DNA of 39,639 nucleotides from a virus: positions 1 through 39,639 of the IMG/VR virus record IMGVR_UViG_3300030107_004353; one strand, written 5' to 3'. A program made the position numbers and the translations under genes. This document shows positions 1 to 39,639 of this stretch, one piece after another (position 1 is the stretch's first letter; every line of letters starts with the position of its first letter). Under the pieces are notes generated by a model that searched no databases, was not told the origin of the DNA, and saw only the letters and a program-made list of their open reading frames with translations.

Positions 1-80
1 TAACCCAAGTACAGGAAGACTTACAGCCACTCAGCTTGCAGGTACAATACAGACAGCAAGTCAAACTAACATAACAGGTG
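1..80. repeat. Terminal overlap, left copy
   Basis: Bases 1-78 are identical to 39560-39637; base 79 differs (t against g) and base 80 matches. An exact direct repeat at the two ends of a contig is the usual sign of a circular or circularly permuted genome assembled with overlap. Joining the copies restores one open reading frame through the junction. The repeat lies inside a fibre gene, so it need not be a physical end of the packaged DNA. Confidence 0.9.
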
Positions 81-1447
81 TTGGTACTATTTCAACTGGT
101 GTTTGGCAAGGAACTGCTATAGCTTCTGGTTATATAGCAGCCGATGCAATTACTGGTGCAAAAATAGCAGACGATGCACTTGACAGCGAACATTATACTG
201 ATGGTTCAATAGACACAGCTCATTTAGCTGCTGATGCTATTACAGGAGCTAAGATAGCCGATGATGCTATTAATAGTGAACACTATACAGATGGCTCGAT
301 TGATACTGCTCACATAGCAGATGACCAAGTTACTCTTGCAAAAATGGCAGGATTAACTAGAGGTAGTTTAATTATAGGGGATTCAAATGGTGACCCTTCT
401 GCGTTAGCAAAAGGTACTGCAAACTATATATTAACATCAGATGGCACAGATATTGCTTGGGCTGCTGCTCCTGATGCAACTAACGCATCTCATGTGTTAG
501 TAACAGATAACGAAAGCACAAATGAAGAAAACTTAATTACTTTTGTTGAAGGGGCTACAAGCTCTACTGGTAACGTAGGATTAGAAATGGATGGCAATCT
601 TACATATAACCCTAGCAGTGGAACATTAACGGCAACAGCATTTGCTGGAGCATTAACTGGTAACGTAACTGGTAATGCAAGTGGTACAGCAGCTACAGTA
701 ACATCAGGTACTCAAGCTAATATAACTACATTAGCCAATTTAACAACAAGTGGTGCTTTAAACGCAGGTTCAATTACATCTGGCTTTGGTACCATTGACA
801 CAGGTTCATCTGCTATTTCAACAACAGGTGCAGTAAGAACTGGTGATATTAATTTAGGACACGCATCTGATACTACGTTAGCAAGGTCAGCAACAGCTGA
901 AGTAACTATTGCAGGTACTTTAATAAAAAAAGTTGGTACAGAAAATATGTGGGTTCCAGCAACTGCTATGACTCCTAGAGATAACGCAGGATGTGCATCA
1001 ATAACTACAGTAGCAGCAGGCACAAATGGGCAACCAGACTTTCATGTATTAGATTTTGATAAAGATAGTACAGAATTTGCACAATTTTCAGTAGCAATGC
1101 CTAAGTCTTGGGATGGAGGAAATATTTATGCTTATTATTACTGGATAGGGCATACAGATACAAATGAAGTTAGATGGGACATACAAGTATTGTCAATAAA
1201 TAATAACGAGGAACTTGCTCAAGGATATGGGTCAGTAGTAGGCGTTACCGATACATCTTTAAATGACGCAACCAGAATAGCAATTAGTGATAAGACTAAT
1301 GCTATAGCATGTGGTGGTGCAGATAATGATTTATTATGTTTTCAAGTATCTAGGGACCATGACCACGCTGATGATGATATGGACGGAGATGCTAGACTGT
1401 GGGGAATATTGTTTGAATATACAACAAGTGCTAGTACGGATGCGTAA
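1..1447 (+). CDS. Tail fibre protein, C-terminal part (continues from 38955 across the junction)
   Basis: The frame is open from base 2 and continues the gene that starts at 38955; the joined product is 683 aa. The first recognisable ATG here (344) is internal, not a start. The N-terminal third of this part has a perfectly spaced 30-residue tandem repeat (bases 137-316). A block around TDNESTNEE and DGNLTYNPS (about 505-640) is a diverged copy of the block near 39450-39580, so the shaft grew by duplication. The last 170 residues lose the Thr/Gly/Ala-rich repeat character and contain Trp and Tyr, as expected for a globular tip or trimerisation domain. The low-complexity beta-rich style and the place after the tail genes indicate a fibre or receptor-binding role. 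The next gene starts directly after the stop. Confidence 0.8.
   Translation, partial: NPSTGRLTATQLAGTIQTASQTNITGVGTISTGVWQGTAIASGYIAADAITGAKIADDALDSEHYTDGSIDTAHLAADAITGAKIADDAINSEHYTDGSIDTAHIADDQVTLAKMAGLTRGSLIIGDSNGDPSALAKGTANYILTSDGTDIAWAAAPDATNASHVLVTDNESTNEENLITFVEGATSSTGNVGLEMDGNLTYNPSSGTLTATAFAGALTGNVTGNASGTAATVTSGTQANITTLANLTTSGALNAGSITSGFGTIDTGSSAISTTGAVRTGDINLGHASDTTLARSATAEVTIAGTLIKKVGTENMWVPATAMTPRDNAGCASITTVAAGTNGQPDFHVLDFDKDSTEFAQFSVAMPKSWDGGNIYAYYYWIGHTDTNEVRWDIQVLSINNNEELAQGYGSVVGVTDTSLNDATRIAISDKTNAIACGGADNDLLCFQVSRDHDHADDDMDGDARLWGILFEYTTSASTDA
137..316 (+). repeat. Two tandem 90-bp repeats encoding a 30-residue fibre unit
   Basis: Units 137-226 and 227-316 both encode AADAITGAKIADDA, a Leu-Asp or Ile-Asn variation, then SEHYTDGSIDTAH. 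A third partial unit (IADDQVTLAKMAG) follows. The DNA differs at many third positions while the protein is nearly identical, so the duplication is old and held by selection. Such units usually form the repetitive shaft of a phage fibre. Confidence 0.9.
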
Positions 1448-2380
1448 ATGGCAAGATTTGGGTATACAGTATTAGGCTTTGGTAGTTTTACAGCAGGGTC
1501 TGTTGCTGTAGGTGTATGGTCAACTGGAGCTGACCAACTTAGTTCAAATAGATTTGCTTCTGTAATATTAGGAAACTCAGCAGCAGCAACAATAGCAGGT
1601 GGATATGGTAGTGGTGGTCAAGTAGCTACTTCTGAAGATTGGGATGGTAATGCTTGGGAAGCTAGTGATGACAATTTATCAGCAGCATCTCATTCAGCAA
1701 CAGGTGGTGGTGGTGCGAGTGATGGTATATATATAGCAGGAAATAGGTCTGGGTCTGCAAGCAAAGTTACAGAAGATTGGAATGGTAGTGCTTGGGCAGC
1801 TAGTGATTCATGTAATTCAAACCATATTAACGGTGGTGGTTCAGCAGATAGTAAAAATGCTGCTATTGCTGTTGGTGGATATGCAAGTGGTGCTACAAGT
1901 GTTGCAGAAAATTATAATGGTTCTTCTTGGACAAATCTTGCTAGTGGATTAACTGCTAGATATTATTTACCCAACAATGCTTGTGGAGGAGCAACCAACT
2001 TTGCAGCAGTTACAGGAAAAAATGCTTCAGATGCAAGAGTAACTACTAACGAACATTGGACAGGTTCTATGGGAACTACAGGGTCTTGGGCAACAAGTGA
2101 TGCTATTACTACAGCTTTAGATGAAGACCCAGCGTGTTTTGGAAAGACTGCTGCTACTGACATAGTAGTTAGTCATGGTGAAACTGCTAGTGGTCCAGCA
2201 GGAACTACCTTAGAATATTTTTCAGGTGCATGGAGAACTGGTCCTACTGCCCCAGCAAGTGTTAGAAACAACTATGGTGGTGGTCAAACTGGTGCTGGTA
2301 TAACTGCTGGTGGATATTTAGAATCAGCAGGTGCATATCAAGATGATACTCGTATATATACAAGAGGTGGAAGCACATGA
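1448..2380 (+). CDS. Kelch-like beta-propeller fibre or adhesin
   Basis: A 310-aa Gly/Ser/Ala-rich protein starting immediately after the fibre stop. A motif of the form D-W-x-G-x-x-W recurs about every 46 residues: near 64-70, 110-116, 154-161, 203-214 and 257-262. Most copies are preceded by a Gly-Gly or similar turn and a beta strand. This spacing matches blades of a kelch or galactose-oxidase-type beta-propeller with five or six blades. There is no signal peptide. Next to the main fibre, a receptor-binding or fibre-tip role is the best inference. The four-base overlap with the next gene indicates co-translation. The family assignment rests on the repeat pattern only. Confidence 0.65.
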   Translation: MARFGYTVLGFGSFTAGSVAVGVWSTGADQLSSNRFASVILGNSAAATIAGGYGSGGQVATSEDWDGNAWEASDDNLSAASHSATGGGGASDGIYIAGNRSGSASKVTEDWNGSAWAASDSCNSNHINGGGSADSKNAAIAVGGYASGATSVAENYNGSSWTNLASGLTARYYLPNNACGGATNFAAVTGKNASDARVTTNEHWTGSMGTTGSWATSDAITTALDEDPACFGKTAATDIVVSHGETASGPAGTTLEYFSGAWRTGPTAPASVRNNYGGGQTGAGITAGGYLESAGAYQDDTRIYTRGGST

Positions 2381-2643
2381 GATATTGGTTAGTAGAAAAT
2401 ATTAATGCAAATACCACTCAAGGCAACGAAATAAAAAGACTTGAAATTAAAATGTATGGCAAGATTTTCACTACAAATAATAAGTGGGCAACAACTAACT
2501 GGGGAACTAGAGTTAGTGCAGTAGAAAAAACTAAAGCACAAGCACAAGCTATATTAGATGATAGAAGGAGTACAGTTGCTTCAGAGTGGGATGATTATCC
2601 AAGAAGCGTGAATGTACAGTCAGCAAGAGAGGTATTGCCATGA
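2377..2643 (+). CDS. Small unknown protein after the fibre genes
   Basis: An 88-aa protein starting in an ATGA overlap with the kelch-like gene. It is rich in Asn, Thr, Lys and Trp, has no cysteine, signal peptide or membrane segment, and ends in a mixed alpha-helical stretch (KTKAQAQAILDDRRSTVASEWDDYPRS). I do not recognise a family. Its stop overlaps the start of the next gene, so it belongs to the same transcription unit. A small virion or fibre-associated protein is possible, but nothing in the sequence proves it. Confidence 0.7.
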   Translation: MRYWLVENINANTTQGNEIKRLEIKMYGKIFTTNNKWATTNWGTRVSAVEKTKAQAQAILDDRRSTVASEWDDYPRSVNVQSAREVLP

Positions 2644-3269
2644 AAGATTTTCCAGCATTGTCAGATAAAAATGCAAAGAAAATGGAAGAATTGCGTAAAG
2701 AAGTAGAGGATTCTTTTAATAAAAAACAAATATATAGAACTGAAACTCAAATGCGTTATTCTGTTTTAAACGATTCTAGTTTTCCTACTAGAGCAGGTAA
2801 GTATTGGCAATGTGTAAGAGAACAAGCAAGTATGTACGAAAACTTAGCTTGGCTTTCTTTTGAGTACAGGCAACACGCAATAGAGTTAGAAAAAACAAAA
2901 GAACAGCACGAAAAAGCCACAGATAAATATGAAAAGCAACTTCTTCAGATAGAAATAGAAAAGCTAGAATGGAAAATAAAAGATGCTGAAAGAGTTGGCA
3001 ATGATAGGGTACGAGAAATTGAACTGTGGTCTAAGTTAAAAAAAGAATTAGATGATGGTAGTTTTGATACTAAAAACGTAGAAACAGACAGTCTTGATGC
3101 TGTGCATAAAGCATTACTATCAAGAGCAGACGTACTTAATCCTTATCATAATCCTAGTGAAATTTTGAATGTTCATGGTCCATTAGATACAATCAAAAAA
3201 GATATAGATATATCTCTGTCAGATGCAGAGCATATTAAAAAGGGTCTAAGTCATAAGGAGGAGAAATGA
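2640..3269 (+). CDS. Helical coiled-coil protein, unknown
   Basis: A 209-aa charged protein, overlapping its neighbours by four bases at each end. Residues about 70-145 are a continuous Lys/Glu-rich helix with heptad-like spacing of hydrophobics, so a coiled coil is likely. The N-terminal half has aromatic residues (YWQCVREQASMYENLAWLSFEYRQHAIE) that could form a small helical bundle. No enzyme motif or membrane segment is seen. The 3' end carries the strong ribosome site AAGGAGGAG for the next gene. Its position between fibres and probable lysis genes does not settle its role. Confidence 0.7.
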   Translation: MKDFPALSDKNAKKMEELRKEVEDSFNKKQIYRTETQMRYSVLNDSSFPTRAGKYWQCVREQASMYENLAWLSFEYRQHAIELEKTKEQHEKATDKYEKQLLQIEIEKLEWKIKDAERVGNDRVREIELWSKLKKELDDGSFDTKNVETDSLDAVHKALLSRADVLNPYHNPSEILNVHGPLDTIKKDIDISLSDAEHIKKGLSHKEEK

Positions 3270-3475
3270 CTACTGAAGAACAAGTTAAACAGGATTTACT
3301 AGCTTTAGTCCAAGTTAGAAATCAAAGAATAGCCGAACTTGAATTACAAAATTTGGCTTTAAGTAGAAACCAGTGCAAAGGAGAGTGCGACAATGCCAAT
3401 GGGGAAAGCATACAAGTACAAAAAGCCGAAAGTAAAGACAAGAAAGTCTTCGGTGAAAAGCAAGAAGCCAAATAG
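3266..3475 (+). CDS. Short coiled-coil protein, unknown
   Basis: A 69-aa protein with the strong ribosome site AAGGAGGAG inside the previous gene and an ATGA overlap. Residues 3-35 form an amphipathic Leu/Gln/Glu helix; the rest is Lys/Glu-rich and probably disordered, with two cysteines in KGECD context. No membrane segment and no known family. It could pair with the longer coiled-coil protein just upstream, which is inference from adjacency and similar character. Confidence 0.65.
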   Translation: MTTEEQVKQDLLALVQVRNQRIAELELQNLALSRNQCKGECDNANGESIQVQKAESKDKKVFGEKQEAK

Positions 3476-3484
3476 GAGGAGATA

Positions 3485-3715
3485 ATGATGAAATTATTTA
3501 CATCGTTAATGCCATTAATACCACAACCATATAAGAACATTATCAAATTCTTTATATCTACACTTAAAAATGTAAATGAAAAGGAAGAACTAGAAAGAAT
3601 AGGTAAACTGTTCGCTGATATTCTTGAAGATGGACACGTTAGTCCTCAAGAGTGGTTGTCACTAGCAGGTAAAAATGGATTAGGTATATTATCAGGTAAT
3701 GGCTCAAAGAAATGA
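3485..3715 (+). CDS. Small helical protein before the membrane-protein cassette
   Basis: A 76-aa protein with the ribosome site AGGAGGAG followed by two adjacent ATG codons (3485 and 3488); either may be used. The N-terminal 30 residues are moderately hydrophobic with a proline (SLMPLIPQPYKNIIKFFIST) and could form a membrane-surface helix. The rest (ERIGKLFADILEDGHVSPQEW) looks like a small soluble helical domain. The stop overlaps the start of a two-helix membrane protein, so the two are translationally coupled. A role with the lysis cassette is possible. Confidence 0.65.
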   Translation: MMKLFTSLMPLIPQPYKNIIKFFISTLKNVNEKEELERIGKLFADILEDGHVSPQEWLSLAGKNGLGILSGNGSKK

Positions 3716-3864
3716 TAGGTAAGTTAAGACCTCAGATTTTTTTGGCTATAGTAGTTCTAGGCATATTAGCAGCTATTGGTGCATTAAAAGGTGTGCCTGA
3801 ACTAGCAACTGCTACCATAGGTGGCATAATAGCATTAGGCATGAAAGTCCTAGAGAATGAATAA
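3712..3864 (+). CDS. Holin-like two-helix membrane micro-protein
   Basis: A 50-aa protein in an ATGA overlap with the previous gene, and its stop TAATG overlaps the next start. It has a short positive N-terminus (MIGKLRPQ), a hydrophobic segment at about 9-25 (IFLAIVVLGILAAIGAL), a Gly-Val-Pro turn, a second hydrophobic segment at about 31-45 (ATATIGGIIALGM), and a charged tail. Two short transmembrane helices in about 50 residues fit a class II-like holin. No sequence family is recognised, so the call rests on topology and on neighbouring small membrane proteins. Confidence 0.55.
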   Translation: MIGKLRPQIFLAIVVLGILAAIGALKGVPELATATIGGIIALGMKVLENE

Positions 3865-4145
3865 TGGAAGTACAAATAGGTAAAACTAAATATAATGTTA
3901 CCTTCGGCTCAGTATTATTCGTATTAACCACATTAGTAGCAATCATAGGTACTTATGTTACTTTGCAAACTAATATAGCCACAATGCAACAAGACATTGA
4001 AACTCTCCAAGCTGAAGTAAAAGAAGTTAAGGAAAACTCTGGTGCAACTGGGATTATTGAACTTAGAGGATTGCTAGACGTAACATCTACAAAGCTGAAT
4101 TACATAGAAAAGACACTAGATGCTCTTGATTCAGCTATAAGATGA
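3864..4145 (+). CDS. Single-TM coiled-coil membrane protein, possibly spanin- or antiholin-like
   Basis: A 93-aa protein overlapping the two-helix membrane protein by one base. One transmembrane helix lies at about residues 15-34 (SVLFVLTTLVAIIGTYVTL). A long coiled coil follows at about 36-90 (MQQDIETLQAEVKEVKE). A membrane anchor followed by a periplasmic coiled coil is the layout of an inner-membrane spanin, and some holin partners share it. No lipoprotein partner is visible, so the assignment is tentative. The ATGA at its end couples it to the next micro-gene. Confidence 0.55.
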   Translation: MEVQIGKTKYNVTFGSVLFVLTTLVAIIGTYVTLQTNIATMQQDIETLQAEVKEVKENSGATGIIELRGLLDVTSTKLNYIEKTLDALDSAIR

Positions 4146-4267
4146 GTAAGAAACGTAAAGAAGTAGACCTAAGAAAAAAGACTAAGAAGAAATTATATGT
4201 TTCTACCTTTTTGCTTGGGTTGTGTTTAGCAGGTATGATAATTATAGGAGAAGTAAACGCAAGATGA
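4142..4267 (+). CDS. Basic single-TM micro-protein
   Basis: A 41-aa protein overlapping both neighbours by four bases. The first 18 residues contain 10 Lys or Arg residues; one hydrophobic helix follows (YVSTFLLGLCLAGMIIIG). The short tail is EVNAR. The layout (positive-inside N-terminus, one helix, almost nothing outside) could be a membrane regulator, a small holin partner or a signal-anchor peptide. A single Cys in LGLCLAG resembles a lipobox (L-x-L-C), so processing as a tiny lipoprotein is a second possibility. Confidence 0.5.
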   Translation: MSKKRKEVDLRKKTKKKLYVSTFLLGLCLAGMIIIGEVNAR

Positions 4268-5574
4268 AACGAATTTGGAAAACATTTAAAGATTTTGTAG
4301 TTCCTTTTCTTAAAGGATTCGGAAGCACAACCTTAAAAATTATAACTCTACTATCTGTTTGTATAGGTGCAGTAGGTCTTGCTATTACTCTTATTAATCC
4401 AGTTAACTTATGGTGGACTATATCTCCGATTGAAACAAGATACTTTGTTATTGGTTACTCTTTGGTTATAGAGTACCTAGAGTTCGTGCAATTATATTAT
4501 TGGTATAGCATTGGCTTATCTGCGAGTTTAATTGTTTTTGGGTACTCCATACACATTAGGAGCTTAAAAGCGTTATATGAGGGTATTAAGGCTTCTCCAA
4601 GGGCATTATTATATTCTCCGATAACTATTTATAGAGAACTTGTAGAGTTTAGGGATTGGTTATTTGAAAAGATTGAATATCTAAATGGGGAGTCAGCTAA
4701 GTGGAGAAGGTTCTTTAATATAATGAAGAGTCCGTACAGTTTGCTTCGTAGCTTTGGATTAAGTCCTCAGCTTGCAATTACGCTGCTAGTAGGTGCAGGT
4801 GCTACAGGTACAGCAGTAGGTGTGGCAGAAGTTATACAGGAGAGAAGTTTCTCAAATGGGGACGCAGGTATATATCTTGCACCATCAAACTTACCTAACG
4901 AGGATTTAGAAAGAGAAATGGCGTTTAGAAAAGACGGACCTGACAATACGCTTAGAGTAATTCTTAATGAAACTCCTGTAGAGGAAGTAAATATATCTAA
5001 CGTAAACCTAGGAACGTCATTTGCAAGTAATGGACAACCATCTGCTCTACCATCAGGAAAGACCGAGGCGATATTAATAGACGGAAACGGAACTAGGATT
5101 GAGATAGGAAAGCTGACGTTTTCTAGGAACAGTTGCAAGACTCTTAATTTAGAAAATATAAACGCAAACAAAGTAACTATTAAGGACAACCAAGCAGACG
5201 GATTGTCTATATATCAAAGTGCTACAAGCACACAACCAAACCTAAGAGTAAGTGGTGGAAACTACATGAGTGATTTACTAGAAACTTCTGGTGGTACTTA
5301 TGACCGACTTTGGATTGCACCTTTAGATAGCCTTACTACATCAGTAACTAGGGTTAACACAATGATATTGGATAACATCGTATCTAGTGGGGGAACTTGT
5401 GATTTAAAGAAACTGAATATCGGAGAACTTGTTATTGAGTTCAATAGAATAGGTGGAGATAGTTCATTGGTAAGCAAAGCGTTTACTGTGAGTTCTACTG
5501 TTAAAAGTGCTAATTGGTCAGTAACAGGTAACATTGAAGTTCTTATGGCAGAAGTAGCGAGGCAACCTGACTAA
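4264..5574 (+). CDS. Membrane-anchored protein with large beta-rich C-terminal domain
   Basis: A 436-aa protein. I chose the ATG at 4264 (ATGA overlap with the micro-gene) over the ATG at 4222, which would add 14 residues and lie within the upstream gene. Residues about 24-43 are a clear transmembrane helix. Residues 58-100 contain one or two more, rich in Tyr. Residues about 168-188 (LAITLLVGAGATGTAVGVAEV) look like a last Gly/Ala-rich helix. From 190 to 436 the protein changes to short beta strands with Asn/Ser/Thr turns (VNISNVNL, LNLENINANKVTIKD, MILDNIV), suggestive of a right-handed beta-helix. No enzyme motif is seen. Possible roles are superinfection exclusion, lysis or surface modification; none is proven. 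Confidence 0.6.
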   Translation: MKRIWKTFKDFVVPFLKGFGSTTLKIITLLSVCIGAVGLAITLINPVNLWWTISPIETRYFVIGYSLVIEYLEFVQLYYWYSIGLSASLIVFGYSIHIRSLKALYEGIKASPRALLYSPITIYRELVEFRDWLFEKIEYLNGESAKWRRFFNIMKSPYSLLRSFGLSPQLAITLLVGAGATGTAVGVAEVIQERSFSNGDAGIYLAPSNLPNEDLEREMAFRKDGPDNTLRVILNETPVEEVNISNVNLGTSFASNGQPSALPSGKTEAILIDGNGTRIEIGKLTFSRNSCKTLNLENINANKVTIKDNQADGLSIYQSATSTQPNLRVSGGNYMSDLLETSGGTYDRLWIAPLDSLTTSVTRVNTMILDNIVSSGGTCDLKKLNIGELVIEFNRIGGDSSLVSKAFTVSSTVKSANWSVTGNIEVLMAEVARQPD

Positions 5575-5732
5575 TGCCCCTGTATGAGTATCTATGCCAC
5601 AATGATGATTGCGAAACTAACGCTTTTGAAGTTCTTAGCAGTTACGAAGAAAAAGAAATAGCGACTTGCCCAAAGTGTAAAGAAAGAAGCACGGACAGAA
5701 AGAAGTTCTATCAGTTTGATTTTAGAATGTAA
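5574..5732 (+). CDS. FmdB-like zinc ribbon micro-protein
   Basis: A 52-aa protein starting in a one-base TAATG overlap with the previous stop. It begins MPLYEYLC, and has C8, C13, C32 and C35 in a C-x4-C ... C-P-K-C arrangement. The start MPxYEYxC and the later CPKC are typical of the FmdB-type putative regulatory zinc ribbon. The usual family function is unknown. The gene is too short for many gene finders, but the cysteine pattern and the coupled start support it. Confidence 0.75.
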   Translation: MPLYEYLCHNDDCETNAFEVLSSYEEKEIATCPKCKERSTDRKKFYQFDFRM

Positions 5733-5835
5733 GGGTTTACCTCACGGAAGGAATTACTGCAAACTAAGAGTATACAGAGACGGATTGTGCAAGGAGCATC
5801 ATTACTATTTTGTAAAGAAGCACGGGGGCAAATAA
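5716..5835 (+). CDS. Cys/His micro-protein, probable TTG start
   Basis: The frame encodes ILECKGLPHGRNYCKL, then RVYRDGLCKEHHYYF, ending in KKHGGK. C5, H10, C15, C25, H28 and H29 make a compact zinc-binding pattern that is unlikely by chance. No ATG exists between the upstream in-frame stop and the first cysteine, so TTG at 5716 is the likely start, giving 39 aa and a 17-base overlap with the FmdB-like gene. An AGAAAG purine tract lies just upstream. The stop codon sits in the loop of a GC hairpin, so this is the last gene of the plus block. Confidence 0.55.
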   Translation: MILECKGLPHGRNYCKLRVYRDGLCKEHHYYFVKKHGGK

Positions 5836-5841
5836 GCCCCC
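5824..5841 (+). terminator. Hairpin at the end of the plus block
   Basis: A perfect stem GGGGGC / GCCCCC with a six-base loop AAATAA containing the last stop codon. There is no T-run after it, so it is not a textbook intrinsic terminator. A second stem, AGAACT / AGTTCT (5855-5876), follows and carries a run of five T in its loop. Position at the convergence of the two gene blocks supports termination or 3'-end protection. Confidence 0.5.
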
Positions 5842-5946
5842 ATACTCCGAAAGGAGAACTATTTTTCAACAGTTCTAATTAAATTCTATTTTAGAATGAG
5901 TCCTTTACGCAATAGGACAGTTTGGTTTTATGCTTTTCAGAATGTT
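5842..5946. other. Convergent intergenic spacer with three small hairpins
   Basis: The spacer separates the ends of the plus and minus blocks. It holds AGAACT/AGTTCT (5855-5876), ATTCTA/TAGAAT (5883-5897) and GTCCT/AGGAC (5900-5918). All work on both strands. None has a strong U-tract. They could terminate or protect both converging transcripts. No gene is seen. Confidence 0.5.
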
Positions 5947-6336
5947 TTATATTGGCACATCTAACGAGGAATCAAGACTTTTTTGTATGCGTCTTTCATC
6001 TTTTCTTATGTCTGCAGTTAACTCTAGGAATGTTTCTAGTTCCATTGTGATTAAGTGAACCGCGTTGCTATTGTTTACCTTATGTGTTTGAGCAACTATA
6101 GGTATCTTTCTAGTTGCGTTGCCAGCATCTCGCGCCTGTTCTACTGCCTTAAGTGTCCTACTCGACACAACCTTACCTGCCTTAACTTCAAGTGCAAACC
6201 TGTGTGATTCCACATCAGGAACATGACCGTCAGTGCCAGACCTTCCTGTAACAGGGTTTCTTTTTGCACCTACCTCGCGACCACCAATAGCTTCAGCCCA
6301 CCAACGTTCCCATTTTTTCCAAGTTGACTTATCCAT
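5947..6336 (-). CDS. PD-(D/E)XK nuclease, Holliday-junction-resolvase-like
   Basis: A 129-aa protein, the last gene of the minus block. The core pattern is G-T-D at 34-36, P-D at 40-41 and E-V-K at 50-52 in the string PDVESHRFALEVK. This is the PD-(D/E)XK active site with D41, E50 and K52. An acidic N-terminal helix (KKWERWWAEAIGG) precedes it. Small phage proteins of this type act as resolvases or structure-specific nucleases, cleaving branched DNA during recombination or before packaging. Its start overlaps the helicase loader gene by eight bases, and GAAAGG serves as ribosome site. A host-DNA-degrading endonuclease is an alternative. Confidence 0.75.
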   Translation of the reverse strand: MDKSTWKKWERWWAEAIGGREVGAKRNPVTGRSGTDGHVPDVESHRFALEVKAGKVVSSRTLKAVEQARDAGNATRKIPIVAQTHKVNNSNAVHLITMELETFLELTADIRKDERRIQKSLDSSLDVPI

Positions 6337-7201
6337 TTCTGTTTGCCTTTCTCCTTACACTAGCCCCTTGCAAGATTACGTGCTTAGATAGCGAGTAGTC
6401 TTGTAATCTATCTGCACACGCTGAGCCAAGATATTTAGCCCACTCAGATTGATTGATGTTGCTAGTGATAAATGTTGGGAGTTTGGTTTCATAACGTGTG
6501 TCTATTATGTCGAACAAGACCTGCCTACTCCAATCAGTAGCGTACTCTTGCCCTAAATCGTCTAACACAAGATAGTTTATTTTTTCAATTTTATCAAGGT
6601 ACTTAATCCACTTATCGCTACTGTGTTGAGAAATCCATGACCTACTGTTGCTCATGATTTGACGAACCGTGGTGTAATAGACTGACTTGCCCATCCCGAT
6701 TAGGTTTGATGCCGAAGCCTTAGCTAAGTGTGTCTTGCCTAGACCCGGAGGACCTGTCATGATTAACCAAGGATTAGCCTTGTCGTTTATCCAATCAATA
6801 ACAGTTTGCTTTGCGTGTGCTCCATCATCATACATAGAGCCATCAAACGTGCTAAACATAGGTATGTCTGACCCCTGCACAAGACCCGACTGCTCCCAAA
6901 GAAACTGTTTCTGGTTACCTGCAGTCTCAGCAATTAAACAAGCACATGGAAAAGCTTTCCCAAAATCAGGGTGCCCTACTGCAAAGTTCCCACCTAGCCA
7001 CTTATCTCCCTCGCAGACACATTCTTTGGGTGCCTTCCACCTCACACTAGGGTCTTTCTCTGCAGACTTTGAGAGTTCGTTTAACTCTGCCATTGTGTAG
7101 TTACTTGATAGTTTGTTTGACTTATCAGGTAGCACAGGAACTTTGCCCTGTGCTACTTTTCTTGGGTCTAAATCATCAAACAATGGTTTGAACTCACTCA
7201 T
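6329..7201 (-). CDS. DnaC/IstB-like helicase loader ATPase
   Basis: A 290-aa AAA+ protein. Walker A is GPPGLGKTH with K156, Walker B is YLVLDDLGQE with D214 and D215, and a sensor-1 segment TFITSN follows; this order and the length suit the DnaC/DnaI loader family. An N-terminal region contains CVCEG, then CACLIAE, possibly a metal site. A loader would bring a hexameric helicase onto phage DNA. No helicase gene is seen here, so host DnaB is the probable client. The start at 7201 is in an ATGA overlap with the preceding small gene and lacks a strong ribosome site, so it depends on coupling. Confidence 0.85.
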   Translation of the reverse strand: MSEFKPLFDDLDPRKVAQGKVPVLPDKSNKLSSNYTMAELNELSKSAEKDPSVRWKAPKECVCEGDKWLGGNFAVGHPDFGKAFPCACLIAETAGNQKQFLWEQSGLVQGSDIPMFSTFDGSMYDDGAHAKQTVIDWINDKANPWLIMTGPPGLGKTHLAKASASNLIGMGKSVYYTTVRQIMSNSRSWISQHSSDKWIKYLDKIEKINYLVLDDLGQEYATDWSRQVLFDIIDTRYETKLPTFITSNINQSEWAKYLGSACADRLQDYSLSKHVILQGASVRRKANRNG

Positions 7202-7389
7202 ATCTTAAACCTCAAATCATAAGAATCTAATGAAAGTTCCCCTTCAAATTCATCAGGATTTTTTATTGCCCATATCATGTCTTCTGTACTCCCCTTGTAG
7301 ATACATCTCAAAGGGTGTCCTTCCTTGTGAAAGTAAACTTCCCAATCGTCTCTTTCCCCCATGCCTAACTTTTCTTTTTCATCACTCAT
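7198..7389 (-). CDS. Small acidic unknown protein
   Basis: A 63-aa protein from ATG 7389, in a TGATG overlap with the upstream stop; the ATG at 7410 lies in the coding region of that gene and is less likely. It contains WEVYFHKEGHPLRCIYKG, TEDMIWAIKNPDEF and a short acidic tail, consistent with a small alpha/beta domain. No family is recognised. It is sandwiched between a zinc protein and the helicase loader with overlapping ends, so it is probably made in step with them and may assist replication. Confidence 0.65.
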   Translation of the reverse strand: MSDEKEKLGMGERDDWEVYFHKEGHPLRCIYKGSTEDMIWAIKNPDEFEGELSLDSYDLRFKI

Positions 7390-7589
7390 CACGCCACCCT
7401 GTTTTCCCAATTCCCAAGCTGAATTGAATCAATGTCAGGTGTGTCGGGCATTTTTGACCTTTCAAGTGCAATAAGCCTTGCGCCTAGCACAACACTATTG
7501 CAAGTATCGCAGCACCTTCCTTTGTTTGCTAAAGGGTGTGGGTTGTGCCCATACCCGTGTATTTCGTTCTTACAAATAATACAGTTCAT
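7389..7589 (-). CDS. Small Cys-rich zinc-binding protein
   Basis: A 66-aa protein from ATG 7589, with GAAAGAGAG just upstream; the longer form from 7655 would begin with an unlikely Arg/Lys-rich stretch derived from a hairpin. C3, C6, C26, C27 and C30 with H11, H15 and H18 (CIICKNEIHGYGHNPHPL, then CCDTCN) form a zinc-finger-like site followed by a helix VVLGARLIAL. Similar short proteins occur in many marine phages, usually without known function. Its stop overlaps the next start. Confidence 0.7.
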   Translation of the reverse strand: MNCIICKNEIHGYGHNPHPLANKGRCCDTCNSVVLGARLIALERSKMPDTPDIDSIQLGNWENRVA

Positions 7590-7624
7590 AGTTCTCTCTT
7601 TCTTTATTCGTTTGTTCTTTGAAC

Positions 7625-7659
7625 GTTCTGCGTGTGCGCGCCTACACACACGCAAGAAC
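7625..7659 (-). other. Hairpin between the RecT-like gene and the zinc-protein gene
   Basis: GTTCT-GCGTGTG (7625-7636) pairs with CACACGC-A-AGAAC (7647-7659), a 12-bp stem with one bulged base and a ten-base loop. It lies in a 79-base gap after the stop of the RecT-like gene. No T-run follows on the minus strand, so partial termination, RNA processing or differential mRNA stability are more likely than strong termination. Confidence 0.55.
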
Positions 7660-7668
7660 TATTGTGAC

Positions 7669-8661
7669 TTACAGGTTCGACTCTTCCTGTACGTCTGATA
7701 CGGAATCTTCTGTTTCTATTACTACCTCGTCCTCCATAACTCGTGAAATCTCACAGTTCTGGTAGTTTTTCTCCCCTTTGTTTTCAAAGGTAAGGCTCAC
7801 AAGGACTCTTGTCCCATTCTCAAGACCTCTATACATTTCAGGACGCTCCTCAAAGATGAACGGAGATACGTTGTACTCATCCCATCTAGGTTTGTATCCC
7901 TCAACTGTAAACACATCCAAGAAAGTAATCTTGGCATAAGGTCTCCCATTTGCTGATTGCAATTCAGTGAACGTGTTGATAGTAAGTTCTTTTGCCTCTG
8001 TTCCCATCTTGGTCTCATCTTTCCATTCCTGCTTGAAATGGGTCTGAGCGTTACCTGTGTCGCTCTGTTCCGTAGGAACAGAGTCAGCAACGTATGGTTT
8101 GGTAGTAACTTCAGGTTCAGGTACATTCACAACAGTTTGCGTACCATCCTCTGCCCACTCTACATCTGCACCAAGTTCAGATGGCTCGTATGCACCTGTG
8201 CCATTGAATGCGTCAGGACAATACCATTTAGCACCATTAGTCATGGCTCTTGCATAGAGCATATTTCGTGGGTATTTTGTAAAGTTTGGGTTCTTAAGCA
8301 GGTCAGCTTTTTGTGCATCCTCAACAGTAAATGTTGAATTTCCCACAATTTCCCAATTACTTTCAGACTTCTCAAGAAAGTCTATTGAACACACCTTATC
8401 GGTGTGCTCTTTTACTCTGTAGTTGTATTTCCCCGACCTCTTTAGCATGTCAGCAAACTTATGTGAGTAAAACGAGGGTTTCCCTTGCACTACATAAATG
8501 CTTGTCATTGCTTCAAAAGGTCCTAGCCCGAACTCATGTCCTGCCATGATTGTAACCAAGGCTTGTTGAGGGCTCTTGAATTGCGAGAAAAGACCTGACT
8601 CAACAAAGTCTTTTGCAATTCCTTTCATGTCGTTATACGACATAGGTAAGTTATCTGCCAT
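7669..8661 (-). CDS. RecT-like single-strand annealing protein
   Basis: A 330-aa protein with the pattern of the RecT-type recombinase group: QQALVTIMAGHEFGLGPFEA (32-51), IYVVQGKPSFYS (55-66), RSGKYNYRVKEHTDKVC and KYPRNMLYARAMTNGAKWYC (129-148). This region is the annealing core that binds single-stranded DNA. Residues about 225-310 form a separate beta-rich segment after an acidic Thr/Ser linker and may be an OB-like or partner-binding domain; that part is inference. RecT proteins pair complementary strands in phage recombination, often with an exonuclease; no classical exonuclease gene adjoins it, only the PD-(D/E)XK protein downstream. GAAGGAGAA serves as ribosome site. Confidence 0.75.
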   Translation of the reverse strand: MADNLPMSYNDMKGIAKDFVESGLFSQFKSPQQALVTIMAGHEFGLGPFEAMTSIYVVQGKPSFYSHKFADMLKRSGKYNYRVKEHTDKVCSIDFLEKSESNWEIVGNSTFTVEDAQKADLLKNPNFTKYPRNMLYARAMTNGAKWYCPDAFNGTGAYEPSELGADVEWAEDGTQTVVNVPEPEVTTKPYVADSVPTEQSDTGNAQTHFKQEWKDETKMGTEAKELTINTFTELQSANGRPYAKITFLDVFTVEGYKPRWDEYNVSPFIFEERPEMYRGLENGTRVLVSLTFENKGEKNYQNCEISRVMEDEVVIETEDSVSDVQEESNL

Positions 8662-9137
8662 TACAGTTCTCCTTCTATTTCGATTGTGTTCTTGATAAGA
8701 CTTTGAGCCTTGTCAAGAATTTGTTGTTGTATCACTCTATTTGGGTTGATTTTAATTGTCAATCCTGACTCACGCCTTGCATCTGCGATGCGATTAGCAA
8801 CAGTCCCTTTGTATTTCTTAGAGATAGAATTCAAGTGAACTCCATTTGCTTTTGGTCTTGCAGGGGGCTTGAATAGTTTAGCCTTATCCTCATCACTAAC
8901 ACCATCAATATCCTCAATGGTTCTGATAATCGCAGGGTCCCAGTCCACAGATGTGTACTCTCTCCTAATCTCTACGTCAGCCACATTTACTGCATCAAGC
9001 TTATCAGGATGCTTAGCAAATTTTTGCATTATATCCTGTTTTGATTTAGAAGCCTGACTTTTTGCGTACTTAGCAAGTGCTTCCCAAACCAAGTAACTCT
9101 CTACTTCGTCCGGGAATATTTCATAGTCCTCACTCAT
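8661..9137 (-). CDS. Unknown protein upstream of the RecT-like gene
   Basis: A 158-aa soluble protein whose start is preceded by GAAGGAGAAATG. It is acidic in the first half (EDYEIFPDEVESYLVWEALAKYAK) and basic in the middle (PPARPKANGVHLNSISKKYKGTVANRIADARRE). The basic helical part could contact nucleic acid. The last 30 residues are an amphipathic helix. No family is recognised. Its stop overlaps the start of the RecT-like gene by one base, so a role with recombination is a fair inference, but not more. Confidence 0.65.
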   Translation of the reverse strand: MSEDYEIFPDEVESYLVWEALAKYAKSQASKSKQDIMQKFAKHPDKLDAVNVADVEIRREYTSVDWDPAIIRTIEDIDGVSDEDKAKLFKPPARPKANGVHLNSISKKYKGTVANRIADARRESGLTIKINPNRVIQQQILDKAQSLIKNTIEIEGEL

Positions 9138-9571
9138 AGTGGCATTTCTCCTTCCTTAGGCTCGATGTATTTCTCATCGAACACTGTTTCCTCTTGGTCT
9201 TCCTCTCCCTCTTGTGTATCGGTATCGTCTAGTCCAAAGCCCTCAACCAAAGGAATTGATTGCTTTTCCTCCTCTGTTAATGAATCATTTTCCAGATTCA
9301 TTTCCTCATCAGTTACTGCCTTAGCCTCTACAGTAGGCTCATCACGCTCAGCCAACACCTCGTCCAATGCGTCCTCTGGAACACTGACTGTAAACTGTGG
9401 TTGCTTCTCAGTCTTGAGCGTAATCATTCCTGTACCTTTACAATCTACGCAAGGCATCCCTGCTATAGGTGTCTTGCTCTTTATTCTTTTGTCTCCATAA
9501 CGTGAGATTGTTTGCACGTATATGTCTCCATAGCCCTTACATTCAGGGCAAAATTTTGGTTTACCCGGCAT
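9134..9571 (-). CDS. DnaJ-type zinc ribbon protein with acidic tail
   Basis: A 145-aa protein in two parts. Residues 8-50 carry two C-x-x-C-x-G-x-G units (CPECKGYG with C8 and C11; CVDCKGTG with C41 and C44), the pattern of the DnaJ central zinc region but with only one pair of units. Residues 55-145 are strongly acidic and Thr/Glu-rich, probably disordered. A zinc knuckle plus acidic tail could be an adaptor or DNA-mimic-like protein. There is no J domain. The ribosome site is AAGGAGAACA and the ATGA end is coupled to the next gene. Confidence 0.7.
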   Translation of the reverse strand: MPGKPKFCPECKGYGDIYVQTISRYGDKRIKSKTPIAGMPCVDCKGTGMITLKTEKQPQFTVSVPEDALDEVLAERDEPTVEAKAVTDEEMNLENDSLTEEEKQSIPLVEGFGLDDTDTQEGEEDQEETVFDEKYIEPKEGEMPL

Positions 9572-10136
9572 TTTGTTCTCCTTCCCAATTCAATGGTAGT
9601 TTGTATTCGCCAGTTTGTTCTTTCCATTCGCCTACCCTTCTCTCCCTGTTACCTTGCCTATCGACTATGCTGTAACGTATGGGAGCAGCAAACGAACGAC
9701 CTTTGTACCCATTCATACCTACTCTTATCAGTGCATAATCTGATTTATTGTCAGGATGGATTGACTTCATGTCTCCATATTCCTTGACTAATTTCTTAGA
9801 TGCACCTGTAGCCTCAGTAATAACTGCGTACATAGTTGCGTTTGTATCCTCTGCCACATGTTCTATAAAGTTTGACCACATCGATTTGTCCTCGGGTAGC
9901 ATCGCTAGAACAGGGTATGGCATGGTCTTGAGCATTTTTCTATCTACTCCAAACCTAGTTAGTGCCTTGAAGAACTTGTCTTCATGGTCTTGAATCTCAG
10001 GGGGAACCTTAGTTCTATCGGCTAATACCATTAGAACCGAGGTAACCTGCCCCGTAGTGTACGTCTGTTGGTCTATCATTAACTTTAACGATTGAACCAT
10101 TGCGTTACTTATTTTATCTAGTTCTTTTCTTTCCAT
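9561..10136 (-). CDS. Unknown protein next to the VWA gene
   Basis: A 191-aa protein starting two bases after the VWA-gene stop, with AAGGGG as ribosome site inside that gene's end, so the two are coupled. The first 70 residues are helical; the last 60 (SDYALIRVGMNGYKGRSFAAPIRYSIVDRQGNRERRVGEWKEQTGEYKLPLNW) look like a small beta-sheet domain. No catalytic motif is apparent and no family is recognised. It follows directly after the MoxR and VWA genes, so it is a candidate third component or client of that pair. Confidence 0.65.
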   Translation of the reverse strand: MERKELDKISNAMVQSLKLMIDQQTYTTGQVTSVLMVLADRTKVPPEIQDHEDKFFKALTRFGVDRKMLKTMPYPVLAMLPEDKSMWSNFIEHVAEDTNATMYAVITEATGASKKLVKEYGDMKSIHPDNKSDYALIRVGMNGYKGRSFAAPIRYSIVDRQGNRERRVGEWKEQTGEYKLPLNWEGEQNAG

Positions 10137-10138
10137 TA

Positions 10139-11845
10139 TTACCCCTTGAAAAACGTCAACACTTGCGTGATGTCGTGGTTTGTTATTTCATTGTAATCGT
10201 CATGTTGTATGGACAGTTCTACAGGCAGTGGATGCTTATTCATATCCTTGCCGTAACTCCCATTGACATCTTGAAGGTACATGGTTGCAAACCTTATACC
10301 TTTGTTTCCCCAAGCATTTGCTCTTGATGCCACACACTCACGAGCTTTTTTCTCGGCTTCCTTCCTTGAATTTGACAAGCCTGTGTAGCAGTTGTTAGGT
10401 TCCCCGTCTGTAATGATGAGAACCTTTGCATTCGTTAGGTCAATGCTTTCCTCAAGACCTTTCATGGCACCACATAAAGGTGTGTTACCTTTAGAAATGT
10501 CAGGATAGGTATTAGGAGCAATAGGAACCAAAACTGCATTAACCCCCTTAATCCTATTAGAATGCCCTATTCCACCTGTAAACCCATAAGCTTTGGTGTC
10601 AGGAAACCTGTCCATTACTGCAGTAGTTACGCTTAGCGCTTTGTGCATTCGACTAAATTTGCTTCTAGTGCCCCCCATAGAGGACGACATATCCACAAGA
10701 ATAACCATTTCTGTTGCAGTCTGAGGGTGCTTAACGAAAATGTTTGGGTCTCCTAAAGCAGGTAGCCTCCAAGCATTTCTTGAAACGCGATGCCCTGATG
10801 CACTAATCTTGCGTGAATTCCTATCCAACGCGCCTTCCAACTCTTGAGAGTCAAGCCTAATGCTAGTCTCAAAGGACAAGTTAACGGCATCATCTATAAT
10901 CTCAGCTCCACACTTATTGCCTGTAGTCAGCTTTTCTGCAGATTCTATCGCATCTTTGTTTTCAACCTCATCATTAACAACATCTTGAAATGTCGCATCC
11001 TCTTGTATCTCAGCTACGCCTGCAACCATACGTTCTGCGTTATCTTTGCCTTGTTTGCTTTCTTGCACTACTGCATCCGTTACTGCTTTCACAGTCTCTG
11101 CCACAACATCCTCGGTGCTTACGTTGGGTGCTACGTCTTGTGGAGCAGTGTTCTCCTCTTTCTCAAGATGAAACCTAGATGCAATCTCCAATGCTGCAAG
11201 TATGCTAGTAGTGGGATTAACTGAGTCTCTAACCCTTGCTATTGCATCCTTATGCTTTCTGCATATATCCTCAATAATCGGGTCTTTAATGTCGCGAAGA
11301 GTAGCGTTTTGGTACAGGTATTGTCGGAACCAACCAAAGCGTAGTTCGTAGTCATCCCCCTTATTCCCTCTCAAATGGTGCACACCCCTTAAGTACCCTG
11401 ATTCTGCATCTAAGCTTTTCACGTCTTTAATGTGGTCTCGCCATATCTTTGGTCTATGGAAATGCTCACTAGCTTTCTTTGCGCAACGTCTATTCTCGAA
11501 TATGCTATAAACCTCATCGAAAATCTTTAAAGCAACCCTACTGTTAGACAGATTCATGGGGTCGCCTTCTCCTGCAAGTTGCTTCGCTAACTTTGCCTTA
11601 ACCTGCTTCGCTAACTTCTTTGGATGGAACTTAACTTGCCCTATCGTAAGCAAGTTAGCATTGAATGGCAGTCTACCCGTAGGTTTCTTGATAACCCACG
11701 CGTCTCCATAGGTGCTTACACCTGAATCGTACGTGCCACCCTTAGAATTCTCAACCTGAACCTCATTATTAAGCCCTGCAACGTGTTGCAGGAAATTCAT
11801 GTGGTCTTTGGTCTCGTCTTGTGGTTTTCTGTATTGCTTTTTCAT
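10139..11845 (-). CDS. VWA-domain protein, CobT-like partner of the AAA+ ATPase
   Basis: A 568-aa protein with a C-terminal von Willebrand factor A domain. A complete MIDAS metal site is present: D385-x-S387-x-S389 in ILVDMSSSMGG, T455 in GNTPLCGAM and D480 in IITDGEPNN. Residues about 245-350 are acidic and Val/Asp/Glu-rich, like the linker in CobT-type proteins. The N-terminal 230 residues are basic and Lys/Arg-rich and of unknown fold. In the chelatase and MoxR-VWA groups this domain works with an AAA+ ring to insert metals or remodel protein complexes. The AAA+ gene lies eight bases upstream, as in those groups. The substrate here is unknown. GTAGGAGAACA is the ribosome site. Confidence 0.8.
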   Translation of the reverse strand: MKKQYRKPQDETKDHMNFLQHVAGLNNEVQVENSKGGTYDSGVSTYGDAWVIKKPTGRLPFNANLLTIGQVKFHPKKLAKQVKAKLAKQLAGEGDPMNLSNSRVALKIFDEVYSIFENRRCAKKASEHFHRPKIWRDHIKDVKSLDAESGYLRGVHHLRGNKGDDYELRFGWFRQYLYQNATLRDIKDPIIEDICRKHKDAIARVRDSVNPTTSILAALEIASRFHLEKEENTAPQDVAPNVSTEDVVAETVKAVTDAVVQESKQGKDNAERMVAGVAEIQEDATFQDVVNDEVENKDAIESAEKLTTGNKCGAEIIDDAVNLSFETSIRLDSQELEGALDRNSRKISASGHRVSRNAWRLPALGDPNIFVKHPQTATEMVILVDMSSSMGGTRSKFSRMHKALSVTTAVMDRFPDTKAYGFTGGIGHSNRIKGVNAVLVPIAPNTYPDISKGNTPLCGAMKGLEESIDLTNAKVLIITDGEPNNCYTGLSNSRKEAEKKARECVASRANAWGNKGIRFATMYLQDVNGSYGKDMNKHPLPVELSIQHDDYNEITNHDITQVLTFFKG

Positions 11846-11853
11846 TTGTTCTC

Positions 11854-12669
11854 CTACGATGTAAAGTGTGCAGTTGCTGATGTCATAACAACTGATTGGT
11901 AGTCAGCCTGTACCTTGTCTCTGAGGTTAATTCTGATAGCATCAACTGCTTCAAATCCTCTACCCACAAGTTTGGCTAAGTAACACAAATCTCTTGTAGA
12001 AATGTATGTAACAGGTTCTTTCCTCATGTCGTCTGCCCAATTCATAAATGCCTGAGCATACTGTTGGTCTCCACCAAGTATGTCCTCTAATGCGAGTTTC
12101 TCCTCACATAGTGGCTCTGTAACGAACTTGTAAATCATCATCCTAGACTTGAGAGCCTCGTCAAGATTCACAACGTTGTATCCTGCTGATGGTGGATTCG
12201 CAGTGGAAAGTAACTGGAATTCAGGATGAACCTCAATCTTTTCTCCACCATTCTCGGTAAGAGTAAGTATCCTAGTCTCATCTGTGACCCCCATAATTCT
12301 GCCAACGTGTTGTTGGTTTAGTCTTGTGATTTCGTCCATTAATAAGAACGAACCTTCTCTTGATGCACGCGTTAACGGACCGTCTGCCCAAGTCATAATA
12401 GGACGTCCTTGTTCATCGGCTTTTGATTGCCAACCACCAACTACGTCAATGATGTCCAATCCCGGATGGCAACCAACGTACTCGGCTTTCTTGCCTGACT
12501 GTTTAATTACCTCGTGCATTACTTGTGTCTTACCACAACCTGCAGTACCTAGCACTGCGACAGGGAATGGTGCGACTTTCTTTATGTCCTCAATCAAGTC
12601 GAGACCTGCTTGAGTAAATCTTGGTTTATGAGTTCTTTCTCGAACTGTTTTTAATTGCATGTGTGCCAT
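11854..12669 (-). CDS. MoxR/CobS-like AAA+ ATPase
   Basis: A 271-aa protein from ATG 12669, chosen because AAAGGAGAACAC stands directly before it; the longer form from 12738 reads back through the neighbouring small gene. Walker A is GTAGCGKT (41-48, K47); Walker B is FLLMDE with D112 and E113; a sensor region LLSTANPPSAGYN and the arginine-rich ALKSRMMIYKF follow. This order is typical of the MoxR/CobS branch of AAA+ proteins. It presumably forms a hexamer that drives conformational change of the VWA protein encoded next. CobS-type genes occur in some cyanophages, where they are proposed to act in cobalamin synthesis or tail assembly, but a cobalt chelatase needs CobN, absent here. Confidence 0.85.
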   Translation of the reverse strand: MAHMQLKTVRERTHKPRFTQAGLDLIEDIKKVAPFPVAVLGTAGCGKTQVMHEVIKQSGKKAEYVGCHPGLDIIDVVGGWQSKADEQGRPIMTWADGPLTRASREGSFLLMDEITRLNQQHVGRIMGVTDETRILTLTENGGEKIEVHPEFQLLSTANPPSAGYNVVNLDEALKSRMMIYKFVTEPLCEEKLALEDILGGDQQYAQAFMNWADDMRKEPVTYISTRDLCYLAKLVGRGFEAVDAIRINLRDKVQADYQSVVMTSATAHFTS

Positions 12670-12679
12670 GTGTTCTCCT

Positions 12680-12850
12680 TTATTTAAGCACTCGTTTTCT
12701 AACGTCCTCTGCATAAGCCATGAGGTACTTATATTCATAAGACTTCATGAGTTCTGCTCTTTGCGATGACTCTAGTTTTTCAATAGCATAGATAAGCGTT
12801 TGTGCCCTCATTGCTAGTTCTTGTAATCGTTCTCCGATTGTTACTTGCAT
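12680..12850 (-). CDS. Small helical protein ahead of the MoxR gene
   Basis: A 56-aa protein with ribosome site AAAGGAGAACTT. It is entirely helical in character: MQVTIGERLQELAMRAQTLI, then an amphipathic continuation ending in VRKRVLK. It is the first gene after the promoter at 12864-12901, so it is co-transcribed with the MoxR and VWA genes, and it ends ten bases before the MoxR start. It has no cysteine or membrane segment. It could be an adaptor or regulator of the ATPase, which is inference from position only. Confidence 0.65.
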   Translation of the reverse strand: MQVTIGERLQELAMRAQTLIYAIEKLESSQRAELMKSYEYKYLMAYAEDVRKRVLK

Positions 12851-12863
12851 AAGTTCTCCTTTC

Positions 12864-12901
12864 TATGTACAAGTTTACCATTAATCGTATAAGTTGTGCA
12901 A
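12864..12901 (-). promoter_or_regulatory. Promoter for the MoxR/VWA/recombination genes
   Basis: On the minus strand, -35 TTGCAC (12901-12896), an 18-base spacer, an extended -10 TGGTAAACT (-10 hexamer 12877-12872), then TTGTACATA. The 17-base string TGNTAAACTTGTACATA also occurs at 16121-16105 on the same strand, the two copies differing only at N. The -35 box lies in one arm of an inverted repeat, so repression or activation is likely. Confidence 0.6.
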
Positions 12902-12954
12902 GAGCATAGAATAAACCACACTCTTGCACTGAGCATTTTTTGGTCTTATACGAT
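12884..12954. promoter_or_regulatory. Nested inverted repeats around the MoxR promoter
   Basis: The outer arms are ATCGTATAAG (12884-12893) and CTTATACGAT (12945-12954), both perfect. The inner arms are GTGCAAGAG (12896-12904) and CTCTTGCAC (12921-12929), also perfect, with a 16-base loop. The right outer arm runs into the end of the upstream gene and includes its stop codon. The inner left arm covers the -35 box. On the plus strand the inner hairpin is followed by six T, so antisense termination is also possible. Confidence 0.6.
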
Positions 12955-13245
12955 ATAGTCCCCATCTGCTTTTGCAGTTGGTGTAGGCGTCTTGTCATCA
13001 GATGCAGTTTTTACTGCCTTGTTGTCTGATGATTTAGCCTTCTTAGGTTGTTCTGCAGGTGCAGTAAACCCAATAGGTTTGCTATAGCTTTCTTGCAAAA
13101 TCTTGTTTGCATTTAAGCCGTTGTTTTCGCAAACTTCTTTTAGTTCAAACCAAGATGTTGTAGACTCGATGTTCATGCCCATAGTGTTTAGTGCATTTAT
13201 AACGATTGACCTCTTAGCTTTTTTCTGTAAAGGTTGCCAAACCAT
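12946..13245 (-). CDS. Unknown protein with basic linker tail
   Basis: A 99-aa protein with the strong ribosome site AAAGGAGAACATT. Residues 1-58 look like a compact helical domain (VINALNTMGMNIESTTSWFELKEVCENNGLNANKI); residues 60-99 are Lys/Ala/Pro-rich and probably disordered, ending GDYIV. It is the first gene after the AT-rich hairpin element at 13271-13335. A DNA-binding or histone-like helper is possible from the basic tail, but no family is recognised. The stop codon lies within the outer inverted repeat that controls the next promoter. Confidence 0.65.
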   Translation of the reverse strand: MVWQPLQKKAKRSIVINALNTMGMNIESTTSWFELKEVCENNGLNANKILQESYSKPIGFTAPAEQPKKAKSSDNKAVKTASDDKTPTPTAKADGDYIV

Positions 13246-13270
13246 AATGTTCTCCTTTCTTTCAAACTGG

Positions 13271-13335
13271 TTATTTAATTTATTTATTCATATAAATATG
13301 AATAAATTAAATAAGCGATACGATGTGTACGTATC
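13271..13335 (-). promoter_or_regulatory. AT-rich leader hairpin element, copy 1
   Basis: Bases 13271-13314 form a long A/T palindrome with arms of 19 bases (TTATTTAATTTATTCATAT in one orientation) and a four-base bulge. CGC and a second small stem, GATACG/CGTATC (13317-13335), follow upstream on the minus strand. The same two-part design occurs at 15984-16045. It stands in the untranslated leader of the gene at 12946-13245. It could stabilise the mRNA, form a processing site or bind a protein. Confidence 0.6.
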
Positions 13336-13346
13336 ATGACTCATTC

Positions 13347-13517
13347 TCATTCACTTACGAATAGTTGAACGCTTGACGAATCATTACTACGCTCGTAGTA
13401 GACCTCATAAACCCATTGATTGATGTCTATATCATCAACAGGTTCTTGGAGTGTAACTCGCACAGGCATGTCCTTGGGCATGTGCGAGAGTTGTTCAATT
13501 AATTGTTCAATAGTCAT
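13347..13517 (-). CDS. Small acidic unknown protein
   Basis: A 56-aa protein from ATG 13517, with ribosome site GAGGAGCAAGA inside the upstream gene and an ATGA overlap; the longer form from 13577 would lack a ribosome site. Contents are TIEQLIEQLSHMPKDMPVRV, then VDDIDINQWVYEVYYERSND, fitting a small alpha/beta fold. The start MTIEQLIEQLSHMPKDMPV resembles many small phage proteins with a helix-Pro-strand beginning. No function can be given. It is the last gene of the coupled small-gene chain. Confidence 0.6.
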   Translation of the reverse strand: MTIEQLIEQLSHMPKDMPVRVTLQEPVDDIDINQWVYEVYYERSNDSSSVQLFVSE

Positions 13518-13663
13518 TCTTGCTCCTCTTGTGCTTTTATTTGTAAATCCTCTAAGTGCTTGTAAACTGGAAACCATGGGTCCTGAGGGTCAATCTGCCC
13601 CTCCATTTCTGACTCTCGGATATAATCTAGTACAATCTGAATTGCCTTAACTATTTCAATCAT
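13514..13663 (-). CDS. 49-aa unknown protein with EEQE end
   Basis: Starts at 13663 behind GAGGAGCAAGA and ends at 13514 in an ATGA overlap with the next gene. Sequence begins MIEIVKAIQIVLDYIRESE and ends KAQEEQE. The last codons (GAG GAG CAA GAA) are at the same time the ribosome site of the downstream gene. It is acidic and helical with no cysteines. It is too short for family recognition, but both ends are tied to real neighbours, which supports coding. Confidence 0.6.
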   Translation of the reverse strand: MIEIVKAIQIVLDYIRESEMEGQIDPQDPWFPVYKHLEDLQIKAQEEQE

Positions 13664-13857
13664 TCTTGCTCCTCTATTGTTACATCCCATAAATCGCTAA
13701 TATAATTTAAGTCTTTGGGCATATCATATTCTCCAAGTCCCTCTGTTTCATAGAAACCTTCAAAAATATTGAATACCTGTTGTTCTGTTTGTGGGTCATC
13801 ATGTGTCCACTCTAAAAATCCTGTTCCTTGATTGCATGTAATTGTGTATGTTTTCAT
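13660..13857 (-). CDS. Small acidic unknown protein with EEQE end
   Basis: A 65-aa protein from ATG 13857 behind AAAGGAGAATAATT. It has TYTITCNQGTGFLEW, then DPQTEQQVFNIFEGFYE and a Trp-containing end, typical of a small alpha/beta domain. It ends in TIEEQE, whose codons double as the ribosome site of the 49-aa gene. No family is recognised. Net charge is strongly negative, as in many small phage proteins that bind host factors. Confidence 0.65.
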   Translation of the reverse strand: MKTYTITCNQGTGFLEWTHDDPQTEQQVFNIFEGFYETEGLGEYDMPKDLNYISDLWDVTIEEQE

Positions 13858-13859
13858 AA

Positions 13860-14048
13860 TTATTCTCCTTTATTAGTTACTTCAAGATTATGAATTTCTA
13901 GGTATTCAATCATTAGTCTTACGCTTTCTAGCCTGTCGGTTTGACAAGGTAATCCTGTACCATTTATGTCGCATTCCAAAGAAAACCGAATATCCTTTCC
14001 AATCTTGGCTAATTTTTCCTGCTCTTTTTCTGTTAATATTCCACTCAT
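13860..14048 (-). CDS. Small unknown helical protein
   Basis: A 62-aa protein starting behind GAGGAGCAAGA in an ATGA overlap with the upstream gene. The first half (TEKEQEKLAKIGKDIRFSLECD) and the second (ESVRLMIEYLEIHNLEVTN) are helical, with two cysteines between (SLECDINGTGLPCQ). The end NKGE overlaps a purine stretch serving the next gene. No family is recognised; it is one of the coupled chain. Confidence 0.65.
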   Translation of the reverse strand: MSGILTEKEQEKLAKIGKDIRFSLECDINGTGLPCQTDRLESVRLMIEYLEIHNLEVTNKGE

Positions 14049-14326
14049 TCTTGCTCCTCATCTAGTTCCTTAAAGTATTCCAATGCATTTTCGTATTCTG
14101 CATCTAGTTCATCGTCATCATATTGGTACAATGCTGTTTCTCCTGTGTGTAATCCTTGTAACTCGTGCAAGATGTCGCCAAAATTTCCACCTTCCCAACC
14201 TTCTGACCAATATTCAAGTATTGCTTCTATCTTGTCATATCGTGTAACTTTTAATTTAGAAATCATATCCTCTACATTCCCCCGTAAATGCTGGTCACGT
14301 CTATTAATCTCGTCTTTAATACTCAT
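14045..14326 (-). CDS. Acidic helical unknown protein with EEQE end
   Basis: A 93-aa protein from ATG 14326, in an ATGA overlap with the upstream gene and behind GGAGAGCAAGA; the longer form from 14386 lies inside that gene. Residues 1-40 are mixed charge (KDEINRRDQHLRGNVEDMISKLKVTRYDKI), then EYWSEGWEGGNFGDILHELQGL, and a very acidic end ELDAEYENALEYFKELDEEQE. No motif is recognised. The strongly acidic C-terminus might mimic DNA or bind a host protein; this is speculation. Confidence 0.65.
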   Translation of the reverse strand: MSIKDEINRRDQHLRGNVEDMISKLKVTRYDKIEAILEYWSEGWEGGNFGDILHELQGLHTGETALYQYDDDELDAEYENALEYFKELDEEQE

Positions 14327-14751
14327 TCTTGCTCTCCTATCTCCCAATATCTTCTGTCCTCTGAAGGTCGTTTCCATATCCCCCATGAGTTAGCTTCTAC
14401 AATGTTCCACATAAGTTCGCTTATGTCCTCCCAATCATTTTCCTCATCTCTAATCATTCCGTAGTTTGCTCCATTAGGTCTAAGTAAGTTTATGTCGTGA
14501 TAATCTCCTAGTATCTCTACCCTGTCTCCAGCCCATGAACCTGCTAGTTGCTCACTATCGTAAGGCATTTGCATATCATTAGGCATAGAAAAGTCGCCAC
14601 TTTGGTCTAGTGGACTAGCCAATAGAAATCCTAGTGCTGACATAGTTCCCCTGCCACCTATAAATTCAGTCGCTTTTAAGCCCTCGCCAAATTTATGTGG
14701 GTTTAAGAATTGTTTTTTATCGTAGTTTACAGGCATAAAATATTGTCCCAT
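14323..14751 (-). CDS. MGQYF-type small protein of unknown function
   Basis: A 142-aa protein behind the strong site AAAGGAGAACATT. The beginning MGQYFMPVNYDKKQFLNPHKFGEGLKATEF resembles a group of phage and actinobacterial small proteins that open M-G-Q-Y and carry an F-L-N-P-H segment; I know of no assigned function. Further conserved-looking parts are GSWAGDRVEILGDYHD and ISELMWNIVEANSWG. It ends GEQE, again built from the next ribosome site. Possibly an intracellular modifier; catalytic residues cannot be named. Confidence 0.65.
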   Translation of the reverse strand: MGQYFMPVNYDKKQFLNPHKFGEGLKATEFIGGRGTMSALGFLLASPLDQSGDFSMPNDMQMPYDSEQLAGSWAGDRVEILGDYHDINLLRPNGANYGMIRDEENDWEDISELMWNIVEANSWGIWKRPSEDRRYWEIGEQE

Positions 14752-14776
14752 AATGTTCTCCTTTTTTAAGTTTGTG

Positions 14777-15286
14777 TTATTCAGGTTTAATTAAGTTAAC
14801 GTGATTAATCTCTTTTTCACTTGCCCTCCTTTCTGCGTTATGTTCATCGCGTAGTCTTTTTACATGCTTATTGTCATTATATTCATTGTCTATATATAAA
14901 AGCCCACCAACACACTGTTCGCAGTTGCAGTATGGGTATTCCTCTGACGGAGTTTCCTGTTCCCAGTAATCAACACCCTCTTTAAAGCAGTTCTCCTCGT
15001 ATTCTATGCAACCCCCACTGCATCCATTATCTGAGGCTATACCTAAGTCAAAGATAACTACTGCTCGTAGTCTTCCTCTGTGTCTTTGAAACTCTACAGT
15101 TTCGTTGTCTATAAACACATCATTGTGTAACTTAAACAAAGGCTCAGTTGTATTTGTGCAACCATCAGAGTCATAAACAGTAACCTTTTGGGTTTCCTTG
15201 CAAGCCGCGATTACGCTTTTTAGCCAACCCGTAAACCTATCCCTGCGACCTTTTTTCCCATGCTCCCATTCAACTTTTATATTCAT
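14777..15286 (-). CDS. Cysteine-rich unknown protein
   Basis: A 169-aa protein behind GAAAGGAGAACAC. Eight cysteines are present (C29, C43, C89, C93, C100, C120, C122, C125), the last six in CSGGC, CF and CNCEQC contexts, which looks like one or two metal sites. The N-terminal 80 residues form a predicted beta-rich part with KVTVYDSDG and RLRAVVIFDLG; the C-terminus is basic and helical (KHVKRLRDEHNAERRASEKE). No enzyme family is recognised. The start overlaps the end of the upstream gene in ATGA. Confidence 0.65.
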   Translation of the reverse strand: MNIKVEWEHGKKGRRDRFTGWLKSVIAACKETQKVTVYDSDGCTNTTEPLFKLHNDVFIDNETVEFQRHRGRLRAVVIFDLGIASDNGCSGGCIEYEENCFKEGVDYWEQETPSEEYPYCNCEQCVGGLLYIDNEYNDNKHVKRLRDEHNAERRASEKEINHVNLIKPE

Positions 15287-15480
15287 CGTGTTCTCCTTTC
15301 AGAACCATAGTATTCGTCAGCAGTTTCGCATAGCAGTTGCAGTGTGTTATAAGGCAACTTGTATGTGTAGTGTTTGTCGCTAGTTCGTTGCCAATTCCTT
15401 CCTGTTGCGTTGCGTTTGTCTTGTAATCGTGTATTTAGGTAATCCTCGATTTTATCAATCATATTTTGTCGTGTAATCAT
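15283..15480 (-). CDS. Small basic unknown protein
   Basis: A 65-aa protein from ATG 15480, with GAAAGGA about ten bases upstream. It begins MITRQNMIDKIEDYLNTRLQ, is rich in Arg and Lys (DKRNATGRNWQRTSDKHYTYKLPYN) and ends in an acidic-then-basic helix. The positive charge suggests nucleic-acid contact. No family is recognised. The ATGA end couples it to the Cys-rich protein. Confidence 0.6.
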   Translation of the reverse strand: MITRQNMIDKIEDYLNTRLQDKRNATGRNWQRTSDKHYTYKLPYNTLQLLCETADEYYGSERRTR

Positions 15481-15563
15481 AGCGTTGCAGTCCTTTCGTT
15501 AGCTTCGTGGTATGTGAGCCAGTTTAAAGTCATGGCTCAGGACTGAGCGTAAGGAGTCTACGC
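15481..15563 (-). other. Spacer with two hairpins
   Basis: This 83-base gap has GAGCCA/TGGCTC with an 11-base loop and AGCGTA/TACGCT with a seven-base loop. Neither has a U-tract on the minus strand. It separates the first gene of this group from the chain of coupled genes and may tune their relative expression. No gene is seen. Confidence 0.45.
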
Positions 15564-15962
15564 TTATTTGAGGTGTTCCCACCTGCTATAAGCGTCATTA
15601 GAAATCGTGTCTTTGTCTAGTTGCTCCCAATCCTCGTCTGTGTAATCCTCCTCGGGAATGTCTGTCCAATCGTCGAAGTACGAGTTCATGTCATCTTGCA
15701 TGTCCTGAACCTTAACTTTCCCGTTCTGCATAACGTCGTCAAAGGTTTCTGCAAACTCGAGTATGTCTTTGACCCCACCTATGAGGTGTGCCTTTTCATC
15801 GTTGCTCATCATTCGTGAGGTTTCCACAGAACGATAAGCTAAATCTCGAAGGTAGCTTTGCGTTAACCTAGCGTGTGATAAAAGCTTGATTAAGTCGACT
15901 AGCTCGTCCACACCTATGTAGACGATATCGTTTTTGGTTTGGTTTTGAATTGGTTTTGTCAT
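15564..15962 (-). CDS. Unknown acidic protein, first gene of the 15.9-kb transcript
   Basis: A 132-aa protein behind AAGGAGCTGAG. The N-terminal 75 residues form two or three helices (VDELVDLIKLLSHARLTQSYLRDLAYRS, AHLIGGVKDILEFAETFDDV); the last 45 are extremely acidic (YFDDWTDIPEEDYTDEDWEQLDKD). No known family. Its leader contains the AT-rich hairpin element at 15984-16045 and the promoter at 16105-16121. An acidic early protein could act on host transcription or on nucleoid proteins, but this is inference from charge and position. Confidence 0.7.
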   Translation of the reverse strand: MTKPIQNQTKNDIVYIGVDELVDLIKLLSHARLTQSYLRDLAYRSVETSRMMSNDEKAHLIGGVKDILEFAETFDDVMQNGKVKVQDMQDDMNSYFDDWTDIPEEDYTDEDWEQLDKDTISNDAYSRWEHLK

Positions 15963-15983
15963 CTCAGCTCCTTAGGCTTGTGT

Positions 15984-16045
15984 TTATTTAATTCATTCAT
16001 TCATATAAATATGAATGAATTAAATAAGCGATGCGTGCGTACGCA
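15984..16045 (-). promoter_or_regulatory. AT-rich leader hairpin element, copy 2
   Basis: Bases 15984-16027 form a palindrome with 19-base arms (TTATTTAATTCATTCATAT in one orientation) and a four-base bulge. CGC and a short stem TGCGT/ACGCA (about 16032-16045) follow. Length (44 bases), loop and flanking CGC match copy 1 at 13271-13335; sequence differences compensate across the stem (T-A to C-G changes). Such covariation shows that the paired structure, not the primary sequence, is kept. Confidence 0.65.
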
Positions 16046-16104
16046 AGAGAATTAACCACCCGTCATGAAATGCGTATGTATCATTGTCGCATTCATGTTC
16101 ATGT

Positions 16105-16121
16105 TATGTACAAGTTTAGCA
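16105..16121 (-). promoter_or_regulatory. Extended -10 promoter for the 15.9-kb operon
   Basis: On the minus strand, TGCTAAACTTGTACATA, an extended -10 (TG-N-TAAACT) sharing all but one of 17 bases with the promoter at 12864-12880. No good -35 stands at the usual distance, so an activator or the extended -10 may compensate. The transcript would have a leader of about 140 bases containing the copy-2 hairpin element. Confidence 0.5.
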
Positions 16122-16141
16122 TATCTTGCGAGGTATTTATA

Positions 16142-16604
16142 GCGATAAAATAGAGCAGAGCAGAAGTTTCTCAGGTTTTGCGTAACATAAACATGCGTTA
16201 ATGGGGGGTAAAAAGGGGGGTAATTAAGATTGAGCAAACTTCCCCGGGAAAACGTAAACGCGTATTATAGGTTTAAATCGCGACAATTTAACTTCCCTTT
16301 AACTTCCCTTACGCATTTTGCGTTGTCGCGTTTTCGTAATGCGTCGCGGCGTCGCGTACGGGTTTAACGAATACCCGGTTCAAAGTTCGCAAGGCGGGCG
16401 AACTTTGAACGAAGCAACTTCCAGCTTTCGCTGGAATCTCAAAATTTTAGTGGGGTAACTTGGTCTTTTGGAATCTGAGCTCGTGCACAACCAACCAAGC
16501 CCAACCCCCATTAAAAGTTCATGCTCTGTAGAGCACAAACTTTAGCTAAAAATTTTCGTGAGCATTAACGTGAGCGAGCGAAGCGAGCGAAAAAATTTTT
16601 AGGC
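16142..16604. other. Non-coding structured region between the two minus-strand transcripts
   Basis: No convincing gene is seen. The stretch has perfect or near-perfect stems: CGCGACAA/TTGTCGCG (16279-16330), GTTCAAAGTTCGC and its complement (16378-16410, 13 bp, loop 7), TTCCAGC/GCTGGAA (16419-16436), a 12-bp stem with one CA/CA internal loop (16514-16543), and arms CTAAAAATTTT / AAAAAATTTTTAG (16546-16602). There is a tandem 11-mer TTTAACTTCCC at 16287-16308 and a GAGCGA-type repeat at 16572-16590. It lies just after a terminator. A replication origin, a structured RNA or a packaging-related site are all possible. Confidence 0.5.
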
Positions 16605-16640
16605 AAAAAAAAGCCCTCTAAGAAATAAATCCTAGAGGGC
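16605..16640 (-). terminator. Intrinsic terminator after the 61-aa gene
   Basis: On the minus strand, GCCCTCTA, a 12-base loop, TAGAGGGC, then eight T. This is a textbook rho-independent terminator located 22 bases after the stop codon of the gene at 16663-16848, and it separates the first short minus transcript from the next operon. Confidence 0.9.
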
Positions 16641-16662
16641 TAAAGCTTTTAAAGTTATTTAG

Positions 16663-16848
16663 TTAATCCATGTTATCAACTATTTCAATGTAGGCAACAT
16701 TTAAACCTGCTTCCCTCATATCTTTAAAAGCTTGTTCTTTGGCTAACTTTTCCAATCTTGCGTTGGCAATTTGCTCTCTCGCAGATTTTAATAAATCAGC
16801 TTTTATCGGAATGAGCTTATTTTGTGTATTCAATTTCTTTTCCTCCAT
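16663..16848 (-). CDS. 61-aa Lys-rich helical protein
   Basis: The product begins MEEKKLNTQNKLIPIKADLL and continues as a long charged helix (REQIANARLEKLAKEQAFKDMREAG), ending VAYIEIVDNMD. It overlaps the zinc-finger gene by 32 bases, and its ribosome site is weak, so translation may depend on coupling. A short helix-rich protein with basic N-terminus could be a regulator. It is followed by a strong terminator, so the pair forms a discrete early or control transcript. Confidence 0.6.
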   Translation of the reverse strand: MEEKKLNTQNKLIPIKADLLKSAREQIANARLEKLAKEQAFKDMREAGLNVAYIEIVDNMD

Positions 16849-17203
16849 AGGTCTTTTTCATTTTCGCAACTGCTGATTTATTAGCTTTACACCAGTTTTT
16901 ATTTGCATGTCCCTTCCCCTCTGCATTAAAGAAACCGTTTTTAGTCATGATTTCTTTGCCACATCGTCCACATGCAAAGGAATAAGTTCTTTTCCCCTTT
17001 TTGAACTTTTTCTTAGTTAGTTCTAAAAGCGTAAATGGTGTAGCTTTTTCTGGTTCGGTCAATAACTCCTCCCCAATTAAAGAACTATTAAAAACTTTTG
17101 TTAAAGCTTCATTCATTGATTGTTGGTTTTCAATCATGATTTTTAATCCTCCTGCTATGTCCTCCATAGTTGTTTGTTTTTTTGAATTTGTTCCCTTTGT
17201 CAT
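16817..17203 (-). CDS. Zinc-finger protein at the head of the minus block
   Basis: A 128-aa protein from ATG 17203, with AAGGAG nine bases upstream; the longer form from 17293 would run through the operator region. The first 40 residues are helical and could multimerise (MEDIAGGLKIMIENQQSMNEALTKVF). A basic middle (LTKKKFKKGKRTY) leads to a zinc site C78-x-x-C81 ... H99 ... C105 in CGRCGKEI and GHANKNWCK, followed by a basic helix. This suggests a DNA-binding regulator. It is the first gene on its transcript and its upstream region carries an operator-like repeat, so autoregulation is plausible. Confidence 0.65.
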   Translation of the reverse strand: MTKGTNSKKQTTMEDIAGGLKIMIENQQSMNEALTKVFNSSLIGEELLTEPEKATPFTLLELTKKKFKKGKRTYSFACGRCGKEIMTKNGFFNAEGKGHANKNWCKANKSAVAKMKKTYGGKEIEYTK

Positions 17204-17260
17204 AAGTTTTAACTCCTTACTTATTTTGGGATTGTAACCCCCCCAAGCCGGAGGGATTAC

Positions 17261-17313
17261 TTGAACAAGATTACTAATAAAGAATCTTGTCATACATTAC
17301 CTTGACAAGATTA
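17261..17313. promoter_or_regulatory. Operator-like repeats before the zinc-finger gene
   Basis: AATCTTGTCA (17283-17292) and TGACAAGATT (17303-17312) are perfect inverted arms with a ten-base gap. A third, slightly changed copy, TTGAACAAGATTA, lies at 17261-17273. Three half-sites of one sequence in 53 bases suggest binding of a dimeric or tetrameric regulator. One arm overlaps the -35 box of the plus-strand promoter at 17303-17330. Confidence 0.6.
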
Positions 17314-17330
17314 TGTTTCGTGATATTGTG
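17303..17330 (+). promoter_or_regulatory. Candidate plus-strand promoter inside the operator
   Basis: Perfect -35 TTGACA (17303-17308), a 16-base spacer, then extended -10 TGATATTGT (hexamer TATTGT 17325-17330). It would transcribe the hairpin-rich stretch that follows and lead towards the terminase genes. It overlaps an operator arm, so it is probably regulated. Confidence 0.5.
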
Positions 17331-17936
17331 TTAAATCCCTACACTTAGGCTTGGGCGGGCGTTTCAGGTGGTTGGGTTCTTGTTTTCCCGAGGGAGCGAG
17401 GGCTACTAAACTATCTTGGTTCTTGCAACTCGCCGGTTAAGCAGGCTGTGCTTATCTTGGTCCAGCTGAAGAAGCTGGATGCTCCCTCTCTAATAGGCTT
17501 AACATTACCCTGAAGGATATTCATTTCAGAGCTCTGGGATTGCGAAGGGGTTCTACCCCTTTGCTCGCCACGGGGGCGAGACCCCGTCTTGGTTGGGTGG
17601 GATTTTGAGAGTGGAACGGTTAGGTTTAGTTCACTGTGTGAACGAAACTAAAAGAACCTAGGGGGCACGAGCCCCCTACAGAACTGCTCCCTTCGCAGTT
17701 CTTTCCTGTTCTTTTACCCTACGGGCTTACCGTACCACGTTGCCGGGTATTCGTAATATGTATAGTGGTTCCGAGCGTGCTGAAATCTCTATCGTACTGT
17801 GAGGGGATATAGGGGAGAATGTGTGCGCCCGTGCTATGCGCTACAAGAACGTTCCTCGTTCTAAGCGTTCTACGAACTCCCTACTCTAAAGAAAAGATAT
17901 ACTACGTATATCCAAAAGAAAGGTCTCTCCCCTCTT
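17314..17936 (+). other. Hairpin-dense non-coding region upstream of the terminase genes
   Basis: No convincing gene is visible in about 620 bases. Perfect stems are TCCAGCT/AGCTGGA (17461-17479), AAGGGGT/ACCCCTT (17545-17561), CTCGCC/GGCGAG (17564-17580), GTTCAC/GTGAAC (17629-17643), TAGGGGGC/GCCCCCTA (17659-17678), AGAACTGC/GCAGTTCT followed by a T-rich tract (17680-17702) and GATATAC/GTATATC (17896-17912). ACGGGG/CCCCGT (17570-17587) competes with the CTCGCC stem. The string TATCTTGGT occurs at 17412 and 17453. Position directly before the terminase suggests a packaging site, an origin, or a structured RNA. Confidence 0.55.
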
Positions 17937-17966
17937 TTGACAGAATGTTTAAAAATGCGTTATTAT
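17937..17966 (+). promoter_or_regulatory. Terminase promoter
   Basis: Consensus -35 TTGACA (17937-17942), 18-base spacer, -10 TATTAT (17961-17966, five of six consensus bases). The start of transcription, about seven bases further, falls on or next to the ATG at 17974, so the message would be leaderless. No Shine-Dalgarno site is present, which agrees with that. Confidence 0.75.
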
Positions 17967-17973
17967 GCTCGTT

Positions 17974-18627
17974 ATGGCTGATTCAAAAAACCCGTATCGA
18001 CAGAAAACAAAAAGACTGGTGTCTCAAGGGAGAACGTCTAAAAGGCTATCAGGGTTAACACCAGATGGCTTGAGGAAAAGAGTTCTTGATGCCCTACCTC
18101 GGTGGGAATCCTACCCTAGGTGGTTTAGAAGAGTGCTGGTCTTACTTCCTACACATGGAGACTTGTATTCCATTGCTGAGGAATTAGGTATGCAGTCCGA
18201 CACATTGATAGAAATGATTGATAAAAGACCTACATTTGGGAAGCTTGTGAGGTTTGTCAATGATAATGGACACTACCCTGCTTGTGCCACAACCAAAGAA
18301 TATTTAAAGCATGCCAATCTAGTTGAGCACTATGCTAATGAAAGCACTGTCTCGGCTGTGATACACTTGGAAACTAATGCAGGACAAGCACCAATCAACC
18401 ATAAGATTGTCGAATCTGCTGGATGGTTTGCAAATATTGAGAATGATACTGAAAGAGTGAGGCGTCAACAACAGCATTCACTTGACAAATATGAGCAAAA
18501 AATAGATTCTCAAGAGGTAATAGAGGAAGTGGAAGAAGGTTTGCAACCGTTTGTTCGTGACATAAATCCGGAGGAAAAAGATGGCAACGAAGAAAGTAAA
18601 GTTTCCGAGGAGACAAGCCCTAAGTAG
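17974..18627 (+). CDS. Terminase small subunit
   Basis: A 217-aa protein. I chose ATG 17974 over 17965 because the promoter -10 box ends at 17966, so the earlier codon would not be fully transcribed. The N-terminus is basic (KNPYRQKTKRLVSQGRTSKRL); residues about 55-95 include a helix-turn-helix-like stretch (GDLYSIAEELGMQSDTLIEM). The C-terminal part is helical, then acidic. Size, helix-turn-helix and position just before the large subunit identify the DNA-recognition subunit of the packaging motor. Its end overlaps the large-subunit gene by 47 bases. The family itself is not recognised by sequence. Confidence 0.75.
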   Translation: MADSKNPYRQKTKRLVSQGRTSKRLSGLTPDGLRKRVLDALPRWESYPRWFRRVLVLLPTHGDLYSIAEELGMQSDTLIEMIDKRPTFGKLVRFVNDNGHYPACATTKEYLKHANLVEHYANESTVSAVIHLETNAGQAPINHKIVESAGWFANIENDTERVRRQQQHSLDKYEQKIDSQEVIEEVEEGLQPFVRDINPEEKDGNEESKVSEETSPK

Positions 18628-20146
18628 AGCTGTCCCTAAGTATACCCCTTCGCCTTGGCAGGAGAATATGCACAGAAATCAAGCCAAGCGTAAATGGGTG
18701 TGGGCAGGACGAAGAGCAGGCAAAGGTAGAGCAGCCATTCAGGAAGCTATCTCTACAATCCTAGAAGCATCTAAGACCAAGTTCATTGTAAACGGCGAAG
18801 ATGTAACAGATACCTTAGTTCCTGATATTCATATATGGACTGTCGCCCCAACCAAAGCCCAAATGAGACAGGTATGGAACGAAATGAAAGCGTACATACC
18901 TAAATATATGTGGAAAAACTACAATGGTAGAGCAGGTGGACGTGGTGGTGCGTGGCATGAAGATGAATTTTATGTAGAATTAGAAGTAAGAACTCCCAAC
19001 GGGGGGTTTGCAACCGATACAGTGAGGAAGAGCGTGTTGTGGGAACTACGGTCTGCCGATAATCCCGAATCTCTGCAGACCGTGGGGTTAGACTTTTTAC
19101 ATATTGCAGAGAGCCAAGATATAAAAAAAGTAGCTTGGGACAAGGTTGAATGGGTAACTGAGTCTCCCGGCAGAATGGGAAGAATATTTGCAGAGGGAAT
19201 CCCCCCTATCTCAAGGTCACACTGGTTTTCCAGACAATTCATGTACGCAGAAAACAATCCTTCTCTCCAGAATCTTGCAGTTCGTGCTACAAGCTTCGAC
19301 AATATGTACCTGACTGAACAGCAGAAAGAAAACATACGTGAGCAAAAAAATACCACTGCTGAATGGATATGGGAAAGAATGGTAATGGCAAAACAGCCAG
19401 ATGTAGGTGGTGGATTTTTCAGAAAGATTGACGATGCTGCAACTGGCGCAGAGATTTTAAGACCCAAGGAAGGACATAAATATGTTGCAGGTCTTGACCT
19501 CGGTAAGCAAGTAGACCCCACTGTATTGATAATTAAAAACAGAGTTACCCGTGAATCTGTTTACAGCATGGAGATGTTAAAGACAGACTGGGTGCTACAG
19601 AAGGAAACAATCATTTCTGAGACAGCCAAATGGCGCTGTGAAACTGTAATGATGGACTCTTCAGGTATGGGAGGAGATGTATTATTTGACGAATTATTAA
19701 ATCTCGGCGTCCCGGTAATTGGCAAGAAGTTCACTCCTCAAACTAAATACCAGTTATTCCTGAATTATGCTGTGGCTTTGCAAAATGGCACAGTGACTTT
19801 TCCTCCAGAATGGGCTAAGTTGCGCAGCGAGCTAGATGCCATTGAAGTACAACAAGCTGGTCTTGGGTACACGTTCAGGCATCCTAACTCTCAGCATGAC
19901 GACTGGGTGGACGCCGAGGTATTAGCGCTTATGGCTTGCGACCCCGCAGAGGCTATGGAGGAAGACTACGAAGTAGTGCAAAGTATACGGACTGTTGCAC
20001 CATTGACGCAAAATGGTGTATCTTATACATCAGGACGCTTGATGCGTTGGAGACAAAAAAGAAAAGCAAAGCAACTACAAGAATTGCGAAAAGTGACAGA
20101 GATTAGCACAAATCAAGAAAGCATAATATTAGATGCGATGGAATAA
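18581..20146 (+). CDS. terL: Terminase large subunit
   Basis: A 521-aa packaging motor protein. The ribosome site GGAGGAAAAAG precedes the ATG. The ATPase domain has a Walker A variant AGRRAGKGR (42-50, K48) and a Walker B-like LDFLHIAE with E177 (the usual D-E pair is A-E). The RNase H-like nuclease domain has D306 in VAGLDLG, D359 in VMMDSSGMGGD and the pair D440-D441 in HDDWVDAE. It uses ATP to pump DNA through the portal and cuts concatemers. Length is typical for the family. The 47-base overlap with the small subunit gene supports coupled synthesis. Confidence 0.92.
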   Translation: MATKKVKFPRRQALSRAVPKYTPSPWQENMHRNQAKRKWVWAGRRAGKGRAAIQEAISTILEASKTKFIVNGEDVTDTLVPDIHIWTVAPTKAQMRQVWNEMKAYIPKYMWKNYNGRAGGRGGAWHEDEFYVELEVRTPNGGFATDTVRKSVLWELRSADNPESLQTVGLDFLHIAESQDIKKVAWDKVEWVTESPGRMGRIFAEGIPPISRSHWFSRQFMYAENNPSLQNLAVRATSFDNMYLTEQQKENIREQKNTTAEWIWERMVMAKQPDVGGGFFRKIDDAATGAEILRPKEGHKYVAGLDLGKQVDPTVLIIKNRVTRESVYSMEMLKTDWVLQKETIISETAKWRCETVMMDSSGMGGDVLFDELLNLGVPVIGKKFTPQTKYQLFLNYAVALQNGTVTFPPEWAKLRSELDAIEVQQAGLGYTFRHPNSQHDDWVDAEVLALMACDPAEAMEEDYEVVQSIRTVAPLTQNGVSYTSGRLMRWRQKRKAKQLQELRKVTEISTNQESIILDAME

Positions 20147-22078
20147 ATGGTAAGTAGTTACAAAGCAAACAGAAACGAAACGGAGTCTGCAGCAGAAGAA
20201 ACTGTTGATTTACTATCTGCTCCTCCTTTGCACGAACCTCAGCTTAGTGAAGCGTGGGTGAAAACTCAGCTTTCGCGTGGTGGGGCTGCTGCATCATTTG
20301 ATAAATTTTATGATAATTGTGCAGAAGCCGATGAATTTTACTTGGGGGAGTTTGACTATTCTGTGCCCCTCGGAGGAACCAAAGTAAATCTTGGTACCTT
20401 CCATTCCATCATAGAAACCTTAGTAGCTCATGCTTCCCCGAGATTTATGGACATAGATGTTCCTGCTCCAAGCCCAAGAGCGCAAGCCAGAGCAGAACTA
20501 ATTGAAAAGTTTTTAAATGGTGCACATCACATGCTTGAACAAAATACTCCTATAAAAAGAGAAATTGTTAAGCATCAAGGGCTATACGGAGTGTCTTTAG
20601 TTAAATTTGAGTTTGCAGGAAGTCAATGGGGAGAGATGCCTGAACCACCCGAAGAAGGCGGAGACATGGCTGACTACGAAAAGAAAGTCAAAGAAATTTC
20701 AGAGAACCGAAGGTTTAAGTTCCCGATTATATCAGAAGTAGTTAACCCTCAAGAGTGCGTGTGGGATACTGCAAGTACACATCCAAGGTGGATAATCAGA
20801 AACACAGAGATTGATTCTGAATGGGTAATGGCTCATTTCCCTGACTTTGAAGGAGAGATGAAAGACGGCAAGTGTGAGTTTGCTGAAGTATGGACTTCCA
20901 CTCATGTGGGATACATGGCAAGTGGCAGATGGGCACTTGAACCTAGAAGGCACGCCTACGGAAGGATTCCTTGGATATTATTTCACCCTCAGACAGGAAT
21001 TAAAACTATCGGTAACAAACCTGAACACATGTACAGAGGCATAGGTGCAGGTAACTTTGGCATGATAAAAGCCGAATCAAGGCTAGCCTCTCAATATTTA
21101 GATATCGTTTCAAGAAATGCTTGGTCTTCTTTGAATTTCAAAGGACCAAGAGGTATGACCGAAGAAGTTATGCAGGAATTCTCACAAGAACCGGGAGCAA
21201 GAAATTATGTTCCCCCTAACGTAGATATTGAACCACAGCAAACTGCAGAAGCACCGCAGAGCATATTGCAAGCGATGAACACATTAGAAAGAGCAATCGA
21301 AGCAAACACTGTGCCTGCAGTTGCTAGGGGAGAAAGACCAGTTGGTGCTGCAAGTGGATATCACACAGCAGTATTAGCAGGTATCGCAAGTTTAAACTTC
21401 GGTGCCGTAGTTGATGCTACTGAGCGTGGTTTTCAGGAAGCCAACGAAATTGTACTTAGAATTGTTGAAGATGTAATAGGAGATACAGTAACTGTATTCG
21501 GAATGACAGAAGCAGGAAGCATGGATGCAAGAATAAAACCAAACGATATTCGTGGTCATTATGTGAGTGCAGTTCGTTTAACATCCACAAGTCCTGAAGA
21601 ACAAGAACGAAAACTGTCATTGTGGAGAGACACATGGAGAGCAGGTTTTGTTGACTGGACTACTGCCCTACGAAAAGCTGGCGTGTCTAATCCGCTTGAA
21701 GTTGTGGGTAACAGGATTGCAGAAGACTTCTTTAACTTACCAGATATTCAACAGGCATTCTCTGCATTGGCTGCTCAAAGCTTGCCGATATTACAGCAGG
21801 CAGTTGAGGCTGCACAACAAGGCGCAGGTGGAATAGACACTGCATCTATAGCAGAGAATATATTAGCCGGAGGGGTTGGACTTCCGAACGCAGGTCAGTT
21901 TGGTCAAGGTAATCAAGCTGCAGTAGGCGCACCAACAGGTGGTCAAGTAAGACCAGTAATGCCCGGAAGCGTAGATGAACAAAATTTAATAGGCAGACAA
22001 ATGGCAAGTCCACGTAGAGGACCACAGCCAAGCGTAGGTGCAGATGTGCCTCCGGGTCTGGATAATATAGGAGCATAA
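20147..22078 (+). CDS. Portal protein
   Basis: A 643-aa protein directly after terL with no gap. The N-terminal part includes FDKFYDNCAEADEFYLGEFDY, then conserved-looking VNLGTFHSIIETLVAHASPRFMDIDVPAPS, and a long helix-rich middle with RLASQYLDIVSRNAWSS. The Gln/Gly/Pro-rich last 90 residues probably form a flexible tail. Size, order (terminase, portal) and helical stem region match phage portal proteins, which form a dodecameric ring for DNA passage. It is longer than the smallest portals and has no fused protease. The ATG shares its last base with the next gene's start. Confidence 0.85.
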   Translation: MVSSYKANRNETESAAEETVDLLSAPPLHEPQLSEAWVKTQLSRGGAAASFDKFYDNCAEADEFYLGEFDYSVPLGGTKVNLGTFHSIIETLVAHASPRFMDIDVPAPSPRAQARAELIEKFLNGAHHMLEQNTPIKREIVKHQGLYGVSLVKFEFAGSQWGEMPEPPEEGGDMADYEKKVKEISENRRFKFPIISEVVNPQECVWDTASTHPRWIIRNTEIDSEWVMAHFPDFEGEMKDGKCEFAEVWTSTHVGYMASGRWALEPRRHAYGRIPWILFHPQTGIKTIGNKPEHMYRGIGAGNFGMIKAESRLASQYLDIVSRNAWSSLNFKGPRGMTEEVMQEFSQEPGARNYVPPNVDIEPQQTAEAPQSILQAMNTLERAIEANTVPAVARGERPVGAASGYHTAVLAGIASLNFGAVVDATERGFQEANEIVLRIVEDVIGDTVTVFGMTEAGSMDARIKPNDIRGHYVSAVRLTSTSPEEQERKLSLWRDTWRAGFVDWTTALRKAGVSNPLEVVGNRIAEDFFNLPDIQQAFSALAAQSLPILQQAVEAAQQGAGGIDTASIAENILAGGVGLPNAGQFGQGNQAAVGAPTGGQVRPVMPGSVDEQNLIGRQMASPRRGPQPSVGADVPPGLDNIGA

Positions 22079-22284
22079 TGAGTTACAAGCCAGAAGGAAA
22101 ATCAGTAAAAGGACTCACCCCAATAGAAGCTGGGTTTGTTAAATTTTTTGAAAGAATGGAAACTGCATTTAAAAATGTCAACAATAATTACAAAAATATA
22201 GAAATACAAAACCCTAAGCCTGTCCAAAAGAATCCACGGACTCCTGACAGAGACGCACCTAATCCATTTCAAGGAGGATTCTAA
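22078..22284 (+). CDS. 68-aa unknown protein after portal
   Basis: A short protein beginning MSYKPEGKSVKGLTPIEAGF, with a helix FVKFFERMETAFKNVNNNYKNI and a Pro/Asn-rich basic tail. Start TAATG overlaps the portal stop by one base, and the last codons contain AAGGAGG, which is the ribosome site for the following large gene. No family is recognised. It may be a minor head or ejection protein, going by its neighbours. Confidence 0.65.
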   Translation: MSYKPEGKSVKGLTPIEAGFVKFFERMETAFKNVNNNYKNIEIQNPKPVQKNPRTPDRDAPNPFQGGF

Positions 22285-25103
22285 TGACTATGCCTTTTGA
22301 CACATACGGTATGTCTGCTAGAATGCGGGCACTTAAAGATGAAGAAGACAGGAGAAGAGAGCTTCAAATAGCTTTAGGAAATCCTCAATCTGACACTATT
22401 CAGGAAACTGTAGATAAAGTTGGGTATGGACCTTTTAATCCTACGGTTGACCCTAATAAAAGCGGACCTCCGGAATGGGGAGGAGTTTTTCCTCAACAAG
22501 TGGTAGACCAACAGATAAGCTTAATGCCTTCAGGGGCTTTTTCGGGACCTACCCCTGCGCAAGTAGCGGCAAATCTACGGGCGCAAGAAGAAGCGAGGTT
22601 ATTGCAATCTGCACGAACTACATACGCGCCGTCATTAGCAGACTCAACAACAGCTATGAGTTACGCTCCAACAATAGATTACGAGTCAGCCGAAGAAGCT
22701 CAAAGACGAAGAGAAAGAGCAGCACAGATGGAAGCAATGGAGCTTGACGCTAGATTGCGTGCACAGCAACAAGAGACTGCAGCAAGAGAGTCAGGTGGCT
22801 TTGGTTCAATGCAATATGGCACTTCAGTTGACAGACCGGGTTTATTTACACCAGATACACCAGCTCCAACACCACAAGAGCAATTAGCATCTTTACAGGA
22901 AGCTGAAACTTTAAAAAATACTTTAGCAAGTGCTGTTTTTGGTGACATCGGAAAATGGAACAGTTTTGTTTCAACTACTGACTTTGGGTATGAATCTGGT
23001 CCGTTAAGAGCGTTAGAAAGTATTGGCATTACCAAAGAAATGATGAGGTCTCAAGACCCTGAAGTCCTGCGAAATATGATTCAACAAATTATTGATACAA
23101 ATATATTAGCAGACCCCGGTTTTGATACTGCAAGCACATTATTCTCAAATATACCTTTTGGGGAAACTCCGGAGTCAAACAGACTAAAAAGAGCCCTAGA
23201 CACAAACCAAAGGTTACAGGAATTACTTAGCGGAACTCCTAGTGCTTCAGGACCAAATATAGTAGACAGTGCGCAAATGGCAGTTGATGCTGCCGGTGGT
23301 GGACCTGCAACTACAAGCACAACTCCTGCACAATCAATGAGCCCTGCAGATATAGCAGCTCAAACGCAATACACTGGAGACGTAACTCCTAGTGCCAACA
23401 TTGCACAACAACAAACAGTTTCTGCAAATGCAGGAGACATATTTAATCAAGCTTATGATGCCTTAGCATTATTAAGAAGCGGAAGTACAGGTTCAAGATT
23501 ACCTGTTGGAATTTTTGCCATTGCACAGGAAGAAGCAGAAAACGGTAACTTGAATGGACCGGCAAATCAATTAGTCACTGCCTTTAATGCAGAGCAGGCT
23601 GGACTAACTCCTTTTGGAGAAGACACTAGAGCTAGAGCAGAATTTGATGCACAGCAAAGAGAGGCAGAAAGAGCGTTCCAGACAACTGAAAGGACAGGAA
23701 CTCAAGACTTCACTACCTCTGAAAGAGAAGGCACTCAAGACTTTGTTACTGGTGAAAGACTAGGAGCTGAGGCATTCACTACTTCTGAAAGAGAAGCAAC
23801 TGAAGGATTTGTAACCAGCGAAAGAGTAGCAACTCAAACATGGCAGGCTGGAGAAAGTCAAAAGCAAAGAGATTTAGAATCAGATATAGCTGAAGGTTTA
23901 AACGAAACAAACATTACTATAAATCAAGTAGCTACTGAAGCGAACAAATACATTGCTGAACAAAACAACTTAACTGAAAGAGATATTGCCCTATTCAACA
24001 ACAATACTGCAAAAGAAGTTGCTGAAATTACAGGCTTAAATCAAGGTAAAGTTGAAGATATAAAAGGTGAATGGGCAAGAATAGTTGCCATGCAAACTGG
24101 AAGTGACCAAATATCAATACAAAACATTATTCAAAATGCAACTAATCAGCGAAAAGCAGAAGAACTGTTAAGTGCCGAAAGAATATCAAACGCTCAGATA
24201 GCAAGCGCAAAAGCACTGCAAGAAATTATAGGGGGAGACCAACTGGCTTTAGTTGAAGCACAAAATACTGCAGCATTAAATGTTGCAAATGCTAACAATA
24301 CGTCTGCAGAAGCTATTGCAGCCCTACAAGGTGATGATGCTTTTTCATTAGCAGAAATGCAAATAAGCAACCAATTTGCTAATGAAAAAGAAATATCAGC
24401 AATACAAAAAGAATATCAAAAGGAACTTGCTACCTTAACAGGCACAACTGAAGAACAGATTGCAGGAATAAATAACGCTGCAAATAAAGAGCTAGAGGAT
24501 GCAAGAATAGCAGGAAATAAGGCAGCTTACGAAGCACAAATAGCTTCTGCAGAGACCATATCCACAGCACAATTAGAATCTGCTGAAGGCATAGCCAAAG
24601 AAGCAAGAGACTTGCAGGTTAGCGAAAGCGCTTTAGATAGAGCGACACAAGAAGCTATTGCGAAAACTCAATATCTAAACGACCTTCAGCCTGCAGAGTT
24701 TGCTACATTGCAAAAAGACATTGCAAGAGGCGGACTAAGCGTGGAGGAATCTGAAAACCTTGCTGCACTTGTGGCAAGAGGTGGTCTTACTGCAGAACAA
24801 AGATTAGCTGAAATGAGCGCTGAAAGTAGGACAGATGAGATGAATGCTTTTCTTGCACTACTTTCAAACCCAAGCGCTTTAGGAGCTTTTGTTACTGCAA
24901 TATCCGGCGAGTTACCGTTTGAAGCAGTGCCTACGATGTCGCAACTGTCAGACATGACCCCAAACAGAATACAGTATTTACAAGGTGCACTATCTGCATT
25001 AGGCATAGACCCTCAAACATTTATAAGGATGGCACAAGATGTTACTCCTCAAGCATTTCAAGAAACAGGACCATTTGGTCAAATTTCAGCAATGATAGCG
25101 TGA
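22284..25103 (+). CDS. 939-aa coiled-coil virion or ejection protein with hendecad repeats
   Basis: AAGGAGG stands before ATG 22284 (a second ATG follows two codons later). The N-terminal 160 residues are Gln/Arg/Glu-rich, then a loose Gly/Pro/Thr-rich stretch. Residues 465-530 are six consecutive 11-residue units of the form F-x-T-S-E-R-E-x-T-Q-D (bases 23676-23873), the spacing of a right-handed coiled coil. From about 540 to 840 the protein is a long Ala/Glu/Gln/Asn-rich helix. The C-terminus is helical with FLALLSNPSALGAFVTAISGEL. A fibrous internal or ejected virion protein is the best guess. No enzyme motif is seen. Confidence 0.6.
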   Translation: MTMPFDTYGMSARMRALKDEEDRRRELQIALGNPQSDTIQETVDKVGYGPFNPTVDPNKSGPPEWGGVFPQQVVDQQISLMPSGAFSGPTPAQVAANLRAQEEARLLQSARTTYAPSLADSTTAMSYAPTIDYESAEEAQRRRERAAQMEAMELDARLRAQQQETAARESGGFGSMQYGTSVDRPGLFTPDTPAPTPQEQLASLQEAETLKNTLASAVFGDIGKWNSFVSTTDFGYESGPLRALESIGITKEMMRSQDPEVLRNMIQQIIDTNILADPGFDTASTLFSNIPFGETPESNRLKRALDTNQRLQELLSGTPSASGPNIVDSAQMAVDAAGGGPATTSTTPAQSMSPADIAAQTQYTGDVTPSANIAQQQTVSANAGDIFNQAYDALALLRSGSTGSRLPVGIFAIAQEEAENGNLNGPANQLVTAFNAEQAGLTPFGEDTRARAEFDAQQREAERAFQTTERTGTQDFTTSEREGTQDFVTGERLGAEAFTTSEREATEGFVTSERVATQTWQAGESQKQRDLESDIAEGLNETNITINQVATEANKYIAEQNNLTERDIALFNNNTAKEVAEITGLNQGKVEDIKGEWARIVAMQTGSDQISIQNIIQNATNQRKAEELLSAERISNAQIASAKALQEIIGGDQLALVEAQNTAALNVANANNTSAEAIAALQGDDAFSLAEMQISNQFANEKEISAIQKEYQKELATLTGTTEEQIAGINNAANKELEDARIAGNKAAYEAQIASAETISTAQLESAEGIAKEARDLQVSESALDRATQEAIAKTQYLNDLQPAEFATLQKDIARGGLSVEESENLAALVARGGLTAEQRLAEMSAESRTDEMNAFLALLSNPSALGAFVTAISGELPFEAVPTMSQLSDMTPNRIQYLQGALSALGIDPQTFIRMAQDVTPQAFQETGPFGQISAMIA

Positions 25104-25111
25104 GGTAATTA

Positions 25112-28100
25112 ATGCCAACACCGTGGGAAAGAATGCAACAAAGAACAGGAAACCCCTATAGAAACTCGTCTAGTTTTAAGGGAAGAAGCTTAGCTGCAGC
25201 CAAGCTCAAAGAATATCAACCACCTAGTGCTTTAGGTAGCACAATAAATGTAGAGGTGGACCCTGAGGTAGAAGCTCAAAAAAGAAAAGAGGCTCAGCTT
25301 AAACAACAACAGAGGATGAGAGGTTTGCTTAGCGGACCTGCAGCTTTATTTCCAAATATCCGTGATTTTAAAGAAGGGGACGGATTAAAGCTGGGAGTAG
25401 AAACAACTAGCGCTCCTAATGAAAATGAGTTTGGTTTCTCCACTCCATTTAAATACGCATACCAAAAAGCTGTCGCCCCAGCTTTAAAAGGATGGCAAAG
25501 CTTAACAGAAACTACTGCAGGTTTAGTAGCGACTCCATTTAGCACAGAACTTCAATCTGCAAAAAACAGAGGAATATCTGCAGGAGACAGGTGGAGAGAA
25601 TTAGACTTACCGACAGCAAGAATAGGTAAAGAAAAAGGTGAGGGCATCGGCTTTGATGTGGGAGTTAAAGGCGCTGTTGAATTATTGGTAGACCCAGTTG
25701 GATGGGCAATGACAGTATTACCGGTAGGTTTGGCTTTTAGAGCCGCATCTTATCCTGCAAAAAGACTTGGTGCTGTCGCGGGAAGGTTAACAGGCTTAAC
25801 AGCAGCATCAAAAAAAGGGAAGGCTATATTTAAAGAAGCTGCTGAAAAAGCAGACATAGCTATAAAGTCTGAAGACACTGCTGCAACTAGAGACATTTTT
25901 AAAGAACTGTGGGAGAGGAACACCCTAACTGAAAGTGGCAAACAAAGAAATCTTGTGGGCAGCTTAGAGGATTCTCCTATAATTGCAAGAGCTCATTCAG
26001 ATATGAATGTGCTTATGAATTACGATGAAGTGATGGACGCAACCAATCAGCTTGGGTACACAGAAGGGCTAATTGCATACATAAACCACAAAGCTACCAA
26101 GTCTGCTAAAAATAAAAGCGGAGTTTTTTTTAGGGCTATAAACAACCCTATACAAAAATTTAAGCCTAGCGTTGCAAAAAGAATGACAAAAGAAGGCAGA
26201 GTAGAAACTTATTATAATCAGTATATAAGCGCGATAGCCACAGAAGCTACACTGCAAAAAAATAAGTTTTTAGCCTTTAAGGATTCTTCCGGCAAAGAGA
26301 GGACTTTCAGAGAATTGTTTGACGCCAATCCTAAAGAGATTGAAATGGAAGTGCCAATCAAAACGGAAACGGCTAGTGCTAGACAAGCTAAAGAGGAACT
26401 TGCAGAGAAGGGAATTGTAGAACCTCCTCCTACAATAACAAGAAAAGCTACTCAGGACTATGCAAAGTTTAAAATCTCTTCTGAGACAATACCTATGAAT
26501 ATATTTGACCCTAGTGATTTATCTACAACTACCAGTTCTCATAATTTTATAAATGATATTGCTGACGCAACCGGATTTGATGCAAGTGATATTGATTCAT
26601 TAATAAGGGTAGAGGTTAATGTAAACGACAATGTAGTTAACCTTACAACTACCCAAGGATTCACAATAGGAAGAATAGACATTACAGAGATTGTTAATGG
26701 AAGCACAGATTCTTTAAAGTTATCTAATATAAAACTAACAGGGCAAGGACAAAAAGAGCTAAGAGAAAAAATCCATGGAGACTTAATAAGGTCAAACAAA
26801 CGAAGCGATACTGCTGGAGTCAAGGTACAGAAAGACTACGACAAAAAAAGTGGGAGATACAGGCAAAACTCAAACGGTTTCTTTGAAGATATAAACACTG
26901 CAGGTTTTTCGTTCACCCCTTCGGACACTGTTATTTGGAGGCTGCCTAAAATATTCGACAAAGAAAAAGTGGCAAAAACAACGAAGTGGGAAAGTCAGGT
27001 AGGAGAAGAAATCCTGACAGGAAAAGGTACTGCCGGTGGAGAGCTAAGGGAAAGATTAGCAACAAGGCTGGACGACATAATTGAAAGAATAAACGTTTCA
27101 AGAAAGATAACTCCAGAAAGACGAGCTAAATTCACAGGAAGAGAAAATAGTGCCTATTTAAAGCTTACACAGACTCAAATTAAAGAAGCACAAGAAATAT
27201 ATAAAAGCACTATTAATAATTATTTTGATGAGGTTGCCAAATTTATTGACGACGCTAAAGATATTAGAAAGATTAAAACATTAAATTTCCAAACTAGAAC
27301 TATAAGGGAAACGCCAAAAGAAACATTGCAGTCTACGTTATCAAAAAACCTTGATGAGGCTAAGGTTCAGCTTCAAGACCAATTAAGTGAATTGAGATTG
27401 CAGTTTGATGACCAGATACAGTTTACTACTTTATCTGACTCCCTTTTAAATCTGAGAAACCTAGATGAAGGATTAAGGGCAGGTCAATTAAGAGTAAACA
27501 AGGTGTCAGGCAGAACCAATCAGGGCATTAACGATGTATTAAGTGATGCTGAGTGGAACGGAGTAACCAGAGAAATAATCCGGCAATACGCAAAAAAGGA
27601 TAAAGATAACACTATTGACTTTCTTGTAAGAACTGATGATATAGATGCCGTTGACCCGACTATTAACACTTTGTTTAGCAAGTCGTTGGCTTTTGACGGA
27701 AAGACTGTATTCGATGACTTTGAAAGAATGTTTGGCAAGAACTCAAAAAGAGTAGGAAAGAAGTCAACTACAGAGGTATTACAGGAAGCAAAAGAGCTTA
27801 AAGAAATTGGAAAGCAAGCAGGTGTTGACCCGTCGATAAGAAGCAGAAAAGCTGGAGAAACCGTAGATGCTGCAAAAGAACTAAAAGCAGAGTTCAAAGA
27901 GTTATATAAAATAGGAATGGACGATGTGTCTGCGTTAGAAAAAGAGATGCCAGTGCTTCAGTTTTTAGATATGGCAGGGTTCGTAGTTGGGCATTCACAC
28001 TCAACAGGAAAGCCAATTAGGCTCTTTGACACAGGATATTTTGACTTAAGTAATGACCAAATTAGATATTTAGAATCGTTTTATGATGTATTTGATAGAG

Positions 28101-31100
28101 GAGCACAAATACTAAGAGAAGAGGGTGCGCTTAAAGCCTTTGATGATGTTGTTTTATTCAAGAGCTCTAACTATGTTCGCCATCTTGTTGAGGATTGGGG
28201 TGACGCAACGCTTGAATTGCAAGTAACAGATGACATTATGAAGGGCAACAGAGTTTCCAATAAAATGGCTAAACAAGCATTTCAAAAGAAGCGTTCTTTT
28301 AGGGATTCTGTTTCAGAAGGTTTTGAGCAGGCAGGAATTAAATATTTAGATGACCCTGCGAATATGGTAGAAGCCTATGTAAAAGAAATGCAACAGGCTG
28401 TGGCTAACGCACAGTTAACGCGTAAAGTTAAAGTTGCTGCAGCAGAACATATCAGAGAAATAGCAGACCCTTCTAATCAAACGCAAGTTATAAATGCAGT
28501 CAAAACGCTAAGCAGAGGGTTAAGAGAATTCGATGTGGCAGCAGGTGGAGACACCACAGAAGTTACGCAATTAATAAAAAGCTACAAAGAGTTTCCTGAA
28601 GCGCAAGCTTTAATTTCCGAGCTTAATCCAAATGTTAGCAAAAACCTTTCAGAATTAATTAATAACCCTTTGCCAAATGACGCATCGGAATATAAATATT
28701 TCATAAGCAACAATATAGGGACAGACGAACTAGATACATTGATTACTAGCATTGCAGACCAAGAAAGGCTGCAAAAGTCAGCTATGAAAAAATATGCAGA
28801 AGCTCAAAAAACTAAGAAATTTACTCTAAAAACTTCTGAGGAACTAGGAAGTGGAATATTTGGAAGAGAAAAGAAAGCGACTCAGATGAGGCAACTGCAA
28901 AGATATAACGGCTCTAAAGATGGGGCTAATATAGCAGACCTAGAAGGATTGCTGTTTGATGAAGATGTTGCCAGAAGCATAGAGGATACCTTAGGTATAG
29001 CAGAACCGGGAGCATTTGATAGATTTGCAGAAAGCGCTGGAAAGCTTGGAGATGCCGTCAGGTTGATGCAGACAGCTATAGACGTAGGTACTCCTTTCTT
29101 GCAAGGACTTCCTACTCTTGTAACTCACCCTGTTGTCTGGGGGAAAGCCACAGCTAATATGTACAAGACTATTTTTTCTCCTAGTAAAGGGGGGAACAAG
29201 ATGAGGGTGCAGTTTTATGTTGATAAAGCAGACACGATAAGAAGAATGAATCGACAGGGAATAAGCATGGCTGGGCAAGGTAATGATTACTTTAGAGCTT
29301 TAGATAGAGGAGGCACAGCAGATTTCTTAAAAGGAAAAGGCTTCGGAACAGACACTCTTCCAAACAAAATTGGGACTGGCTTCGATAAAGGCGTCGGAAG
29401 ATTTCAAGACGGTTTTGAACATTTTGGAGACCAGATAAGAGTAGCCTTATTTGAAGCGCACGAAGACCAAGTTATAGGAAGATTAGGTAGAGAAGCTAGG
29501 ATATTATATGAGCAAACAGGAGAAATTACGGACCTTGCTACTAAAAGAGACCTTGTTGAGCTAGGTGAGTATGTAAATCAAATGACTGGGGCATTTAGTC
29601 ACACTCAAAACATGATTTCAAGAAGACAAGCAAACATGGAAAGAGCGTTTTTATTGTTCTCCCCTGCTTACACAAGAGCTTCTTTAGGTTTAATGGGCAG
29701 CGTATTATCAGGTGGATTAAAAGGAAAACAAGCTCATAAAGCCATGAGAAACATGCTTGCCGCAGGTGTAAGCTTTCATTACGCGCAAGCAGCAGTAAGA
29801 GCGGAAGCTACAGGAGAACCTATAGAAAAACACTTAAACCTAGACCCTTCTAAGTCTAGCTTTTTAACAACCGATATTGCAGGAGTTAAAGTTGGGTTTG
29901 GTTCTTTTTGGAATAGCTCTGCAAAGCTTATGGCAAGAATAGTCGCAGACCCTGCGTTTAGAGGAGATGTATTGGATTCTCCTTTGCTTATGACAGGAGC
30001 AGGAAGAGGACAGTCTGGCTTTGATGAGTCAGGAATTAAATCTAAAATAGCAAACAATCCTGTTGTTCAATGGCTAAGAGGAAGAAGCTCTCCTGTTGGT
30101 TCCCAATTCTGGAATCTAGGCATGGGTGCAAATTACCTAGGAGAAGAGTTAAGCCCTGTAAGTATAGATTATTTTCAAGAAGTAGGTGAAAATATGTTCC
30201 CTTTTTGGGCGCAAAACTTTTTTGATTCAGGGTTAGCAAATGGAGCTACGTCTATGCTGCCTGAGTTCGCAGGTTTACGAAGCTACGAAATACCTCCGTG
30301 GGAAAGAAGAACTGAAATTAGAAATGATTTTGCAATGAGAACATACAACGAGCTATGGAAAGACCTTAATGACGCACAGAAGGCTAACATAGAAATTGAG
30401 TTTGAATCGCACCCTAGCATGCAAAGACTAAGGGAGCTAGATGCCGAGATGAAAGAAACAAGGAGAGTTGTTGGTGGAGGAGAGATGGATAATCTACTGG
30501 ACGACTATCACAACGACCAAGATAATTTACAGGCAGGCTATGCTGCAAGAACAGCAGAGATAGTAAACTTATACAACAGCAGAGCAGAAGATGAGCAGGG
30601 CTTAATACTTTCAACTCCATCAGATTTAATTAAGCAGGAGAAGTTAATTCGTGCTGATAAAAATGCAGGTCTTAAGCTCCTTGATGACCCAAACGTCAAC
30701 CCTCAGTACAAGAAGGTCAAGGCTTACTACGATTCTTTTAATGATTTTAACAATAAAGAGAAACCTGAAGACCACTTCGCAGAAAAATATGCAGACATAT
30801 ACTTTTCTCCTAAATGGGACAGGGTGACATATTATGACTTCCAAGGAAGGGATGCAGAGTTACAGGATTTAGTGAACTCTTGGGGTGGAGACGGAGAAAT
30901 GCTTAGAGATTATGCCAAAGGAATTTTGTTTGGAAGGAAAATGGCAGTAGACCCTATAATCCAAGAATTTTATATAGGGCAGAATAAGTATTTTGATTTG
31001 TACTACAAAGGAGCTCATGAAGCCATCTTCTCAGTAAAATACGATGGAGAGTTTGATGAGCTATATGAAAGATGGAGAACGTCAGGAACTAGAGACCAAG

Positions 31101-31330
31101 AACTTATCTTAGAAAAGAACAAAAGGTTTGCTCGAGCTTTTAGAGAAATTAGCTCAGTAAGAGAATCTATGAGGGAAATAGACCAAGGACTAGATGCGTT
31201 TTTATATAGATTTAGGGTTGGTGGCATAGGTAATTTAAAGCACAGAAGCAACAGAGACAGAGAAGACGAGCTCAACCAACTTGGGCACATGGAAACGTAT
31301 GTTCAAGAGTGGAAGGTTGCAGGACAATAA
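25112..31330 (+). CDS. Giant 2072-aa virion protein, probably ejected with DNA
   Basis: The largest gene in the genome (16 percent of it). The protein opens MPTPWERMQQRTGNPY and has a short hydrophobic stretch near 190-210 (AVELLVDPVGWAMTVLPVGLAF). A Lys/Glu-rich helical middle (300-1250) carries only mixed motifs. In the last third, FLLFSPAYTRASLGLMGSVL (about 1511-1530) and NLDPSKSSFLTTDIAGVKVGFGSFW (from about 1576) resemble a module I recall from other giant phage polyvalent or internal proteins. There is no polymerase, kinase or peptidoglycan motif that I can assign. Its place between portal and scaffold suggests a capsid-internal protein injected at infection. Confidence 0.6.
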   Translation: MPTPWERMQQRTGNPYRNSSSFKGRSLAAAKLKEYQPPSALGSTINVEVDPEVEAQKRKEAQLKQQQRMRGLLSGPAALFPNIRDFKEGDGLKLGVETTSAPNENEFGFSTPFKYAYQKAVAPALKGWQSLTETTAGLVATPFSTELQSAKNRGISAGDRWRELDLPTARIGKEKGEGIGFDVGVKGAVELLVDPVGWAMTVLPVGLAFRAASYPAKRLGAVAGRLTGLTAASKKGKAIFKEAAEKADIAIKSEDTAATRDIFKELWERNTLTESGKQRNLVGSLEDSPIIARAHSDMNVLMNYDEVMDATNQLGYTEGLIAYINHKATKSAKNKSGVFFRAINNPIQKFKPSVAKRMTKEGRVETYYNQYISAIATEATLQKNKFLAFKDSSGKERTFRELFDANPKEIEMEVPIKTETASARQAKEELAEKGIVEPPPTITRKATQDYAKFKISSETIPMNIFDPSDLSTTTSSHNFINDIADATGFDASDIDSLIRVEVNVNDNVVNLTTTQGFTIGRIDITEIVNGSTDSLKLSNIKLTGQGQKELREKIHGDLIRSNKRSDTAGVKVQKDYDKKSGRYRQNSNGFFEDINTAGFSFTPSDTVIWRLPKIFDKEKVAKTTKWESQVGEEILTGKGTAGGELRERLATRLDDIIERINVSRKITPERRAKFTGRENSAYLKLTQTQIKEAQEIYKSTINNYFDEVAKFIDDAKDIRKIKTLNFQTRTIRETPKETLQSTLSKNLDEAKVQLQDQLSELRLQFDDQIQFTTLSDSLLNLRNLDEGLRAGQLRVNKVSGRTNQGINDVLSDAEWNGVTREIIRQYAKKDKDNTIDFLVRTDDIDAVDPTINTLFSKSLAFDGKTVFDDFERMFGKNSKRVGKKSTTEVLQEAKELKEIGKQAGVDPSIRSRKAGETVDAAKELKAEFKELYKIGMDDVSALEKEMPVLQFLDMAGFVVGHSHSTGKPIRLFDTGYFDLSNDQIRYLESFYDVFDRGAQILREEGALKAFDDVVLFKSSNYVRHLVEDWGDATLELQVTDDIMKGNRVSNKMAKQAFQKKRSFRDSVSEGFEQAGIKYLDDPANMVEAYVKEMQQAVANAQLTRKVKVAAAEHIREIADPSNQTQVINAVKTLSRGLREFDVAAGGDTTEVTQLIKSYKEFPEAQALISELNPNVSKNLSELINNPLPNDASEYKYFISNNIGTDELDTLITSIADQERLQKSAMKKYAEAQKTKKFTLKTSEELGSGIFGREKKATQMRQLQRYNGSKDGANIADLEGLLFDEDVARSIEDTLGIAEPGAFDRFAESAGKLGDAVRLMQTAIDVGTPFLQGLPTLVTHPVVWGKATANMYKTIFSPSKGGNKMRVQFYVDKADTIRRMNRQGISMAGQGNDYFRALDRGGTADFLKGKGFGTDTLPNKIGTGFDKGVGRFQDGFEHFGDQIRVALFEAHEDQVIGRLGREARILYEQTGEITDLATKRDLVELGEYVNQMTGAFSHTQNMISRRQANMERAFLLFSPAYTRASLGLMGSVLSGGLKGKQAHKAMRNMLAAGVSFHYAQAAVRAEATGEPIEKHLNLDPSKSSFLTTDIAGVKVGFGSFWNSSAKLMARIVADPAFRGDVLDSPLLMTGAGRGQSGFDESGIKSKIANNPVVQWLRGRSSPVGSQFWNLGMGANYLGEELSPVSIDYFQEVGENMFPFWAQNFFDSGLANGATSMLPEFAGLRSYEIPPWERRTEIRNDFAMRTYNELWKDLNDAQKANIEIEFESHPSMQRLRELDAEMKETRRVVGGGEMDNLLDDYHNDQDNLQAGYAARTAEIVNLYNSRAEDEQGLILSTPSDLIKQEKLIRADKNAGLKLLDDPNVNPQYKKVKAYYDSFNDFNNKEKPEDHFAEKYADIYFSPKWDRVTYYDFQGRDAELQDLVNSWGGDGEMLRDYAKGILFGRKMAVDPIIQEFYIGQNKYFDLYYKGAHEAIFSVKYDGEFDELYERWRTSGTRDQELILEKNKRFARAFREISSVRESMREIDQGLDAFLYRFRVGGIGNLKHRSNRDREDELNQLGHMETYVQEWKVAGQ

Positions 31331-31377
31331 AATGAATATTATAATCAAAAACAGTAAAACATTGGAAAGGCTACGGC

Positions 31378-32169
31378 ATGACCACAGAAAAAGATAATAT
31401 TGAACAATCAGAGACTACGGTTGATGATACAACTGATACACCTGTTCAAAGCGAGACTGAAGAGTCCGCACCAGATGTATTAGAACAGGCAGTACAAGAA
31501 GCGGAAGCTAAGGCAGAACCCGAAGAACAGCCTTCGTACTTAACTAAAGATGATGTCGAGAGACTACTGGAAGAACGAAAAAGTGCGTTTGATAACGCGC
31601 AAGGTCGAGCTCAGCAGTACACGAACCAAAAAGTTCAGGAGATTCAGGAAGGAGCCAAGGCTCAAATTTCAGAATTCATGAACGACTTTTCATCTATATT
31701 GGACGAGGACCAAAAAGAGGTCTTAGACCAAAAGATGCAGGAGAGAGAAAGAAAAGCTAAAGAAGAGAAACTTGACCGGTTAATTGAAAACATGGACAAG
31801 CCTCAACAAGGCTCTGGCGTAACTCCTGAAAATCTTGAAGACTTGGAATCTGCAGTTAAGGACACTGCTACAGCTTTAGGGCTAGACATTGATGTTAGAA
31901 GTAACAAAGAGGTCTGGCAAGGTTGGAATGCAGGCATGAGTTTTACTCAGTCTGTGAAGATAGCTAACCAGAACCTAAAAGCTTTAGCACAAAACGGAAA
32001 AAAACAACCTGTAGCTCAGGAGCCGGCAGCACAGAAAGTGCCACCGTCTACTCAAGGAGCTCCTACACAACCTAAAAGGGCGTATAGGAACTTAGGAGAC
32101 TTATCTACAGCATTTACTAATGGACAAGTTTCTGCAGAAGACTACAGGAAGTTAAAAAAACAACTTTGA
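31378..32169 (+). CDS. Capsid scaffolding protein
   Basis: A 263-aa acidic protein directly upstream of the capsid gene. The N-terminal 60 residues are Glu/Asp/Thr-rich and disordered. Residues 63-145 form a long helix (DDVERLLEERKSAFDNAQGRAQ, KVQEIQEGAKAQISEFMNDF, EVLDQKMQERERKAKEEK). The C-terminus is Ala/Pro/Gln-rich, then helical (AYRNLGDLSTAFTNGQVSAEDYRKLKKQL), the usual capsid-binding end. No protease motif is present. GGAAAGG is the ribosome site. It guides capsid assembly and then leaves. Confidence 0.85.
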   Translation: MTTEKDNIEQSETTVDDTTDTPVQSETEESAPDVLEQAVQEAEAKAEPEEQPSYLTKDDVERLLEERKSAFDNAQGRAQQYTNQKVQEIQEGAKAQISEFMNDFSSILDEDQKEVLDQKMQERERKAKEEKLDRLIENMDKPQQGSGVTPENLEDLESAVKDTATALGLDIDVRSNKEVWQGWNAGMSFTQSVKIANQNLKALAQNGKKQPVAQEPAAQKVPPSTQGAPTQPKRAYRNLGDLSTAFTNGQVSAEDYRKLKKQL

Positions 32170-32186
32170 AATAAAGGAAAGATAAG

Positions 32187-33086
32187 ATGGCAAGTGGACT
32201 ATCACTATCGTCAAGTTCGAGTCTGTCAGACATGTCAAGAATTGTTATTGCTTCTGCAATAGCAAACATTGAGCCTGCTGGTCCTACAAACCAGTTGGTA
32301 GCTAGATACGATATTCCTCAGGGTGCAAAGCAAGTTAACATTCCAGTATGGGGTAGAAACGATGCTGCAGCACTTACTGAAGGTATTGACATATCAGTTC
32401 CTCAACAACTGTCTGTTACTGTGACAAGCATAACTGCTTCTGAGCACGGTATCATGACGTTTGTTTCTGATAGATTGGCTAGACAAAACAACGAAGACAT
32501 ATTAGCACACGTAGGTGAAGTGCAAGGTGGTGCTTTAGGAAGGTTACTAGAAAGTGACCTTACAACTTTGTTCGATGGGTTTTCAAACTCAATCGGCTCT
32601 GATGGCAGCTACCTTACTTACTACCACGTAGCAGGTGCAGTGTCTTACTTAAAAACTGACAACAACGCTTCTTACGGAATGGCTCCGGGAACTGCAAGTG
32701 GTGTATTTCACCCAGAGCAAATCAGAGCATTCGTTCAAGAAGTAACTGGTATCCAAGGTGGAGGTACTACTGGTATGGCTGCACAGCCTATCCCAGAAGG
32801 TATTACTGCCGAAGTGGTACAAAACTACTTCAGAGGAAATGAGAAAGCCTTTGGTGTTCCAATTTACCAATCAGGTGTATTAAGCCGAGATGGTTCTGGT
32901 GACGCTAAGGGTGCTATTTTCGTTCCGCAGGCTTTAGCTTTGGCTATGGCTCACGAAATGGAAGCTGAAGAAGAAAGAGATGCGTCATTAAGAGGTACTG
33001 AAATGGTAATGGTAGGTGAATGGGGAGAAGCTGAAGTAGCTGACCCTTGGGGTGTAGAAATGTATGGTGCAGCTGACGCACTATAG
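32187..33086 (+). CDS. Major capsid protein
   Basis: A 299-aa protein following the scaffold gene by 17 bases. Its place, size and composition (GLSLSSSSSLSDMSRIVIASA at the start, QVNIPVWGRNDAAALTEG, a long helix LARQNNEDILAHVGEVQGGALGRLLESDLTTLF, strands near the end) fit a phage major capsid protein of the HK97-like fold. The helix plus following beta domain match the spine helix and P domain. No cross-linking or protease site is evident. AAAGGAAAG is the ribosome site. High expression is expected. Confidence 0.88.
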   Translation: MASGLSLSSSSSLSDMSRIVIASAIANIEPAGPTNQLVARYDIPQGAKQVNIPVWGRNDAAALTEGIDISVPQQLSVTVTSITASEHGIMTFVSDRLARQNNEDILAHVGEVQGGALGRLLESDLTTLFDGFSNSIGSDGSYLTYYHVAGAVSYLKTDNNASYGMAPGTASGVFHPEQIRAFVQEVTGIQGGGTTGMAAQPIPEGITAEVVQNYFRGNEKAFGVPIYQSGVLSRDGSGDAKGAIFVPQALALAMAHEMEAEEERDASLRGTEMVMVGEWGEAEVADPWGVEMYGAADAL

Positions 33087-33094
33087 GAGATTAG

Positions 33095-33418
33095 ATGGCT
33101 ACTCAACAACAGGATTACTTTATAAAAGAGATTGATAGTAATGAAGAATACCTTTATACAACTATCTATGATTCAGTTAGTGGTGACCCCTTCCGTGTAA
33201 AAACGGACAGGGTTAATCATTACCTCTCTAAATTAAAGAGACAGTCCAAGTTGGAGGGTAAGCAATTAGTCTTCTCTGGCGAATGGATACCATCCTTCGT
33301 CAAAACTAAAGAAGAAATTATTGGTTCTCCGTCTTCCGGCAAGACCGATAGGGTTGCTCCTGTCGGACAAGTTAATGCTGGGAAGCGAAGAAGAGGTAGG
33401 AGAGGTAGAAAGAAATGA
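33095..33418 (+). CDS. Small basic protein after the capsid gene
   Basis: A 107-aa protein behind TAGGAGATT. The first 70 residues have a beta-alpha character (YFIKEIDSNEEYLYTTIYDS, then FRVKTDRVNHYLSKLKRQ). The C-terminus is a run of basic residues (NAGKRRRGRRGRKK) likely to touch DNA. No family is recognised. Its place directly after the major capsid gene suggests a head or neck component or a DNA-binding internal protein. Its ATGA end is coupled to the next gene. Confidence 0.65.
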   Translation: MATQQQDYFIKEIDSNEEYLYTTIYDSVSGDPFRVKTDRVNHYLSKLKRQSKLEGKQLVFSGEWIPSFVKTKEEIIGSPSSGKTDRVAPVGQVNAGKRRRGRRGRKK

Positions 33419-33798
33419 CTACTGACATAAAGACAGAGCAGTGGGAAACCATTGTAAAAGAAATCAAGTTTGAGAATAATTGGAATGAAGTCTTAGAGAA
33501 ACATCTCAAGGATAACAATCTAACTAAACTTCCTGAACCTGAATGGTCTGATGACCCTACCATGGCTTACATATATCTACCTGCTAAGTCGCTTAAAAGC
33601 GACACTGTTAGGATGGACAAAACCAAAGCACGAATGTTTCCAGAAAGCATCGTTGGGTATCTTGAGAAAGGCGGACTGATGAAGCTCCCTGCAAAGGTTG
33701 AAGCATCTCAGAGCTCGCAATCAAAGGAGCAGCTCCCCAAGATGGAAACGGAGAAACCAACTACAAAGAAAATAAAACTACCTAAAATAGGAGAATAA
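33415..33798 (+). CDS. Unknown head-region protein
   Basis: A 127-aa protein starting in an ATGA overlap. The N-terminal 60 residues are mixed (EQWETIVKEIKFENNWNEVLEKHLKDNNLTKLPEPEWSDDP), then a short beta part, and a Lys/Gln/Pro-rich C-terminal tail ending KKIKLPKIGE. No cysteine or membrane segment. No family is recognised. Order suggests a head-completion or connector-related protein. Confidence 0.65.
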   Translation: MTTDIKTEQWETIVKEIKFENNWNEVLEKHLKDNNLTKLPEPEWSDDPTMAYIYLPAKSLKSDTVRMDKTKARMFPESIVGYLEKGGLMKLPAKVEASQSSQSKEQLPKMETEKPTTKKIKLPKIGE

Positions 33799-33802
33799 AA
33801 CA

Positions 33803-34147
33803 ATGACCGTAGGTACTAGACAATACGAAAGTGTTAACTCTACTACTACTACCATGTCTGGAAACGCTGATTTGACAATTACTGCTGCAAGCGACAAATT
33901 GCAAATCGTTGACCCGGGAGGTAGTGCTAGAAACTTAGACCTCATTTTTGTTGATGCTTCTGAAACTGGTGTAACAACTGGTTTCGCTGAAGTATATATA
34001 CAGAACGAGGCTGATGCAGATGAAGGGTTAACTATCAGAGATGGAAACAACTCTGATAATGCTATCGGTGTTCTTGACCAGAACGCTGGTGGATGGTTTA
34101 GATTCGTTGGAGGACAATGGGTGTCTTCAACATCTGGACTTAACTAA
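33803..34147 (+). CDS. Probable capsid decoration or head-fibre protein
   Basis: A 114-aa beta-rich protein behind ATAGGAGAATAAAACA. Short strands (SGNADLTITAASDKLQIVDPGG, RNLDLIFVDASE, GGWFRFVGGQWVSSTSG) with many Asn, Gly and Ser suggest a small beta-sandwich of the decoration-protein type. It is third after the capsid gene. Glycine- and threonine-rich composition resembles the fibre proteins too, so a head fibre is an alternative. No family is recognised. Confidence 0.6.
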   Translation: MTVGTRQYESVNSTTTTMSGNADLTITAASDKLQIVDPGGSARNLDLIFVDASETGVTTGFAEVYIQNEADADEGLTIRDGNNSDNAIGVLDQNAGGWFRFVGGQWVSSTSGLN

Positions 34148-34250
34148 AATTAATTAGTTTAATAATAGCAGGAGAGGCTTTAGTACATTGATTGTTGACT
34201 AAGGTTTAATAAGCCTTTCATTTTCCTCTCCTGCTTGAATAAGGAGAAAT
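34148..34250 (+). other. Intergenic hairpin between head genes
   Basis: The gap contains AGCAGGAGAGG (34167-34177) and its exact complement CCTCTCCTGCT (34225-34235), 11 bp with a 47-base loop. Inside, CTTTAGT/ACTAAGG nearly pair as a small inner stem. The right side is preceded, not followed, by a T tract, so it is not a typical terminator. It could be a processing or stability element for the abundant capsid message, or a partial terminator. The next gene follows with AAGGAGAAAT. Confidence 0.55.
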
Positions 34251-34349
34251 ATGGCTGAATTTAAATTTGAAAAAGAAGAACCTAAGAAAAAATCTTCTAA
34301 GAAAAAAGAAGAAAAAAAAGTAGAAGAAACTACTGAAAAATCTGAATAA
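34251..34349 (+). CDS. 32-aa Lys/Glu micro-protein
   Basis: A micro-gene behind the strong site AAGGAGAAAT. The product is MAEFKFEKEEPKKKSSKKKE, then a further Glu/Lys/Thr stretch ending EKSE. It is almost only charged residues and would be a flexible or helical peptide. The next ribosome site (AAGGAGAAGC) follows directly. Selection for coding cannot be judged from one sequence, but two strong, properly spaced ribosome sites bracket it. Confidence 0.5.
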   Translation: MAEFKFEKEEPKKKSSKKKEEKKVEETTEKSE

Positions 34350-34357
34350 GGAGAAGC

Positions 34358-34663
34358 ATGGCATTTGGACATCAAAAATTAACAGTTGATGCTACAGTAA
34401 GGTCACTAACAGTACCTAATGACGTTAACTTTGCACAGATTAAAGTTGAAACAGCAGCAATAAGATACAGAATAGATGGCACAGACCCAGCAACTGCTGT
34501 AGGTGTGTTAGTTAGTGCAGGAGATGCTTTTACTGTTTATGGAGCAGATACTTTAGCTCAAATTAAAATGGTTGAAGCAACAAGCACAGACGCAGTTATT
34601 AACGTATCTTACGGAACTGCAAACACTGGCATACATGGCGTTATTATAAATACAGCAGCGTAG
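34358..34663 (+). CDS. Small beta-rich head or neck protein
   Basis: A 101-aa protein behind AAGGAGAAGC. Composition is Val/Thr/Ala-rich with regular short strands (HQKLTVDATVRSLTVPND, AQIKVETAAIRYRIDG, ADTLAQIKMVEATST, DAVINVSYG). It looks like an immunoglobulin-like or small beta-sandwich protein. Such proteins occur among head decoration, neck and fibre-base proteins. No family is recognised. Confidence 0.65.
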   Translation: MAFGHQKLTVDATVRSLTVPNDVNFAQIKVETAAIRYRIDGTDPATAVGVLVSAGDAFTVYGADTLAQIKMVEATSTDAVINVSYGTANTGIHGVIINTAA

Positions 34664-34670
34664 TAGGCTT

Positions 34671-35135
34671 ATGGGTAAATATACTAAAGCCAACAAAAAC
34701 AACATATTCAAAGAAGAACCTGAGATATCAGTTTCAGAACATCTTGTCACTAAAAAGGGCAAGAAAATGAAAATGGTAATACCCGAAGGAAAGATTGGGT
34801 ATGGTGACGTAGAGTCGCATGCCCAAATGGCAGGTGATTTAGCAACCAAGCACTCTGACGATACTAAGGCTGGACAGAAAGCCTACGAAGAAGTCAGGAA
34901 GCACAGGTCAGAAGATACTGGTTCAACTGTAGAAGAAAACGAACTAAAGATGGCGTATGCAAAAATGCAAGGACGAATGCCGGTTGTACAAACTTTTAAT
35001 ATAGCTGACCCTGTTACAGGGCAGGTTATAGCTCAAGACTTCTTGTTTATGAAAACAGACAAGAACGGTTTAACCAGACCACTCAAGATAAGGGTGGATG
35101 TCCAGACGGGCAAGACCACGGAGGTTCCTATATAA
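34671..35135 (+). CDS. Unknown structural-region protein
   Basis: A 154-aa protein with a weak ribosome site, starting eight bases after the previous stop. The N-terminus is Lys-rich (GKYTKANKNNIFKEEPEISVSEHLVTKKGKKMKMV), the middle is helical (AGQKAYEEVRKHRSEDTGSTVEENELKMAYAKMQG), and the end is beta (TFNIADPVTGQVIAQDFLFMKTD). It overlaps the next gene by one base. A small tail-connector protein is conceivable, but no family is recognised. Confidence 0.65.
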   Translation: MGKYTKANKNNIFKEEPEISVSEHLVTKKGKKMKMVIPEGKIGYGDVESHAQMAGDLATKHSDDTKAGQKAYEEVRKHRSEDTGSTVEENELKMAYAKMQGRMPVVQTFNIADPVTGQVIAQDFLFMKTDKNGLTRPLKIRVDVQTGKTTEVPI

Positions 35136-36487
35136 TGGCTACCACAACTGCATTAAGCGCAATACTCCCTCAGCTTGGAAGAAGAATCGGCTCATACATA
35201 GGTTCTTTTAGTACAACAACTGCTATTGGGGGAACAGGGTCATTAACTGTAGTAATTTCTACAGAACTTAGAGATATAGGTTTTACAGATGATGATGTAT
35301 TAAATGATTCTTTTATTAAGATTACAAGTGGTAACAACCTTAATGAAGTTAGGCTTATATCTGATTACACAGGTAGCACCGGAACAATTACAATAACAGG
35401 GACTGATTTGACTGGAGATAGCAGCACAGGAACTACATTTGAAATTTACAGATATGACCCTGACCAACTAAGAGATTCGCTTAATGATGCAGCAAGGCAG
35501 GCTTTTCCAGCTTTATTTAAAAGGGTTGATGACAGGACTCATACCGTTGCGCCCGGACAGGCACGTTACGCAAGACCATCAACTATAGAGCCGGGTTATA
35601 TAAGGCAGGTATATTTAGTACCCAAGATTGAGTCAAAGACATACTCAGAGAATATCCTTAAAGACCAGAACTGTGATTTTGAAGAAAGTTCGAGTGCATT
35701 AACTGATTGGAGTGACTCAGCCAACATCACAGATGCAGTAGAGGCTGATACTACTACCCCAAATAACTTTATGGTTTACAGGGGAGACCAATCAGCCAAG
35801 CTAACATGTGCAGCAACAAGCACAGGAACTTTTACAATATCAGTGACTGACCCTACCAATTACGAATCAGAAGAGCTAAACTTTTCTATATGGGTATATT
35901 CAAAATACGCAAGCCTTGTATCGCCGATAATACAAATAGATTCAGACACTGCCACTTCAGGTACAGCCCACAGTGGAGGTGGCTGGGAAAGATTGACAGT
36001 CTCTGCTACAGCCTCAAACGTTGGAAGCACAATAAAAGCAGGCTTAACTTTCGCAAGCAACAGCGCAATATATACTGTATATGCAGACGAAGCTATCCTA
36101 ACTTCTGGTCCTAGCGAAGTACCTATAGCTTATGAGGCTATTGTTTTTGACTGGTCAGAAGAAGGAGATAACTTAGTATTTAATACACAACAACCATCTC
36201 ACTATAACTTGCATATAGTAGGTTGTGGTGCATTGGAAACATTAACTGCTGGTGCAGATACAATTACCCTTGAGCCACATCGTGTTAACTTGCTTGTGGA
36301 CTATGCAGCACTCACTTTCTTTGAGGGAGAGCTAGACCAGACTTCTGCTGAAGACCAGAATGCTATATTAAGACAGATAACTCACTACCGAAATAAGACT
36401 CAGAACGGCAGAGGAGAGATGGTAGCCCCTACCTTGAAGAAGAATTTGCTACCTGCAGCCGGCTCAACTTCATACGGGATTTACTGA
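35135..36487 (+). CDS. Tail or connector protein with carbohydrate-binding-like insert
   Basis: A 450-aa protein overlapping its neighbours by one base each. N-terminal 110 residues are beta-rich; residues 110-135 form a conserved-looking helix (DQLRDSLNDAARQAFPALFKRVDD) as in adaptor-type tail proteins. Residues about 174-325 have the course of a beta-sandwich carbohydrate-binding module (CDFEESSSALTDW, then NFSIWVYSK, GGWERLTVSAT, YADEAIL). The last 120 residues return to helix. The insert resembles one in the next gene. An adaptor or head-to-tail protein with a glycan-binding insert is the best guess. Confidence 0.6.
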   Translation: MATTTALSAILPQLGRRIGSYIGSFSTTTAIGGTGSLTVVISTELRDIGFTDDDVLNDSFIKITSGNNLNEVRLISDYTGSTGTITITGTDLTGDSSTGTTFEIYRYDPDQLRDSLNDAARQAFPALFKRVDDRTHTVAPGQARYARPSTIEPGYIRQVYLVPKIESKTYSENILKDQNCDFEESSSALTDWSDSANITDAVEADTTTPNNFMVYRGDQSAKLTCAATSTGTFTISVTDPTNYESEELNFSIWVYSKYASLVSPIIQIDSDTATSGTAHSGGGWERLTVSATASNVGSTIKAGLTFASNSAIYTVYADEAILTSGPSEVPIAYEAIVFDWSEEGDNLVFNTQQPSHYNLHIVGCGALETLTAGADTITLEPHRVNLLVDYAALTFFEGELDQTSAEDQNAILRQITHYRNKTQNGRGEMVAPTLKKNLLPAAGSTSYGIY

Positions 36488-38955
36488 TGCCCTCAAATTA
36501 CGATGTCAAAATAACAAAAACTGACGGAAGTAGCAATGAAGTATTGCTAACTTTGGACAGAGGCGAAGCAAGTGGAGGATACTCAGTAGAGCATGTGTCT
36601 CCTGCTCCTCCCAACCAAGCATCAGATGCAGCAAACTATCAACAGCAATCACCAGACTTAGGTCTTGTATTAGACCAAGACACATTTCACAGAGGATTTG
36701 GACAATCTCTATTAGAGCGTTTTGATGACGCAAGTACAGCTAATGCTGCTAAAAGTCGTTACGCCTACTCTGACAAGGTGTTAGGTATGTTTAAAGGTGA
36801 GTTAGTAATGGGTTACAAAGAGGATGATGTTGGAGTTATATTAAAAAATGGTTCTTTAGAAGATGGAACTGTAACAGACTGGACAGGAAGTAGCGTTACT
36901 GTTGCTATAGAATCCACAACAGTTCGTACTGGAAGTTATAGCCTAAAGGCTACTTTAGGTTCAAACAGTGGAACAGTTAGTCAGGCTTATGCAGGAACAG
37001 TAAGTGTGTTAAGAAGCAGAGAAGTTACATTTTCTGCTTTTGTAAGAAGGTCAAGTGGTTCAGGAACCATTACAGCTAAGATTACAGATAGCGCAGGAAC
37101 TACTACAGGCACAAGTTCTACAAGTGCTGCAGCAAGTGACTGGGAGGTAGTATATGCAACCAGAACTATTGATTCTGGTGCAACAAGCCTTACCTTTACT
37201 TTAACTGGAAGCGCCGATGAAGATGTATTTTTTATAGATGATATTAATGTGACTCCTACTGGAGGAGTAAACTGGACTACGCCACAAGAATTTGAAGGCA
37301 ACGTGTATGCAGCAGCAGGTAGGTGCGTATATAAATGGGATGATTCCAATGAATATTGGCACGTAGTTTATGCTGATGCAGCGTATGATATTACAGACAT
37401 GATTAGCTTTGACGGAGCTTTATACATAGCGTTTGGAACAAGTCAGGTCTACTACAGAAGTACAGACGGAACTACTTGGGCAGTGCCTAGTACCAATTCA
37501 GGTAATGCACGATTTGCTACATATTTTGAAAGAGCAAGGAATGCTAGTGGAAACTATGCTTTATTTAAGAATAGAGCTAACTATGTAAACGTATCTACAG
37601 ACCCAAGCGATACAGCTAACTGGGGAAGCGAGATACAGGTAGGTGACTCTGATAGAAACATAACTAGCCTTACGTCTGCCAATGATATTTTATATGTAGG
37701 AAGAGAAGACGGGTTGTTTTCTTATGACAGAGCAACTCAAAAATTCAGAGACCTGCAACCTGAAGCAAACTTCTTCCCGGACTCAAATAACTTTAAATCA
37801 TCTATAGGTAGAGCAGGAAGTCTGTTTGCATCTGGAGGAGACCAATCGTTTTGGTCTATAGGAGACGGTTTCTTTGATGGAGCAAAGAATTGGACGGACC
37901 TATCCTATTTATTTAAAGCTGCAGGTATACGTGGGTACGGAGGCAGAGTTACTGCTGTAACTCAAGATAGAAACAACTTGTTCGTAGCTTTAGCTGATGA
38001 CTTAGAGGGAGACGCAGGCTTTTCGTATGACTTTCCCTTTACATTTGCAGGAGCCGGGAAATCTAAAGCTGTAAAATTACTAGGAGTAAGAACTCAGCGT
38101 GAGTCAGCGACTGACAACCCAGAGACAGTGGCTCACTCTATATCCAATTTCAATGTATCTGAAATTACAGCTATGGGTAAATTTAAAGGTGCAGATGCAG
38201 TAAGAACTAGCATGTTTGTGCTAGGAAACAAGATTGAAGATGATTTGGCTGCAATATCAAACGACACAAGTTTAAGAGCAATTAGGCTTAGAATGCCTAT
38301 AAGAAACGAAAACCCTGCCCTTAACTCTTTATCTGAGCATAGTTTATCTGGAGCTTTCTATACTTCTTGGGTTAATTTTAACTTTCCTGATGTAGAAAAA
38401 AGCGCAGTAAAGATAAACATAACAGGCAAGAACTTAGATTCTAATAAGTATGTAACTGTATCTTACAAGACCGATGATGATACCGATGATGATACTTCAG
38501 GCTGGACTGTGTTTGGTTCTGATGGTAAAGCAACATCAGCTTCTACAACTATAACTTCAAGTATTCAGCTTAACTTTAAACGTATTAGATTTAAATTAGC
38601 ATTTACCACTAATGATGCTTCAAGTTCGCCTATTATTACAGGGTTTGTGTTTCATTCTATGTGGAATCCTGTTGAGTTTAGGAAATGGGGAGTGGTAGCT
38701 AAACTAAGCGATAAACGTAGCTTAGCAATGCGAAGAGTTAGAAACCAAACACTTCGTACAGCAGACCTTAATAATCTGGAGACCTTGAGAAAAGAACCTC
38801 TTATACTTTATACTGACCTTGATGGCACAAGTCATTACGTTAGCATGAGGTATAGGGACGAGTTAATCAAATCTCGAATACAATCGACAAGAAACGTACA
38901 ACTTGACCAGACTAGGAGGTTAGTCCTAGAACTCACGGAGGTGAAAACAAGCTAA
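36487..38955 (+). CDS. Large tail protein, nozzle-like, with beta-propeller and carbohydrate-binding-like insert
   Basis: An 822-aa protein starting in a TGATG overlap. Residues about 116-257 form a beta-sandwich resembling the insert of the previous protein (NGSLEDGTVTDW, RTGSYSLKATLGSNSG, REVTFSAFVRRSSG, EDVFFIDDINV). From 260 to about 520, repeats of short strands with aromatic turns (NVYAAAGRCVYKWDDSN, ALYIAFGTSQVYYRSTDG, ILYVGREDGLFSYDR, GSLFASGG) suggest a beta-propeller like the nozzle (tubular protein B) of T7-type tails. The C-terminal part is beta-rich. Size is close to that of such nozzles. The identity is inference from fold-like patterns, not a recognised family. Confidence 0.55.
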   Translation: MPSNYDVKITKTDGSSNEVLLTLDRGEASGGYSVEHVSPAPPNQASDAANYQQQSPDLGLVLDQDTFHRGFGQSLLERFDDASTANAAKSRYAYSDKVLGMFKGELVMGYKEDDVGVILKNGSLEDGTVTDWTGSSVTVAIESTTVRTGSYSLKATLGSNSGTVSQAYAGTVSVLRSREVTFSAFVRRSSGSGTITAKITDSAGTTTGTSSTSAAASDWEVVYATRTIDSGATSLTFTLTGSADEDVFFIDDINVTPTGGVNWTTPQEFEGNVYAAAGRCVYKWDDSNEYWHVVYADAAYDITDMISFDGALYIAFGTSQVYYRSTDGTTWAVPSTNSGNARFATYFERARNASGNYALFKNRANYVNVSTDPSDTANWGSEIQVGDSDRNITSLTSANDILYVGREDGLFSYDRATQKFRDLQPEANFFPDSNNFKSSIGRAGSLFASGGDQSFWSIGDGFFDGAKNWTDLSYLFKAAGIRGYGGRVTAVTQDRNNLFVALADDLEGDAGFSYDFPFTFAGAGKSKAVKLLGVRTQRESATDNPETVAHSISNFNVSEITAMGKFKGADAVRTSMFVLGNKIEDDLAAISNDTSLRAIRLRMPIRNENPALNSLSEHSLSGAFYTSWVNFNFPDVEKSAVKINITGKNLDSNKYVTVSYKTDDDTDDDTSGWTVFGSDGKATSASTTITSSIQLNFKRIRFKLAFTTNDASSSPIITGFVFHSMWNPVEFRKWGVVAKLSDKRSLAMRRVRNQTLRTADLNNLETLRKEPLILYTDLDGTSHYVSMRYRDELIKSRIQSTRNVQLDQTRRLVLELTEVKTS

Positions 38956-39639
38956 TGGCAAACGAATTTAAACATAAAACCGTAGGCACCCAGCTTACGC
39001 AGACAGAATGGGAAGCTGTTGGTGGACACGTATTTGACAGCCAAGCTGCCGGAGATACAGTTTATGCAAGCTCTACAACGCAGTTATCAAGACTAGGCAT
39101 AGGCACAGCAGGCAAGGTTCTTATGGTTAACTCTGGCGCATCAGCTCCAGAGTGGTCAGCAGCACTAACAGGAGTAACTTCTATATATGCTACTGATTTA
39201 ATAATAGGCGAGGACTCACAGACTGCCATAGACTTTGGTACTACTAATGAAATTGATTTTAAAGTAGACAATGCAGCAAGATTAACTTTAACTACTGGAG
39301 CATTATATCCTGTAACTGACAACCAAATAGACTTAGGCACAGCTTCACTTGAGTTTAAAGATGCTTACTTTGATGGAACAGTAACAGCAGATGCTTTTGC
39401 AGGACCTCTTACAGGTAATGCAGATACTGCTACTCTTGCAACTACAGTAACTATTACAGACAACGAATCTACTAACGAAGATAATGCAGTTGTATTTACA
39501 GCAGGTGGTGACGTAGACGGAGGAAGCCTTGGTTTAGAATCTGATGGTAATTTAACATATAACCCAAGTACAGGAAGACTTACAGCCACTCAGCTTGCAG
39601 GTACAATACAGACAGCAAGTCAAACTAACATAACAGGGG
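38955..39639 (+). CDS. Tail fibre protein, N-terminal part (continues at base 1)
   Basis: Starts in a TAATG overlap with the previous stop. The frame runs open to the end of the window and, through the 78-base overlap, continues in frame at base 2 (39561 is equivalent to base 2). The N-terminal 40 residues (MANEFKHKTVGTQLTQTEWE, VFDSQAAGDTVYAS) are the probable tail-binding part. Then follow Thr/Gly/Ala-rich strands with LGTASLEFKDAYFDGTVTA, typical of phage fibres. The block TDNESTNEDNAVVF with DGNLTYNPSTG is repeated with changes further on at about 505-640. Full product length is 683 aa. Confidence 0.85.
   Translation, partial: MANEFKHKTVGTQLTQTEWEAVGGHVFDSQAAGDTVYASSTTQLSRLGIGTAGKVLMVNSGASAPEWSAALTGVTSIYATDLIIGEDSQTAIDFGTTNEIDFKVDNAARLTLTTGALYPVTDNQIDLGTASLEFKDAYFDGTVTADAFAGPLTGNADTATLATTVTITDNESTNEDNAVVFTAGGDVDGGSLGLESDGNLTYNPSTGRLTATQLAGTIQTASQTNITG
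39560..39639. repeat. Terminal overlap, right copy
   Basis: The last 80 bases repeat bases 1-80 with one mismatch, at the penultimate base. The mismatch sits at the very end of the contig, where assembly errors are common. The non-redundant genome is 1-39559. Confidence 0.9.

Follow-up and report, generated by a model that had tools for sequence, protein, structure and literature searches.

A MoxR-type ATPase and VWA protein pair in a phage recombination operon: a possible remodeling motor for annealing or replication complexes

What might a phage remodel with a MoxR-type AAA+ ATPase and a VWA protein encoded side by side near a RecT-like gene? Phage MoxR-VWA ("CobST") pairs have already been published, and their kind is known. 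The present case comes from one IMG/VR record of an uncultured virus, 39,639 bases long and analyzed over its full length (the window). Its plus-strand genes (344-5574 and 17819-38955) include the head/tail block, with a terminase (phrog_2, 2.1e-21) and a portal (phrog_156, 8.3e-5), and its minus-strand block runs from 17293 down to 5947. The latter starts with small genes and continues with a cassette whose first gene encodes a 56-aa conserved small protein (MQVTIGERLQELA...; 12680..12850), followed by a 271-aa MoxR-type AAA+ ATPase (11854..12669; AAA_5, 4.6e-19), a 568-aa VWA co-factor (10139..11845), a 191-aa protein (9561..10136; third of the cassette counting from the ATPase), a 145-aa zinc-finger-like protein (9134..9571), a 158-aa protein (8661..9137), and a RecT-like single-stranded DNA (ssDNA) annealing protein (7669..8661; phrog_4171, 8.9e-15; phrog_561, 1.2e-14). 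Two small ORFs, a DnaC-like helicase loader (6329..7201; phrog_50, 2.1e-43), and a putative Holliday-junction-resolvase-like nuclease (5947..6336; phrog_2002, 8e-4, a weak match), the last gene of the operon, lie downstream of RecT. The pair thus sits in a minus-strand recombination operon, outside the head/tail block, and MoxR, VWA, and RecT (identified by PHROGs) share one strand over 7669-12669, as the first-pass annotation had it for RecT. That annotation also gave the pair its own promoter, a claim that did not hold: no minus-strand sigma-70-like site was found in 12851-13650, and the 22 promoter sites of the region are not above chance (25.3 +/- 5.1 in shuffles). The cassette genes appear to belong to a longer operon on the minus strand.

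The adjacent MoxR-VWA pair is intact, as proposed from the start; open reading frames and Pfam (AAA_5 and VWA_2) agree, and 8 bases separate the genes. The ORF around the ATPase spans 11854-12738, and the ATG at 12669, giving 271 aa, is the likely start because a strong ribosome-binding sequence (AAAGGAGAACAC) precedes it and nine relatives have the same length, all ten aligned family members measuring exactly 271 aa. The residue numbering given earlier matches this start and is correct: K47 of Walker A (GTAGCGKT) and D112 and E113 of Walker B (LLMDE) are invariant across the ten aligned ATPases, and sensor 1 N158, R176, and STRDL are recognizable as well. Compared with PDB sequences (phmmer), the ATPase matches midasin (6e-49), NorQ (9.6e-20), and CbbQ (4e-19), a branch that uses VWA partners and not an AAA+ branch lacking them. 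CbbQ_C (PF08406) reached 19.2 bits with a cut-off of 20.6, and NCBIfam returned a weak GvpN-type match alone.

The VWA protein consists of a helical N-terminal part (about 60-310), a linker, and a C-terminal VWA domain (about 330-568) with a VWA_2 match above the cut-off (3e-06). Its MIDAS residues D385, S387, S389, T455, and D480 are intact, as first described, and invariant in 10/10 VWA proteins. When its single-chain AF2 model, which is of moderate confidence (pLDDT 64), was compared with the PDB, the VWA domain of NorD, taken from the NorQD complex, ranked first (Z 14.1; rmsd 3.4; 182 residues). Its lead over other VWA domains is small (Z 12 to 13 for these), and the result is therefore a match to the VWA fold with a slight NorD preference. 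No fold was identified for the N-terminal half, a region that the structure search barely tested. Foldseek rows for MutS, Ku, and DnaB were discarded as low-TM matches over long helices or as the generic VWA fold. Searching 50,697 phage records by tblastn with this VWA protein, or with that of the relative L012, gave no match, and nothing was found when IMG/VR was scanned with a single VWA protein.

Reaching relatives required the ATPase, RecT, and terminase as queries, which brought up fourteen further contigs, several of them near copies; we count about six lineages. Eleven of the fourteen reach the ATPase (L002-L007, L012, L048, L049, L051, and the record of L052), L051 ending inside it, and the order from the 56-aa gene to RecT is kept in 11/11 over whatever part of it a contig covers. 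The others (L047, L050, and L054) are terminase-bearing fragments that yielded no ATPase and no RecT; they seemingly do not cover the early region and carry no weight either way. The 56-aa, ATPase, VWA, and 191-aa genes, whose co-occurrence the first-pass annotation had proposed to survey, lie together and in order in every covering relative, and the pair is neither scattered nor degenerate but intact and inseparable. It is present in all seven relatives found by RecT, and every terminase-reached record with RecT also has the ATPase. Identity to the window drops to 54% for the ATPase and 33 to 35% for the VWA protein, with Walker and MIDAS residues unchanged.

The ATPase, 54 to 87% identical to that of the window in nine relatives, is under strong purifying selection (dN/dS 0.09 to 0.23, Nei-Gojobori), and the VWA protein (dN/dS 0.22 to 0.46 by the same method) evolves fast, with 47 to 49% identity where the ATPase has 85 to 87%. 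The two short flanking genes are real, judged by conserved position and sequence and dN/dS below 1 (0.26 to 0.52 for the 56-aa and 0.11 to 0.21 for the 191-aa protein). The 56-aa protein is 82 to 89% identical in L002-L007, and L012 and L070-L072 have an ORF of 58 to 64 aa with a similar start (IGEHLQ.VA) at its position; no family match was found in Pfam, PHROGs, or NCBIfam. The 191-aa protein shows 39 to 59% identity in L002-L012 and has counterparts of 219 to 222 aa in L070-L072. Its model matched nothing in the PDB at a useful score (Foldseek E 0.23 and VIA Z 4.6 at best) and in BFVD matched predicted viral structures only, the best being a 210-aa protein of Mycobacterium phage Catdawg (E 2.9e-5; TM 0.54), which from its length we take to be gp79. 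Catdawg gp79 adjoins a gene for the beta subunit of DNA polymerase III, its surroundings contain no annotated VWA, and it was dropped as a homologue when profile comparison proved unsupportive. In the zinc-finger-like protein (CxxC...CxxCxGxG; weak DnaJ_CXXCXGXG match, 0.0011), which has an acidic tail with a GEMPL end, the cysteines and the tail end are conserved in relatives, MPL being invariant. The 158-aa protein (45 to 66% identity) adjoins RecT in all relatives and had no family match of note in Pfam or PHROGs. RecT itself is 61 to 70% identical in near relatives and about 47% in L048/L049, and the resolvase-like nuclease is 71 to 78% conserved. The nearest isolate RecT, at 40%, is that of Synechococcus phage S-LBS1, where no such pair is annotated in the vicinity; a RecT can therefore do without one.

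A similar association, often with ssb included, is seen on mobile elements. One plasmid-type match of the window ATPase lies in a record of a Salmonella genomic island, in a region that we take to be IncC-like, and has the order MoxR, unknown, ssb, bet, YqaJ exonuclease, DUF3150, VWA; another, on a MOBH Klebsiella plasmid, has the order ssb, recT, exonuclease, unknown, MoxR, DUF3150, VWA. With the MoxR proteins of both as queries, 80 loci were recovered from species genomes, and locus profiles were seeded from the two plasmids and refined on these loci. Encoded on the MoxR strand were an annealing protein in 72 (within 9 kb), an exonuclease in 73, DUF3150 in 74, and a VWA protein in 70. At 70% identity the MoxR proteins form 14 clusters, 12 of which have an annealing protein; the exceptions are a short Lachnospiraceae contig and the cluster from Succinivibrio. 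Because its seeds were MoxR proteins from recombination operons, the sample is biased, not random; it shows that the operon is conserved among divergent MoxR proteins and gives no frequency for MoxR as a whole. A MoxR-like ATPase and VWA protein pair in pCAR1 (ORF100-103), conserved in R478, Rts1, SXT, and R391, was noted in 2009 (PMC2642839). The published work on the plasmid/ICE pair and on SXT-Bet/Exo, of which our coverage is incomplete, yielded no tie of the pair to annealing recombination, and in vitro and in vivo assays exist for SXT-Bet/Exo (PMC3118119).

The VWA protein resembles those of these elements more than any others compared. When 27 VWA proteins were each compared singly, and on the same terms, with the phage-family VWA profile, 12/12 plasmid/ICE-clade proteins (E 5e-10 to 1.8e-6) outranked all 15 others, followed by SSU5 (1.1e-5), cyanophage P-HM2 (3e-5), CRP-810 (1.6e-4), then other phages, and at the tail a haloarchaeal VWA and NorD-type proteins (7.5e-3). 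These twelve come mostly from SXT/IncC-type operons with Bet/RecT and YqaJ exonuclease, and eleven have an annealing protein in the sampled locus, the exception being L160, a 7-kb contig. Part of the common signal comes from a stretch that immediately precedes the VWA core (SGHRVSR...GDPNIFVK in the window; SGKRVDAR...GDTRVFLK in IncC), the similarity being seen only around the VWA domain. In contrast, the ATPase profile shows no plasmid/ICE preference like that of the VWA. In the tree, the phage-family ATPases form their own 100/100 clade on a long branch of unsupported placement, and the plasmid/ICE MoxR clade (98/95) excludes them, although long branches limit this reading. Because the ATPase tree keeps phage and plasmid versions apart, the link to RecT is possibly convergent. 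Either the VWA reflects kinship and the ATPase was replaced or has drifted away, or the association with RecT has two separate origins; neither is proven, and both would fit the function that we propose below.

The module of SXT/R391 ICEs and IncC and MOBH plasmids is thus alike in that MoxR, VWA, and an ssDNA-annealing protein share an operon. Unlike it, the phage has no HEAAH motif, no DUF3150 match in the window by profile, and no YqaJ exonuclease that we could find; the plasmid annealing-protein and exonuclease profiles had no window match at E 0.001. Its ATPase lies in a separate clade, and the 191-aa, zinc-finger-like, and 158-aa proteins are found instead. Profile comparison gave no support for taking the 191-aa protein or the VWA N terminus as a DUF3150 counterpart, the 191-aa and VWA profiles not matching DUF3150.

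We start from what is seen directly, namely, gene content and order, intact motifs, selection, and the kinship of the VWA protein to those of plasmid/ICE recombination operons. The pair may be a MoxR-VWA remodeling motor for the phage's own recombination/replication machinery, a reading to which we assign a probability of roughly 0.45. Described more closely, and with moderate confidence, it would be a NorQD/midasin-like remodeler dedicated to phage annealing/replication complexes, a substrate suggested by context; its precise client is much less certain. The first-pass proposal of a remodeling pair stands, but virion or metalloenzyme targets are not the best reading, because the constant neighbors and the closest relatives of the VWA protein point to recombination/replication. 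The resemblance of the VWA protein to those of plasmid and integrating-element recombination operons likewise suggests a role in DNA recombination rather than in vitamin B12 synthesis. As a counterpoint, the RecT association may be independent or reflect mere modular co-residence of early genes.

A rather unlikely alternative is that the pair remodels a host complex or activates a host or phage metalloenzyme, in the manner of NorQD or CbbQO, and lies beside early genes merely because it acts early. Cellular roles of such pairs are known (PMC9976466, PMC13036017), the solved structures to which the ATPase is near are those of midasin, NorQ, and CbbQ, its profile is nearest to a haloarchaeal MoxR and NorQ-type proteins, and the fold of the VWA domain is nearest to that of NorD. 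By profile, however, the VWA protein lies much closer to the plasmid/ICE VWAs than to NorD, from which it is distant (E 0.0075), searches of the window for the families covered turned up no metalloenzyme, and the constant neighbors are RecT and the small cassette genes. The Paracoccus denitrificans NorQ-NorD pair is alike in its compact ATPase (NorQ, 1e-19) and in the modeled VWA fold, and differs in that the window encodes no nitric oxide reductase.

Other viruses offer precedents for different tasks. Viral cobST has been reported in tailed viruses of eight host orders (PMC8651126), and the Roseobacter phage CRP-810 group carries a MoxR-VWA pair (PMC11288001). The view that cyanophages carry only cobS needs revision, since the neighboring "peptidase" is a misannotated cobT, the VWA partner (PMC8651126), with DxSxS and HExxH in P-HM2 and S-CREM1. 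These pairs (cyanophages, CRP-810, ICP2, SSU5, and haloarchaeal viruses) likewise have adjacent AAA_5 and VWA/MIDAS genes, often beside replication genes. The window family differs in its closer approach to plasmid/ICE VWAs, its dedicated small partner genes and RecT, and its lack of a CobT match and of the HExxH metallopeptidase motif, which is missing in the window, L012, L070, and L072 and present in VWA proteins of IncC, the Klebsiella plasmid, cyanophages, CRP-810, and ICP2. At 14 other phage MoxR loci, a small, nonrandom list counted from depositor annotation, replication/recombination genes lie within 6 to 7 kb in 8. Pumpernickel, one of the 14, has a HATPase-domain neighbor, and no VWA was found there.

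A virion-assembly chaperone, as proposed for the pair of jumbo phages (PMC7824862), seems improbable here. The precedent extends to the MoxR-VWA pair p618/p892 of Acidianus two-tailed virus, for which interaction and stimulation are documented in the literature (PMC4124505), and the proposed assembly role is inferred from binding data for these two proteins. Yet p618 is part of the virion, a role in tail development having been proposed for it, the present pair lies in the recombination operon and not in the head/tail block, the jumbo-phage-type HExxH motif is missing, and an annotated structural gene occurs at 1/14 of the loci above, at the edge of that of P-HM2. We are equally doubtful of a counter-defense or conflict module used by the phage, akin to the MoxR-vWA ternary systems. 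Such pairs are the cores of proposed conflict systems (PMC7159879), and the rapid evolution of the VWA protein would suit one, but Pfam gave no VMAP or effector domain in the neighbors, though a divergent third component is conceivable, PADLOC gave a generic AAA match alone and no specific defense system, the VWA dN/dS stays below 0.5, and the neighborhood is fixed in all relatives. Least credible is a CobST helper that uses host CobN and raises vitamin B12 for ribonucleotide reductase, as proposed for viral cobST (PMC8651126): the ATPase does match phrog_249 ("porphyrin biosynthesis," 2.6e-21), but the VWA protein has no Pfam CobT/CobT_C match (PF06213/PF11775) at E 0.1, neither CobN-like or B12-dependent genes nor ribonucleotide reductase were found among the window proteins searched, although the host might supply CobN, and CobS of CRP-810, RHph, and SSU5 is among the most distant ATPases by profile, all in keeping with the earlier judgment that cobalt chelation is unlikely.

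How might a recombination/replication remodeler work? In NorQD, a VWA "finger" enters the NorQ hexamer pore, the MIDAS presumably contacts an acidic side chain on the client, and the proposed effect of hydrolysis is that the linker of NorD is twisted and stretched (PMC13036017, PMC9976466). Among solved structures, this complex is the best or nearly the best match for both phage proteins. Midasin (Rea1/Mdn1), the strongest PDB sequence match of the ATPase, shares the MIDAS domain fold and differs in carrying several AAA modules and the MIDAS on one chain and in acting on pre-60S ribosomes. By analogy with both, six copies of the 271-aa ATPase would assemble into a ring whose pore is plugged by the VWA domain, an acidic residue of the client would be gripped by the MIDAS metal, and ATP hydrolysis would pull or twist that client. 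Judged from context, the client would likely be the ssDNA-annealing complex of the same operon, that is, RecT-DNA filaments or rings, contacted perhaps through the acidic MPL tail of the zinc-finger-like protein, a speculative candidate ligand. The helicase-loading complex is an alternative client, and the 56-aa and 191-aa proteins might be adaptors or regulators. On DNA, RecT proteins assemble into rings and filaments that are stable, and a motor able to dissolve or reset these would be useful where, as here, no exonuclease partner was found.

In summary, three observations are new: the phage VWA family scores higher to plasmid/ICE VWAs than to other phage CobT/VWA and NorD-type proteins; an annealing protein lies near 72 of the 80 plasmid-type MoxR genes sampled from genomes; and the phages of this family, in which CobN, DUF3150, and HExxH are missing, have in addition the 191-aa protein and the zinc-finger-like protein that ends in an invariant MPL. 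Vitamin B12 auxiliary metabolic genes and virion chaperones are the usual labels for "cobST" genes of phages, most of which have no demonstrated function. More tentatively, the MoxR-VWA motors of phages, ICEs, and plasmids might as a class be remodelers of single-strand-annealing and replication complexes, for which the cobalt chelatase annotation would be wrong. We know of no dedicated motor for a remodeling step in RecT/Bet systems. An ATP-driven remodeler in RecT/Bet recombination is thus offered as a testable alternative and, if the class reading is true, would add to RecT/Bet-type recombination an ATP-driven step that had not been assigned before.

Between the window and its nearest relatives, the two partner genes show a large contrast in identity: the MoxR-type AAA+ ATPase (window 11854-12669, minus strand) retains 85-87%, whereas the VWA protein (10139-11845, minus strand) reaches only 47-49%. 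In L012, a contig from an uncultured viral relative with the same cassette, the VWA protein (L012 8819-10687) carries an insert of approximately 80 residues within its VWA domain, which might be the site of a NorD-like finger or loop. The 142-aa gene at window 14323-14751 shares 82% identity with its L012 counterpart (6444-6863), compared to 37-67% for most of its neighbors, which suggests recent exchange of this gene.

The 145-aa zinc-finger-like protein of the cassette (window 9134-9571, minus strand) has an acidic tail that ends in (E/D)MPL in every relative checked and recalls the C-terminal tips of SSB proteins. In L072, another such relative, RecT terminates in EDEMPW.

Outside the virus family, a "Clostridia" MAG contig (SAAB01000004.1) contains the operon type known from a MOBH Klebsiella plasmid, with a MoxR identity of 100%, and is most likely a misbinned plasmid. 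In Microbacterium phage Pumpernickel (L021 6713-9073), the gene after the MoxR-like ATPase encodes a protein with a HATPase_c_3 domain, and a VWA gene was not observed.

Elsewhere in the window, a strong terminator-like hairpin of 12 pairs followed by seven T lies at 16641-16612 (minus strand), in a region with an excess of terminator-like sites (18 observed versus 8.8 +/- 2.9 in shuffles). The plus-strand block ends with an 822-aa protein (36487-38955) that has a CBM_4_9 carbohydrate-binding domain (3.4e-07) and is possibly a host-recognition protein.

Follow-up and report, generated by a model that had tools for sequence, protein, structure and literature searches.

Between the leftward and the rightward genes of the phage analysed here (the whole 39,639-nucleotide stretch of DNA is referred to below as 'the window') lies a gene-free gap that is most probably a divergent control region, both real and unusual, rather than a new RNA gene, separating leftward (early-type) genes from the rightward terminase and structural genes. 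The explanation that best accounts for this region as a whole, to which we give a little less than an even chance, is that it combines a promoter and an origin-like element (termed 'element C') with a dense array of hairpins that represents the edge of a recombining, template-switch-prone cassette. Under this explanation, a conserved block next to the terminase genes would act as DNA, carrying the terminase promoter and, as a candidate origin, element C; the hairpin segment, which is swapped along with the adjacent leftward gene, would owe its stems and their perfection, at least in part, to template switching during replication (the phage has a gene for a RecT-like annealing protein), a process that would yield two-sided base-pair changes with no need for a conserved RNA product.

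Genome setting and relatives

The window is the map of a circular marine phage, the ends of which (1-78 and 39560-39637) overlap by 78 bp, so that the genome measures about 39,560 bp; the circle was opened inside a repetitive tail-fibre-type gene, as was that of one relative (G005). Leftward genes fill positions 5947-17203, and the rightward set begins with the terminase operon at 17974 and continues across the junction of the map to 5574, leaving a gap at 17204-17973. A first-pass annotation of this DNA had described about 620 gene-free bases just before the terminase genes; the gap proves to be slightly larger than that, and the ATG of the terminase operon follows it directly. The region is gene-free in all relatives inspected, none of which carries coding sequence in its place, and inserts were found only downstream of the conserved block.

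The first leftward gene (16817-17203, minus strand) starts at 17203 behind a ribosome-binding site, TAAGGAGTT, and encodes a small cysteine-rich (zinc-finger-like) protein with zinc-ribbon matches below the cutoff only. On the other side of the gap, the first gene of the terminase operon (17974-18627, plus strand) can be called TerS by position only, a family search with its product having returned nothing above noise; its open frame extends back to 17965, where an ATG falls inside the promoter's -10 box, and the ATG at 17974 was taken as the start. The terminase large subunit (TerL) follows at 18581-20146 on the plus strand (phrog_2, E 2e-21). Elsewhere the window encodes the RecT-like annealing protein (7669-8661, E 9e-15), a DnaC-like helicase loader (6329-7201, E 2e-43), an AAA_5/VWA protein pair (10139-12738) and, at 9134-9571, a product weakly similar to families of the antitermination protein Q type (E 0.007). 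Ahead of leftward genes there are two copies, 91% identical, of an AT-rich palindromic element of 55 nt (13268-13322 and 15981-16035).

Searches with TerL returned 14 and 15 IMG/VR loci encoding a protein 81-89% identical to that of the window, and the group considered here consists of 16 IMG/VR records (two of which first came to light through the element C motif) plus the window. No relative was found among 84,980 bacterial and archaeal genomes, either by TerL or by a 36-mer.

The conserved block and the terminase promoter

An alignment of 12 sequences revealed that the block equivalent to 17729-17973 (plus strand) is conserved in sequence, and that the DNA to its left is unalignable in most pairs; the block is reached by 16 of the 17 group records. 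No consensus fold of the block is supported: folding the two strands gave 7 and 4 pairs, with no two-sided change in any of them. Within the block lie an imperfect dyad, element A (17762-17785), which is conserved, and element B, GGGGATATAGGGGAGA (17803-17818, plus strand), which was considered as a T7-like promoter and dropped, being present in one copy only.

The right end of the block carries a sigma-70-type promoter for the terminase operon, TTGACA-18-TATTAT (17937-17966, plus strand), with 7 nt between its -10 box and the ATG. The same spacing is found in 14 of 16 sequences (L008 differs; the piece of G002 used in this count was cut, and the spacing recurs at the other end of that record). 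The promoter would drive the terminase operon, with transcription starting at the start codon or right beside it, and the terminase transcript should be leaderless. As a separate observation, four relatives (L007, L014, L016 and L023) have an extra gene inserted at the exact junction of promoter and terminase operon, with the same start position (for example, 107-814 in L014 and 3637-4371 in L007), and the DNA of this gene is very similar between distant relatives; in L014 it encodes a GIY-YIG-like protein (MUG113, E 4e-5).

Element C and its distribution

Element C (17886-17923, plus strand) is a 7-bp palindrome between purine tracts, able to form a hairpin with a 7-bp stem and a 3-nt loop. 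It is present in 16 of the 17 group records, the remaining one (L015) beginning inside TerL, short of the region. A 38-mer of the block is found exactly in 9 IMG/VR contigs, and, of the 16 group records that have the element, 6 show identical flanks around a different AT-rich palindrome core, so that the exact core is not indispensable.

Shorter queries located the exact core (17895-17913) in three tailed-phage lineages outside the group, in each case between AAAGAAA-type flanks, against a chance expectation for a 25-mer of at most 0.002 occurrences per 1e11 positions. The first lineage (G017/G018; 71.5 kb, GC about 0.37) has no similarity to the window's TerS, TerL or portal within 12 kb. The second (G019) is a 6.5-kb fragment in which TerL, a PDDEXK nuclease, the motif, a 187-aa gene and a P22-type portal occur in that order, and the third (G020) is 58.4 kb long with a GC content of 0.51-0.59 in the parts measured. 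Apart from the motif, the pieces fetched from these lineages resemble the window at the nucleotide level only in a few matches that are short and weak. The carriers of element C are unrelated lineages of very different base composition, each with one palindrome per genome near the point of gene divergence, where the element again falls between genes, at or close to a switch in their direction; in the other lineages it does not go hand in hand with an abundance of hairpins. A 450-aa membrane/repeat protein (window 4222-5574) is common to the group and G017 at 38-40% identity, which hints at overlapping hosts; in G017 its gene adjoins element C.

Blastn searches of INPHARED and PLSDB with element C gave nothing convincing, a negative that is weakened by the low-complexity filter; among three hits with E values of 0.3 to 3, one had no hairpin and one lay inside a coding gene. 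A match in L072 was likewise dropped, its core being different and located inside a predicted gene. Exact motif strings of the element were not found in the papers searched.

Replication, packaging or transcriptional control

Phage replication origins are found in divergent control regions, and element C resembles them in being palindromic, close to divergent genes and near the minimum of the detrended GC skew. The distance to that minimum is 557 bp in the window (39.6 kb), 969 bp in G017 (71.5 kb) and 1019 bp in G020 (58.4 kb), which places all three long genomes tested within 1.02 kb, a closeness with a chance of about 0.03 per genome. As expected of a cis-acting origin, the site is single: exactly one copy was found in 10 of 12 records in searches allowing up to 3 mismatches, the two exceptions (G001 and G002) lacking a copy of the exact core because both carry the variant core. 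Of the roles that the first-pass annotation had offered for the region, that of an origin has become the leading one, since three unrelated phages have this single-copy palindromic element close to the minimum of their GC skew. The skew part of this argument is confounded, because the minimum coincides with the switch in gene direction and may reflect the coding strand rather than replication. Unlike known origins, element C comes with no initiator found here and occurs (unusually) as the same site in unrelated phages. Blastp of ORFs of at least 60 aa revealed no initiator common to these phages, the matches being the 450-aa protein and a short tail-fibre-type match in G017, and a weak TerL match in G020. 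Element C most likely marks, or forms part of, a replication origin; the more specific proposal, a new cis element that is portable among phages and starts replication through a shared host or phage factor, is on balance a doubtful one.

The position of the block directly upstream of the terminase operon also raises the possibility, contained in the first-pass annotation, that it is a pac (or cos) site cut by the adjacent terminase, which we consider improbable. The circular maps are compatible with headful packaging, and in G019 the element lies between the TerL and portal genes. However, the region is crossed by contigs and circular assemblies alike, with no common physical end: the circle of G001 is closed by an exact 77-bp overlap and that of G002 by one of about 100 bp (1 mismatch), and the bases within the region at which the two circles open differ. 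As assemblies, these contig ends and circular closures argue weakly against a fixed cos end. Furthermore, TerL is about 5.7 kb from the element in G020, no terminase was seen near it in G017, and the TerLs of the lineages that carry element C are unrelated or only distantly related, which makes a shared pac sequence unlikely. (Runs of 10 Ns were noted in the block of G006 and in the hairpin segment of G007.)

The same features have been weighed as transcriptional control and nothing else, in which element C and dyads A and B would be operators, or element C an insulator or terminator, of a divergent early/late switch. Element C lies 13 bp upstream of the -35 box, a position fit for an operator; on the minus strand its hairpin is followed by the U-rich UUUUCUUU; and in other lineages it is again intergenic near divergent genes. 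Against this, a sequence that recurs unchanged in unrelated phages, in a single copy each, would require a shared regulator, the stem is weak and AU-rich (-5 to -6 kcal/mol), and the orientation of the element relative to the nearest gene differs among lineages. We consider control alone an unlikely account. The stem and loop of element C also recall the N4-type hairpin promoters, which are read by a virion RNA polymerase. Such a system would comprise several hairpin promoters and a recognizable polymerase of that kind, whereas element C occurs in one copy only and a 2072-aa protein of the virion region has neither a family match nor a convincing PDB chain.

The hairpin segment as a cassette edge

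To the left of the block lies a hypervariable segment (17204-17728) that is set apart by its excess of stems, its non-alignability and its exchange among relatives. When perfect stems of at least 6 bp with loops of 3-12 are counted, 17314-17936 contains 10, against a window-wide mean of 2.0 per 623 nt (sd 2.0), making it the densest run of the window, and the twelve stem-richest sliding windows all start at 16951-17501. The first-pass annotation, which had counted at least seven such stems, was well founded here: the two that it quoted, TAGGGGGC/GCCCCCTA (17659-17678) and AGAACTGC/GCAGTTCT (17680-17702), exist, the T-rich TTCCTGTTCT comes after the second, and coding DNA is indeed poorer in such elements, with three large coding blocks at only 0.8 to 2.0 times expectation. 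In the segment proper there are 10 stems, where dinucleotide shuffles average 1.2 and none of 300 reaches 10; four of the five other gaps in the window have 0 to 4.4 times the expected number, and one 101-nt gap has 7.0 times. The whole gap also folds more stably than all shuffles (20 per strand), with energy z scores of -6.4 on the plus strand and -5.9 on the minus strand; over 400-nt windows, the gap's scores of -3.1 to -4.2 are high yet not extreme. Better-folding 400-nt windows occur at 34001-34400 (z -5.3) and 12801-13200 (z -4.6).

Comparison of relatives demonstrates how readily this segment is replaced. G001/L005 and L002 have TerLs 97.8% identical and blocks 96-97% identical, and their hairpin segments are unalignable; the window and G001 have TerLs only 81% identical, yet their segments are about 70% alike over 395 columns. 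Between L005 and L002, identity is 97.6% to one side and 98.3% to the other of an exchanged stretch of about 2.6 kb, which consists of the segment plus adjoining leftward genes, contains short similar patches and has its right edge at the left edge of the block. In six comparisons of differing segment types, similarity restarted at that same edge every time. The first leftward gene varies with the segment: it is of the cysteine-rich type in the window, G001 and G002, of a related but distinct type in L002 and L004, and encodes a different protein of 160-165 aa in L009, L010 and L016. Because the segment and this gene swap together and similarity resumes at the block, the segment represents the edge of an exchanged cassette. 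The BstA system (PMC8585504) likewise has a noncoding DNA element that travels with an adjacent gene: the 63-bp aba element, which has direct repeats at its ends and is the partner of an abortive-infection gene. In contrast, no abortive-infection gene was recognized in the window.

Structured RNA or template switching

The right half of the segment (17542-17738) folds alike in the window, G001 and G002, into two hairpins and a multi-branched domain, all on the plus strand. Hairpin H1 (17542-17564) recurs in both G001 and G002 and shows three two-sided changes, including a U-G/G-U flip; H2 (17570-17587) has two; and the domain (17611-17738) consists of an outer helix, a hairpin at 17624-17648 and a helix at 17649-17716 around the stems at 17659-17678 and 17680-17702. 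In the alignment of these three sequences (A4), 93.4% of 182 cells pair, and two-sided changes affect 16 of 61 pairs, against a shuffle mean of 5.8 (none of 500 shuffles reached 16) and at most 2 in slid controls; one-sided changes affect 2 pairs. The structure used for this count was taken from the fold of G002 itself, a bias in its favour, and the count covers three sequences only; a further alignment (A6) was left out because its inner hairpins were misaligned, and another (A5) was judged by eye only.

Covariation among relatives, which the first-pass annotation had proposed as a test, is present, in three genomes only. A covariance model run over 20 sources recovered those three and L005 (nearly identical to G001), and the remaining relatives carry other hairpins, so that the structure is not conserved group-wide. 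Stable folding is more widespread, with z scores of -6 to -19 across the window, G001, G002, L004 (about -10) and L007 (-15 to -19).

The possibility that this stretch encodes a structured RNA, as the first-pass annotation had suggested, is that of a folded noncoding or leader RNA, changing rapidly in sequence and swapped between phages, which would be transcribed either from a plus-strand promoter near 17302 or in the opposite direction, forming the 5' leader of the first leftward gene. Its predicted promoter does exist as a promoter-like site within the segment (TTGACA-16-TATTGT, 17302-17329, plus strand, 10/12 consensus), and 9 of 12 sequences have plus-strand sites of this kind inside the segment, compared with 2 of 12 for minus-strand sites. 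These sites, the two-sided pairs with their shuffle test, the wobble flip in H1 and the strong folding of five segments all speak for an RNA. However, beyond the restriction of the fold to three genomes, only 7 of the 11 distinct segments have significantly more stems than expected (those of L002, L009, G007 and L008 do not), and folding is weak in L009 and L010 (z between -1.2 and -2.1) and in L002 (near -2). Both strands of the segment fold about equally, and wobble pairs are rare. A comparison of G-T with A-C mismatches, meant to tell the strands apart, gave 12 to 9 in neutral inverted repeats and 104 to 77 cells in pairwise tests that are non-independent, which does not decide the strand. 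The positions and spacing of the promoter-like sites vary, conservation of the 17302 site is not firm, and neither a conserved promoter nor a conserved terminator for the segment was seen among relatives. In Rfam, no family reached its gathering score anywhere in the window, and none matched 17180-18000 at E <= 10. We regard the segment as lineage-specific and as something that need not be an RNA gene, which is possible; the structured-RNA account in full strikes us as rather unlikely.

GOLLD, ROOL and OLE (PMC12286853) are large phage and bacterial RNAs with family-wide covarying structure, the first two often near tRNA genes. The segment is like them in its length of several hundred nucleotides, its elaborate predicted stems, its noncoding nature and its location in a phage genome, and unlike them in having a fold confined to three genomes, no Rfam match and no tRNA gene anywhere in the window. 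On phage RNAs of the present type, nothing relevant was found among the papers listed in literature searches.

Replication template switching may be the source of the stems, and it fits the many two-sided and few one-sided changes, the symmetry of the strands and the fast turnover of the segment as well as selection on an RNA does. It is described (PMC8794818) for RNA genes, where it makes and maintains hairpins and leaves multibase two-sided changes; the perfect stems and multibase two-sided changes of the segment are of the same kind, whereas here the process would be deduced from those traces, for which selection on structure might also account.

Implications

The hairpin segment serves as a warning case, in that dense hairpins accompanied by two-sided changes resemble a phage RNA and also fit a combination of recombination and template switching. 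If element C is indeed an origin, it would offer, from sequence alone, a handle on the start of replication in uncultured marine phages and on the host factors that they share.
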